Shown here: positions 1 through 64,000 of the stretch, in pieces
Position numbering within the stretch: position 1 is the first letter of the stretch
Layout: every line of letters starts with the position of its first letter
Source: Hysterangium stoloniferum
Lineage: Eukaryota; Basidiomycota; Agaricomycetes; Hysterangiales; Hysterangiaceae
Length of the DNA stretch: 64,000 bases
Assembly: GCA_015178975.1 (NCBI GenBank)
Contig: WHVD01000054.1
Span: 310,001 to 374,000 of the forward strand
Reading direction: 5' to 3'
Program-made: the position numbers and the translations under genes
Notes under the pieces: generated by a model
Told to the model about the DNA's origin: nothing
The model's input: the letters and a program-made list of their open reading frames with translations, nothing else
Databases searched by the model: none

Positions 1-1276
1 ATTCTGGCCGGCTCTGGTAAACGACTTCAGCTTGAAGGTTGATGTCACACCCCGCGAATTCAAAGAAAAGTGGTCGGTATCCCAGAGCTACCTTTATAAC
101 ATCCGATTTTTGGGTGTTTTCCACTTGTCTACAGTGCCTGAACATTGTCTCCTACCCTATCAAGCGTTTGGGCCTTCAATCAAATTGATAGAGCGGTTGA
201 GGGCCGCCGGTGATCCAACTTTACTAAAGGATCGTCAAAGAGCCTCTGGAATCCGTCCAAAACCCATGGAGGCCGATGAGAATCAAACTCAACTCCAATT
301 TACGGAAGCGGCGACAGCTTTTGCTCTAGCAATTCAGATTGCCGCACATCTTGTCAGGTTTTGGACGCCTACTCATGAGTATGCATTTTTTGGCGAGGTT
401 CCTTCTACGTCAGTGCAGGCCAGCTCCTTGATAGACAATCCGCCAGTACTTGAAATCAAGGAACCTCGACATGAAGGGTTATGGTGGGGTGCTGAAAAGA
501 TATGGGTAGACGAGCTAGTCCGAGTTCAGTCTGGACGAGCTCAGGTTCATCCACGTGGATCCCAATTAATACACCGACCTTCTCCTCGAGCAGACGGTCG
601 TGGCGTGCTCATGAGAGTGAATGCTATTATTACTGTTCCAGGTAGTTCAAGGGACTCGCTCAGAAACTGTAAGGTTTCTGGGGTGCTGTATGAGCTTGCA
701 GACGAGGCATACGAAGAAGAGATATCTGATTCATCAACGATTATGCAAGAGATGTTTTCTTCCGACATTGTGGGACCGTCCGAACCGAACAAACCACCAT
801 CGGTGTTAGTTGCGCCTCCTGGTAGCGTGTTGACACCGTTTTCTGGTCAAGGGATAATGAGTAACAAGTTTGCGACTTCCGAAACCAACCCATTCCAAGG
901 AGGCGGTATTCTTCCTTTGTCTCTTCCTGACCCGCCCCCAGGTTACAAGTTTCGGTCAATCATGAAGCCTGGTTATGAAATTGTACTTGATGTAGCTTTC
1001 ATATCTGGGAGGTACTATCCGAACCTTCTCAAACACCCACTTCTGCAAAATACCCTGGCTGATGTCAATCCAGATGATCCTCGAGTCTCTCAGTTGACTG
1101 CCCTTTGCGGCTTGGTCACTGGCGCTGTGAACTCTATGGAATGTGTGGACTGGGTAGCGACACGAGTAGCCATGTTGCGTCAAGCGGATACCACAGCGCG
1201 CCAGGATTTGTCACAACATTGGACGACATCAATTAATGAACTTGATCCAGAGAGTATGGATGTAGACATAATGTAG
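1..1276 (+). CDS. Clr2-like transcription-silencing protein, 3' part
   Basis: The open frame runs from the window edge (first codon at base 2) to the TAG at 1274-1276, so the N-terminus and any upstream exons lie outside the window. About 425 residues are visible without an intron. The stretch EGLWWGAEKIWVDELVRVQS resembles the C-terminal domain of cryptic loci regulator 2 (Clr2), a subunit of the fission-yeast SHREC silencing complex that acts on heterochromatin. The C-terminus is acidic (ESMDVDIM). Family assignment rests on that motif and overall character only. A chromatin role is inferred from the family. It is convergent with the ARE2 gene downstream. Confidence 0.5.
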   Translation, partial: FWPALVNDFSLKVDVTPREFKEKWSVSQSYLYNIRFLGVFHLSTVPEHCLLPYQAFGPSIKLIERLRAAGDPTLLKDRQRASGIRPKPMEADENQTQLQFTEAATAFALAIQIAAHLVRFWTPTHEYAFFGEVPSTSVQASSLIDNPPVLEIKEPRHEGLWWGAEKIWVDELVRVQSGRAQVHPRGSQLIHRPSPRADGRGVLMRVNAIITVPGSSRDSLRNCKVSGVLYELADEAYEEEISDSSTIMQEMFSSDIVGPSEPNKPPSVLVAPPGSVLTPFSGQGIMSNKFATSETNPFQGGGILPLSLPDPPPGYKFRSIMKPGYEIVLDVAFISGRYYPNLLKHPLLQNTLADVNPDDPRVSQLTALCGLVTGAVNSMECVDWVATRVAMLRQADTTARQDLSQHWTTSINELDPESMDVDIM

Positions 1277-1580
1277 TTTTTTTTTTTGGTAAACGGTGAT
1301 ACCTAGACTCCTTGTTATCGTTGCTTTCGAACACTTGTTCTCACATATGCATGAATATTTCATTTGCTTCATATACATTACAGTTCTTTCAAAATAGATT
1401 CTTTAAGTAGTAGAATTAAACCAAGCTATAAAATTTCGTTATGCCCAAAATATTATAATCTTACTTGTGCTTATTACGAAGAATCCATGTCAGTGCGGTA
1501 TAAAGTATTTGTTCTAGGAGTGTATATTACACAGGGAACAATATCTATGGATATTCAATAAATAAGGCTGCCACCTCGCT
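1277..1580. other. Convergent 3' intergenic region
   Basis: About 300 AT-rich bases between two convergent genes. It starts with a run of T just after the Clr2-like stop and presumably holds both 3' UTRs. No further gene is visible. Confidence 0.6.
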
Positions 1581-3874
1581 TCAATAGGCGCAATAAGCAA
1601 CGCAAAGAAGAGGGAATCCGGCATAAAGACCAATCCAGAAGACGATATTTCCCATTATCCTGTTACGCTTAATAGCGGGCAAACGACCTAATGCAATCAA
1701 AGGAAGCTGAATCATCTATAAATAGGAGTAAATTGCCGTTCAGAATTACATTGGATTAGGTTTTACCTGCATCATAAACAAATACATTCTAGGAGACGCA
1801 AGTGAACATCAGCGATCAAACGATGGAGCCGAGATATGCCTCACCGGAACTTCTTGGTGACGATTATCATCACTAGCTCATGAACAGCAGCTGAAAGTAG
1901 GAAAGTCCAAAATGTTGCCCAGCCTCGTGAGAGACGATGTGCTGAGATCGCGGAGGCGTAGACGTGCCGAAGGAGGAAGACATGCACGGGTTTATTCCAT
2001 TTCCGAGCAAACTCATCCAATGACGTTGCATTCCACTGTCCAAACCAATAAAATAAGTTTATCGTTTATTTCTGCGCTGCACAGTATGTACCCAGTCTTC
2101 GTAAAATTGTCGGTCGGCAAATCTGCCTCGCATTTTGAGTTCTACGAGTAATTGACTGAAGGGAGACACGTACCTTGATAGCTCAGCGAATGCATTGCAA
2201 ATACATTCTAATGGAGGCATAAATTGGCTGACAGCCCGACATTCTCGTGTTCACTTACCAAATATTAGGTAGAATAGTAGCAAATAAGACAGCTAAGAAT
2301 TGCAAACAGAGCATGAAAAATATTGATGCGTAAACTGTTGGAAAATCATCTCACCATAAATGGCAATGATAAATCCAAAAGAGCTCTGAAGAAGGACTGG
2401 TCTGGGGTTGGCGTAAAAGGTAAAATTGAATGAGCGGTAACTATTCGTTAGTCGTAAGCTACTCTTAGATAAAATGACAGACAAAGAACTACTCGTATAT
2501 CTGTATAAAGAATTAGTCAAGCAAAACATACTTTTTACATAGAGCACATACAGAAGCGTGAAGGTTCCGAAAGTAGCCGCGGTTTTTTCCAAGATATACA
2601 ATGGACGTATCCTGAGTTCGGGAGACGTCAATGACGTGAGTAGTGCATGTGGTGGTCGCTTACCGGTCAGTTCTGGGGTACTCTATATCATATACCAGAG
2701 ACGGAACTAGCAAATAATCGAAATAGTTAGCCCAGCCGACATTCTCAGGCCATCTGACATTTTGGGGGCCGGTAGAAACCAAATCGGTCTCAACTTCTGT
2801 CAGCTCTTGGGCCAATTTGGAGATTTTGTGGTCTGGATGATATATAAGGGGATGCGGTGCGTGTTCAGTATGTGGCAACGGGGAACTTTTTCCAGCCAGG
2901 GATTCCTTCGGAACTGCATCTGCGGCTGCAAGCAGTCGATTTTTAAGAACAGCCGGAGCGGGACCATTGTAGTACGTCTTGGTTGCATCCTCTGGAAGAA
3001 TTACCGATGGAGTGCCTATGCTGCTTTCAGTTGAGATTGTCTGGAATTCGCGGCATTCTTCTGCTTCAAGTAGAGCTTTCTCCCAACCACCCACTTGAAC
3101 AGTTGCCTTTCGCAAATTAGATTCTATTACGGCGGCTTCTTTTGAAAGCACGGACAAGTAACCGTTGTGTGCCAAATAGGAATGGACCTTCATCATCATG
3201 ACTAAGGTATGAAGTGTCAAAAATCCGGATTGTACCCAGGGCCACTGCCTATTATATGTCCATATAACTGTGGTCGCCAATAGGGCCGTCTGGAAAGTAT
3301 GCTGGAGCGCAAGAGCAAAATAATTGTATCGCATCCAACCATGCTTCAGAGATGTTGCAAAAGGAACACAGAAAAGAATGGTGCTCAGGACCATGGCTGC
3401 GTCACTCAGAGCTAGCGTAGTCGCGTGTCGAGAAAACATGGATGCGAACCCCAAGGACAAGGGTTCTCCTGTTTGCTCAAAACTAATCACGTATGCTATA
3501 AAAAATGTCAGGGCACGACGTTATCATGTAATGCGAAGGAACCAACTGCGAATGGCAAGTATGAACATGGATATCCAAAATAATGCAAAAAACCCCCGAA
3601 ATTCGTCATTTCCAGAGGCCGCATTCGATAGATCAAAGTGAGACTTCCTAGGTACAAAAGCCATCATGGCGCGAAAGCTTTTATTGGATTTCGAGCGATA
3701 CGGTTTGCTCACGTAGAGCGTCCCTCGCTCCGTTTCAAGAGTACCACTTTCACCGCGGCCGATACGAGACTTCAAATGCATCATACCCTCCTCTTGATTC
3801 TTATTTGGTATGTGTTCATTCTGTGCTGGGACACTTGGCAGTATCGGGTCAGCAACGAAATCCTCTAGAAACAT
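1581..3874 (-). CDS. ARE2: Sterol O-acyltransferase (ACAT/ARE2, MBOAT family)
   Basis: ER membrane enzyme that esterifies sterols with fatty acyl-CoA for lipid droplets. The gene is read from ATG at 3874 to TGA at 1581-1583, in at least six exons. Exon 1 has the family's AFVPRKSHFDLSN segment followed by EFRGFFALFW. A large exon (about 3490-2660) holds several membrane segments and ends with FDYLLVPSLVYDIEYPRTDR. Further exons give IRPLYILEKTAATFGT and AVLFATILPNIW. The diagnostic FYEDWWN motif is split by an intron (FADRQFYEDW, then WNATSLDEFARKWNKPVH), followed by LLRHVY and the catalytic-histidine segment AVHELVM. The C-terminal segment IMGNIVFWIGLYAGFPLL is also present. All expected motifs are intact. 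Exact boundaries of the first intron are uncertain. A linker of about 80 residues before the FDYLL motif looks family-typical but poorly conserved. Confidence 0.93.
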
Positions 3875-4255
3875 TATGTAAATTTACCACCTACGTTTCA
3901 ATCAGGTTCTCAGCATTAGTAGACCTTGAAGAACCTTTGATCATAGTCGTCTCGTATCTCCAATTAAATATTCAAGATTATAATGTATTTGAAGGGGAAA
4001 ATAGGCACGAAGAGCTTATAAAATCGTTGAAGAAAGAAACGACCCCTAGTTACCTATATAAGAGATACAAACGTCATAGATTACATCACGTGACCCATCT
4101 CCATTGGGATGTCCTGAATTAGACAATTGAGTTATGCCTCCATTAGTCAAGTCCATTCCGGGGTTAGCCTCGCCGTAAGCACTCATGCCTAATTCCATAA
4201 TGGGCGCTTACAGGTTCAACTCAGCTAGTTTTTGGATTCGGGGCTTTTTCCTGTG
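3875..4255. promoter_or_regulatory. Shared divergent promoter of ARE2 and EMC5
   Basis: 381 bases separate the ARE2 start (minus) from the EMC5 start (plus). The spacer has a TATA-like TATATAAG at 4055-4062 and a palindromic E-box TCACGTGA at 4086-4093. E-boxes of this form are bound by bHLH factors, including SREBP-type sterol regulators and Cbf1. A link to sterol control of ARE2 is inference only. Confidence 0.45.
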
Positions 4256-4796
4256 ATGTCTTCTACAATGGCCAAGTTGTTGTTCAGTCTGGCGGGGATA
4301 ACCTTACTTCATTGTATGTATGCTGCCTCGTTTTAGTAGTGTATCTGATCTCTTAGTATCTCTGTGTGTAAGCTGCATTCTCGACGTATGAGCGTATGTT
4401 ACCTTCCAACGCGATCCGCGGGATTTTGATCAGACATCGCTGATTTTAGATCTCTCCGAACTGAAGGCATTGGAGCGACCACAAGACCGGCCGCTACCTC
4501 ATGATGTGAGCGTGTGTATAAGCCTGCATGTCGAGTATGCTTTATTGACATTTCTAGATTGTCATCGAAACTCTAGCTGCTCTTCTGTTGGGAATATTCG
4601 GAGCTGTCATCAATACTCCGCCACTCAAAGAGATTACCTGGTCAAGTGAGATGAAACACAGGTAATTGGAATGTACATCATTAAACACTTGGGAACTAAT
4701 CTGTTTATTATCAGGACTGCCGACGAAATGGATGCACGCCTTAGCTTTGCAACCGTCAACCATAAAGGCAGAAATTTCTTCGGGTCACAGGTCTGA
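4256..4796 (+). CDS. EMC5: ER membrane protein complex subunit 5 (EMC5/MMgT family)
   Basis: Small five-exon gene, hidden because every exon is short. Exons: 4256-4313, 4373-4393, 4450-4505, 4558-4661, 4715-4796, with four GT-AG introns of 52-59 bases. The spliced product is about 106 residues. It starts MSSTMAKLLFSLAGITLLHS (first membrane helix), followed by AFSTYEHLSELKALERP across two junctions. A second helix, ETLAALLLGIFGAVINT, comes next, then the family signature PPLKEITWSSEMKHR and DEMDARLSF. It ends GRNFFGSQV. EMC5 is a core subunit of the EMC insertase for tail-anchored and multipass proteins. Every junction keeps frame and the length matches the family, so the model is strong. Confidence 0.93.
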
Positions 4797-5094
4797 GTAT
4801 ATCTTACATATTAAGGAGTCACCATTTAGCTAAACCTTTTCTCAGCGAAGCACGCTTTGAGTGTTTATATATTAATATATTATTCGTTAAAAAAATTGGC
4901 ATAATAAAAAACATTTCCTTAAGTTGATTACAGCTGAAGTATTATGCCCATTTGTGAGAAACTAGAGTTATTTCCATGTTTTTTCTTGGTCGAGCGATCA
5001 TATTCATCAGGCGTCTGTTGGAGCTTCCCAAAAAGGCAGGCGCATGGCTTTATTGAAGTAGGAATAACCCGACACCATACTCCGTAGTGTCACT

Positions 5095-8000
5095 ATGGCT
5101 TTCGAGCTACCAGATCACCTTCCTCGAGGGGGTGTGCCTCAGGATAGGTCTACTCAGATTCTAACAAAACTGGGAGAGGCAACCCAACAGACATTGAATG
5201 CAAGTCTTGTGGCATCATGGCTCGCAGAGCTAGACTTTACCATCCGAGAAACAAAGGTTTGTCTACAGTGTATCCCGGCGATATTGGTATTAATGTGACT
5301 TGTCCAGAGTCGTATATCCCGTAGAATATATGACGACCTGCCCGCGTTTGAACGACAATTACAGGCTTCCTCATCTATACAGACACGTCTAATCCAGTTG
5401 GCTGTCAACGTGGATCGTTTGGTGGATTCCCTCGATAATACTGAGGTGGGAACATTTTGTTATTCTCATTTGTACGCATGCTACTACATATTATGTCTCA
5501 AGACAGGGATTTTACCCACATTATTGCAGGCGTTGACTGCGCATAGCACCCTCGCGTCGCAAGCACATGATTCCGAAACCACACACCGATCTATGGCACA
5601 TCTTTGTCGAATTAAGGAGGGAATCCAGAGACTATCGACACTGATGATGAACGGAGATTTGCCCGAATCTGCTACTGCGTCTGTCGTCGTCCAGAATCTT
5701 ATCACTGAGGCACCTAGCCCTCTCAACCGAGCCCTCATCATGAGTGACATTCAGGTATGCTTGTCCGCATTCCAAGAAGTAAATACTTATATCTAGCCCA
5801 GAAACGACATAGAGCCCTGAATGACCGTTTGCAGGAACAACTCAACGATGCGTATGACCGTAGTATACAGTTACGATGTACTGTTGACGGGACCACATTC
5901 ACAATTATTTCATCGACGATTGGTGTGTACCATGACTCGGTTTATATGGGAGCTGGCTCACCCCACTTTTAGCTATCCCAAGTTCGACCACGTTAACCTT
6001 GTCCTCTATCCTCCAATCGCTCAGCACCGACTCGTTGTCCTCACGGCTTACATCACTTCGTCGTGATGTAATTTCCAAGGTTATTGAACCAGTCCTTTCA
6101 TCGTCAAGTTCTGTAGCGGTCTCAACGTCAGAATCTCTCTCTGAGCTCAAGCTATCGCTGGGTTCGATATCACCTACACCGTTGAAAGCTCTGCAAATAT
6201 TAAATGACTTTCTCTCTAATCATCTTTTCCCCCACTTACCCCCTTCGCAACACAATTTTCCATCCACATTTCACGTTCCGATCACTAATGCCATCTTATC
6301 GCATCTTTTGCAACCTAATGTTTCGACATCGCTGGCTGCGCTGCCTCATTTTCTCGATACAGTCGAAGCTGCAGTACAATTTGAAGAAGATTTAATATCT
6401 TCCCAATCTAGCAACAGACCCGTCCGCCTTTGGGCGAGTGATGTGGCTATTCATTATGGAAAGAAAAAACGTGAAGCTTTCCTTCAGAAAGCAAGGATAC
6501 TCGTAAACTCTCCAGAGGATGAACTGACCTTCAGGGTTGATATTGATATCACCCAACCCTCTTTATCGAGTCACACTAACCTGGAAAATGATGAGACGTC
6601 GGCTTGGGACTTCGATGAGGCGCCATCGGAAGATCAGGTAACAGACTCGATAGTTTCCCCGGAGCCCCCTCTTGGAGAAATGCCAACATCAAGTCCTTCG
6701 GGTACCCTCAATGAACAGCAGCCAGAAGCGGATGAAAGTGGAGACGCTTGGGGTTGGGGGGATAACGACGATGATATTGAACCAAGCCAAGAGGCCGAAC
6801 AAACAGTGGAAACTTCCGAACCTGATGTAAATGCAAGAAACCCTTTAGAAACCCCACATAACACTGAGGTCAAGGTTGAGGAGCAGGAAGAAGAACCAGA
6901 AGATGACCCTTGGGATGACGATGGTTGGTCGGTTGATCCAGATTCCCCTCACAAATCCGAGCCAGGGTCAAAACCAAAGTTAGATATTATGCTAACTCCA
7001 TCTCCTGTGACAACTCATATTCCCAAAACGGCCACAAGATTGGAGAAATTTTCCGCGAAAGCCAAAGGATTTAGCGCTCCCAGTACACCGATTCACTCCC
7101 CAGCCATGCCAAATATGATTCAAACGCCTTCCCCATCTCAGGTGAAGCTTTCAACATTAAACTCACCAGTACATGCCCAAGCTGTAACCAAACAAGCAAC
7201 TACCCCAACTTTTAAGGAAACGAAAAAAGCAAAAAAGCAAGAAAGGAGGCAATCATATGCTGTATCTGGGCGAGCAAAGAAGGTTTTGGAGATCGCTGTG
7301 GAAGCCCTGCGTGAAGGCCAAGATTTATTACAGTCAAGGTATGCAGGTATTTCGTATGGCTTTACCTTGGTATTGATTGTCGCGAGACAGCATATTTGCG
7401 AACTTTCCTCTAGGGAAGGCGACCAATCCAGGACAATTGCTTTTAACGGTTGCTCCGGCGATTTTAGACTTACATCGTGCACTTTATCCGATCGCTCACT
7501 CGGCTTCCCTCGCACGCGATACAAATTTAGTCATGAGGTGGTCAAATGATTGCACGTTTCTAAGCAATGAAATAACGAGATTGAAACATTTAAACGATAC
7601 AATTGATGACAAGTGGACCGACACTGCCGATAGATTGAAGACACTGAGCGAAGTTAGTTTCCAAAACGCAGTTGTACGTATTTTAAATTTCAGAAACGGC
7701 GCTGTTCAGAGCGTGACCTTTTCTCTTACATGGATTATAGGATATTGAACAAGAGACAGTCCGGAATATACTGGCAGCTGCGGAAGGATTTAAAAATGTT
7801 TCAAACAGTCAACGTTGGCAAGAGTGTACCAGTGTATTCAGCCAGGTTCTCCAAGAAATCACAAAGATTAGCCATCAGTGGAAGGTACAAACGTCTGATT
7901 ATTTTCCTTTTAAATACACATTTAAATTGTCTTCATAGGACACGTTAACCCGTGATGGGTATTTTCGTGCTGTCGGTTTGGTAGTGGATGAGGCATTATT

Positions 8001-8466
8001 CCGTATAATGGACGACATATTCTCTCTGCAAGATATTCCAGAAGCTGATTCGGAACGTTTGAGTGATCTCTGTGAATCTTTGACGCCACTCGAGGAATTA
8101 TTTGTTTATGCTCCGGACGAGGTAAGATATGTCAGACTTATCTTCAACAGACTCGGGTTAACGTTTTCTTCCACCACAGCAATCTGCAGCTGGCATGCAT
8201 GTCCCGCTATGGTTCAAATTTTCATATTTATCATGGCTAATAGTGAGCTTCTATCGGTATTCTATGGTTCCCTGCTAAGTATTTTGGAATAGAAAGGTTC
8301 CATTGCGGATATATCGTATCTTTTTGACCGGGGGGTGCTTGTTGACTACGAGATCGATGAACTGATAAGACTGCTGCGGGCGTTATTTGCGGAGACACCT
8401 TTACGGGAGAGCACGATTGCCAAGTTCTCCCAAGGGCATCCTGCCACCGATAACTTTGATCAGTAA
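5095..8466 (+). CDS. ZW10: ZW10/Dsl1-family vesicle tethering protein
   Basis: Multi-exon gene from ATG 5095 to TAA 8464-8466. N-terminal helical exons (LAELDFTIRETK, YDDLPAFERQLQASSSIQTR) lead into the ZW10 core around RPVRLWASDVAIHYGKKKRE, then EAFLQKARILV. An acidic linker (about 6595-6960) holds tryptophans in acidic context: SAWDFDE, DAWGWGDNDDD, DDPWDDDGWSVD. A basic stretch KETKKAKKQERRQ precedes the C-terminal helical region (DLHRALYPIAHSASLARDTN, RWSNDCTFLSNEI), with introns, e.g. near 7340, 7675 and 7885. The last exon encodes FDRGVLVDYEIDELIRLLRA and ends ATDNFDQ. ZW10 works in the Dsl1/NRZ tether for Golgi-to-ER COPI vesicles and, in animals, at kinetochores. Exon borders in the 3' half are approximate. 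Confidence 0.8.
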
Positions 8467-8537
8467 ATATTCTCCTACAATGGACAACGCATGGTACTTC
8501 TCTCCAAAATTACTTTGGTGATCATATAATAGCGAAG

Positions 8538-9345
8538 TGTACCTTGTTGACTACGAAACCGATGAACTGATACGACCGTTGCTGGTGTTATTTGCGGAGG
8601 CGTCTTTACAGGGGAGCACGTTTGCTGAGTTCTCCCGAGGTCATCGCGCCATGGATAGTTTTGATCAGTAGATGTTCTTTTTGCGACTGACGGAGCAGGG
8701 CACCTCTCTAAAATTTCAATGACATTTAAACAGCCGAATATACCTTGTCGATTATGGAAATTGATGAACTAATAAGACTGCTGCTGGTGTTATATGCGGA
8801 GGCGTCTTTACAGAGAGCACGATTGCTGAGTTCTCCCGAGGTCGTCATCGATAGTTTGATCAGTAGATGTTTCTTTTTGCGACTGACGGAGCAGGGTACT
8901 CCATCGAAATCACTTCTTTGACATTTAATAGCAAAATATACCTTGTTGATTATGGAAATCGATGAACTAATAAGACCGGAGAGCACGATTGCGCCGTTCT
9001 CCCAACGGCATCGTGCCACCAATAATTCCGATCAAAAGTATTTTTGTTTATGACGCCAAGATTACTCAGGAAATCATTTACAGCGAAGTCGGTCGGAGAA
9101 CGCGGAAATATAAACTCAGACCACTGATGGTAGGTGAAACAATGGCGCGCACCGACGAAACACCTTGATGGAAGACGAATAAGTATAGGTGAGGTTCCAG
9201 GATCATTCCAAACTCCGTGATTAACGCCCAACGCTCAGAAATCATATTATTTCATATTGATATATTGTATGTTATTCCGTTTGATCAACGGGATCTGGTC
9301 ATATTAGTGATTATGTTTAATTTGAAACGCAAAGTCTAGTAATCA
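8538..9345 (+). repeat. Decayed tandem copies of the ZW10 terminal exon
   Basis: The last about 130 coding bases of ZW10 (from CTTGTTGACTACGAGATCGA at 8338) plus about 70 bases of 3' flank recur three times, starting near 8542, 8741 and 8940, a period close to 200 bp. Each copy keeps recognisable blocks (GATGAACTRATAAGAC, TTTGCGGAGRCGYCTTTAC, GAGTTCTCCCGAGG, TTTGATCAGTAG), but the frames are broken by small indels and the fourth is truncated. Unique downstream sequence follows to about 9345. The whole tract is partly repeated at 34850-35526. Confidence 0.85.
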
Positions 9346-10748
9346 TGTAAAATGAGTGTACATGAGTTGAGGTAGGAGAGTAGGTTGACGCAGCAGCTTG
9401 GGAAGCGGCGCCGAACTGTCAGACAATGTCATGTCATGAAAATTGGATTGACAGTCTTATAATCTGCGGACACTGTCTAGGCACTTACCCACTACCCGCC
9501 CGCCCGCCCGCCCTTCAAGTTAGATAGTCTACCCCGCTCTGTCACTATCGCACCAAATAACTAGTACTTTCGGTATAATTTCAATTCTATATAAATTTAT
9601 GAGGACTACCTCCCGTTGTCCAGACTAGTTATCCTACCTTGTTGTTCGGTCCAGGGGAGACAGACAGAGGGCACTGGCTTAGGAATGTGACCTAAGTTAG
9701 GTCTTATGAGAATTTGCACCTCTTTTATCTTCAATTGCACGGCTTTCAGTGACAATGTAGTAATGGTGCTTTCCAAAGGTTAAATTAAAAAGAAACACAG
9801 CATGTGCTCGATAAAGCTAGGTGCGGAGACGTTACGCATGTAGCTATTCCTGTGAGAACTTTCGGGGTCTTGACATTTCCGAGAATTATGAACTACAGTT
9901 GAACCTAACCTATACCCCTTGGTGGACGGCCCAAGGTATGGGTTATGGGGTTATGAAGGGCTATAGGTTTCGAGAGGTGTGCTAAAGCCCTGCAAGGCAA
10001 GTTCATCAGTAAAATGGTATTGGGCGCTAAATGGCTTGAGAGCCGTCAGGAACGCTTACTAGTCTAGACCTCCACCAAGAGAGTCCGGGCGCTTCCAGCA
10101 CTCTCCAGAAGTGGTAAATGTGCGTCCGGGCAGCTCCAGTATATTCCATGAGTGGCGCTTATGTCCCAACTCCTTCTGCACACGCGGAAGCGACACATGG
10201 GTGCACCTGTAGTACCCACGCACCCATATCTAGTTAGGCGCAGAACACTAGCGCTGCTCGCCTTATAGTTAGATAGTTAGATAGGATAGCCGTTGTCTCC
10301 CTACGGTGTCCCAACTGTATCAGGTCTATTTTTCTTTTGAATTTTGAATTTGGGGTTTGATATTAGCGCTAGTGCCAAGGGGATACATCAGCCCAATGCT
10401 TGCCATTTTGGGTAAACCAGCCAGTTGAGTTCTATAACATAAAAATATTAATATATTTAATTTTAGTAGTATAACAAGGCCAGAAAAAACCAATTTTGAA
10501 CCTCTGTACACTGGTCAAGTCCCTGGTGCAGATCCATATGTTCCACTGTACTCACTGCTACTAAATACATGAAACACATCACTGCAGTAACCATGATTTG
10601 GCAGTTTTAAATAAAATCAGGGGATTTACCAGTACTTTCTACAAATTTCGAAATCTAAAAATTAAATTATGCGATAGTAAATACATGTATATATAATATG
10701 TAGGACTTCCTCTAAAACATTGACAGCCTATCTGTTAATCTGCTTGCT
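9346..10748. other. Gene-free stretch
   Basis: No convincing coding exon. Visible landmarks are a (CCCG)n run at about 9491-9511, a tandem TTAGATAG block near 10267-10283, and a duplicated GTCCGGGCRSYTCCAG phrase near 10083-10136 that suggests an old repeat. An AT-rich tract runs to the alpha-kinase start. Confidence 0.5.
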
Positions 10749-13481
10749 ATGCCTCATTGTCCAGGCTGTTCTAAAAAGTTTCCCAATCTCAAAGAGAAAG
10801 TCTTGTGTGGTTGATGTTGCAATATTAGATATTCACTTGCTCAGATCATCCCAGGAAAAAATAAACCTGTCCAGGTTTGTGTTACGACCGGACAATCCTG
10901 CCGGACTCCGGGCACTAACCCGTACGCCCCCACGCGCTACAAGCACCAATCGTCTGTTTATAGGATTTCCCGCCCGGACTCCGTTATGCCAAGACTCGTT
11001 ACGTTTGACCTCATTACGACACATATCAGTCACCGGACTTCCCCCGGACTCTGTCTCTGTCTATGTCCGTCTTCGTCCCACGCATCAGTCACCGGTCCCC
11101 GCTTAGAATCCCGTCACCGCTCTAATTGAGCCCCGTTCCCATTTTAGTCAAATGACCTGTCACGATTTAGGACTCCGCTCCCGCTCCGTTTCCCGTTATG
11201 GGTTATGCTTTGTCACGATTCGGACTCCGCTCCATTCTGTCCCGTTCCTAACACCAATTTGGTGTTTACTATTCCCGTTTCATGCTTTGTTAGTTTTGTT
11301 TTGTTATTACTGGATTTGGTATGTCATGCATTCCACGGTCTATATAAACTGGCAGATGTTGTACATACAATCCAGTCAGAAAATTAGCTTAGATTCCCCC
11401 CAGTAATCTAATAATATTTTCCACTCTAAAACCTTACTCTATTCACATCGCTTGCACTAGTCGGAGCCCACGGGCTCCGGCGCATCTATCTCTCTCAACC
11501 AACTCGACTCACGACCCACGACCTCCGACTTATGACCCACGACCCCCGACTTATGACCCACGACCCACGAACCCCGCCCGGACTCCCCGGGATCCCCATC
11601 CGTCCGTTTGAAATTGGACAACACGATCTAGCGAGGGTGCAGCCTATAAGCTGAAGCCAAGTCCTACCGGATATCCCGCGGGTTTCTCCGGAAACCCGGC
11701 CTGAGTGTGTATCCTAACAGTTTGTATATTTGATTGTATTTTTCATATTAAGATTAAATAATTGTCTGGTGACCACAGATTTCACTACCAATGCAGAAAG
11801 AGCCTTTTGATGTACAGGATGATGCTAATGAAGTTATTGACAAAATCCTGTCAAATGGGAAGAGTTATTATGATCACTACAGTAACCGTGATATTAAATT
11901 GATATGGGACCGGTAAGGATATTATTTATACATGAAAAAATTCCACTAATTTATTGTGTAGGGAAAGAGTTATTTTTGTTGTTGTAAATGGAACAAATTC
12001 ACAGGACCATAACTTTGTGGATGTTGATGTGATAAAGCTTGGGGGGAAGAGTATTGGTGAATGACAGACAGATCTAATCAATTGAGACTTCCTTTCAGTT
12101 AAAGATATCAAGAAAAATGATCTCACACTTCAATTACGGTTGCATGAAGATGTGCCCATAGTGAGTCATTGTGATTGAATTGAAATTACAGTTATATTTA
12201 TATGTAAATCACAGATCAGTGACGAAGAGCTAAATGCTAGTGGTAGAATGGATGATAATAAGAAAATAACCAGAGCATACGGTATTAGAAGCCTTGGAGC
12301 AAAGTGTAAGAATCCTTCTTCCGAAAATAAATTCCAAAGGATTAAAATATCAGTCAATCAATGTACTTGTGACATTGAGATCACAGAAAGTGATGAAATA
12401 GAAACAGTTCTTGTACAGAAGAATTGGCGAGAGCACATAGGATGTGGTGGATGGAGGGGTGGATATTTGGGCTTTGGGCTTTATAAATATGCTTTTGAGG
12501 TATAGTTAAATCATATCATGTGGTGTGATATATAACAGTTTCTTTGATTCACAGGGAAAAATCCAAGAAAAGGATTTTGCACTCTTCGAGTGGAAGGAAG
12601 TTTGTTGCCAGTTCAACGAGGAGAATTTCAACAAGTTGGGATCAGAACTCGTACTTTTAGCCTGGGATGAATACTTTGCTGAGTCGTTCAATGAACAGAT
12701 TAGATCTAGTGGTGTCAAAAATATACCCAGTAAGCTAAATTCTCAATGATAATAAATTAAAGTTAATATTTAATGGTTTAAATTATAGTGCTTAGGTGGA
12801 ATACAAAGGATGCTTTCATTGGGAAATTGGTAGATGAAGTAAAAGATGCTACAGACTCATCTCAAAGTTCTAGCCCAGTTGAGCCTAGTATACGATGGAA
12901 TGCATTCCTGGCAGCACCATTGCTACCCAAGCCAACACGAGAGGCCAAATTCTCTGGGAACGAACAGGCTGGAAATAACACAGATAGACTTGGGATGTGT
13001 GTTTATGCTTTTGCCCATCACACTGTGATTGATTCTGTTGGCGAGTTTTTATTCGCTGACTTGCAAGGTAAGTCCTAATGTAATTCAAAATGATTGTTTT
13101 CATTCACTGAATTTGTAGGGTTTATCTATGGAAATAATACCGTGGTCCTGTTTGACCCTCAAGCACACAGGTACATATGTTTCTGATAGTCTTATCAATA
13201 GATATATACTAATATGATTCTGAAGTTTTGATCAAATGAGTGGTCCATGGGATAAAGGTGCCCATGCGATTCAGAATTTCCTCAACACACACAAATGCAA
13301 TGATATTTGTCATAGCATTGGGCTTGATAGTATCCGTGTCAAAGTCCCTCCTCCCCAGAAAAGGGATGTGGATTGTCATAAAGTTGGTACAACATGCCCT
13401 CAAGGCTCATCTACCTTCAAAAAGCTCATCTCTCCTGTGTATGAGGAAACTGTGCAACAGGCAGCCATTGATCTTGATTGA
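10749..13481 (+). pseudogene. Alpha-type protein kinase gene, interrupted by solo LTR
   Basis: A plausible start at 10749 gives MPHCPGCSKKFPNLKEKVLC, a CxxC zinc-finger-like N-terminus. The same frame then meets a TGA (CG-stop-CC) before AQIIPGKNKPVQ, after which an intron donor GTTTG is filled by an LTR. Exons from about 11790 to 13481 give an alpha-kinase (MHCK/eEF2K-type) domain: VLVQKNWREHIGCGGWRGGY, FALFEWKE, AKFSGNEQAG and GEFLFADLQGFIYG. The signature DPQAHS comes next, then the zinc-binding THKCNDICHSIGL. The stop follows AAIDLD. The catalytic part looks intact with ordinary introns. The in-frame TGA and the LTR make function doubtful, though the LTR sits in an intron and could be spliced out. 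Such kinases are expanded in some mushrooms. The substrate is unknown. Confidence 0.65.
10880..11719 (+). mobile_element. Solo LTR, family LTR1 (copy A)
   Basis: Begins TGTTACGACCGGACAAT and ends GTATCCTAACA. It is flanked by a perfect 5-bp target duplication GTTTG (10875-10879, 11720-11724). Inside are a TATA box (TCTATATAAACTGG near 11338) and the predicted transcript start AGTCAGAAAAT 34 bases on. Near the end is the conserved block CAGCCTATAAGCTGAAGCCA. The TSD coincides with the splice donor of the alpha-kinase intron. Confidence 0.92.
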
Positions 13482-13854
13482 TTGAACAGAATTTTAGCTC
13501 TTTTCTTGGTCTTCAAAGTATAAAAACTTAACTCCAGTTTACAACATCTATTAGAATACGCATTTATAATAAAAGTATTTTTTTCTCTCTAATAATTACA
13601 TGTGCAGCAACATTGCCTCAAAAACAGCCCAGACATTGTGCAAATTTAACTCATTGACATGTAATGTCTCGTATACTTTGGCCGCATGCTTTTCATACTC
13701 AACACTCACAAACCGCAAAAGGTTGTCCCCTCCTAGCTCTTCCTTCAACTGACAGACTACATCTCGATCTACAGGCTGTAAAAGATTCTCAGCACCAAGA
13801 TCCTTATATGTAGCAAGTGCAACATTAGGTGACATCCCAGATGGCAGAATTTTA

Positions 13855-15794
13855 TGTTAGAAGTTATAGTATGGCATGTTGTCGACGCTCGGCTATTTTG
13901 TACTTTACAGTAGCTTAGTCATCACATGTATTTCGGTAGGGACTTTGTCATCCTGTTAGGATACACACACAGGTTGGGTTTCCAGAGAAACCCGCGGGAT
14001 ATCCAGTAGGACTTGGCTTCAGCTTATAGGCTGCGCCCTCGCTAGATCGTGTTGTCCAATTTCAAATGGACGGACGGGAATCCCGGGGAGTCCGGGCGGG
14101 GTTCGTGGGTCATAGGTCGTAAGTCAGGGGTTGTGGGTTGTAAGTCGGAGGTCATGGATCGTGAGTCGAGATAGTTGAGAGAGATAGATGCGCCGGAGCC
14201 TGTGGGCTCCAACTAGTGTGAGCGATGTGAATCAAGTAAGGTTTTAGAGTGGAAAATGTTATTAGATTACTGGGGGGAATCTAAGCTAATTTTCTGACTG
14301 GATTGTATGTACAACATCTGCCAGTTTATATAGACCATGGAGTGAATGACATACCAAATCCAGTAATGGCGAAACCAAACTAACAAAACATGAAACGGGA
14401 ATAGTAAACACCAAATTGGTGTTAGGAACGGAACGGAGCGGAGCGGAGTCCAAATCGTGACAAAGCATAACCATAATGGGAAACGGAGCAGGAGTGGAGT
14501 CCTAAATCGTGACAGGTCATTTGACTAAAATGGGAACGGGGCTCAATTAGAGCGGTGACGGGATTCTAAGCGGGGTCCGGTGACTGATGCGTGGGATGAA
14601 GACGGACATAGACAGAGACGGAGTCCGGGGGAAGTCCGGTGACTGATATGTGTTGTATTGAGGTCGAACGTAACTAGTCTTGATGTGATGGAGTCTGGGC
14701 AGGAAATCCTATAAACAGACGATTGGTGCTTGTAGCGCGTGGGGGCGTACAGGTTAGTGCCCGGAGTCCGGTGGGATTGTCTGGTCGTAACACATCCCCT
14801 CACCCACATGAAATCCCATTGTATATTATTACAGGTTATGGGCCCCGCCAGTTGCCTCTAATTTGCTTATCTACTGCTGCTATATCTAAACTACACCCTT
14901 TTGTCATTGTCAACATTGTTGCTCCTATTTTGAAAAATTTTATCGGCGCAATGAGAGGTGAACTTACAAAGTGTGATATTGGGACTAAAGATACTGTGGA
15001 GTGGCAGTGGTATACGGAGCATGGTTTATTGGAAATGGACTCACAGATTGTTGTACCTGTTCCAAGTACATCTATGGGTTTGATGAAGACAACAACATTC
15101 AACTTCGAGTTCTGCAAACCGACCTTTGCAAAGTAGGCCTGTTGTCCCACGAGTGGCCAGCTGAAGTATTCTGTTATTTGTGGGGACTAGGATTTGTGAG
15201 CAGGGCTCTGAGGTTTGGCATCAGAAATGCGGGAGGTTAGGAGGATGTGTACTAGGAATTGTGAGCCGAAGGTACCATTTGACGCTAATGTAGCGGAGGT
15301 GTGGTCTGGGAGGTTGGGGGAATGCATTCTAGGAGCAAGGGTCACTCCAAGGTTTGATTCAACGCCAAAAGTACCAGATGGAATGCATCTAGTGGGCGCA
15401 GCAGGTGTGTCTTCGATTTTCGGATGGATTGCATCTAGTGGGTGCAGGCATATTTTTTGATTTCAGATGGATTTTTGGACAGATTTTTTGGACAAGTTTT
15501 TGGACAGGTTTTGCGTCAAGTCAGCACAGACATATGTTCGAATTTTTGGACGGGTTTTGCATCAAGTGGGCGTATTTTTCTTATATTGAAAAGGGATTTA
15601 TATTCTTGGTGGGTACATATGGATTTCCTACAAGTTCTCAACAACATGCAAAGTGGGTGTGTTAGAAGTTATAGTATTGCATGTTGTCAATGCTCGGCTA
15701 TTTTGTACTTTACAGTAGCTTAGTCATCACATGTATTTCGGTAGGGACTTTGTCATCCCCTCACCCACATGAAATCCCATTGCATATTCTTACA
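13855..15794 (+). mobile_element. Miniature Copia-type retrotransposon X1
   Basis: Two short LTRs (13855-14833, interrupted by LTR1 copy B; and 15660-15794, 135 bp) start TGTTAGAAGTT and end CTTACA, flanked by TSD TTTTA (13850-13854, 15795-15799). Directly after the left LTR is GGTTATGGGCCCC, the half-initiator-tRNA primer site typical of Copia. The right LTR is preceded by the purine tract AAAGTGGGTG. The internal region of about 825 bp has no gag or pol. It contains a 99-codon open frame (ending at 15136) that is also open in copy X2. The element splits the integrase-core gene. Confidence 0.9.
13954..14792 (-). mobile_element. Solo LTR, family LTR1 (copy B), nested in X1
   Basis: Starts TGTTAGGATACACACAC and ends GTCGTAACA, i.e. 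LTR1 reversed. A perfect 5-bp TSD CATCC (13949-13953, 14793-14797) shows it jumped into the left LTR of X1, so it is younger than X1. Confidence 0.93.
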
Positions 15795-16330
15795 TTTTAT
15801 GCTTGTCCTTCCGAACCCGATGGTTATTAAACTGATCCCATAACTGGTCCAGCTCCTGTTGAATAAGCTTTGGCCATAACCAGTGTACCAATTCACTGCA
15901 ATATATCAGTACTAAGAGTAAGATTATGAAGTGTAAATGACTTACTGGTGGTGTACATCCATTGGATTATAAATACCTTCACCAGCTTCCCAATGCACTT
16001 TCACATTGTTGCCCCACTTGAGACGAAGTTGTAGCCATCCATGCTCAATAGTTGTATTGTGTACTGATTTCAAGAAACAATGTGCAGGGAGGCCCTCTAC
16101 ACACAACTCGGGTGAAAAAATCTCCCTAGAAATGATCAAACATCAGTAGAAAAGGATAAGATAAAGATAAGATATTACAGTACCTTAAAGCATTTGCGAT
16201 ACCGAAGACTCTGCCAGTCTCACTCCCACAGTCTGTTGTTGTCTGAACAGGCATACCTGTATTCACTCAGCACTGGGAAGTTCAAAAGGCAAAAGACTTA
16301 CCACCCATCTTCTCAATCAGGCTTAGATAT

Positions 16331-16782
16331 AAATATGCGATGGCTATTGTGAAGAGTCGATAGATTCTGACCGTTCGATATACGAAGAATAGTGTCTATT
16401 CAACTACTATTAGCAGATATTGACCGTACAGTACAATACCGTAGCTTACTAGACAAGCTGTACTAGTAAGAAGACACGCTATGCGTCACAAGAGCAACTG
16501 TACAGTTGCTCTTGATGACTAGAATGAAAGAATGAAAGAGTTGACCTTCACGGTACAACTCGTAGCTAGATGTTAAATAGATAATCAACGCGAAGCTGAA
16601 TATCTAGAGTAAAGAAATAATAGCGCGAGTCGACTATAATGTCGACTAGCGCAAAGACCTTAGATTGGAACTCGACCTTCGCGGTTCAAGTCCGAAGTAC
16701 GTTAGTATGCAAGAGAATACTACCTTTAAAGGTAGTTGAAACGTTACCCTTGACACCTCTCGCTATTCGACGTCTGGGTCGT
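16331..16782. repeat. Unclassified repeat related to 27370-27610
   Basis: Starts TGTGAAGAGTCGATAGATTC and shares the phrase TGTGAAGAGT...TTCTGACC.TTC.ATATAC.AAGAATA with 27372-27430. It holds several short palindromes, e.g. around GTCGACTATAATGTCGAC. No coding frame. The LTR2 insertion interrupts it at 16783, and 18050 onward is presumably its continuation. Confidence 0.4.
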
Positions 16783-18049
16783 TGTGAGGTATCAGCTTTA
16801 TCTCATAATTTTCTCTTAATTTTCTTTGAATTTATTAATATTTTCTCGAATTTATTGTATTTTTTATTATATTTTTATTGTGAAATATAGGCTCTATTCC
16901 TTTTAACTTCACATAATAATAGCATATATGAACTCATATTATGCTATTATATCTTAGTTAATTTATTATAATTTTTAACTAATTATTTATATTTTATTTA
17001 CTTAGTTATTACCTTTCGGCACCTTGTGCAGCCTAGTTTGCGCATTTTTGGAGTCATGTGACTTATTACATAAGCCTCCAGTGTCGGGATGTCACAAAGG
17101 TCACGAATGTGACTACCCGAGTCATTATTAGGTTCCGCCGACTCATCGGTTGCTTCCGTCCCGGGACCGCGGCTTTGAACCTTCATGTTCAAGCAAGAGG
17201 TTAGAACCCTTGTCTCAGAGAAGGGAATCACATGTTAAACAAAGGGTAAATAATGAGTAGAATATGAGGTCATTATGATCTCACTAATGACCTCATAAAC
17301 TAAATAGTTAGCTAATCATTGAGTTATCAAAATGTATATAAGGAGGGCCAAGTTTCCAATAAAACCAATCTATCTCACACATATTTTACAGTACAGCACA
17401 GAAGCTTACCTCATCATCCTAAGGACAATAATAGCCTTAGTCTGATACACTAACTGCAAGCACCTACACTTGCAGCATCTTGAATCTTTGTCAGCAACTC
17501 TTGGACTTAGCTAATCATCTAAGTTCCCCCAGCCTCACAGCTACTCTTTAGGCTTATTAATTAGATAATAAACCTAATAAGTATCTAAGTATCCTTACTG
17601 AAATCCCTGCCAATACTAGATTACTCAAGGCCCAGCCCTAAGTTTATTGACTTAATCAAGTACAAGCACTCAGATAATCCAATACATATTATTTTCTCTA
17701 TTAATAAATTATTTAACACCTTGTTAAATAACTATTAATAGTTAAAAATAAGCATACAAGAATCCGAAGCTCTTATATCAAGTCTCTGCCAAGTTACTGT
17801 GCATATATTCAGCTTCCAGCCCCTATTCTCAAGGAATAGTTCTTGTATTTGCTAAAAGAGTCATACACAGTTCTATTGAACCTATCAATAATCAAAATAA
17901 GCATTGATTTGAGTTGTTTAAGCTTCATAGCGCAGCTCATTAATCTATCAGTATTTAAATTACTGGACCCTTGCTTGTTTTATTGTTGAAGCTCTGTGAC
18001 ACTATAGCATATATTGAGCTATCTAAGAGAATCCCCTGAATACATTACA
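16783..18049. mobile_element. Solo LTR, family LTR2 (copy 1)
   Basis: Runs from TGTGAGGTATCAGC to CTGAATACATTACA with a perfect TSD GTCGT (16778-16782, 18050-18054). It is AT-rich with no coding frame. It carries one unit of the 30-bp repeat that is expanded in the other two copies. It is inverted relative to copies 2 and 3. Confidence 0.92.
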
Positions 18050-18855
18050 GTCGTTTACGAGGTGGTGTCTGCTGGGTAAAAGTTGTCTGTCTCTTTTGGC
18101 GCCGAGAGCGCCCATACGTATACACAAAGCTTCGAACTACAAAATCAAGGTGTGCTCGAAATATAGAAAGAATATAAAGAAAGAAAATAAAAGGTAAATA
18201 ATAAAGTACTATAATCCAGCTATTATTCCTTAGTCCAGGTATGCATATATGCATACCCTTTACACTTAGCTTCAATGTATGTGTTCCATCCTTGCATGAA
18301 ACTGTGAGGTGCTTCAGTATTTAAAAATAAAAAAAAGAAGTATGTACCAGGGTATAAGTCAATGTCTCAGCTGTAAACCAGGGGTCTTGTTAAGGTCTAA
18401 GGTTCAAGGCTAAAGGTAATAGAACTTCAGGGGTCCACAGGTATTAAGATCTAAGGTCTAAAGAAAAAGGGGAAGTGATGCTGGGAGACTGAAGGGTATA
18501 TCATACTTAACCAGGAGGTTCAGTTTTACAAAACAAGTGGAGCTTGGCTTCAACTTATATGTTGCACCCTCACATGAGCTGTGTTAAGATCCTATTATTT
18601 TGGACCCCTGCAACTTGGTTTTACCCTCATAGCCCTCCAGCACCCCACTATCAGTATCCCCAACCATGGTGTCACTGCCTGCAGTGCTGTTAAGATCTAA
18701 GTAAGGGAGGCAAAAGTGTCAGGGTATTGATTTTATTTTATTTTATTTTAATATGCACCTACAAAATAGTACAGGCAAAGGTGTGAGCATGATTATGTAA
18801 TCATGCTGCTGCTCACACAAAAAGTGATGTGGTGCAGCAGCACTGTGATACAATG
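18050..18855. repeat. Decayed LTR remnants
   Basis: No gene. Contains TGTTAAG- and CTGTTAAGATC-type LTR ends, a degenerate copy of the shared LTR block (GCTTGGCTTCAACTTATATG near 18544) and a (TTTTA)n microsatellite at about 18731-18754. Confidence 0.5.
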
Positions 18856-19282
18856 TGTCACAAATCGATTATTCTTCAACAAAGTCAAATAATATTCTAT
18901 TGATCAAATTTGAAAGCCTTGTTCGATGAAGTATATATTTGCCCTGTCAATGAAGTACTGTAAGAGGCTATTACCAGTCGCAAGGACTCATGGAAGTGTT
19001 GTTGAAGAAATTACGACAAGTTAGATTATTAATATGACTAATTTACAGATATTTCGACTGACTTCCCTTGATTCTTTTGTGGCCCTTTTATGCTTTTCTT
19101 CGTATTGTTATGACTATATTATGATCTAATAATGAAATCATTTGTGATATCGAAATGAGACATGTTGAAAGAGATTCAATGTTGTTGAATAATGTTCAGG
19201 TTTATCAAGTTGAATTTGATAAGTTGAAGAGTTGTCAAATATTAGACAATGTTGTGACTTGTGACTTGTGACAGTTGTGACA
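18856..19282. mobile_element. Solo LTR, family LTR4 (copy 1)
   Basis: 427 bp from TGTCACAAATCGATTATTC to CAGTTGTGACA, with TSD CAATG (18851-18855, 19283-19287). No coding frame. Confidence 0.9.
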
Positions 19283-19444
19283 CAATGCAGTGGTGGCACA
19301 GCCAAATGATGGTGCCAACATAAGGCCGATGCCACCACCTACACCCTGATGGATACATAGTGCTTTGCACTGTGTGCCCATAGGGCCTCCTTGTGTGCTG
19401 GTACTGCAAAGGCAGTCAGCACCTACACAAGCACCGGCATGCTG

Positions 19445-19523
19445 GGTGGACCTACACAGTGCCAGGTGGGCCTACACAGTGCCAGGTGGGCCTACACAGT
19501 GCCAGGTGGGCCTACACAGTGCC
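19445..19523. repeat. 20-bp minisatellite, left part
   Basis: About four tandem units of GTGCCAGGTGGGCCTACACA. The array resumes at 21314-21380 after element X2, whose target duplication GTGCC is part of the unit. The array therefore existed before X2 landed. Confidence 0.9.
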
Positions 19524-21313
19524 TGTTAGAAGTCCTAGTGTTGCATGTCATTGACACTCGGCTAATTGTGTACTATACAGTAGCTTAGTCATTGGATGTA
19601 TTTAGGTAGGGACTTTGTCATCCCCTCACCCACATGAAATCCCGTTGCATATCCTTACAGGTTATGGGCCCCACTGTTAAGAACTGGAAACTGACTAATG
19701 TCGGTGGCCGACAGGGACCGATCGGAAGGACTTGGCTTCAGCTTATGGGCTGCGCCCTCGCAAATATCCGTAGGATGTCCTTAAATTTCGGGCGGGCGAA
19801 GACTAGTCCTAGTGAGTACCTTTCGGCGTGATACCGATCGGAATCGAAGGACAAGTCGGGCATCGGGCCAAGGGGTCGGGGCCGGGAGTGGGCGAGCGCA
19901 CGCGAAGGCGGATGGGGGAAGTCTTAGTATGAGACTGATACAGGTGTATGAGGGTATTCTGAGTCGATATTCTGATTGCCTAGTAACTACAATTACAGCG
20001 GGTTCATATACAAGTAACAGGCGTCTGGAAAATACTAATGGGGAGAAGGGCGGAACACGGTATTAACAATAAGCTTGACTAGGAACGGGAAGTTTATGAT
20101 TAGTTCGGAGGCCGATGATAACCGAGAGCGGGATTACGATAAAAGGAAATGGTTCGAGGACTACAAATATAGATAGACATATGTGAAACATAAGATTGAA
20201 CGGATCAACATAATAAAGGGGACGTATCAAAGTTTGACCAGACAATACGAGTTATTTGACGTGGGCGTAAATGGAGTTTGATCTTCGCGAAACATTCGTC
20301 AGCTTCGGGGCCGATGGTTTCCGAGAGGATGACTTGAAACGTTGACAAGTGGCGATAACCTCGGGGCCGATAGGGTTGCGACACGGTCGTAACACCCACC
20401 AGTTGCCTCTAATTTACTTATCTACTGCTGCTATATCTAAACTACACCCCTTTGTCATTGTCAACATTGCTGCTCCTATTTTGAAAATTTTTGTCGGTGC
20501 AATGAGAGGTGAACTTACAAAGTGTGGTATTGGGACTAAAGATAATGTGGAGTGGCAGTGGTATATGGAGCATGGTTTATTGGGAATGGACTCACAGATT
20601 GTTGTACCTGTTCCAAGTATATCTATGGGTTTGATGAAGACAACAACATTCGACTTCAAGTTCTGCGAACCGACCTTTGCAAAGTAGGCCTGTTGTCCCA
20701 CGAGTGGCCAGGCTGAAGTATTCTGTTTTTTGTGGGGACTAGGAGTTGTGAGCAGGGCTCTGCAGTCTAGCATGTGAAATCCAGGAGGTTAGGAGGATGT
20801 GTACTAGGAATTGTGAGCTGAAGGTACCATTCAATGCTAACATAGCAGAGGTGTGGTCTGGGAGGTTGAGGGAATGTGTTCTAGGAGCAAGGGTCACTCC
20901 AAGGTTCAATTTGACACCAAAAGTACCAGATGGATTGCGTCTAGTGGGTGCAGGCACATTTTTCGATTTTGGATGGATTTTCGGACATATTTTCAGACGA
21001 GTTTTCAGATGGTTTTTGCGTCAAGTCAGCACAGGTGTACATTTCGAATTTCAGACAGATTTTTTGGACAGATTTTGCGCCAAGTGGGCACATTTTTTCT
21101 TGTGTTAAAAGGATGTTTAATTTTTGGCTGGTATGTATGGATCTACTGTGGGCTCTCAATGACATGCAAAGTGGGTATGTTAGAAGTCCTAGTGTTGCAT
21201 GTCGTCGACGCTCGGCTAATTGTGCACTATACAGTAGCTTAGTCATCGGATGTATTTAGGTAGGGACTTTGTCATCCCCTCACCCACATGAAATCCCGTT
21301 GCATATCCTTACA
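19524..21313 (+). mobile_element. Miniature Copia-type retrotransposon X2
   Basis: LTRs 19524-19659 and 21178-21313 (136 bp each, TGTTAGAAGTCC...CTTACA) with TSD GTGCC (19519-19523, 21314-21318). The half-initiator-tRNA primer site GGTTATGGGCCCC follows the left LTR. A purine tract AAAGTGGGTA precedes the right one. The internal region matches X1, including the 99-codon frame ending at 20687 (LSTAAISKLHPFVIVNI in both). No gag or pol, so it must be mobilised in trans. Interrupted by LTR3 copy 1. Confidence 0.9.
19675..20394 (-). mobile_element. Solo LTR, family LTR3 (copy 1), nested in X2
   Basis: 720 bp, TGTTAAGAACTGG to GGTCGTAACA, with TSD CCCAC (19670-19674, 20395-20399), inserted just after the X2 primer site. 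Contains the conserved block as ACTTGGCTTCAGCTTATGGG near 19730. Confidence 0.92.
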
Positions 21314-21380
21314 GTGCCAGGTGGGCCTACATAGTGCCAGGTGGGCCTACATAGTGCCAGGTGGACCTACACAGTGCTGG
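21314..21380. repeat. 20-bp minisatellite, right part
   Basis: About three further units of GTGCCAGGTGGGCCTACATA between X2 and the Copia 5' LTR. Continuation of the array at 19445-19523. Confidence 0.88.
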
Positions 21381-21383
21381 GCA

Positions 21384-21781
21384 TGTTGAAATAACAATGT
21401 TACATAAGCTACATTTGTAAGCTGGAACACAGTGTTGGGCAACTGCATAGTTGCACTTCGCTTATGGATACTATATATAGTTGGAAACTAATCGCATAGC
21501 CTCTCAGTGAAGGTTTATCACTCACTGAGAGGTATGCATATTTCCCTCATCTTACATTAGTAGTTTGCTTACTATTAATTCAGTTATATTTAGGTAGATA
21601 ACAATACATATCTTAGTGAAGGTTTATCACTCACTGAGAGGTATGCATATTTCCCTCATCTTACATTAGTAGTTTGCTTACTATTAATTCAGTTATATTT
21701 AGGTAGATAACAATACATATCTTAGTGAAGGTTTATCACTCACTGAGAGTTATATTTAGAACTGCGCAGATAATCTCAACA
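21384..21781 (+). mobile_element. 5' LTR of a Copia element (family LTR8)
   Basis: Starts TGTTGAAATAACAATG and ends GATAATCTCAACA, immediately followed by a primer site. 398 bp. It contains a 109-bp tandem repeat. No matching 3' LTR is visible before the sequence is replaced by LTR1 copy C. Confidence 0.8.
21506..21755. repeat. 109-bp tandem repeat with hairpin, in LTR8
   Basis: Unit starts (AGTGAAGGTTTATCACTCAC) fall at 21506, 21615 and 21724, giving an exact 109-bp period and about 2.3 copies. At the first unit CTCTCAGTGA and TCACTGAGAG form a 10-bp stem. A related reverse-oriented copy lies at 63025-63180. Confidence 0.88.
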
Positions 21782-21794
21782 GGTTATGGGCCTC
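21782..21794 (+). promoter_or_regulatory. Primer-binding site (half initiator tRNA-Met)
   Basis: GGTTATGGGCCTC directly abuts the 5' LTR. In Drosophila copia this sequence pairs with the anticodon region of initiator tRNA-Met. The gag ATG (21786) lies inside it. Confidence 0.75.
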
Positions 21795-24187
21795 ACAGAA
21801 CCTAGCATCAAGAGCTTTGTTGTCCCAAAACTTGACCGTGATGGATCACATTGGGTTACCTGGAAGAACCAGACACTGATGGTACTCAGTGCTGGTAAAG
21901 GTCTAAAATGTCATCTTGAGGGAACTGCAAGGGAGCCGCTGCCGCCGCCGACTTTTGGGGTGAAGCACATTATGACGGAAGATGGTTGGGCCAAGGTCAA
22001 AGCTGCAGAGCAACGACAGGACGAATTTGAACAATGCAAGGTGTACATCAAAGCCCAGATTTTCACATCCATTGAACCAAGTCTCCAGATTGAGATTCAG
22101 AAGCTAAAAACAGCAAAAGAAGTGTGGAATGCATTATGCCTCAAACATGAGGGTAAAGTGCTGTTAGTTAAAATTGACATCAGACGTTGCATGTATGAAA
22201 TGAAGTGTGAAGATGACTCAGCAGTCAAAACACACCTCGAAGAACTTATGAAGATGCAAGCCCAGCTTGAGGGTATGGGTTCTGGTCTATCTAATGACGA
22301 CCTAGTCACCATTACATACTTGGGTCACTGCCGAAAACCTACAGACCAGTCATCAGCATGATATCAATGTCTGTGAAATTCACCACATCACCCCTTGAAC
22401 CAAACAAAGTGGTCGAAGCTATAATTGAAGAATACGAAAGACTTACTATTGAAGAGAAGAAACTGAAGGCTTCTGAAACTGCTATGTCAGCATCCAAGCA
22501 CCATGGGAAATCAAATAACACACAGAAATTGGAGAAGTCCTACGAAAACATGGAGTGTTGGAACTGTGGGATTGTGGGTCACATTTCAGCTGAATGCCGG
22601 AAACAAAAGAAGGGACAAGGGAAACACAAACGGAGAGGGGAGAAGTCGAAAGCAAATGCAACAATGTCAAGCACAGATTTCGCATTTACAACTACATTCT
22701 CTGGATCCATGCAATCCTGGGAAACGAGCCCACTTCGACACACCGAAATAGATGTATACGATTCAGCAGTGCCAAACCATATGTCCCCTAGCCGCCATCA
22801 CTTCGTCACATTTAGAGAAACTACCCCACACCCAATAGAAGCTGCTGACAAAACCGTTTTTCATGCAACTGGAATTGGGAGCATGAAAGTCACTATGCCA
22901 AATGGAAAGTCAATGGTTAATGTGACATTGAACAATGTGCTGTACTCACCAGACCTAGCCTTCACATTAATCTTACTTGCTCGCTGCAACAAATCAGGCT
23001 ACTCAGTGCTGCTGAAAAATCGGAGATGTACAATCAGGGATCCAGATGGCAAACTCATTGGTGAAATTCCCCTTGCCAATGACGGTCTATACAAAGTGGA
23101 ACATAAGACCTACCATAGTATTGCAAACTTGACCTCAAAGAAAATATCAATTGATGAACTGCACCGACAACTAGGGCACATTGAACCTAACGCAGCAAAG
23201 AAGTCAGTTCAGGACAGTCATATCCTCGGAATAAACCTGGACTTGTCTAGTGAGCCAACCTTTTGCACAGCATGTGTGCAGGCCAAAATCACACGATTGC
23301 CCATACCAAAAGAGCACACCAGCAAAATTGCAGCAAATGTTGGCCATAAGATACACTCAGATGTATAGGGTCCTGCAAACCCCAAAAGCTACAATGCAAA
23401 AACTTACTTTGCCAGTTACACAGATGACAAGACCCAATGGTCATCACTTGCCATGTTAGGACAGAAAAGCAATGTGTTTCAAGCCTACAAAGAATACGAA
23501 GCATGGGTTTGCATGCAACATAACAGAAAAATAAAAGTATTGCAGACAGACTGACATGGTGAATATTTATCAAATGCATTCACTGAATACCTAAAATTGC
23601 AGGGAACAGAACGCCGATTGACAGTACATGACACTCCTCAACAGAATGGCATATCTGAATGACTAAACTGCATGCTATTAGAACACATCCGTGCCATGAC
23701 AATTGCTGCAAACTTACCAAAGTTCTTATGGACTGAAGCCATAAAACATGCAACCTGGCTGAAAAACCATACCTCAATGAGTGTCCTGGATGGACACACC
23801 CCATATGTGTCATGAAACGAGAAACCGAACCTGGGAAATGTTCCAGAATGGGGCACGAAAGCATGGGTACTCAAGGAAGAACATGGGAAATTGGAAACAA
23901 AAGCAGATGAAGGACATTGGGTAGGATTCAGTGATGAAAGTAAAGGTCACCGTATTTATTGGCCTAGGAAATGCCGTGTTACAATTGAATGTAGCATCAG
24001 ATTCGATGAATCAACCACTGTCATTCTAGATGATGTACAGACTGAGGGAAGGAATATGATCCCAGACAGCCAGAACATCATGCAAAATGACATACCTATG
24101 CCCCAACAACAACCACCGATCCCAAATGACACGCAGCACGCCCGAATCGACCCACTTGAAGATTTTGAAGAGGCAGAAACTGGATGA
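21786..24187 (+). pseudogene. Copia gag-protease-integrase remnant
   Basis: The gag frame starts MGLTEPSIKSFVVPKLDRDG and ends at 22361. The next frame, overlapping by ATGA at 22358, carries the zinc knuckle CWNCGIVGHISAEC and a protease-like YDSAVPNHMSP, where the usual DSG reads DSA. A GAG-pre-integrase finger (ELHRQLGH...CTACVQAK) and the first integrase Asp (HSDV) follow. It then stops at about 23368. Downstream the integrase continues with in-frame stops: QTD-stop-HGEYLSNAF, TPQQNGISE-stop-LN, PYVS-stop-NE. The reading frame reopens (GHWVGFSDESKGHRIYWPRK) to 24187. The first two stops fit CGA-to-TGA changes. Reverse transcriptase and RNase H are absent: sequence is lost at the LTR1 copy C junction. 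Confidence 0.85.
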
Positions 24188-24242
24188 GGACAACGAATAT
24201 GGAAACCATCGGCATATGTTTGCAACATCAACACTGGCCAGG

Positions 24243-25083
24243 TGTTACGACCAGACAATCCCCCCAGACTCCGGGCACTAACCCGTACGCCCCCACACGC
24301 TACAAGCACCAATCATCTGTTTATAGGATTTCCTGCCCGGACTCCATCACGTCAATACTAGTTACATTCGACCTCAATACGACATATATCAGTCACCAGA
24401 CTTCCCCCGGACTCCGTCTCTGTCTATGTCCGTCTTCGTCCCACGCATCAGTCACCGGACCCCCGCTTAGAATCCTGTCACCACTCTAATCGAGCCCCAT
24501 TCCCGTTTTAGTCAAATGACCTGTCACGATTTAGGACTCCGCTCCCGCTCCATTTCCCATTATGGGTTATGCTTTGTCACGATTCAGACTCCACTCCATT
24601 CCGTTCCGTTCCTAACACCAATTTGGTGTTTACTATTCCCGTTTCATGTTTTGTTAGTTTCGTTTCACCATTACTGGATTTGGTATGTCATTCACTCCAT
24701 GGTCTATATAAACTGGCAGATGTTGTACATACAATCCAGTCAGAAAATTAGCTTAGATTCCCCCCAGTAATCTAATAACATTTTCCACTCTAAAACCTTA
24801 CTTGATTCACATCGCTTGCACTAGTCGGAGCCCACGGGCTCCGGTGCATCTATCTCTCTCAACTATCTTGACTCACAATCCACGACCTCCGACTTACGAC
24901 CCACGACCCCCGACTTACGACCTACGACCCATGAACCCCGCCCAGGCTCCCTGGGGCTCCCGTCCGCCTGTCTGAAATTGGACAACACGATCTAGCGAGG
25001 GCGCAGCCTATAAGCTGAAGCCAAGTCCTACCGGATATCCTGTGGGTTTCTCTGGAAACCCGGCCTATGTGTGTATCCTAACA
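24243..25083 (+). mobile_element. LTR1 copy C
   Basis: TGTTACGACCAGACAATCC to GTATCCTAACA, 841 bp. Unlike the other copies its flanks (CCAGG and CAGTT) do not match, so it may have arisen by recombination that also deleted the Copia 3' half. Confidence 0.88.
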
Positions 25084-25201
25084 CAGTTTTGCAACCCTCT
25101 CTTTTCACACATTTCATTATATCATATTATATTCTAGAGGGCCAGAAAAATTACAAGAAAATTCACATGACATCTATTTGATGTTATAATTAATATGTGA
25201 C

Positions 25202-25435
25202 ATGAAACATCACATTTTAACTATCATTCTTATCATGAAAGCTATTTCCCCTCTCAAAAGAGAACAAGCCATCTCCCTCCTACAAAATGGACTCTCCAAT
25301 AGGAATATAGCCTCTACAACAGGTCTTAGAAAATCTACTATCAGTAGAATTTCTCAGGAGATAGAGATAGACAAAGAAAACCTGAAAGGAGGATGTCCAT
25401 CCAAGCTTTCTCCTACTGACCAAAGGAGGATCATA
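25202..25435 (+). pseudogene. Tc1/mariner transposase N-terminal fragment
   Basis: The frame MKAISPLKREQAISLLQNGL, then SNRNIASTTGLRKSTISRIS, is the paired-like helix-turn-helix of Tc1 transposases, followed by GGCPSKLSPTDQRRII. It is cut at a TA dinucleotide (25434-25435) where another Tc1 element begins. No continuation is seen beyond that element. Confidence 0.75.
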
Positions 25436-26535
25436 CAGTGGGTCAAAAAACTGCCCCAATGTTTGTGCATTTTAGAAGGATTGATATTGTGTGAAGGAAT
25501 TACATTAGCAAAAATTCTGACCAATTCACATGATATACTAGAACATGTTGGCTATCTACCAACTTAAGAAATCATGTGATTCCAATCAAAGGTCATTGCT
25601 CAATAAATCAAACAAAATAATCACTCATTGGGGCAGTTTTTTGACCCTCTATTATTTTACAATCTAATACTTTGTATGACCCCCGTTTGGCTTTAAAACT
25701 GCTTGTATCCTCTTAGGCATGCTTTCTATTAGCTTCTGAGATGTCTCTGGTGGTATTTCAGTCCACTCCTTTGCCACCTGTCCCATAATTCATGTACTCC
25801 TTTGGGTGGTATGTCATATTGTTGGAGTTTGGCCTTGAGGTGTTGCCAGAGGTGTTCAATGGGATTTAGATCAGGGGATTGGGCAGGTCACTTTATGGGA
25901 ATGATGTTATTGTCAGAAAACCACTGGTCTGCCTTTTTTGAGGTATGTTTTGGATCATTGTCCTGTTGGAAGTACCACTTATCCTCAGCCATCTCCAAAC
26001 TTTCAATGCTCTCCTCCACTCCCTCCTCCAGGATCTCACAATACTGCACTGCATCCATGTTCCCCTGTATCTCTATCAGCTTCCCCACCCCATTCCAGCC
26101 CATACACCCCCAAATCATCAAGTTATTCCCCCCTCCATGTTTGACAGTTGGTGTGGTGGTCCTGTCTGATACTGGTTCCCCTTGTTGCTTCCAAACATAT
26201 ACCTTCCCATCTGACCCAATCCTATTGATTTTGTCTCATCAGTTCACAACACCCTCTTCCAGTCCTCCATAGTCCAATTTTCATGGTATTGGGCAAACTT
26301 TAGATGTTGCTGACAATGAGACCCCTTGAGCATAGGGACTTTATTCTTTGTTGCTGACCTAAAGCCAGCTTCTTTCAACACATTCCTAACCGTCTGAGGA
26401 GTGACAGAGGGTATCATAGCTAGTATGCTAAGGTATATGTGAGAATAATTTCACTATTTTAGAAAATTTATTTGGTAGGTTATAAAGCATTTATTGAGAA
26501 TTACCAAAACATTGGGACAGTTTTGGAAGCCACTG
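25436..26535 (-). mobile_element. Tc1/mariner element with dead transposase
   Basis: Ends are CAGTGGGTCAAAAAACTGCC and, at the right, GACAGTTTTGGAAGCCACTG, flanked by TA. The minus strand encodes IWGCMGWNGVGKLIEIQGN, WYFQQDNDPKHTSK (second catalytic Asp region) and SPDLNPIEHLW, with stops and a lost N-terminus. The first 213 bp are bounded by their own inverted repeat (end near 25648). Confidence 0.8.
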
Positions 26536-26536
26536 T

Positions 26537-27828
26537 ATACTATATATCATTTACCTATGATGATAATATGATATCAAAGTGAAATCATCAATGATGTCAA
26601 ACTGAGACAAGTCGAAGATATTCGAGATTGTTGAAGATATTGTTGAAGAATAGTTGAGTTGGAAGTCAAGTTGGAAGTCAAGTTGGAAGTTGAGTTGGAA
26701 AGTTGAAGGAATGTTGAAGAAATATTAAATTGAATATTATTGAAAATTGAGTTTGTATGTTTGTGACACCTCCCAGTTAAGTATGAAATACCTGTCAGTC
26801 CTCCAACATCATTCCTCCTCTTGTCTTTAGACCTTAGATCTTAACAAGGCAGCAATGTCATTTTCTAGAAAGGACTCAAAGGGTCTCAACCTAAAAGGGA
26901 GATAATGTTAGGAACCTCACCTTCAGGCCCCCACAAATTGTTTTCATTCTGGCAGCCCTCTAGCATTCCAACATCTGCAGTATCACTGTCTGTGGCACCC
27001 TGTCTGTGAAGGATAGACTCCAAACAGCAGTATACTCTATATGATAATTGAGTATTACTTTTATTCTTTATTTTTTCTATATTTATATTATTTTTCCTTC
27101 ACTCTAAATATGAGATATATCTCATATTTAGTAGTGCAAAAGTCCATGTATGCTTGTGGGTGCATGAGTGCCCACAAGCCCACAAAAGTGACATATATGT
27201 AACGATAATAGCCACAGTTAATCAAGACACTTTTTAACCCTGACAACCACCACCTGCACAATACAAATATTGGTTTGGAGTTCTGTCTCAATAACAACTG
27301 CATCACTGCTCTTTATATTTGGACAGTAAGCAAGACTTCACACTGAAACAGTCAAAGTCTGCTTGCTACTACTTGTGAAGAGTTGTGGAAGTTCTGACCA
27401 TTCTATATACAAAGAATATCGACTGTTCAAATACAATATGATAATGTATTGACGATTTAAGTCTAATACAGGTTGAAATATGTATTGACTGTCTAAGTTC
27501 AATATGATTGAAAGGATTAGTTATCTTAAGTACCAAATAGATAGCAACTGGAAGGTGAATTGACCTTACAGTACAATTCTGGATGACTGCTCTTTGTCAT
27601 GAACATACACGCTCAAATTTCGATAATATTCAATTTAATATTTCTTCGACATTCCTTCAACATTTCTTCAACTTTCTGACTTGACTTCCAACTTGACTTC
27701 CAATTGACTATTCTTTGACAATATCTTCAACAATCTCAAATATCTTTGACTTGTCTCACTTTGATATCATTGATGATTTCACTTTGATATCATATTATCA
27801 TCATAGGTAAATAATATATAGTATATAA
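26537..27828. repeat. Long inverted repeat, arms about 200-215 bp
   Basis: Arm 26537-26752 and reverse arm 27626-27828 match over most of their length, e.g. TATGATGATAATATGATATC against GATATCATATTATCATCATA. Both resemble the 3' half of LTR4 (GAAATCAT...GATGTC...GAGACA...TTGTTGAAGA). The about 870-bp centre has no gene. It could be two opposed LTR remnants or a non-autonomous DNA element. The left arm carries a GTTGGAAGTCAA short tandem repeat. Confidence 0.75.
27104..27131. repeat. Perfect 28-bp palindrome
   Basis: Half-site CTAAATATGAGATA is followed directly by its reverse complement with no spacer. AT-rich, within repeat-derived DNA. Confidence 0.9.
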
Positions 27829-29240
27829 GGGCAATGATAGGAATGAAGGAAGTCAGTCAGAAAACCTGTACCATAATTATATTATTAACTGTATTATATG
27901 ATCATCAAACTTTTCCAAGACCTTCTTCGACTTAATTATTTGTGAGTCTCTGTGTCCTATATTTGCTTCATGCTTTATCAACAGGACAAATTAATACTTC
28001 ATCAAATGAGGCATCTGTATTCAATATTGTTGAATATTCTTCAATTGTTTATTCAACTTTATTGAGTAAAACCTGATTTGTGTCAGCACCACAAGGGGTA
28101 ACAATGTGGGTGGAGACTCCAATAATGAGATGATAAAGGTTTTCTAGTAAGAAACAAATCACAGGGGTCTGAAATGATGGAATCCTAACAGAGAGGTCTG
28201 ACTCTATAAATGTAGTGGAGCTTGGCTTCAACTTATATATTGTGCCCTTGTGTGAACTGTTAGGATGCTCCAATATTTCAAACAGAGCAGATAGTACAAT
28301 AGAGACAAAGTTTAATACTTGGCTCAATTGACTGGTGGGCTGAATTACTAAGAGTCATAAAGTAAGAGTTCATGGCTTGCTGAAGAACATCTTTGAGGGT
28401 TGAGAAAGGAGAAATGAGGCTGAGAACTAGTAGAGGGTAATATAAGTTGATTTTTGAACTAAAGAACTGTAGCATACATACATACACGAAGAAGATTTTA
28501 TACTACAATGAGAAGGATGTCCAGAGGGCCAATCAAGGAAGTGAAAAGTGAAATGGATCATAAGAAGTCAATGACGAGGTGGGAAGACTAAATGTAAGAT
28601 ACTAAACAATACTAAAGGGGTATGAGGTGGCAAGTGAGATATGTAAAGGGAGATGGTAATGGGGGAGCAAATGGGATGGAGATGGAATGGAAGACTAGAG
28701 GGTAAACTACTATAATGAAAACAAGTGTTGAGGGCACTGCAGGTAGTGGTACTGTGGGTAGGGTACCAATAGTGAGTCAACAGAGAGTTTTGAGCCTAAA
28801 ACAGGTCACAGAGGTCTGAAACAATGGGATCCTAACAATATGAAATCATAACTAATTGTATGTTTCCATATTCTAACACATTGGCCCCTCCAACTTAGAG
28901 CCTCCTCTCCCCATTTTGCTTAGATCCTAACACAAGCACTGTGAAAGATGCATCTATGAGTCATTTGTTCTCTAATCCACAACTTTATAATTGAGGAGCA
29001 TAACTCTTACACCACAACCATCATCATTTAAATATCCAGCCATGGCTAACAGCATATTCAACAGTCCATTGGTGGTAATGTCCATTAGAGTATTATTGCC
29101 TCTTCCCATCATTCACTGAGCAATGCGACACCGTTTGAGCGTTTCCGGAGATCCCGAAGACAAGTGTCCATGTAACATGCATTGATCTCTGAATGGACTG
29201 GACATTGCTAATTAGTGCAAAAAAGGGTACACCAGTGACA
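27829..29240. repeat. Decayed LTR-derived DNA
   Basis: No gene. Contains a degenerate shared LTR block (GCTTGGCTTCAACTTATATA near 28211) followed by TGTTAGGATGCTCC. Related TCCTAACA/TCTAACA ends lie near 28190, 28835, 28878 and 28931. The last 250 bases are probably 3' flank of the APH-fold gene. Confidence 0.5.
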
Positions 29241-29250
29241 TGAACTATTC

Positions 29251-30716
29251 TTATAGCTCCATAGCAGCAACCCATTCCTCAGCCTCTTCTTCAAGAGTCT
29301 TCTCTGGCATTCCTACCCCGGGGTGTTTCACAGCAAATGCGAGCCGTTCGTCTACCCATTTTTCCATGGATGGTCGAGCCCAAACCTGGATCTGATAGTC
29401 GAGTATAGCTGCGAATTTACGGAATAGAAGGCCCTTTTCTGATGCTTCCAACCACTCCTCTCCGATCTCTCCTTGCGCCTTGATGGTCTCGCTAAATATG
29501 TCTCGAAGAGCAGCCTGTTCCCGATTCTTTCCATCTACATCATTCTCGTCATCTTCGAGCCAATAAGGGAACCCCGCGCACATCCATAAAGGTGCAGTGG
29601 TGGTCCCTTCAAAATCAATAAGTCCCAGAACTTTTCCAGATTGCTCGTCAATCTGACCCTTAGTAGGCATGAGCTTTACTGAATAGATACGGTTAGACGA
29701 ACCATAATATTAGAAAGGCGAAAATCATCCAATTTTATTGAAAACGGGTATCCAAAGTCACCAGAAGAGGACCCAATGGCCAGTTCACCAGGATACACCT
29801 GGGCCAGTTGAACGGCCTTCTTCAAGATACGCTCTCCACGCTCAAGGCGAGTCTCATCTCCTTCAAGCTCCCGAAGCACCTCGTTCCTTCGGTGCTTGAC
29901 AACATGGAGCTCGGCCTCTAGGCTGCTCGATACGCGATCGATGGCACGCGTGAAAGGACCACGGAACTGTGATAGGTTCAGTGGAGCTGATTGTGGGAAA
30001 CGCACTTCGCCATCTGGTGCATGATAGAAGGGGGTTGTAAGTAGAGGTCCTACCTGGACCGAGGTTCCTTGTGTGAAGTATAACGACCCGGCTTGGAAGA
30101 ATCGAAGGTTGAAGATTGAAAGGAGATATTCAGCCACGTCGTGGACGACTTTTTCCTTCTGCCCCTTCGTCAGAATATTCCACACATCATAGGCTGGGAC
30201 GCCTCGTATCTAAGAGAGGGATAAGAGAGAGAAGTTTAAGATGATTATACTTATTACCTTTTCTAATATCATGTACTCCGTGCCAGCACTGTTTGATGGG
30301 TCAGAACTCCACCCAATCACTTTCGGAACTGGTACTGATGTATTGGTGGCGATATAATGAAGAGTTGCCACCTATCGGCTTGTTAGATTGAGATGTAGGA
30401 TCATTAGGTAACTAACCTCGGACTCCAATTTATCTCTCGGGAAATCTGGAGACGGAACGCGTAAGATATACTTGACGTCCGCTTCGCCTGCGATTAGTAC
30501 ATCATATATCTGAGGAGAGTTCAGTATACGGTATCTATCAGAGTTTACCTCCTGATATACCTTGTGATTTCCTCCCTCTGTGAGCTTCCGGAGGTTGCAT
30601 TGGATGTGTAGAGTTTCCGCCACGACAAGCTCGAGCTTTGCTAGACTGATAGAATACGAGTCTTCATAATCAGAGAATATGGAATGGACACTCTCGTTGT
30701 CATGCTGAACTGACAT
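29251..30716 (-). CDS. APH-fold (aminoglycoside phosphotransferase-like) kinase-like protein
   Basis: Read from ATG 30716 to the stop at 29251 in about five exons. N-lobe exons give NLRKLTEGGNHKVYQ, then YILRVPSPDFPRDKLESE, then (30340-30190) EYMILEKIRGVPAYD. The large exon 30185-29690 holds a helical insert and DFGYPFSIKLDDFRLSNIMV. The last exon has GLIDFEGTTTAPLW and ends AEEWVAAMEL. This is the fungal APH/choline-kinase-like family, whose substrates are largely unknown. The Brenner motif HxDxxxxN reads LDDFRLSN: the His is replaced by Leu while Asp and Asn remain. The second metal-binding Asp (IDFE) is kept. Activity is therefore uncertain. Intron borders are approximate. It is flanked by intergenic DNA on both sides. 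Confidence 0.8.
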
Positions 30717-32238
30717 GAAATATATCTGTGATAAGATTTAGCTGGACTAACTTGGAGACATTGGGTCAATTTTTGTCCGGATTTAGCTAGGTTACCCAAG
30801 CCTCATAAAAAATTTGTTTAGACGCCCAGATGGTTTGGACAAATCAGTTTAAATTGTCCATTTTCTCTGAAGGAGGCACGTGATATTATGCAAAGCTACT
30901 CATTATTTCTTTGTTCTCCCCCCCTTTGTTCTCTCCTAACACTATATATACAGTATTCCATAATACATACCTCTCCATCTTGTCCCATCTCAATTCCGCA
31001 CTCGATCGTCTTAAAACCTTCGAGTTCCACTCAAAATTTTTACACCCACCCGAAATTCCGCTTACCCTAGATATACTCAGTAGACTTCATGTATTTTCGC
31101 TTTCGCCGGCTTGAGCACGGCCCGATCTTTCTGGTCACGCAAAAGAGTGGTGTATGTGTACTGTTATGTATTCTGATTGTGAATACTAATAAGGTGATTC
31201 GTTCACTATTTTTCCTTATTTTAATTGCCCTAATAGCCCCTCTATATTTTATTTTCTATTGTGCACTCCAAACTAGCTGTTTCAACCACAACCGCCTATT
31301 TCCATCTTCAAACACCGTTTTAGTACCTTTATGTACTGCCGTGTTGTAATTTTTGGTTAGCTGTTTTTTGTAATAGTACTATCATTGGCAGGGATATGCA
31401 ACGGCTGAGACATATCAATGGATTCAATGGATATCTTGACGGAGAATTACCTAAATTCCATCGGATATTTTGCGGTCAATGACCGTACATCTTAAGCATT
31501 GAATGTAAATTTTATTTGGGTATCTATCATATGTTGGAGTACGCAGCGCCGTCTCTACAGGAGGCAGGGGAAATGCTTAACCTGACGAGAATAAGGGTAT
31601 ATACAAGTGGAAGGCTGTAAGGACAGCTGGAATCCACTGGAGGAAAGAGTGAATTATATTCTGTGATGGAAATTACATGAATCAAAGTCGGTTGATTGAT
31701 AAATGGATTGCTAGAAGCTGCGTCCAAAATGTTGATTGTTTGATTTTTTATATATAAGTGTCGAAAACGCGAGTGTATAAACCAGCTCACTCTTTCTGCT
31801 AAAACAATGTGCTCCCAAAACCCACCCCCACACCATCCATTGAGAAATCACCATTATCGTACCCACCACCCACCCACGCTATCATTGTGAGTTACTGATG
31901 TCCTCGATTTATTATACCCTAGAATATCTGTTTTTGTACTGACTATATTATGACAACATCTAAACCACTACCTCGCATTCCCGGCAATGATGGGAGCTAT
32001 CATGCACCCATAAACTGCGATGGCTGGGAGAGTGCTGGCGCTTCCAGCACTTCTTGTCTTTTTCTCACACACTCTCTCATTCAGAAAACTACATCCTTTC
32101 CAAAGAAGAAATGTATCTACAAAATAATTAATCATACAAAGCATCCCAAGTTTGTAATAAGAGTCATAGTACGCCTCGTATACACGACAATGTGGATGTG
32201 ATTTGATATGTATGGTTTGTGGAAATGTTTGTGCCCAT
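30717..32238. other. Intergenic region between two minus-strand genes
   Basis: No convincing exon on either strand. It has a CACGTG E-box at 30877-30882, about 160 bases upstream of the APH-fold gene, and a pyrimidine-rich tract at 30900-31000. The right end presumably holds the sugar-transporter 3' UTR. Confidence 0.5.
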
Positions 32239-34186
32239 TCACACCTTTTCTTCTGAGCTGTGCACTTCAACGTCTTCGTTTTCTTTAGTTCTGCCTTCCT
32301 CCTTAGCCATCAACTGATTCCTGTACTTGATCGAGTTTCTCGGAGTGGAATTCTGGTACAAAATGTCGACTTGCTCGAGCGCGAGTCCTTTAGTCTCTGG
32401 GATGCAGAGGTAGGTGAAGACGAGGCAACCAAGGCAGGTTGTGCCCCAGATGAAGAAGACTTTGACGCCAAGGTCAGCATTACCTTTGCCGGGGTCGACG
32501 AGGTAAGGCGTTGCGAATCCAATACCCCAGTTCCAAATCCAGTTAGAAGCGATGGAGAGAGACATAGCCTTGGCACGGACGTTGAGTGGGAAAATTTCTC
32601 CTGTTACGACCCATGGGATGGGACCCCAGGTCGCGGCGAAGAAGGCCTGAAATAGCGCATGAGTATGGCACGGATGAAGGTAGCACAAACAAAACTTACG
32701 ATGTAAATGCAGACGAATGCAACAAGCACTTTCTGTCCCGCAATGTTCTCCGTCGAAATAGTCACGCCAGTAATAGCAATGGTGTACTCGCAAATCAACA
32801 TGCCAAGAGCACCAATCAACAACAAGCTCCTTCTGCCTGCACGGTCGACCAACCAGATACCGGGAACAGTCATGCCGACATTGACAACATTGGTCGCGAC
32901 ACTCTGCAAAAAGGGGTTGCCTACGTGCGAGTTCTTGAAGAACGACGTGCCGTAGTAGAAAATAAAGTTGATACCAGTGAGCTGCTGCCATCCCTGGATG
33001 GCAATACCGGTGATGGTCCGGAGACGGATGCGGTTTCCACCATCACGGAAGCAGTCAAGGTACGACGATTGTTGGATCCCCTCTTCAAGGCGAAGGTTCT
33101 CTTGGATCGCGCTGAGTTCGGCGACAACAATCCTGTGGCTCGGGGGGACGCCGAGAAGGCGGGAGAGCGCAATGGCTGCGGCATCGGCACGACCTCTCTT
33201 GACTAGATAACGAGGTGACTCGGGAAGCAAGAACATCCCTAGGGAGAGGATGATAGCCCAGATGAACTGGATTGCGATGGGGATACGGTAAGATGAATGG
33301 TCGGGTCGGTTCTGGGTGGCGTTGTTTAAAATTGAAGCCAGCAATAGACCCATTGTGATCGCCCACTGGTAGCACGAGACGACTAGAGATAGTGATAAGA
33401 TACATGATGCAGTCTGAAATAATAATCACTCACCAGCACCACGAATCCACTTTGGCGAACTACACAAAAAAAGAAAAATAAGCCGGGGTGCATATAGGGA
33501 GCGAAGATAGTTATTTACCATTCGGATTGGTACATAGGGATTAGGCATGACACAAGACCGACGCCCACCCCAGCAACGATACGACCAACGACGAACAAGG
33601 GCATAGCAGTCGAGGCAGTCTATTTAGATAATGAGTCCAGGGCCAGAAATTGAATTCCTTGCTAACTTGCCTGGAAGGCGACGCCAATGGAAAATATAAG
33701 ACATGAAATGATGGTGCCCATCCGTCTCCCTGTCCAGTCAGCAATGGGAGCAGCAGCAAGGGCACCGAGGACAGTGCCGGCACTGAGAATGGAGACGACG
33801 AGTGATTTTTGTGAGGTGGTGATTTGACATCCGGTAGGAGTCAAGTCTCCAAATGTGCATAGCCTAATGAAAAAATGAGTATATGCGCTGATAAAATGTG
33901 AAATAGAGGACATACCAGTCATTCATTGCGATGATTCCTCCAATTGTCCCTGTGTCATAACTATGATGGAGTTAAAACTCATGACACTCATGACAAGGAA
34001 TAGAAAGACGAAAGCATACCCAAAGAGAATACCACCAAATGCAGCAAAAGCCTTGAGAAAAAAGAGGTTGGTTGAAAAAAAAGGGGGGGGGGGGAATGAG
34101 CTTACAGTCATGAAAATACCAGCCCATTTATTCTTAGGAGCGTCGGCACCAATGCCATTGGACGTTGCGACTGGACCGCCTGCCAT
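32239..34186 (-). CDS. MFS sugar (hexose-type) transporter
   Basis: Plasma-membrane sugar/H+ symporter family, about 530 residues, read from ATG 34186 (MAGGPVATSNGIGADAPKNK) to the stop at 32239 through six or more exons. Visible hallmarks in order: AFGGILFGYDTG (helix 1), ADWTGRRMG (loop 2-3), GRIVAGVGVG, PESPRYLVKRG (sugar-porter motif), GWQQLTGINFIFYYG (helix 7), VDRAGRRSLL and AATWGPIPWVVTGEIFPLNV. The C-terminal PETKGLALEQVD closes the set. A hydrophilic tail with KEEGRTKENEDVEV follows. All family motifs are intact, so it is probably functional. Substrate cannot be told from sequence. The first intron contains A-rich and G12-type homopolymers (about 34075-34095). Confidence 0.92.
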
Positions 34187-34849
34187 TGCGACTCTCGAGA
34201 TTGTAGAGAGAAGAAAGGGTGTGGAGGCTGGGAAGTTGAGGTGAAGGCGGGTAGAAAGAAAGGAAATAGGGGACTTTTATGGTGTTGCGAATGGCGGCCA
34301 GGTGACTTGCGGGTATATGTTTGGAGTCGAGTATACGATTGTTCCCTTGTTTGGCGCGGGTTCAATACATAATTTTTTCAGGATAAACGGCAAGCATATT
34401 TCTTGCACTGTCTCCAAAAGTAAGTGTTGATGAAAATAATATTAAATAATATTTACATGCTTCCCTGCCTTCATCATTAGATCTCCAGACGTTTTTCCTT
34501 AGGTGCACTTGTGTCGTGGCTAACAGAACTAAATGAGGTAGTATCCTATTATGTTTTATCCGCACTTTCCGCCTATGGATCGGGGAGAATAAATAGCTCT
34601 GCCGGTTCAAATATATGTGCGAAAATGATCAGGTAGACTAGCAATGAAGGCGACCATCTAATGGATCTTGTAGGCTCGATGTGGACTTCCAACCCGAAAT
34701 ACCGATCGAACTATCCCGTCCTAGCGCTGATCAATAATTCTTTTTACGACGGACAAAGCAGTGACATATTATGCCGATATCACGTGACCTAGCCGAAGCG
34801 TGTTGCGTGACTCAAAAAAAGCATAGATGCGAACAACATATGAGAAAAT
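34187..34849 (-). promoter_or_regulatory. Upstream region of the sugar transporter
   Basis: About 660 bases without a gene. The proximal part is CT-rich on the coding strand, common in fungal promoters. A TCACGTGA E-box sits near 34781-34788. Confidence 0.4.
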
Positions 34850-35526
34850 TTCCTTTGTTGTCTACAAAACCGATGAACTGATAAGCCTGCTCCTGGAGTT
34901 ATCGTTGGAGACATCTTTACAGGAGAGCACGAGTGCCAAGTTCTCTCAAGGGCATTGCGCCATCGATAATTTTGACCAGTAGATGTTTCTTTTTGCGGCG
35001 CGGCAGGCGCGGCAGGGTATCGAAGTTACTTTAATGAGATTTAACAACACAATTGTTAGAGAGTATTTGCAACTAATGTACCTTGTCGACTACGGAAATC
35101 GATGAACTAATAAGACTGGGGCTGGTGCTTGCGGAGACGCTTTTACGATTCCGCCGTTCTTCCAAGACCACCATAGCATTAATAATTTCGATCAAAAATA
35201 TTTGTCTCTATGGCGGACATCGACAAAATCCCTTACTTGATGATCATTTAACAACGGAGTCTGTCGGAGAACACGGGAAATATAAATTCAGACCACTGAT
35301 GGTGTAAATGAAACAATGGCGCGTACCGATAAAACAGCGAGGGGTCTTCATGAATCATTCAAAACTCCGCCATACATTAATGTAAAATATACGGAAATAC
35401 TCTTCTTTTTGCGGGTATTATTTCATATTAATATCTTGTACATTATTCCTTTTAATCAATGGGATCTGGTAGTATTGAGTGAATGATCATGTGCAATTTG
35501 AATTTAAGGCTAGTAATCATGTAAGA
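34850..35526 (+). repeat. Dispersed duplicate of the ZW10 downstream region
   Basis: Matches about 8540-9345 in the same orientation. Two decayed ZW10-exon units start near 34857 and 35081 (GATGAACTRATAAGMCTG...GATCAGTAGATGTTTCTTTT). The later sequence also matches, e.g. AACTCAGACCACTGATGGT (9111) against AATTCAGACCACTGATGGT (35283), and GGGATCTGGT...CTAGTAATCATGTAA on both. Similarity ends near 35526 and 9345. No active gene. Confidence 0.85.
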
Positions 35527-36077
35527 TGAAGTCACAGCGTTTTGGAGCCTTCCTATCCAGCTAAAGAGTAGATGTGATAATAAGGGTGAGGTGAGCCAAA
35601 CTAAGCTAGTCGGAGATGTGATGATGACATTGACTCAGTCATCAACCATCAGGAAAGTCAAAAAGCCAGCATGTACCGTCTAGGGGGCTCTATACTCCTC
35701 AGACCTCGGACCTCGCGTACTTTAGATCCGGTCTGAGTGTATCAGACCGCCTAAACCTGAAATTGGTCTGCAATGTATGACAGTATGTGAGGTCTGACAG
35801 TACATAAAGCTCTAAACATGAACAGTTGGGTTGTCCGAGCAGTTTTGAGACTTGTCCATTTTTAATATTGCAACGGCAAATGTATTTTTTTAAAACTAAA
35901 TAACAATTATGACTATTTAGCAGTACAAATTTCAGTTTAAACTACAAAATACAAATAACATCACATAGTGATAAAGAAGGAATTAATAAACAAATCTTGG
36001 AAGTAGATTTATCATAATGAAGGCACAGATTAGCTGTCGGGATAAGTATTGTGAGCCAGAGTTGGATTGTGGCATTG
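35527..36077. other. Gene-free stretch
   Basis: No exon seen. Inverted GGTCTGA/TCAGACC phrases at 35690-35800 suggest an old repeat. The last five bases (CATTG) are the target duplication of LTR4 copy 2. Confidence 0.45.
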
Positions 36078-36178
36078 TGTCACGAATCAATTATTCTTCA
36101 ATAAAGTCAAATAATATTCTACTGATCAAACTCGAAAGCCTCGTTCGATGAAGTATATATTTGCCCTGTCGATGAAGT

Positions 36179-36580
36179 TGTGAGATTGAGTGCTAGATAC
36201 TAGATACGAGAATATGAACTCAGTATTTGCATGCAGTATGCCAAATAGCTAAATTGATTACCTACATAGATACGAGAATATGAACTAGGTAATGAAAGTA
36301 AGTAACAGATAGATGAAGGTAATGATAACTATCTCACCTCAATATTTGCACACAGTATGCCAAATAGCTGAGGTGATGCTAACTAGGATGGCTTGTATTT
36401 AAGCTATCTAAGAACAAAAGGAAAAATGGTAACAATAACGCAATTGTATAGAATGTACTAGAAAAGTTTCATCTAACAAAGGAAATAGTGGAACAATGGA
36501 ACAGCACATCTTTTGTCTGCGGTCGCATGTGGCCGTGTGACTGCACACAATGGGACTATTGTGTGCTTACTAATCCAACA
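36179..36580. mobile_element. Solo LTR, family LTR6
   Basis: 402 bp from TGTGAGATTGAGTGC to TAATCCAACA with TSD GAAGT (36174-36178, 36581-36585) inside LTR4 copy 2. It contains imperfect internal duplications (GATACGAGAATATGAACT and CAGTATGCCAAATAGCT each twice). Confidence 0.88.
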
Positions 36581-36588
36581 GAAGTAAG

Positions 36589-39178
36589 TCACCGTACCCG
36601 ACCGGATTTACACCCTAAGCGGCGTAAATCCCACCAACTCCCGTAAATCACAGCATCGTGCCGGCACAATGGCTGCGCCCTGCTGCACAGCAGCGACGTC
36701 CCGGGAACCCGGCTCAGTGATCTTGCCGTCGTGTAAGGGGGGGTGGGTCGTTTAGCACCAACCAAGTGACTTCTACACCACCGCTCACGTGGGTTCCATG
36801 CTCTCTCACTTTCTTTCTTTTTTTGGTTTGTCGTAGTAGATAGCACCACCAATAAAGAAAGTCGCAGGGCGATTTATATTTATATATCTATGTATATATA
36901 TAATTATATATAATTATTATTCGATTTTGCACAAAAAAAAAATTAATTTTTTTTCAAGCGAGGTATATAGGGGTACTTTGTAACTTTGTTGTAGGAAGAC
37001 TCTCGCGATTATTTGCCTGTCTTCCATAAATTTATGAATTCTATCATTTTACTGCAGACCATTTACGAGGGGATATCTGCCGCATTTTTTTAGCCTTATA
37101 AAACCAGGGGGCAATGAGTTTTGTTATAGCATTTATGAGACGTATAGACTGCCCACACTCAAAATTACCAATATAAATTACACGAGTCACTTCTGGGAGA
37201 CCACGGCATGTTCCTCAAATTTTTATATAGCTACATGTTTTCATTTTGGCTAGATTTACGGTGGTAAGAGCAGGTAAGATAGGAGGTAAGTGAGCACCTA
37301 GCGAGATTTACGGGTGGATTTACGATGGATTTACCATAGATTTACACATCCGGGCGGCACACTTCCAAATGGTTTTTCGATAAATTGGAGGCTTCAAAAG
37401 ATTTTTCTAATTATAACAAAATATATATATCTATTCTATACAAAAAACCGATTAATCTAGTATGAGTTTCGTCGTCGCCCGGCCCTCCCTCAGTCCAGCG
37501 GTTCAGGTCACGACCATTGCTTATGTAATGGTTCAGGCCCGCCCACCCACAACCAACCACCACCCGAGACATCTTCATTCTCCATGTAGTATGCAGTGTC
37601 AAACAGAGGACCATGACTTCTCCGTAAAGGACATATCGATTGTTTCCCTCGACTTTATTCGTACCACTCCAAACGACCACCACGTCCGTGATCAAGGACG
37701 CGGTGGTCAACATGCCCTACCGCACTGGCCCCCACCCCATCCATCTCTCTTTCTCTCCCTCCCTCCCGACTCGTGTCACCCATCTCCACTCTCCAACAAG
37801 AGACCGCATCGTGATCGAGGATGGGGCGGTGGACATGCCCTACCGCACCAGCCCCCACCCCATCTCTCCTCTCACACTCACACTCTCTCTCGCTCTCACA
37901 CTCTCTTGCTCTCACACTCTCTTGCTCTCACACTCTCACACTCTCACACACTCTCACATACACACTCTCTCCCTGTGTCAACGGTACTCGTATCGCCGCC
38001 CATTCTCCACCCTCCAACAAGAGATCGTGACGTCCCGCATTCCCACCTGTGTCAATGGTACTCGTATCGCCCATCTCCATCGTAATCGAGGATGCGGCGG
38101 TGGACATGCCCTACCACACTGACCCCACCCCATTCCCCCCACCCTCTTTTTCTCTCTCTCTCTTTTTCTCTCTCTCTCTCTCCTCTCTCCCCCGGCCATT
38201 CCCACCTGTCAACGGTACTCGTATCACCCATCTCCACTCTCCTCCAAGAGACCATGTCGTCGAGACCTGTCCAACTTTCAATCTTACTGGGCCGCGAAAT
38301 GACACCCTTAAGGCCCGAGTTAAGCAGCACCTGTGCAGGGATAAGGTGCGCTTGTTTCCCCCAAATACAATTTCTTTCGATGATTACCAACCTCTAAAAT
38401 ATAATCACTTTAGTGGCAAAACATATGTATGCGAGGATTATTGGATTATTGGCGTTCGCACGAGAAACAATGTCTGGCACATACCGCTCGCCCACCACTA
38501 TTCGTACCACCACCACTACCACTATCGCGTACCGCTGCCACCGCCACCACTATCGCGTACCGCCGCCACCACCACCACTATCGCGTACCGCCGCCACTGC
38601 CACCACCACCACTAGCGCGCTGCTGCCACTATCGTACCACCACCACCACCACCACCACCACCACCATCGTATTACCACCACCACTATTGTGCCACCACCA
38701 CCACTACCACACCACCACTATCGTACCACTACCACCACCACCACCACACCACCACCACTATCGTATTACACCGCCACTTGCGCACCACCACCACCACCAC
38801 CACTATCGTATTACACCGCCACTCGTGCACCACCACCACCACCACCACCACCACCGCCACTATCGCAAAAGCGAAACAATGTCTGGCCCGTAACACCTGG
38901 CCCCGTAACACCCCGCCCGCCCACCACTAACGATGTCCACCACCACCATCGCCAAACCAAGTGATGTCCGTGGCACATAACACCCCGCCCTCCCACCACT
39001 ACCACTACCACTACCACTATCAGCTGTGGCCACTACTCCTGCCTCTTCCACACAATTTTGCTTGAAGAAGATACAGCATTGTGTAATTAATATAGATTGG
39101 ATGTATCTTCTTAGACTATAATATATATATATGAATTACCACTTTGAAAAGCGCCTTCCTTCTACCATTGTCTCAGGG
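36589..39178. repeat. Low-complexity left flank of the Crypton
   Basis: Contents: AT-rich tract 36860-36960, a degenerate tandem repeat of a GTGATC.AGGAYGCGGYGGTSRA-like phrase (about 37690, 37815, 38085), CTCTCACA microsatellite 37868-37970, CT-rich 38140-38190, and (ACC)n/(CACTATCGT)n 38500-38960. A stretch at 38260-38460 has higher complexity (KARVKQHLCRDKVRLFPPNT in one frame) but is unrecognised and runs into the ACC repeat. Confidence 0.7.
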
Positions 39179-39639
39179 ATGAGTTTGTTGAGTGACAAGG
39201 GTAAGGTTTGCCTCCGTTTTCTCAACATTTGTCCACAGGGATGTCCCCAATGAAGAAATGTGGTGGCCATTCTATTATCACAAAACACAAGCCAAAGCCA
39301 AAGCTGGCAAGACTGACCGTCGCCGAGTTGAAAATGGCCAAAGACGTCTCGATAAAAAAGCACAGATTCACGAAAAGTACAAACATCAAATACGACCAAC
39401 GGCTCCGTGAGGCCAGAACATGGTTGAAGGAGCTGGTGGAAACAGAGCAATCCCCCACAATTCCTTTAGGGGTGGATGAACTTGACAGTTTTGACTGGAT
39501 GCCGGGAGAGCTAGAAGGTGCATTCAACAACATACCAACTCGGGCTTCACCTTGGGTTCTTGGGTTGTTTATCGCATACAAGTGCTTCACCCAGAAGACT
39601 AAAGTGACAACAGCATGGCAGATACTATTGGAAAATATT

Positions 39640-39711
39640 GGACTGGCCAGGAATTGAACCTGGGACCATCTGTAATCTAGACTGGATGCTCTACCACTGA
39701 GCTACCAACCC
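39640..39711 (-). tRNA. tRNA-like sequence in the downstream (3') LTR of the miniature element
   Basis: 72 bases with a seven-pair acceptor stem (GGGTTGG/CCAGTCC, two wobbles), D-arm GCTC...GAGC and T-arm CCAGG TTCAATT CCTGG. Box A (TAGCTCAGTGG) and box B (GGTTCAATTCC) of a Pol III internal promoter are intact. The anticodon arm does not fold into a normal 5-bp stem with a 7-base loop, so it is probably not a working tRNA. Confidence 0.65.
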
Positions 39712-39959
39712 TTTAGGTACTCAGTAGTGAAGTCAACTCTATATGGCCATTAACATTCCATATACACAGAAACTGTGAGAGACAGTCACACATTCGCACT
39801 GCTCTAAAGCTGAGTTTAGGCTGTCAAACCAACCATATCCAACACACCCACCTGGGAGACAGGCTAATGCCATGTCACACCCACCTAATTAGGCAAGTGG
39901 CTACCAGAAAGGAATTTACCACAGGGAAGCTCAGGGCCCATAACCTATTGGAAAATATT

Positions 39960-40031
39960 GGACTGGCCAGGAATTGAACCTGGGACCATCTGTAATCTAG
40001 ACTGGATGCTCTACCACTGAGCTACCAACCC
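39960..40031 (-). tRNA. tRNA-like sequence in the upstream (5') LTR of the miniature element
   Basis: Identical in arrangement to 39640-39711, offset by exactly 320 bases. Boxes A and B are intact. It would drive Pol III transcription toward the primer site and internal region. Confidence 0.65.
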
Positions 40032-40680
40032 TTCAGGTACTCAGTAGTGAAGTCAACTCTATATGGCCATTAACATTCCATATACACAGAAACTGTGAGA
40101 GACAGTCACACATTTGCACTGCTCTAAAGCTGAGTCTAGGCTGTCAAACCAACCATATCCAACAGATACATGCAGATTCAAACAGGTGTGGGAAACTGTG
40201 TATGTAAATAAAAATTACTAGTGTCTTCTGTGTATTATCACTGACGTTGTATGGTACATATAATTAGAGACCCTAATGGAAGATGGTCTGGCCCCTGGCG
40301 ATGGGATCACAAGAAAGGGACTGGTTGTGGCAATCCAGCCAATTCTCGAGAAGTTGAATGCACAATTGACGCCATCAAACGCCGTGATGGAAATGAGGGG
40401 AGCCGTTCACACTCTGCAGCGATGACGAAACAGGATATGGACAGAATGGTTCAATGGTCAAATAAGCTTTGTCCAGATTCAAGGCTAGAAGAACTTGGAA
40501 AGCTATCCCAGGGAGAATACTGGAAGCAACTTCCTTTTGCCATCAAGCACTTTATGATGCGTGCATTTGCTACAAGCGGATTCACCCTATGGACCTGGTG
40601 CGTCTTTTGCAGCTACTGATTGAAGTGAAGTGCCAGAGTTTGACTATTTAATTTATTTCAGGAATTTTGAACTTGCCAAG

Positions 40681-41500
40681 TGTTAGAATACACACTCAGG
40701 CCGGGTTTCCGGAGAAACCCGCGGGATATCCGGTAGGACTTGGCTTCAGCTTATAGGCTGCGCCCTCGCTAGATCGTGTTGTCCAATTTCAGACAGGCGG
40801 ACGGGAATCCCGGGGAGTCCGGGCGGGGGTTCGTGGGTCGTGAGTCGTAGGTCGTGAGTCGAGAGTCGTGAAACGAGATAGTCGAGAGAGATAGATGCGC
40901 CGGAGCCCGTGGGCTCCGACTAGTGCGAGCGGTCTGATAAGAGTAGGGTTTTAGAGAGGAAAATGTATTAGATTACTGGGGGGAATCTAAGCTAATTTTC
41001 TGACTGGATTGTATGTACAACATCTGCCAGTTTATATAGACCGTGGAATGCATGACATACCGAATCCAGTAATAATGAGACGAAACGAGCAAAACATAAA
41101 ACGGGAATAGTAAACACCAAATTGGTGTTAGGAATGGGACGGAACGGAGCGGAGTCCGAATCGTGACAAAGCATAACCCATAACGGGAAATGGAGCGGGA
41201 GCGGAGTCCTAAATCGTGACAGGTCATTTGACTAAAACGGGAACGGGGCTCGATTAGAGCGGTGATGGGATTCTAAGCGGGTTCCGGTGACTGGTGCGTG
41301 GGACGAAGACGGACATAGACAGAGACAGGGTCCGGGGGAAGTCTGGTGACTGATATGTGTCTTAATGAGGTCGAACGTAACGAGTCTTGACGTAACGGAG
41401 TCCGGGCGGGAAATCCTATAAACAGACGATTGGTGCTTGTAGCGTGTGGGGGCGTACGAGTTAGTGCCCGGGGTCCGGCGGGATTTGTCCGGTCGTAACA
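40681..41500 (-). mobile_element. 3' LTR of the Ty3 element (LTR1 copy D)
   Basis: TGTTAGAATACACACTCAGG to GGTCGTAACA on the plus strand. By eye it differs from the 5' LTR at about 17 of 820 positions, all transitions and nearly all at CpG. Confidence 0.93.
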
Positions 41501-41594
41501 GTATCCTCTCTTTATGCCGAAGTCCCAAAGAGGCTCTAGACCTAAATAAGGTTCTTGTCGGCTATGCGCATGTGTCAAAAGTCATGTCGGTTAC

Positions 41595-42948
41595 TGTAAT
41601 GTATTCAGGGGATTCTCTTAGATAGCTCAATATATGCTATAGTGTCACAGAGCTTCAACAATAAAACAAGCAAAGGTCCAGTAATTTAAATACTGATAGA
41701 TTAATGAGCTGCGCTATGAAGCTTAAACAACTCAAATCAATGCTTATTTTGATTATTGAAAGGTTCAATAGAGCTGTGTATGACTCTTTTAGCAAATACA
41801 AGAACTATTCCTTGAGAATAGGGGCTGGAAGCTGAATATATGCGCAGTAACTTGGCAGAGACTTGATATAAGAGCTTCGGATTTTTGTATGCTTATTTGT
41901 AACTATTAATAGTTATTTAACAAGGTGTTAAATAATTTATTAATAGAGAAAATAAATTGTATTGGATTATCTGAGTGCTTGTACTTGATTAATTCAATAA
42001 ACTTAGGGCTGGGCCTTGAGTAATCTAGTATTGGCAGGGATTTCAGTAAGGATACTTAGATACTTATTAGGTTTATTATCTAATTAATAAGCCTAAAGGG
42101 TAGCTGTGAGGCTGGGGAACTTAGATGATTAGCTAAGGTCCAAGAGTTGCTGACAAAGATTCAAGATGCTGCAAGTGTAGGTGCTTGCAGTGAGTGTATC
42201 AGACTAAGGCTATTATTGTCCTTAGGATGATTAGATAAGCTGGTGCTGTGCTGCAAATATGTGTGTGATAAGATGATTTTATTGGAAACTTAGCCCTCCT
42301 TATATACATTTTGATAACTCAATGATTAGCTAACTATTTAGTTTATGAGGTCATTAGTGAGATCATAATGACCTCATATTCTACTCATTATTTACCCTTT
42401 GTTTAACATGTGATTCCCCTCTCTGAGACAAGGGTTCTAAGCTTTGGCTTGAACATGAAGGTTCAAGGCCGCGGTCCCGGGGACGGAAGCAAACGATGAG
42501 TCGGCGGAACCTAATAATGACTCGGGTAGTCACGTTCGTGACTTGCGTGACTCGGGTAGTCACATTCGTGACTTGTGTGACTCGGGTAGTCACATTCGTG
42601 ACTTGTGTGACTCGGGTAGTCACACTCGTGACCTTTGTGACATCCCAACACCGGAGGCTTATCTAATAAGTCACATGACTTCAAAAATGCGCAAACTGAG
42701 CTGCAGCAAGTGCCGAAAGGTAATAACTAAGTAAATAAAATATAAATAATTAGTTAAAAATTATAATAAATTAACTAAGATATAATAGCATAATATGAGT
42801 TCATATATGCTATTATTATGCGAAGTTAAAAGGAATAGAGCCTATATTTCACAATAAAAATATAATAAAAATACAATAAATTCGAGAAAATATTAATAAA
42901 TTCAAAGAAAATTAAGAGAAAATTATGAGATAAAGCTGATACCTCACA
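41595..42948. mobile_element. Solo LTR, family LTR2 (copy 2), nested in the Ty3 element
   Basis: TGTAATGTATTCAGGGG to GATACCTCACA, 1354 bp, TSD GTTAC (41590-41594, 42949-42953). It lies between the 3' LTR and the accessory gene. It carries four units of a 30-bp repeat (42519-42638). Confidence 0.92.
42519..42638. repeat. 30-bp tandem repeat inside LTR2 (4 units)
   Basis: Units begin GACTCGGGTAGTCAC and continue .TTCGTGACTTGTGT. Each centres on GTCACG-TT-CGTGAC or a near variant, an inverted repeat. LTR2 copy 3 has three units (49637-49726) and copy 1 has one (about 17094-17124). Confidence 0.9.
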
Positions 42949-43068
42949 GTTACACGTATGTGTCAAAGAGTCATGTGATCTGGAAGGTAAGGTTCAAATG
43001 CGACGAGCCTATATAAAAAATTGAAAAATAGAAATTTCTTCTTCTTTATTACCCCCATCTTCGTCACT

Positions 43069-44050
43069 ATGGGACCAAAACCAACACCACGCAAGCCAAT
43101 GCCGACAGCAGGGCCCTCCACGGGCACTCCGTATCGGGCGCCGTGGACGGCGGCCCAATTGTTGGCGCGGCGAGAAGAGCAGCGCCAGCTTCGTGAAGCA
43201 GCAGAGAGAGAGGCGAGGGAGGCTGAGGAGGCCCTGGACAGAGAGTACCAGGAAGCATTGGCCCCGGAGGAAGAGGCCGCAAAGGAGAGGGAACGTGAGG
43301 CGGAGGAGGCTGTGCGAGTGGCCGCGGAGAACGCCCGGGTGGCTGCGGAGAAAGCCCGGTTGGCCGCAGAGAGGGCCGCCATTGTTGCGGGAAAAGTAAG
43401 TCCCAAATTCACTTGTCGACTTTTACTGACTTGTGATTTTCAGCGCAAGGCGACAGAGGTGGAGTCCGAGTCCGAGGGGGAGCCAGAGAGCCCCCAAAAG
43501 GTAGGCCTCATGTCCATGGAATACCCGCGGAGACTGACCATCTCAACAGAAGGCAAGGAAGGCGGCGCCAGTCCGTCTTCCGACGCGGAACGAGCCGCGG
43601 TGTTCCGGTTGCAACGACCGGAACACGGAATGCAACCGAAAGGCCGGCTGGGGGCCGGGATGTTATCAATGCGCGCACCTCAAGGCGAGGTGCTCGCTTG
43701 TGCACGAGCAGGCCACGGGATCCGGGGCGCGAGACATAAGCGGGACGGACGGGTTGTCCGGGTTGGACGAGGTCCTTGGACGAATCGCCGAGGGCATCGA
43801 GGCCCAAAACGAGTTGCTCCAGAAGAGCAACAAGGTCCAAATTGTGGTGGCAAAGGAGCTGTCCGGACTCCGCGAGGAGTTTTGGAAGTTCCTGGCGGAG
43901 TATGGCGGCTATGTGTATAAGGAGCCGCAAGTCGGGAGTTCCGAGGATGCCGGATCGGATGAGGACGGGGTTGCCGCGGAGGTCGCGGAGCTCCCAGAGG
44001 AGATAGCTGAGGAAGCAGGGAAAAAGAACAGTCCCATAAATGTAGACTGA
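43069..44050 (+). CDS. Antisense accessory gene of the Ty3 element: coiled-coil Zn2Cys6-type protein
   Basis: Three exons, 43069-43395, 43444-43500 and 43550-44050, with GT-AG introns of 48 and 49 bases, give 294 residues ending SPINVD. All junctions keep frame. Residues 1-25 are basic and Pro-rich (MGPKPTPRKPMP). Residues about 28-108 are a charged Ala/Glu/Arg coiled coil (EAEEALDREYQ, AAENARVAAEKARLAAERAA). Exon 2 is acidic. Exon 3 starts with basic KARKAAPVRLPTR. Six cysteines follow at about 146, 149, 156, 166, 169 and 176 (CSGCNDRNTEC, then CYQCAHLKARC), i.e. CX2CX6C-X9-CX2CX6C, the Zn(II)2Cys6 pattern. The rest is helical and acidic (GRIAEGIEAQNELLQKSNKV). It lies between pol and the 3' LTR on the opposite strand, GC-rich and free of stops. 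Function unknown. DNA or chromatin binding is inferred from the cysteines. Confidence 0.8.
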
Positions 44051-44257
44051 AAAGTAGTATAGAATAAAATAATTTGAATCATAAAAGCAAAGCGTGAAAG
44101 AAAAACATAAAAATTAAAAGTCAAAGCCAAAGTCCGCAGGGAATCCGCTTAAAGACTTGACAAGACATGTCAGAACCTGTAAAAGCAAAGAGAGACATAG
44201 GGCGACAGGGAATAGTGAAAATGAGTCCAAACGTAACACGGGGTCCGCGGAGTGTGG

Positions 44258-47200
44258 TCAGAGAGACGATAATGGTCCAGGTTTTAGTGGGTAAGCTGTG
44301 TGAAAGTCAGTAACGATTTCCGTGGCATTACCGAGTTCCGTGGCCAAAATCCATGAGGTCTCTTCATCGGTGCCCTCGTAACCCGCCCACTTAACCAAGT
44401 AAAGCAGTTTACAAGTGCGTCGACGCTTGTCAATTTTTGAATCTAAAATCTGAGAGATTTCAAACTCGGGTTCTCCGTCAATGACGACAGGAGGAGGTGG
44501 AGATTGCATGCGATCCGGGATAGTGTTAGCAGTACAAGGTTCTAGCATAGAGACATGAAATACCGGGTGTACCACGCGCATGCTATCCGGAAGCTGTAGA
44601 GTCCAAGAAACTGAACCTACTTGTGCAATAATTTCAAAGGGACCTAAATATTTTTCAGCAAGCTTCTTTGATGGACGGGTAGTCCGGAAGAATTGAGCTT
44701 TGACATAAACACGGTCGCCAATCTTGAAGTTTGGTGGCGGGATCCGGTGTTTGTCCGCTGAATGTTGGTATTGCTCTTGGGCGGACAATATTGCAGTCCG
44801 GAGTTCCTCGTGGAGCTCGTGGAGGTCCGTGGTGAACTCTTGAGCACGAACAGAGGCGAGATTTCGTTCTGGATGTACTGTAATGTTTGGATTATATCCT
44901 TTATTTGCAAAGAACGGGGAAACGCCAGTAGTGGCCGAGGGTGCATTGTTGTAAGCAAACTCTGCAAGTGGTAACAAGGTTTTCCAATTGTCCTGTTGAT
45001 AGTTGCAATATACGCGGAGGTATTGTTCCAATGTCTGGTTGACGCGTTCGGTTTGTCCGTCACCTTCCGGGTGATGTCCGGACGTGAAATGTAATGTCAT
45101 GTCCAAGGATTTTCCGAGGGATCTAAAGAAGTGAGACACGAACTCTGATCCTCGATCGGAAGTCACGTGGGACGGAACTCCGTGCTTGGAAAATACGTGG
45201 ATAATGAAAAGTTCCGCTAACTGCACGGACGTAATTGTATCATAAGTAGGGATGAATATACCTTGTTTTGAGAATCTGTCAACAACAACTAGAATAGTGG
45301 AATAGCCTTCGGAATCCGGTAGGTGTTCAATGAAATCCATAGATATAGAATTCCACGGGTGTTCCGGTACCGGGAGTTGTTTCAAAATGCCGTATGGCTT
45401 GTGTCGCTGAGATTTCGAGCGGGGACAAGTAGTGCAAGATTTACAATAGTGCTTAACGAATCCACGGAGTCCGGGCCAAGTATATTCTCTTCTTATTAAT
45501 GATAGAGTTTTGTTGTACCCGAAATGTCCTGAGAGTGGATGATCATGTTTGTATTGAAGGATCCTGAGGCGGAGGCCGTCGGAGTCCGGTACATAGATCC
45601 TATCGTCGAGTCTAATGAAACCATGTTGATCAAGAGACCACCGAGGTTGATCGGGGTCCACGGGATTGTCCAGATGAGCTTTAGTAACTGGGTCTAGCGG
45701 AATTGCCGATAGAATATCTTGATGTAACTTTTCGATATCCATAATGATAATTCCACGGACAATGGGATTGACGAGGAAAGTTGCGCGGACCGATGCGGTA
45801 AGTTGTTGATTCGTGAAGATAGGTTTCAGGTTGTGCGGATTTACCGTTGCATAGTCGTTGCTCCCCTCTTTAGGATAGACGTCCCATCGTCTAGTTAAAG
45901 CGTCGGGTTTGCCGCCGAGATGGCCGGGTTGAAAACGGATAATCATGTTGAAGGCGGAGAGATATTCAGACCAGCGGGCCTGCCGATGGGTCAAGAGTTT
46001 TGTGGTAGAAAGGTATTCCAGGTTTTTGTGATCTGTTACAATGTCAATAGGAGCTCCTGAACCTTCCAAATAGTGTCGCCACGCTTTGAAAGCTGAAAAG
46101 ATTGCCAGAAGTTCTTTATCATGAACATCGTAGTTGAGCTCTGCTCCGGTAAAAGTCCGGGACAGAAAAGCCACGGGGTGGACTTCTCCGTCGGAGTCCT
46201 GGATAGAGAGAATGGCTCCAAGTGCATAGTCGGAGGCGTCCGTTTCAACAATGAGCGGGAAGTCCGGTTTCCAATGCGACAGAATAGGAGCTGTGGAAAA
46301 AGAATTTTTTAAAAGATTGAAAGCTTTTTGACACTTATCGTTAAAGTTCCACGGAGTACCCTTACGCGTAAGACGGGTAAGGGGTACCGTGATGTCGGAA
46401 TATCCACGGATAAAACGTCTATAAAAATTGGCAAAGCCGAGGAAGGATTGTATATCTTTAACTTTTCGGGGTTCGGGCCAATCTTTGATGACTTGCACTT
46501 TAGTTTCGTCCATGTGGAGTCCATCAGGTCCCATCATGAAACCTAGGTATTCCACGGAGTCCGTGTCAAAAGTACATTTTTTACCATTTGCGAATAAACC
46601 ATGTTGTCTGAGCCTCCGGAGAACTTCACGGACTTGTTTGTCGTGTTCCGCGGGATTCTCGGAGTAGATAAGAATGTCGTCCAAGTAAACAATGACGCAT
46701 ACATCGAGCATGTCGGAGAAAATGTCGTTGATAAAACGCTGAAAAACAGACGGGGCATTAGTGAGTCCAAAAGGGATGACCAACCACTCGAAGGCCCCAT
46801 AGCGGGTTCTAAAAGTGGTTTTCCATTCATCGCCCGCGGCAATCCAGACCAAATGATAGGCGTGCTTGAGATCTATTTTGGTGTAAATCCGGGCATTCCA
46901 CGGAGCATCGAGCAGGTCAGATATAAGTGGGAGTGGATATTTGTCCTTTTTGGTGACAGCATTGAGTCCTCTAAAATCAACACATAGTCGAAGGGATCCA
47001 TCCTTTTTTCTGACAAACAAAACAGGTGCTCCAAAAGGAGACTTTGAGGGTCGAATAAAACCTATGGACAAATGTTCATCCAGGAAATCACGGATTGCGG
47101 ATAGTTCCGTGGACGAAAGCGGGTAAATATGTCCTAGGGGTGGCTGGGCGCCATCTTCAAGATCAATTTTTAAGTCGTATTCTCTGTGAGGCGGAAGCCG

Positions 47201-48115
47201 GTCAGCTTTTCGCTTGCTAAAAACATCCGCGAAGTCATGGTATTTCTCCGGGATGCCTTCTAGGTCAGCAGCTTGCTCAGATTCGGATACTGGGGTTGAG
47301 AAACGTCCAGTTGCTTCATCAATTTTTAAGTTGATAGTGAATGCCTGGGACCCATCCATTTTTGAAGCCCTAATAAAAGCTGCAGCATTAATCAGAGAAA
47401 TGGACGGAGGTGCCGTGGGTTCCGGGGAAGCTGTAGGTGCCGTAGGGATCACAGGAGTCCTCGAGACTGCAGGTGCCGGGAAGGCCATGGGTGCCGTGGA
47501 GGCCGAGACAGGCGCAGTTTCCTCGGTCGCCGCGGGGGTCCGGAAAGTTATACTGTTAGCTATCCAGTCAATCAACGGATTGTAGCGGGTAAGCCAGTTA
47601 TGTCCTAGAACCACCGAGCAACTTGAGTCTAACTGGGTCACATAGAAAGTGACCAATTGAGATGTTCCACAAGGGAAACTGATGGGTAAATCACAAGCTT
47701 GGGTAACAACCGAATTACTTGTGCCATCGAAGAGGCGGAGAGTGACGGGATTTATCGAATAAGTTGACAAAGAATTTTTTTGCGTAAATTTTGTATCTAA
47801 AAAACAATGAGTCGAGCCGGAATCTATGAGAGCTGAAAAAACGAATTTCGGAAGCATATTAGACATAAGTTTAACGAAAAATGAATCAGAATGTGAAAGA
47901 GCGGATGCGTTGAGGCGAGTGAACTCTTGAATGTGCGGAGAGGCAACGCAACCCCTAACCCGCGCGGAGTCCGCGGGGTTGCTTACTCTTTTTTCGAATC
48001 GGCAGCCGGTTTGTCCTTCGACGGGGTTTCCGTGGAGGCTTTGGCTGATCGACCCTTTGAAGAGTTTGCTTTTGCCAGCGGACATTCCGGGACTCGATGA
48101 CCGGGTTTCCCGCAC
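44258..48115 (-). CDS. Ty3 pol: protease, RT, RNase H, integrase, chromodomain
   Basis: 1285 codons without a stop. Protease DSG at residues 98-100. Reverse transcriptase about 305-520, with YLDD at 477-480. RNase H from TDASDYALGA near 625. Integrase zinc finger H859/H864/C891/C894, catalytic Asp 927, Asp 987 and Glu 1023 (35 residues between the last two). A chromodomain near the C-terminus contains KLLYLVKWAGYEGTDEETSW. All key residues are present, so the enzyme looks intact. The frame is -1 relative to gag and overlaps it by 133 bases. The M used for the start is formal, since pol is probably made by frameshifting. The chromodomain suggests targeting to modified histones. Confidence 0.95.
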   Translation of the reverse strand: MRETRSSSPGMSAGKSKLFKGSISQSLHGNPVEGQTGCRFEKRVSNPADSARVRGCVASPHIQEFTRLNASALSHSDSFFVKLMSNMLPKFVFSALIDSGSTHCFLDTKFTQKNSLSTYSINPVTLRLFDGTSNSVVTQACDLPISFPCGTSQLVTFYVTQLDSSCSVVLGHNWLTRYNPLIDWIANSITFRTPAATEETAPVSASTAPMAFPAPAVSRTPVIPTAPTASPEPTAPPSISLINAAAFIRASKMDGSQAFTINLKIDEATGRFSTPVSESEQAADLEGIPEKYHDFADVFSKRKADRLPPHREYDLKIDLEDGAQPPLGHIYPLSSTELSAIRDFLDEHLSIGFIRPSKSPFGAPVLFVRKKDGSLRLCVDFRGLNAVTKKDKYPLPLISDLLDAPWNARIYTKIDLKHAYHLVWIAAGDEWKTTFRTRYGAFEWLVIPFGLTNAPSVFQRFINDIFSDMLDVCVIVYLDDILIYSENPAEHDKQVREVLRRLRQHGLFANGKKCTFDTDSVEYLGFMMGPDGLHMDETKVQVIKDWPEPRKVKDIQSFLGFANFYRRFIRGYSDITVPLTRLTRKGTPWNFNDKCQKAFNLLKNSFSTAPILSHWKPDFPLIVETDASDYALGAILSIQDSDGEVHPVAFLSRTFTGAELNYDVHDKELLAIFSAFKAWRHYLEGSGAPIDIVTDHKNLEYLSTTKLLTHRQARWSEYLSAFNMIIRFQPGHLGGKPDALTRRWDVYPKEGSNDYATVNPHNLKPIFTNQQLTASVRATFLVNPIVRGIIIMDIEKLHQDILSAIPLDPVTKAHLDNPVDPDQPRWSLDQHGFIRLDDRIYVPDSDGLRLRILQYKHDHPLSGHFGYNKTLSLIRREYTWPGLRGFVKHYCKSCTTCPRSKSQRHKPYGILKQLPVPEHPWNSISMDFIEHLPDSEGYSTILVVVDRFSKQGIFIPTYDTITSVQLAELFIIHVFSKHGVPSHVTSDRGSEFVSHFFRSLGKSLDMTLHFTSGHHPEGDGQTERVNQTLEQYLRVYCNYQQDNWKTLLPLAEFAYNNAPSATTGVSPFFANKGYNPNITVHPERNLASVRAQEFTTDLHELHEELRTAILSAQEQYQHSADKHRIPPPNFKIGDRVYVKAQFFRTTRPSKKLAEKYLGPFEIIAQVGSVSWTLQLPDSMRVVHPVFHVSMLEPCTANTIPDRMQSPPPPVVIDGEPEFEISQILDSKIDKRRRTCKLLYLVKWAGYEGTDEETSWILATELGNATEIVTDFHTAYPLKPGPLSSL

Positions 48116-50598
48116 AAGAGACAGAGGTTGTTGTCCATACGACGTTGTCTTTCTTGTGGAGTCAATTTGCCATCAGGTCCGAGTTTGCCTGAGAGGTCGG
48201 GTTTTCCGGCTTGCTTGCTGGACTGTTGACCCTTGTTGTTGTCCTTATTGTCCTTATTGTTGTTGTTGTTTGAAGACTTTTTATCGTTCTTCTTGTCGGA
48301 TTGCGTGGAGTTCTGGTTGCTGGTTGACGAATTGGTGTTATTGTTTTTGTCCTTGGACTTGTTTATTTTGTCCGCGGATGTCTCGCGGGCAACTTCCGCG
48401 CGACGTTCCCAATAACGTGCGTCCGCGTTTTGAGCTTTGAGGCGCATACGGGACAGGGTTTTTGGCTTGCCATCTTCTCCTTTCGAGACTTCGTCTTTAA
48501 GGCGGGACGGCAAACCGGCGTAGAATTGGTGGCGGAGAGCGGGATCGCCCCACTGACAACGAGCTGCAAGATTATTGAATTGGACGATGTAGTCCGTGAT
48601 GCGCTGCGTGTCCTTCATACGAAGATTTGTGAGACTATTCTCGGCTTCTCCTGTCGGGTCATACGGGCCGAAGTTGGTTTCAAGCTCCTCAACAAAAGCT
48701 TCCCAATTTTCAAGCCTGTAATGTATTCAGGGGATTCTCTTAGATAGCTCAATATATGCTATAGTGTCACAGAGCTTCAACAATAAAACAAGCAAAGGTC
48801 CAGTAATTTAAATACTGATAGATTAATGAGCTGCGCTATGAAGCTTAAACAACTCAAATCAATGCTTATTTTGATTATTGAAAGGTTCAATAGAACTGTG
48901 TATGACTCTTTTAGCAAATACAAGAACTATTCCTTGAGAATAGGGGCTGGAAGCTGAATATATGCGCAGTAACTTGGCAGAGACTTGATATAAGAGCTTC
49001 GGATTCTTGTATGCTTATTTGTAACTATTAATAGTTATTTAACAAGGTGTTAAATAATTTATTAATAGAGAAAATAAATTGTATTGGATTATCTGAGTGC
49101 TTGTACTTGATTAATTCAATAAACTTAGGGCTGGGCCTTGAGTAATCTAGTATTGGCAGGGATTTCAGTAAGGATACTTAGATACTTATTAGGTTTATTA
49201 TCTAATTAATAAGCCTAAAGGGTAGCTGTGAGGCTGGGGAACTTAGATGATTAGCTAAGTCCAAGAGTTGCTGACAAAGATTCAAGAAGCTGCAAGTGTA
49301 GGTGCTTGCAGTGAGTGTATCAGACTAAGGCTATTATTGTCCTTAGGATGATTAGATAAGCTGGTGCTGTGCTGCAAATATGTGTGATAAGATGATTTTA
49401 TTGGAAACTTAGCCCTCCTTATATACATTTTGATAACTCAATGATTAGCTAACTATTTAGTTTATGAGGTCATTAGTGAGATCATAATGACCTCACATTT
49501 TACTCATTATTTACCCTTTGTTTAACATGTGATTCCCTTCTCTGAGACAAGGGTTCTAACCTCTTGCTTGAACATGAAGGTTCAAGGCCGCGGTCCCGGG
49601 ACGGAAGCAAACAATGAGTCGGCGGAACCTAATAATGACTCGGGTAGTCACGTTCGTGACTTGTGTGACTCGGGTAGTCACAATCGTGACTTGTGTGACT
49701 CGGGTAGTCACATTCGTGACTCGTGTGACATCCCGACACTGGAGGCTTATGTAATAAGTCACATGACTCCAAAAATGCGCAAACTAGGCTGCACAAGGTG
49801 CCGAAAGGTAATAACTAAGTAAATAAAATATAAATAATTAGTTAAAAATTATAATAAATTAACTAAGATATAATAGCATAATATGAGTTCATATATGCTA
49901 TTATTTATGCGAAGTTAAAAGGAATAAGGCCTATTTTTCACAATAAACATAATAAAAATACAATAGAAATTAAAGAAAATATTAAATAATTCAAAGAAAA
50001 TTAAGAGAATATTATGAGATAATGTTGATACATCACAAAGCCAGAGCGGCTCTTCCTCGGTAATCCCGCTAAAAGCCGGTTCGAACCATTTCAACGCGGA
50101 TCCCGACAAATATGAAAGTGCGTAGTTGACTTTTCGGGAGTCCGTGGAGAATGCAGCGGCTCGATCGCGGAAATTGAAGCGACATTGCATGAGGAAAGTA
50201 GAGAGTTTGTTTGGGTTGGAACCCGTGAAGGGTTCCGGAGCATTGACTTTTGACCGTGGAGGTTCTTGTTCCTTTCTTTTTCGTTCTTCTAGCAGGTGCG
50301 TCATGAATTTATCTATAGTACCTGCTAAAAACTCAGAAGTAGGATCCCTCGTGTTCGGTCGTTGAAAAGGCGGAGGATTTTCAGGAGGGATTTCGACACC
50401 TTTGCCCTTGTCGGGGGCCACGGAATCGTCCTCGCGCTCGGATTCGTCCAGGTCTTCCGGGATTTCTTCGATGCGGGCTTCTTCCATGGGTTCCGACTGG
50501 TTCGCAAGCATCTGACTGGTATACAGAGTTAACGGGGAATGAAGAGTCGACGGTCCAGGCATTGATGACTGTGCGCGTGTACTTCTTCTTGGTGGCAT
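47983..50598 (-). pseudogene. Ty3 gag, interrupted by LTR2 copy 3
   Basis: Start MPPRRSTRAQSSMPGP at 50598 (an ATG six codons upstream is in frame). The capsid-like part runs through APEPFTGSNPNKLSTFL and KWFEPAFSGITEEEPLWL. LTR2 copy 3 then interrupts. Gag continues from 48711 through NWEAFVEELETNFGPYDPTG. An Asn/Lys-rich linker follows, then a single zinc knuckle CLLCGKPGHRVPEC, and it ends ADSKKE at 47983. The terminal codons contain a run of six A (TCG AAA AAA GAG TAA), a candidate -1 slip site just before the stop. Without the LTR2 copy the frame would be open. Confidence 0.9.
48717..50037. mobile_element. Solo LTR, family LTR2 (copy 3), inside gag
   Basis: TGTAATGTATTCAGGGG to GATACATCACA, 1321 bp, TSD AAGCC (48712-48716, 50038-50042). 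Very similar to copy 2 apart from one fewer 30-bp unit, so both probably inserted recently. Confidence 0.93.
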
Positions 50599-50621
50599 AA
50601 TGAAAACAATCTGCAAGTATT

Positions 50622-50632
50622 AGTCAGAAAAT
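50622..50632 (-). promoter_or_regulatory. Self-complementary primer-binding site of the Ty3 element
   Basis: On the element strand the sequence two bases after the 5' LTR is ATTTTCTGACT. It is the exact complement of AGTCAGAAAAT, which lies at the predicted RNA 5' end in the LTR (50959-50949). Tf1 of fission yeast primes itself by just such an 11-base pairing. Confidence 0.7.
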
Positions 50633-50634
50633 AC

Positions 50635-51454
50635 TGTTAGAATACACACTCAGGCCGGGTTTCCGGAGAAACCCGCGGGATATCCGGTAGGACTTGGCTT
50701 CAGCTTATAGGCTGCGCCCTCGCTAGATCGTGTTGTCCAATTTCAGACAGGCGGATGGGAATCCCGGGGAGTCCGGGCGGGGGTTCGTGGGTCGTGAGTC
50801 GTAGGTCGTGAGTCGAGAGTCGTGAAATGAGATAGTCGAGAGAGATAGATGCGCCGGAGCCCGTGGGCTCCGACTAGTGCGAGCGGTCTGATAAGAGTAG
50901 GGTTTTAGAGAGGAAAATGTATTAGATTACTGGGGGGAATCTAAGCTAATTTTCTGACTGGATTGTATGTACAACATCTGCCAGTTTATATAGACCGTGG
51001 AATGCATGACATACTGAATCCAGTAATAATGAGACGAAACGAGCAAAACATAAAACGGGAATAGTAAACACCAAATTGGTGTTAGGAACGGGATGGAACG
51101 GAGCGGAGTCCGAATCGTGACAAAGCATAACCCATAACGGGAAACGGAGCGGGAGTGGAGTCCTAAATCGTGACAGGTCATTTGACTAAAACGGGAACGG
51201 GGCTCGATTAGAGCGGTGACGGGATTCTAAGTGGGTTCCGGTGACTGGTGCGTGGGACGAAGACGGACATAGACAGAGACGGGGTCCGGGGGAAGTCCGG
51301 TGACTGATATGTGTCTTAATGAGGTTGAACGTAACGAGTCTTGACGTAACGGAGTCCGGGCAGGAAATCCTATAAACAGACGATTGGTGCTTGTAGCGCG
51401 TGGGGGCGTACGAGTTAGTGCCCGGAGTCCAGCGGGATTTGTCCGGTCGTAACA
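50635..51454 (-). mobile_element. 5' LTR of the Ty3 element (LTR1 copy E)
   Basis: 820 bp, no length difference from the 3' LTR. The right edge GTCGTAACA is followed by CCAAG, matching the TSD at 40676. Confidence 0.93.
50949..50992 (-). promoter_or_regulatory. Ty3 5' LTR core promoter and transcript start
   Basis: TATATAAA (50992-50985 on the minus strand) lies 33 bases upstream of AGTCAGAAAAT, the presumed start of R. The same spacing is kept in LTR1 copies A-D. Confidence 0.6.
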
Positions 51455-52781
51455 CCAAGCTACAGTATAAGCATCTCACCCTGGACCTCAAGACAAATGA
51501 CGATTACAAATATGCCCATTTCAAGGTCTCTTTACTCAATAGGAAGAACTGGGCTCACCATCAAACCAGAGATGAAATCATACATGGTTAGTTCTCTCTC
51601 TTTTTTTGGCTTTAATTTTGAAATGAATATATCAATAGGGCATGAATACCAGATATATGAACAGCCAGAGAATCCGAACATCAACATGTATTTCCATTTT
51701 CTTCGGTGGCTCAAATTTTCCGAACAATTCATTTACCACCGTCCACTAGAAGTGGACGACTACATTTTTCCTGCGATAGGCTCCAACGGAATTGCCCAGA
51801 TCGAGACCCCCATTCCCCATGATACCATTCAAAAATGGCTTGATGAGTTTGTTGGGGCATGTGAGATTAATTTGGGTCAAGGCCAGCTGACGACGCACTG
51901 TTTTCGCCGAGGTGGAGCACAGTATTGTTTTATGTATGCACACTTTGGGAAGCGATGGAGTCTAGCAGTCATTCGGTGGTGGGGAGGATGGGCTGAAGGA
52001 GAACATGTATGTCCTCTTAATGGTTTTGTGGCATGGATATCTAACTAAATCCTAACTAAACTAACCCCTCCCCCTAAAAACCCCCCCCACCCACAATAAT
52101 CACAGCAGGACACGCTGATTTGGTACCTGCTGGACAAACTCTATCACTACGAAGAATCTCATGGTGACACCCTCTGGCCGATCTCTCATGAAGCCGACAG
52201 GTTGTTTCTCAGCGAACACATTGAGATGTGGCCGCCCTCGAAACTCGAGCTACGTGAAATGATGGTGGCGCAGATGAAGGCACTTGAGGAAAGGATCCTC
52301 GCTTCGTTAACTGCTGCCGCTGTTGGTAACACCGCCATCTTTGCTGCTTTGGGCGACAGGAACACTGACAACCCAGGAGGGGTGGATTATGCTGGCCCAC
52401 GCTCTCGACCATCCCAAACGACACTGAGGGAAATGGATGAGATCGATATGGATACAAATGCAGGCCCTGCTGTGCTCACCTTGCCGGAAAACCGCAAGCT
52501 GTGTATCCCCTCAATCGCATGGAAAGGCCCACTGCATCCATGCTGGAAGCAGATAATCCGTGATTGGGAATGCGCCGATCCACCCTGTGGCCACTACATC
52601 CCACTCAAGGATTGGGATCCCGAATGGCTGAGAGGAGAGAATCGGACGATGTTCGGCGTGAAGTATCGCCAAAGGAAGCTGGTCGTGATAGAGTACATCG
52701 ACAGGTGAGTCCTCACGCATCGTTTATCTGTCCGTTGGTTTCTCAATTCTCGATTCACATTCGCACTGTTGCAGATGTCAG

Positions 52782-53210
52782 TGTCACGAATCGATTATTC
52801 TTCGATAAAGTCAAATAATATTCTACTAATTGAACTCAAAAGCCTCGTTTGACGAAGTATATATTCGCCCTGTCGATGAAGTAAGAGGCTATTACCAGTC
52901 GTGAGAACTCACGGAAGTATTTGTCGAAGAAGTTACGACAAAGTAGATTACTAATATCACTAATATACAGATATTTCGACTGACTTCCCTCGCTTCTTTC
53001 GTAGCCCTTTTATGCTTTTCATCGTATCATTATGACTATGTTATGAACTAATTATGAAATCATATATGACATCGAAATGAGACATGTCGAAAGAGATTCG
53101 ATGGTGTCGAATAATGTTCGGTTTATTGAGTTGAATTCGATAGGTCGAAGAGTTGTCAAAAGTTACCTTTGAATGTTTGTGACAATATGTGACATGTGAC
53201 AGTTGTGACA
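52782..53210. mobile_element. Solo LTR, family LTR4 (copy 3)
   Basis: 429 bp, TGTCACGAATCGATTATTC to CAGTTGTGACA, TSD GTCAG (52777-52781, 53211-53215). It interrupts the last exon of the Crypton recombinase. Confidence 0.92.
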
Positions 53211-53347
53211 GTCAGCGAGATGAGATGGTCTTTCTCACTAAATGGCCAGCTGCCCGTGAAGGTCCAAAAAGATTGCTCAAAGCAATCACGGACGATCTGA
53301 AGGACAGGAAGCTCATCAAATCACGAAGGGGTCACAAGTTCAAATGA

Positions 53348-54298
53348 TAAAGCTAAAATAAATTTAACATTGCACACAAAATGACAACAACAACGACACG
53401 ATACACCATTTCAAATCTCGGTCTAGCGGTTTCAATCCTCGTTTTACCCACCACCCACCAACCACCTACACCACCACTACTACCACTACTACCTACACCC
53501 AGACTGTACGTTTCAACTGTCATTTTATATACTAAGTCGTTTCAGTCTCAGTCTCCAAAAGTCCCAAGTTGCGTGAAAGACTCGCTTTATATACACACAC
53601 AAACAATTGTTTTTTTTTTTTTTCATTATGTACAAGAAGAAAGAGAAAGAGAGAGACGAACGCCATCAACCAGATTGATAACATACCAAGGAAGGCAGGG
53701 GAAAGCCGGGGGGCACAGATCGCCACTCTTAAGGCACCAGCAGGAGGAGGAAGGGAAAAAGGGGAGGAAGAGATTCAGTAAGATGGTGGCTGGCTGGCTG
53801 GCTGGCATACGGAAAGGGGGGGAGACTCTCCATCATCATCATAGCGTCTGTTGAGAACTGCTGGGAATTAGAGGAAGGGGTCGTTGGCGTGCAGGAGTGG
53901 GGGTCACTTTATCATGGGTGGAGTATCGCCCAGTTATCACTAGGATGCCATACAGCAGGTCACAATCAGATATATACACTATATAAGTTAGTGACATACC
54001 AACACCACCTTAAGGCCCACCCACTGTGCGGCACAATTGGGTCTGCATAAGCACCTTTTTTTGGTCTCGGTCTGGGAGGTTCGAAGAGTCCGATGGATGG
54101 CGGTTTTCTTATCTTAAAAAAATATCACCATCAATCCCATCAGTCGACACACCACCTTACCCCACCTTACCTTTCAAACCAAGGAGACCGGGAGCGAGAG
54201 GGGGGGATTAAAAAAAGATGTTAACGCCTGGGGTGAGAGCGCGGTGTGCGTGGTGTGCGCAGTGTGGGGGGTGAACGCGGTGTGAACACCTGTGGTGT
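53348..54298. other. Right flank of the Crypton
   Basis: No gene. Contains CCACCA-rich sequence (53450-53500), poly-T (53611-53624), GAAAGAGA-rich and GGAGGA-rich tracts and GGTGTGCG repeats near 54240-54290, where the next element inserted. Confidence 0.55.
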
Positions 54299-55413
54299 TG
54301 TTGGAATTTGTGGTTCAGAACATCATGTACCCACATGTATCCATAATAGTACCTATCCATGGCTTTGGTTCTGTCCACCATGCGGTCAATCTGAGTCTGA
54401 GTTTGAGTATGAGTGGTGGTCTATTTGTCCACTAGGGTCACTATTCTGTGCCCCGATCCCCCTTCCCTTCTTTCATTCTAATAGGTTATGGGCCCCGGCA
54501 ATGCCCTGGCAACATCCTCCATTATTCTTTGATCTCTGTGGGATCCACTTCACCAATTCCTTTCTTCTGCTCACAGCACCATCTTGCAACCTCCATCCAC
54601 AACTCATCCACATTTCATATCATGATGAGTTGTTATTGCCTCTGTGTAGCCCCCAATATCCGCCAGCAGATACCTGTCACACCAATGTCACACCATTGTG
54701 ACAGTCGTCATCCGGAATTTTGTAGACATTGTGGAGAGAGCCACAACCCGTTTCTGATGGAATTTTTGATGAGCATGACAACTTTTAATCTCCATCCATC
54801 TTTCTGACCAACCAAACAATCTCTTTGTGGATCATTTTTGGTCATGGCCTTTCAATGTGTCATCCCATCCATTCCGGCATCTTCTTTCCATCATCCTCCA
54901 CAATATATCATCTTCAACAAGTCCAACAACATTCCTTTCCATTATGGTCATCCCATGAGCATTACCAATGCCTCCTTTGATGGATTTTGGATTTTTGGGT
55001 CTGGATTTGCTGGTATTTTGGTTTTGTTTTTCATCTGCCCCCATTTCCTTTCACAATGGAACTCCCAACCCTTATTCAAGCTTTCTTTTCATATGGAGAC
55101 TTCTCTTGCCATTTTCTATTTAGTTATTACTGGCAAGATTTGGTGGGAGCATTTTATAGTTTGGACTATGGGTGGATTCTTATATTTGGTGGGAGCTCTG
55201 TTCATTTGGTTCTCTCACCAGGTGGGAGTGTTGGAATTTGTGGTTCAGAACATCATGTACCCACATGTATCCATAATAGTACCTATCCATGGCTTTGGTT
55301 CTGTCCACCATGTGGTCAATCTGAGTCTGAGTTTGAGTATGAGTGGTGGTCTATTTGTCCACTAGGGTCACTATTCTGTGCCCCGATCCCCCTTCCCTTC
55401 TTTCATTCTAATA
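54299..55413 (+). mobile_element. Miniature Copia-type retrotransposon W
   Basis: 1115 bp. LTRs 54299-54483 and 55229-55413 (185 bp, one C/T mismatch at a CpG) start TGTTGGAATTTG and end TTCTAATA. TSD GGTGT (54294-54298, 55414-55418). Primer site GGTTATGGGCCCC follows the left LTR; purine tract AGGTGGGAG precedes the right. The 745-bp interior has no recognisable protein. The near-identical LTRs imply recent insertion. Confidence 0.92.
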
Positions 55414-55525
55414 GGTGTGCGGCCGGCCAGTGGTGGTGTGCAGTCGGTGGGTGGTGTGGTGGTGGTGTTGTGTGTGTTTCCATTCATTTCATGACCTGGT
55501 TTCGAACGGTGGCAGCGGCAACGGT

Positions 55526-55600
55526 GGTCCGTGGTCCGTGGTCCGTGGTCCGTGGTCCGTGGTTCGTGGTTCATGGTTTGTGGTTTGTGGTTTGTGGTTT
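55526..55600 (+). repeat. TCCGTGG heptamer repeat
   Basis: About five TCCGTGG units followed by TTCGTGG, TTCATGG and four TTTGTGG units, a graded series of C-to-T and G-to-A changes. Confidence 0.85.
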
Positions 55601-56128
55601 GTGGGGTTGGGCGTGGTGGGGGTGGGGGTGAGGTGGGGTGCTTGGGTGCTTGGTGGTTGGGGGGGTGTGGTGAGACTTGGTGCGGTCAGGTCACGTGCGG
55701 TAACTGGCTGAGCGAGCCCGTGCATCTGGGGGTGGTCTGGGACACTGGCCCCCCTTTCCCCATGCCCCGCGCCACCATAAATCTGGTGAAGTAAGAGGCT
55801 ATTACCAGTCGCGAGAACTCATGGAAGTATTTGTCGAAGAAGTTACGACAAGTTAGATTACTAGTATCACTAATTTACAGATATTTTGACTGACTTCCCT
55901 CACTCCTTTCGTAGCCCTTTTATGCTTTTCTTCATATCATTATGACTATGTTATGAACTAATAATGAAATCATTTGTGATGTCAAAATGAGACATGTTGA
56001 AAGAGATTCAATGTTGTCAAATAATGTTCAGGTTTTGTCAAGTTGAATTCAATGAGTCGAAGAGTTGTCAAAAGTTACCTTTGAATATTTGTGACAGTAT
56101 TGTGACTTGTGATGGTTGTGACACATTG

Positions 56129-57366
56129 GGTAGCTGTGATGCATTGTTTGTTACAGCACTTTGCATTATGTAAGGCACACGCTAGATTTGCGGGGAAATA
56201 TTGCTGAAAATTGTAGTTCTCTCAATAATTGACCAATTGCCTTGTAACTTCATATATGTATTTTACTACTATATATGTAGCATACCTTGATGTTATAACT
56301 CCAAAATTTGACCTACAGCATGTTTTCCAAAATCATAGTCCATTTGAGCTTGCAAACCAATTCATGAGCCGACAGATGTATGTATCAGGGATATAAGTCT
56401 GAAGTACAAAACATGCAAAGGGTTTTTTGAGTCACTGTAGGGTAAGATTTGGGGCCCAGCAGGTTTCCTGACCCTAACAAACATGTATTCATTCATTTGT
56501 TTATTTGGTCCTCTGTACTTGTTCCTATTATGTCTTAATTCTTATTTCTAGTATGGTCTCCCCTATATCATTCTTGTTTGTCTATTTTGTCTTTTTGTCT
56601 CACCATATTAGTAGTATGTACAATAATCATTCAGTCTATATAATCTAGGATCTGTTTGTACTTACATACAATCCAATCAAAATATCAACTTAGTACCCAC
56701 CTAGCATCCATCTATTTATTTGTTATTAGAAAGCAAGACCTAAATAGTAATCTGTAGGACCAGGAAACCCACCAGGACCTGAAACCCATCCTATAGGTAT
56801 TCAGCTCTCTATATTGCACAAACTAGTCACCAGACTCCACCTGGACATCCTGGACCCCTTGTTCCCAATCTGTCTTTGCCCATTTGACATCTGATTCAGT
56901 TTGCCCCTTCCTCCAAATCAGTTTGACATCTGGTTTATTGTCTTATTGTATACCTGTTATGTCTTTTTGTATCTCTGGATATGTAGTACAATAATCTACT
57001 AGTCTATATAGTCTAGCTACTATTTGTACTACAATCCAATCAGAAAATCAACTTAGCTTCAACTTAGTATCTGCCTCAGCATATTCTCAGAACCCATGGG
57101 TTTCTTGTCCACTCCTGTCTGAAGTTGGACAATGTGATCTTGTGAGGGCTCAGCACATAAGCTGAAGCCAATTCTTTCCCTGGAACTTCCACAGGTTTCC
57201 CCTAGAGACCTACCTGTGAGCCCTGCACTTAACAACTGAGGTGTAAAGCTTTCTAGGCTATTGTATGTATATATGTACATATACTGAAAGTAAACAATAA
57301 GTGGTGTTACAAACAAAAGGAAGATAAAATAGGGAAGATACATATGAGACAAGAGAGGACAATATG
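56129..57366 (+). repeat. Decayed LTR1-related copies
   Basis: No gene. Two stretches echo the LTR1 promoter region: GTCTATATAATCTAGG...ACATACAATCCAATCA at 56637-56680 and GTCTATATAGTCTAGC...ACAATCCAATCAGAAAATCA at 56999-57050. The conserved block appears as CAGCACATAAGCTGAAGCCA near 57153. Confidence 0.6.
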
Positions 57367-58116
57367 TGTTACGACTGTGTTGCAACCCAACAGTCCCCGA
57401 GGATACTACTGTCTACTGACGTTCCTAGTTATTGATCAAGTCATTGTATCAGAAACTGTCGGTCACCTGACACTGACGTACAGTATACCTTCATGGAGAT
57501 CAAACCCCATTTACACCCCTGTCAAGTTATACTCATACTATCTGGTTATGTTTTGATACATCCCTTTTTATTATGATGATCCATTCTACTCTATGTTTCA
57601 CATATGCCATATACATATACTTGTAACCCTTGGACTATTTCCTTTTCTTGTAATCCCGCTCTCGGCTAATCACGGCTTCCAATCTTATCGTAACCTTCCA
57701 GTTTCTAGTCAAGTTTATTTGTCAATAGTATTTTCCGCTCTTCCCTTAGTTAGTAGTTTCTAGATGCTGATAACTTGTATACAAACCCACTGTAAATGTA
57801 GTTACTAGGCAATCAGAATATCGACTCAGAACACCCATATACATCTCTCATAAGCCTTACTCTAAGTATCCCACTCTCTGCCTCTGCATGCGCTTGCCCA
57901 CCTTCAGTCTCTGACTGCTCGGCCCGAACTCAACTTATCCTTTGGTTTTTGATTGGTAACTCACCATGAGGAATTCGACAGGACTAGTTTTCACCTGCCC
58001 AAAATTTAAGGACACCCAATGGTAACTTGTGAGGGCACAGCATATAAGCTGAAGTTAAGTCCTTCCGTTCAGTCCCCATCAGCCTACTGACATCAGTCAG
58101 TTTTCTGTTCTTAACA
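57367..58116 (+). mobile_element. Solo LTR, family LTR3 (copy 2)
   Basis: TGTTACGACTGTGTTGC to TTCTGTTCTTAACA, 750 bp. Flanks ATATG and GTATG differ by one transition, so the TSD has probably decayed. Conserved block CAGCATATAAGCTGAAGTTA starts near 58038, about 80-90 bases from the end. Confidence 0.85.
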
Positions 58117-58791
58117 GTATGTGACCATATTTCTATTCTTTATGTGTTTGCATGCCCTTTGATCCTGTATATTATTGTTCATCTGAATATGGTAATGAGA
58201 TTTCTGTGGTGTCATCCAACACTTATTTCTTATCACCTTGCACCAGTGTATTCTCAGAGCCCCCAGACTTCCAGACTTTAGTTCATTGCATAGTCTTGGA
58301 CTCCCCAGGTTACCTGCATCCTTCTATCTGAAGTTGGACCTAACATCATGCAAAGACATGTATATACTGTAAGCTGAAGCCAAGTCCTGCCCATCCCTGG
58401 AACATCTGTGAGTTTTCCTCAGATATCTGCCCATAACACTGTTAAGTTCTGAAACACGAGGATCTCTGGAGCCCCACAGAGGTTTCTGGTAATTATTCCA
58501 AACACCTTCCAGGAATGTCCCATGGAGTGCCCAGGTAATAGTCCAGGGAGTTTCTAGGGATTAGTACAAGGAGTGTACATATTAGAATAATTACCAGAGA
58601 GTACTGAGATGGACTTGGCTTCAGCTTATGCACTGCACCCTTGTACACTCATTTGGGTGTCCATATTTCAAGCTGACAGAATGCCTACAAGGAAGATGTA
58701 GATTCTGGAGTTCCCATGGGAGTTCCGGGAATTGAGTGTGCAGACAGACAAGAGGAGTAGAGACCAGATCAGGACATATTTATGGTGTAAC
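58117..58791. repeat. Decayed LTR remnants
   Basis: No gene. Two copies of the conserved block in opposite orientations (GTAAGCTGAAGCCAAGTCCT near 58368; ACTTGGCTTCAGCTTATGCA near 58613) and TGTTAAG-type ends near 58440. Confidence 0.55.
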
Positions 58792-59276
58792 TGATATGAA
58801 TCAAATTTCCTTTGATTAAGTCAAATAATAATTGTAATATATTCTATGAAACTGAATACAGAAGCCTTATTTGACAAAGTATAGATTCACCCTGTTGATG
58901 AAGTGAGAGGCTAATACCAGTCACGAAAGCTCGCAGATGTTAATGTCAAAGAGTTTTGACAATCATGAAGAATAAGATTGAGAGTAGATTAATAATACAG
59001 ATAACTAATATACAATGGAGAGATTTTCTGACTGAAGTCTTTTGTTCTTCTTATTGCCCTTTTATGCTTTCTATTGTTTACCTATGACTATGTTATGATT
59101 TAATAATGAAATCATTTGTGATGTCGAAATGAGATATGTTGATGATATTCAATATTGTCAAAGAAAGTTGAACAAGAGTCAAGTCGAATTCATTTGTCAA
59201 GTCAAAGAGTCAAAGATGAGTTGAATATTACCTTGAATGTTTTTGTGACAATGTTGTGACCGTGACTGTTGTGACA
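58792..59276. mobile_element. Solo LTR, family LTR4 (copy 4)
   Basis: 485 bp, TGATATGAATCAAATTTCC to ACTGTTGTGACA, TSD GTAAC (58787-58791, 59277-59281). Closer to copy 5 than to copies 1-3, so a subfamily. Confidence 0.9.
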
Positions 59277-59614
59277 GTAACTAGTTCGAGATTTGAACTG
59301 GATTGTAAGTACACGAGTATGGGAGACTTATATAGACCTTGAAATGTAATAATACCAAATATAGTAATAATGAGGGGCAGAACTATTAAACATAAAATGA
59401 AACAAGTAAATACTAAACTGGGAATTTGGGATGGGACAGAATGGAAGTGGAGAACAAATCATAACAGGTCATTAGACCATAATGGGAACGGGACTCTGTT
59501 AGAGGGGTTCTCAGGAGTCCGGCCAGGGGTCTGGTGACTGGTCCATGAGATACAGAGTGTCAGGTATATACAGTAGGCAACAAAACCGTTCGGATGTTTC
59601 TTTGTTTTGAAAAG

Positions 59615-60076
59615 TGACATGAATTGAATTTCCTTCGATTAAGTTGAATAATAATCATAATATATTCTACAAAACCGAATACAGAAGCCTCATTCGACAA
59701 AGTATAGATTCGCCCTGTCGATGAAGTGAGAGGCTAATACCAGTCACGAAGGCTCACAGATGTTAATGTCAAAGAGTTTTGACAATCATCAAAAATAAGA
59801 TCAAGAGTAGATTAATAATACAGATAACTAATATACAATGGAGAGATTTTCTGACTGAGGTCCTTTGTTCTTCTCATTGCTCTTTTTTGCTTTCTATCAT
59901 TTACTGACTATATTATGATTTAATAATGAAATCATTTGTGATGTTGAAATGAGACATGTTGAGGATATTCAATATTGTTGAAGAAAGTTGAATAAGAGTC
60001 AAGTTGAATTCATTGGTCGAGTTGAAGAGTCATTGAATGTTTTTGTGACAATGTTGTGACTGTGACAGTTGTGACA
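59615..60076. mobile_element. Solo LTR, family LTR4 (copy 5)
   Basis: 462 bp, TGACATGAATTGAATTTCC to CAGTTGTGACA, TSD AAAAG (59610-59614, 60077-60081), inside the left TIR of the Tc1 element. Confidence 0.92.
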
Positions 60077-60299
60077 AAAAGATCCTTTAGCATTAGCCCA
60101 AAATAAATTCTAAAAATTCTGAATAAATTATGATAGATGCTCTAATATCACTAAATGTTGATTACATAACCATGATGTCATATGTCCATTTATGGCCATG
60201 CAATAATACCATGAATGCAGCTTGTACATCCCAAACAGTTTTGTTGCCTGTATTTTATAAACCCTATATACTAAACTAGTACTTGGTATACCCTCCCTT

Positions 60300-61960
60300 G
60301 GCCTTAATTATAGCTTCTACTCTTCCAGGCATACTTTCTATCAAGTTCTGACACCTCCTTTGGTATCTTCTCACATTCCACTTGACAGTGCTCTCAAAGC
60401 TCCTCCACTCCACTAGGTAGTGTGTTGTAGTCAGATAGCCTCCTTTTCAAAGATTTAGATCTGGAGACTTTGCTGGCCACTTCATCACATTGTAGCTATG
60501 GTCATCAAACCACTTTTGAGCCAGTTTGCTGGTATGCTTTGGATCATTATCCTGCTGGAAGATGATATCAGATGGAGTTTTCTTGTAAAACTCAAGGGAT
60601 TGCTGAAGTTCATCCTCCAAGATAGAGCAGTAAAGCTGTGAATTGTTAAGAACTAGAACAGGGGTTTGGGGAACCGACAGGGACCAAATGGAAGGACTTG
60701 ACTTCAGCTTATGTGCTACACCCTCACAGAGGTACCATCAAATGTCCTTAAATTTCAAATATATAAGGGTAATACTCAGCAATCAGAAACCAAGCCATAT
60801 GTGAACAGTCAGAAGCCGGATTGATGAATATTGGAGTTAAGGTCGTAGTTGTAAATGTAGGTTGGGTCATGAAATCGGATGGTGGAGTCAGAGACTAGAG
60901 GTGTATCTAAGTTGATATTCTGATTGCTTAGTAGCTATGTATATTACAGCAGGTTTATATATGAGTTATCAGTGTCTAGAAAATACTAACTAAGGGAAGA
61001 GCGGAAATATCCCAATGACAAATAAACTTGACCAAGAACAGGAAGGTTACGATAAAGTTGGAGGCCATGAATAACTGAGGGTGATAACTACAAAAAAGGA
61101 AACTGTCCATGGTATATACGGGCATAGATGAGACATAGAATAAATGGATCATCAAAGGATAAAGGGACATATCAGAGTATAACCAGATAGTACAAGTATA
61201 ATTTGACAGGGGCTGTAGTGGGGTTTGATCACCGTGAGGGTGTATGTCAGTGTCAGGTTTACCGATGGTGGCTGATATGAAGACATGACGATAACTTGAG
61301 GTGATAGCATTGTCAGTTATCTTCAGGTTGTGACATGGTCGTAACATGAATCCATCTTCCCTTCAATCCTAGTGGCATATTCAATGTCTTCCCAAAGCAT
61401 GCAATCCCACATCATCACACTACCACCACCAAACTTCAATGTTCCCTCCACCTGCCTATTAGTCAACCCCCCCCACCTTTTTCCACACCCACTTCCTTCC
61501 ATCTGACCCAAGATGATTGATTTTAATCTCATCAGAGAATACAACTCTCTTCCAGTCCTCCAGAGTGTACTCCTGATGTCTCTGCCCACTGCAGCCTCTC
61601 CCTCCTGTAAGATTGTCACAGAAAAGGGCACTTCTTCTTCACCACAGGCCTTAGGCCAGCTTTGCATAAGGCATGATGAACAGTTTGGGAGGAGAGGGAT
61701 TGATCTGTGACTTCCTGAAGAGACTTGGTAATTTGCACTGCATTATCAGCTTTCTGCCTGCAAATGAGATACTTAGCATAGCTGATATTGGTAGATGTAA
61801 GTTTGTTGGATGACCACCAAAGCACTTGGGAGCCTCAGGACAGTATTCAGAGGGTATTTTTGAGATAGTTCCAATGCTAACACCAGTGGTCTGATGAATA
61901 GAGTGCCCAGAGACATTAGAGGAGCAGAGTAATGATGTGTTCACAAATAGTAGGGAGAAC
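60300..61960 (-). pseudogene. Tc1 transposase, broken by LTR3 and frameshifts
   Basis: Minus strand: helix-turn-helix part HSIHQTTGVSIGTISKI (about 61900), QTVHHALCKAGLRPVVKKK, INHLGSDGRKWVWKKVGG, then GTLKFGGGSVMMW (first Asp region). LTR3 copy 3 interrupts, and it resumes LYCSILEDELQQSLEFYKKT, IIFQQDNDPKHTSKLAQKW, ending KSPDLNL with a stop where NPIE is expected. The frame shifts several times. Not functional. Confidence 0.85.
60644..61346 (-). mobile_element. Solo LTR, family LTR3 (copy 3)
   Basis: 703 bp, TGTTAAGAACTAGAACAGG to CATGGTCGTAACA, TSD TGAAT (60639-60643, 61347-61351), within the Tc1 transposase. Contains ACTTGACTTCAGCTTATGTG. Confidence 0.93.
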
Positions 61961-62719
61961 AGTGTGCATGGTGAACTGTGGGGACATCATGTGACTTTTG
62001 GGTTTAAGGTTTAGGTTTTAGGTTGTGGAAGTAAAGTCATATGATCATGAATATTTTTAGACCACTTCTTTGCTCTGTGAATCTTGGCAACAAAACTGTT
62101 TAGATGTACAAGCTGCATTCATGGTATTATTGCATGGCCATAAATGGACATATGACATAATGGTTATGTAATCAACATTTAGTGATATTAGAGCATCTAT
62201 CATAATTTATTCAGACTTTGTAGAATTTATTTTGGGCTAATACTAAAGGATCTTTTCAAAACAAAGAAACATCTGAATGGTTTTGTTGCCTACTGTATAG
62301 GGTGGAGTCTGGAGTCTGGTGGGTTTTCTGGTTAACTGTAACCTGGTGAGTAGAGAGGGAACAGAATGGAAGCAGAGGATGAATCATGACAGGTCCTTTG
62401 ACCATAATGGGAATGGGGTTCCATGCTCTGTTAAAGGGGTTCTGGGAGTCCAGTCAGAGTCTGGTGTCAGGGACAGAGAGTCAGGTATAAACAAGTTGAT
62501 GTGTAGGTCCGGAGGAGTCCAAGGACTGGTGCATGAGACACAGTGTCAGATATAGACAGGTTGATGTGTAGGTTGAGCAAAGTCCAACAACTGGTGCATA
62601 TAGGGTGATGTGTGGGTCCCAGCAGGTACTCTGGTTGTAACTGTACCTTGGGTATGATATAGAGAGTCAGGTGCATATAGTATGGGGTCCGGAGCCTGGC
62701 AGGTTTTCCAGTCCTAACA

Positions 62720-62992
62720 AACACTATGGATACATATGGGTACTTAAGGTTCCAAACCACATATTCCAACACATTCATCTCTCAAATAACAATTATTCCA
62801 ATGTAAAACAGTTGCCATTTGAATTGCTTCACTGGCAGGTCCCAGTACAACTGGCATTTGCTATGACCATTAATAACCCACAGGACCAATCTTTAAGATT
62901 AGTTAGATTGGATCTGCACACTTTTGTCTTCTCACATGTACAGTTTTATGTTGGTCAAGAGGGACAAATTGGGGAAAACCTTATTTCATGAC
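62720..62992 (+). pseudogene. Pif1-like helicase C-terminal fragment (Helitron-type)
   Basis: The frame ending at 62991 reads QVPVQLAFAMTINNPQDQSL, then RLVRLDLHTFVFSHVQFYV. This matches the final motifs of Pif1-like helicases of fungal Helitrons (usual LAFAMTINKSQGQ), with the SQG changed to PQD. Nothing else of a Helitron is seen, so it is a relic. Confidence 0.7.
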
Positions 62993-63024
62993 ACTGATAT
63001 TGTTAATGCAAAATGCACAGTTCT

Positions 63025-63180
63025 AATAAGGACTCTTAGTGAGTCATAACTCCACTGAGTATATATAAGTATCTACCTAATAAGAACTATAGGTAGAGTA
63101 AGTAACATGTCTAGTAACTAATAAAAGATTCCTTTACATACCTCTTAGTGGAGTTATCACTCCACTAAGAGGTTACACAT
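63025..63180. repeat. Hairpin repeat related to the LTR8 tandem repeat
   Basis: Reverse-oriented relative of 21506-21755. It includes CCTCTTAGTGGAG and CTCCACTAAGAGG six bases apart (about 63140-63171), a 13-bp stem, and a weaker version near 63028-63058. Confidence 0.75.
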
Positions 63181-63559
63181 TTGGAGGTATAACTATATAT
63201 AGTACTGTTGAAATCTGGAAGCCTGGGGAATCACAGTGTGAATACTTTCAACACTTGGAGCGAAGCTACTAAGGGATGAGTGGGTAGAGGTATAAACTGG
63301 TGATATAACTAGGTTTCCAGATGAGGTTCTACTTTCATCTGGATGTAACTATATACTATGATACATGGTCTGTGCACTGTTCTGTGCTGCAAACGTGTGT
63401 GCATAACACAGAACTAAATGGACACTAAACTAAATATATCAAATCACATGTGAACCAGTAAGAAAATATGCAGTCACAAGATGAGGTATGGTGTAATACT
63501 AATCGTATGTCACCATACTCTAATACCTTCCCCTAATCGAATATCACATTGTCCAAATG
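63181..63559. other. Gene-free repeat-like DNA
   Basis: No exon. TGTTGAAATCTGG near 63205 and ACTCTAATACC near 63518 look like LTR ends, but no pair or TSD could be shown. Confidence 0.4.
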
Positions 63560-64000
63560 TGTTACGACCGTGTCACAACCCGATGGTCCCCGAGGTTATT
63601 GCCACCTATCAATGATTCAAGTCATTGTTCAAGTCATCACATCAGAAACTGTCAGTCTCCCGATGCTGACGTACATATGCTTTCGCAGTAATCAAACTCC
63701 ATTTATGCCCCCGTCAAAATATACTTGTACTATCTGGTTAAACTCTGATACGTCCCTTTTTATTATAATGATCTGTTCTACTCTATGTTTCACATATGTC
63801 TATATATACCTGTAACCCTTGGACTATTTCCTTTTCTTGTAACCCTCGGACTATTTCCTTTTCTTGTAATCCTGCTCTCAGCTATTTCACGGCCTCCGAA
63901 CTAATCATAACCTTCCCGTTCCTAGTCAAGCTTATTTGTCAATACCATTTTCCGCTCTTCTCCTAGTTAGTATTTTCTAGGCACCAAATACTTGTATATG
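63560..64000 (+). mobile_element. LTR3 (copy 4), cut by the window end
   Basis: Starts TGTTACGACCGTGTCACAA and follows LTR3 copy 2 (TCAAACTCCATTTATGCCCC, ATACGTCCCTTTTTATTATA) to the end of the window. Its 3' end is outside. Confidence 0.85.

What the first reader, a model, noticed from the sequence alone, without database searches (positions are those of the whole stretch)
43069..44050. Spliced, intact-looking Zn2Cys6-type gene antisense to pol in a Ty3 chromovirus
Between pol and the 3' LTR, on the opposite strand, two short introns join three frames into a 294-residue protein. It has an Ala/Glu/Arg coiled coil and CX2CX6C-X9-CX2CX6C. Fungal Zn2Cys6 proteins are transcription factors, and a retroelement carrying one could control its own transcription, silencing or target choice. 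Seen: open frames, splice sites, six cysteines. Known: the Zn2Cys6 spacing rule. Inferred: a real expressed accessory protein rather than a captured fragment.
Basis: partly seen in the sequence, partly recalled or inferred. Interest (0 to 1): 0.87.

Follow-up and report, generated by a model that had tools for sequence, protein, structure and literature searches.

The report
Spliced antisense gene in fungal retrotransposon
A family of jumping genes in the false truffle Hysterangium carries, on its opposite strand, an intron-containing gene with its own promoter for a small six-cysteine protein that evolution has kept intact in many copies, probably to control the jumping gene itself.

Summary
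On the + strand, exons 43069-43395, 43444-43500 and 43550-44050 join into a 294-aa protein, between pol and the 3' LTR of a minus-strand Ty3 chromovirus. The genome is taken to be Hysterangium stoloniferum.

The gene belongs to the element. 150 exon-3 matches are listed (the cap), 105 of them convergent with a listed pol end 195-228 bp away. In 47 aligned copies both introns keep GT..AG (47 of 47), six cysteines are kept in 280 of 282 cells, and the TATA core in 45 of 47. dN/dS is 0.26, against 0.19 for pol in the same 15 copies. A 44-bp block upstream of TATA diverges 3% where introns diverge 23-26%. So it is very probably a real protein gene with its own promoter under purifying selection; no RNA data were available.

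Zn2Cys6 is not established: the cysteine spacing fits, but Pfam Zn_clus is weak, AlphaFold was uninformative, and no relative outside Hysterangium was found.

Antisense accessory genes are known in plant Ty3 elements and Botrytis Boty. An HBZ-like nuclear regulator is the likeliest role, but inferred.

The parts
43069..43395 (+). exon 1 of the antisense gene (109 codons; Ala/Glu/Arg-rich, coiled-coil-like by composition)
   Evidence: 327 bp in 38 of 47 copies, the others with in-frame deletions, frameshifts or truncation
43396..43443 (+). intron 1, GT..AG; 48-59 bp among copies
   Evidence: GT/AG in 47 of 47 copies; only 10 of 37 intact copies would stay open if it were retained
43444..43500 (+). 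exon 2 (19 codons; acidic/serine stretch ending in QK)
   Evidence: 57 bp in 46 of 47 copies
43501..43549 (+). intron 2, GT..AG; 48-51 bp among copies
   Evidence: GT/AG in 47 of 47; retention breaks the frame in 37 of 37 intact copies
43550..44050 (+). exon 3 with stop: basic KARK stretch, six-cysteine cluster (codons at 43601, 43610, 43631, 43661, 43670, 43691), helical-looking segment, acidic tail
   Evidence: dN/dS about 0.2 in deep comparisons
43010..43017 (+). TATA box (CCTATATAAAA) of the antisense gene, 59 bp before the ATG
   Evidence: TATATA core kept in 45 of 47 copies; the two others are truncated at the 5' side
42958..43003 (+). conserved upstream block with the second copy of ATGTGTCAAA(G)AGTCATGT
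   Evidence: 42960-43003: 3.2% divergence and no gaps where introns diverge 22.5-25.5%
41570..41589 (+). first copy of the upstream motif ATGTGTCAAA-AGTCATGT, split from the second copy here by the nested insert
41595..42948 (.). nested 1.35-kb TG..CA insert (probably a solo LTR of another family), flanked by GTTAC on both sides, inside the antisense promoter region
   Evidence: ends read by eye
40681..41500 (-). 3' LTR of the Ty3 element
   Evidence: 820 bp, 98.05% identical to the other LTR; TSD CCAAG
44258..48115 (-). pol: protease, RT, RNase H, integrase, SH3, chromodomain
   Evidence: Pfam
47983..48716 (-). 3' part of gag; zinc-knuckle and Retrotrans_gag matches below cut-off
48717..50037 (.). 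second copy of the nested insert, interrupting gag, flanked by AAGCC on both sides
   Evidence: ends read by eye
50038..50598 (-). 5' part of gag
   Evidence: DUF4939 E 2.1e-6 and Ty3_capsid E 0.0046, both below cut-off
50635..51454 (-). 5' LTR of the Ty3 element

Best explanation
It is an accessory gene of a Ty3/Gypsy chromovirus lineage, coded on the antisense strand between pol and the 3' LTR. Shown: it has conserved promoter-like sequence of its own and two conserved spliceosomal-type introns, it sits beside pol in most of the best-matching copies, and it encodes a 294-aa six-cysteine protein under purifying selection. Inferred: RNA polymerase II transcribes it from its own TATA box; the mRNA is spliced and makes a zinc-binding, coiled-coil, nuclear protein; this acts in trans on the element, most likely by binding DNA or chromatin at the LTR or promoter to set sense transcription, as HBZ does in HTLV-1. 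The introns survive each round because the element copies itself through sense RNA, in which they are not splice sites.
For: Splice sites in 47 of 47; in the 37 intact copies exon indels are multiples of three while intron lengths vary freely. dN/dS 0.24-0.39 by divergence bin, exon 3 0.20 in the deepest bin; 0.259 against 0.188 for pol in the same 15 copies; 95% bootstrap intervals below 1 in 7 of 7 pairs examined. Controls: other frames 0.97-1.69, except the wobble-matched minus frame 0.35. Conserved TATA core and upstream block. Stable place: 105 of 150 exon-3 matches pair with a listed pol end at 195-228 bp, order kept in 20 of 20 fetched 4.9-10 kb loci. Cysteines kept in 280 of 282 cells. 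Basic KRK/KKARK stretches and acidic tail by reading. Precedents for nuclear or DNA-binding antisense products.
Against: No transcript or protein evidence was available. 40 of 150 listed exon-3 matches carry stops and 10 of 47 aligned copies are broken. In the closest bin (dS under 0.02, 54 pairs) exon 1 alone gives 0.99, on few changes. Zn_clus is weak, and DUF5539 scores a better E-value (0.008, also below cut-off); no solved structure matched better than E 0.24; AlphaFold confidence was low. The 17-bp TATA segment as a whole is about as diverged as the 5' UTR (10% and 12% in the deepest bin). CGG-pair and CGGAGTCC enrichment is not specific to the LTR, and the upstream motif is absent from the LTR, so no target site is shown.
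Confidence: 0.5

Rival explanations
1. The protein is a real selected accessory factor, but not a DNA-binding regulator: a zinc-binding coiled-coil protein that helps particle assembly, RNA handling, nuclear import or integration.
For: Selection and conservation fit equally well; Zn_clus not reached; long Ala/Glu/Arg helix-like stretch in exon 1.
Against: Conserved basic residues beside the cysteines and published nuclear or predicted DNA-binding antisense products point to the nucleus.
Confidence: 0.33
2. The antisense transcript itself is what matters: it is complementary to about 1 kb of genomic RNA and feeds dsRNA silencing or blocks the sense RNA, the protein being secondary.
For: The layout is convergent, with 207 bp between the stop codons in the window; such a role is discussed for plant elements in PMC7264820.
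Against: An RNA-only role does not explain dN/dS of 0.26, in-frame exons, near-invariant cysteines or conserved introns.
Confidence: 0.1
3. A recently captured host gene fragment carried as a passenger, without function for the element.
For: Higher G+C (61.6%) than the LTR (52.3%) and a 2-kb pol piece (46.9%), and the introns, suggest a host-gene origin.
Against: Found with pol in most of the best-matching copies, with dS up to about 0.5 and purifying selection.
Confidence: 0.04
4. Chance open frame or mirror of a sense-strand gene.
For: The wobble-matched minus frame also gives a low ratio (0.35).
Against: The three minus frames have a stop-free stretch of 200 aa in only 2, 0 and 4 of 47 copies; plus-strand splice sites, TATA core and exon phase are conserved.
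Confidence: 0.02

Closest known systems
Antisense additional ORFs (aORF-3R) of plant Ty3/Gypsy elements: Grande gene23, RIRE2, Retand TRP28 proteins (PMC7264820: passages and section 5 seen; PMC11963269: passages seen)
   Same: [quoted passage not shown] own upstream promoter reported for gene23
   Different: Plant elements, Retand being non-chromovirus; the held main texts of both papers contain neither 'intron' nor 'zinc' (term counts); no sequence comparison was made here
brtn of Boty in Botrytis cinerea (Zhao et al. 2011; not seen itself, only as cited in PMC7264820, PMC8365987 and PMC4227169)
   Same: Fungal element with gag-pol and CHROMO domain and an antisense gene between pol and the 3' LTR
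   Different: Ascomycete; its sequence and exon structure were not available here, so homology is untested
HTLV-1 HBZ (PMC10186651, passages seen)
   Same: Antisense gene of a retroelement, spliced form, nuclear protein that lowers expression from the 5' LTR
   Different: HBZ is a bZIP protein transcribed from the 3' LTR itself; here there is no bZIP match, a separate TATA promoter lies between LTR and gene, and regulation is inferred
Fungal Zn2Cys6 (Gal4-type) transcription factors, Pfam Zn_clus
   Same: Six cysteines with CX2CX6C-X9-CX2CX6C, followed by a helical-looking segment
   Different: Pfam cut-off not reached; the basic residues recalled for the first loop are not obvious (NDRNTE)

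Membership tests
Antisense accessory ORF of Ty3/Gypsy elements (aORF-3R) | Lies between pol and 3' LTR, antisense to gag-pol | tested here: met
   Window and 20 of 20 fetched 4.9-10 kb loci
Antisense accessory ORF of Ty3/Gypsy elements (aORF-3R) | Present in most copies of the family | tested here: met
   90 of the 100 best pol-end matches have a listed exon 3 within 1.5 kb; 105 of 150 overall, both lists capped at 150
Antisense accessory ORF of Ty3/Gypsy elements (aORF-3R) | Conserved to a degree like other element proteins | tested here: met
   dN/dS 0.259 against pol 0.188 in 15 copies
Antisense accessory ORF of Ty3/Gypsy elements (aORF-3R) | Transcribed antisense | not testable with these tools
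   No RNA data; only conserved TATA core and upstream block
Zn2Cys6 transcription factor | Six cysteines with the family's spacing | tested here: met
   CX2CX6CX9CX2CX6C, 280 of 282 cells conserved; the spacing rule itself is recalled
Zn2Cys6 transcription factor | Match to Pfam Zn_clus above its cut-off | tested here: not met
   9.1 bits against 21 for P0001; listed for 12 of 12 members only at E up to 10, best E 0.12
Zn2Cys6 transcription factor | Binuclear zinc-cluster fold | tested here: inconclusive
   AlphaFold pLDDT 45.7 and 44.8; no fold search run on such models
Zn2Cys6 transcription factor | Sequence-specific DNA binding, often to CGG triplets (recalled) | tested here: inconclusive
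   CGG pairs exceed shuffles in LTR, pol piece and the gene alike; binding itself not testable
Chromovirus (Ty3/Gypsy) | Ty3-order pol with chromodomain | tested here: met
   RT, RNase H, integrase and Chromo (27.7 bits, cut-off 25.1) in that order
HBZ | bZIP domain | tested here: not met
   No bZIP family in the Pfam scans
brtn of Boty | Sequence homology | not tested
   brtn sequence not held

The most novel reading that the evidence does not exclude
A basidiomycete Ty3 retrotransposon lineage encodes, from a dedicated spliced antisense gene, its own zinc-cluster transcription factor that sets the transcription or chromatin state of its copies in trans: a fungal counterpart of the antisense regulator HBZ, arisen independently.
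Probability: 0.35. Interest if true: 0.8.

Novelty: new variant of a known kind. Interest (0 to 1): 0.6.

Why it matters
Antisense accessory genes of retrotransposons are known mostly as open frames without an assigned function (PMC7264820). Here one is supported by selection, conserved splicing and a conserved promoter in many copies of a single genome, with a testable cysteine motif. It would let one ask directly whether retroelements repeatedly evolve antisense-coded regulators, as deltaretroviruses did. It also suggests how spliceosomal introns can persist in a retroelement: they face the wrong way in the RNA that is copied.

Tried and rejected
Relatives outside this genome: three protein searches (spliced protein, its residues 128-250, and exon-3 profile A1) gave only two Hysterangium stoloniferum fragments; only the 7999 candidates sharing most words were scored. 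One viral-contig scan matched 42 stretches by pattern, none confirmed. Absence is weak evidence, since repeat genes are often masked in annotations.

Fold: exon 3 and the 52-residue cysteine piece gave pLDDT 45.7 and 44.8, so no fold search was run. Solved-structure searches gave nothing better than E 0.24.

Target sites in the LTR: CGG/CCG pairs exceed shuffles in the LTR but also in a pol piece and in the gene; CGGAGTCC occurs 21 times in the window against 1.05 expected, three in each LTR of this element but also 5 in pol, while the other clusters lie in single LTRs of the same family. Not taken as evidence. The promoter motif ATGTGTCAAA is not in the LTR.

Another Ty3 family: a 2-kb piece starting 186 bp beyond the SH3 match of another pol (L059) held no relative of the gene; one case only.

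Chance frame, mirror of a sense gene, and passenger fragment were rejected for the reasons under rivals.

Full report
What is there. The window lies in a 111-Mb, 554-contig genome. One annotated relative (BU17DRAFT_80596, Hysterangium stoloniferum) sits on a contig of 1,976,920 bases, exactly the length of contig C334 of this genome, so the host is taken to be this false truffle (Hysterangiales; called ectomycorrhizal in PMC7550596, passages seen). The finding sits in a Ty3 element on the minus strand: LTRs 40681-41500 and 50635-51454, 820 bp, 98.05% identical, flanked by CCAAG on both sides. Pol (44258-48115) matches protease, RT, RNase H, integrase, SH3 and chromodomain models. Gag is interrupted by a 1.3-kb TG..CA insert; a second copy of the same insert lies at 41595-42948. 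They look like solo LTRs of another family (my reading of the ends and 5-bp duplications).

The gene. Joining 43069-43395, 43444-43500 and 43550-44050 gives 294 residues: an Ala/Glu/Arg-rich first exon, basic stretches (KRK, KKARK), six cysteines as CX2CX6C-X9-CX2CX6C, a second helical-looking stretch and an acidic tail. The gene is convergent with pol, with 207 bp between the stop codons. A TATA box lies 59 bp before the ATG and an AATAAA at 44063 (read).

It belongs to the element. A search of the own genome lists 150 exon-3 matches (the cap), 80-100% identical, 110 of them without a stop. Of these 150, 105 have a listed convergent pol end 195-228 bp away, and 90 of the 100 best pol-end matches have a listed exon 3 (both lists are capped, so these are lower bounds). 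In 20 of 20 loci fetched at 4.9-10 kb the order is LTR, about 155-212 bp, antisense gene, about 200 bp, pol; 17 of the 20 contain both LTRs, the other three being cut by contig ends. LTR pairs of those 17 loci and the window are 91.7-100% identical, and 13 of 18 have identical 5-bp target duplications. This suggests that the family has moved recently and repeatedly with the gene aboard.

Selection. I aligned the gene from 47 copies (window and 46 fetched). All were taken from matches listed without a stop in exon 3, which biases exon 3 but not exons 1-2, splice sites or promoter. GT and AG are kept at both introns in 47 of 47. Intron 1 varies from 48 to 59 bp and intron 2 from 48 to 51 bp; exon 1 is 327 bp in 38 of 47, exon 2 57 bp in 46 of 47, exon 3 501 bp in 45 of 47. 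37 of 47 have a complete frame, and in those 37 exon length changes are multiples of three; the other ten carry frameshifts, stops, a lost stop codon or a truncated 5' end. Retaining intron 2 would break 37 of 37 intact copies, retaining intron 1 would break 27 of 37. Pairwise dN/dS is 0.24-0.39 in the six divergence bins (1057 of 1081 pairs; the rest have dS beyond 0.6 or undefined), and 0.24 at mean dS 0.50 (exon 1 0.35, exon 3 0.20); in the closest bin exon 1 alone gives 0.99 on few changes. In the 15 copies where pol was compared as well, the ratio is 0.259 for the gene and 0.188 for pol (105 pairs). The same measure in other frames gives 1.69, 0.97, 1.58 and 1.21; the remaining minus frame gives 0.35, as expected because its wobble positions coincide with those of the real frame. 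Stop-free minus stretches of 200 aa occur in only 2, 0 and 4 of 47 copies for the three frames. In 7 of 7 pairs that I chose, the 95% bootstrap interval lies below 1. Pairs are not independent, so these are effect sizes rather than a formal test.

Promoter. The TATATA core is kept in 45 of 47 copies; the two others are truncated there. The 44 bp at 42960-43003 differ by 3.2% with no gaps in 197 pairs with mean dS 0.49, where the introns differ by 22.5 and 25.5%; the TATA segment and 5' UTR differ by 10 and 12% (two truncated copies left out). Just upstream, uninterrupted copies show two tandem versions of ATGTGTCAAA(G)AGTCATGT (five copies printed across the whole region, seven more and the window for the second version, two of them with a changed base); in the window the nested insert separates them (41570-41589 and 42958-42978). 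This points to a promoter of its own rather than one in the LTR. The motif is absent from the LTR.

Introns. Spliceosomal introns are normally lost from anything copied through its own mRNA. Their presence in 47 of 47 copies is what one expects if every copy was made from sense genomic RNA, where these introns are reversed and are not cut (inference).

What the protein may be. All six cysteines, the only ones in the window's protein, are kept in 280 of 282 cells. Spacing fits Zn2Cys6 (rule recalled), but Zn_clus appears only at E up to 10, best 0.12 among 12 members, 9.1 bits against 21 for the window's exon 3; DUF5539 has a better E-value (0.008) yet is also below its cut-off. The structure models are uninformative, and no homologue outside the species was found in the searches made. 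I therefore say 'six-cysteine, probably zinc-binding', not 'a Zn2Cys6 factor'. Sites that such a factor might bind in the LTR could not be shown: the enrichments were also present in pol.

Precedents. [quoted passage not shown] gene23 of Grande has an upstream promoter of its own and a nuclear protein (PMC7264820, passages and section 5 seen). 97% of recently active Retand clusters encode an antisense TRP28 protein predicted to bind DNA (PMC11963269, passages). HTLV-1 HBZ is an antisense nuclear factor with a spliced form that lowers expression from the 5' LTR (PMC10186651, passages). The original brtn paper was not available. Searches combining Zn2Cys6, chromovirus, LTR retrotransposon, antisense, Ty3, fungal and basidiomycete terms listed no report of this gene (listings only, open-licence papers only); the one paper listed for Hysterangium stoloniferum with transposable elements is PMC7550596, of which two passages were seen.

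Verdict. The gene is a selected part of a chromovirus lineage. The kind (antisense accessory gene) is known; a basidiomycete version with two conserved introns, a dedicated promoter and a six-cysteine protein appears to be a new variant. The regulator role is likely but unproven.

Noticed in passing
window 10880-11719 (-), 13954-14792 (+), 24243-25083 (-): Three LTRs of the same Ty3 family without other element parts matched in the window, 88-91% identical to the window element's LTR.
   Followed up: partly
window 41595-42948, 48717-50037, 16783-18050: Three copies of a 1.3-kb TG..CA element with tandem TGACTCGGGTAGTCAC units; two have landed in this Ty3 copy, one in its gag and one in the antisense promoter.
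   Followed up: partly
window, 21 sites: Octamer CGGAGTCC occurs 21 times against 1.05 expected, in LTRs of this family (three per LTR of the window element) and in pol; meaning unclear.
   Followed up: partly
window 50598-50634 (-): A branch-point-like and AG acceptor-like sequence (CTGACTAATACTTGCAG on the sense strand) lies between the 5' LTR and the gag ATG, suggesting a 5' leader intron; read by eye.
   Followed up: no
window 22358-23368 (+): Ty1/Copia-type gag-pol fragment by my reading: zinc knuckle and Pol_BBD above cut-off, gag_pre-integrase just below it.
   Followed up: no
window 51497-52048 (+): ORF beside the insertion site with HCFRRGGAQ, recalled as tyrosine-recombinase-like (Crypton type); no Pfam match at E 0.01.
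   Followed up: no
window 32-1276 (+): Protein with a match to the silencing protein Clr2 (28.1 bits, cut-off 25).
   Followed up: no
window 39625-39844 and 39945-40164: 220-bp direct duplication, 99% identical, starts 320 bp apart.
   Followed up: no
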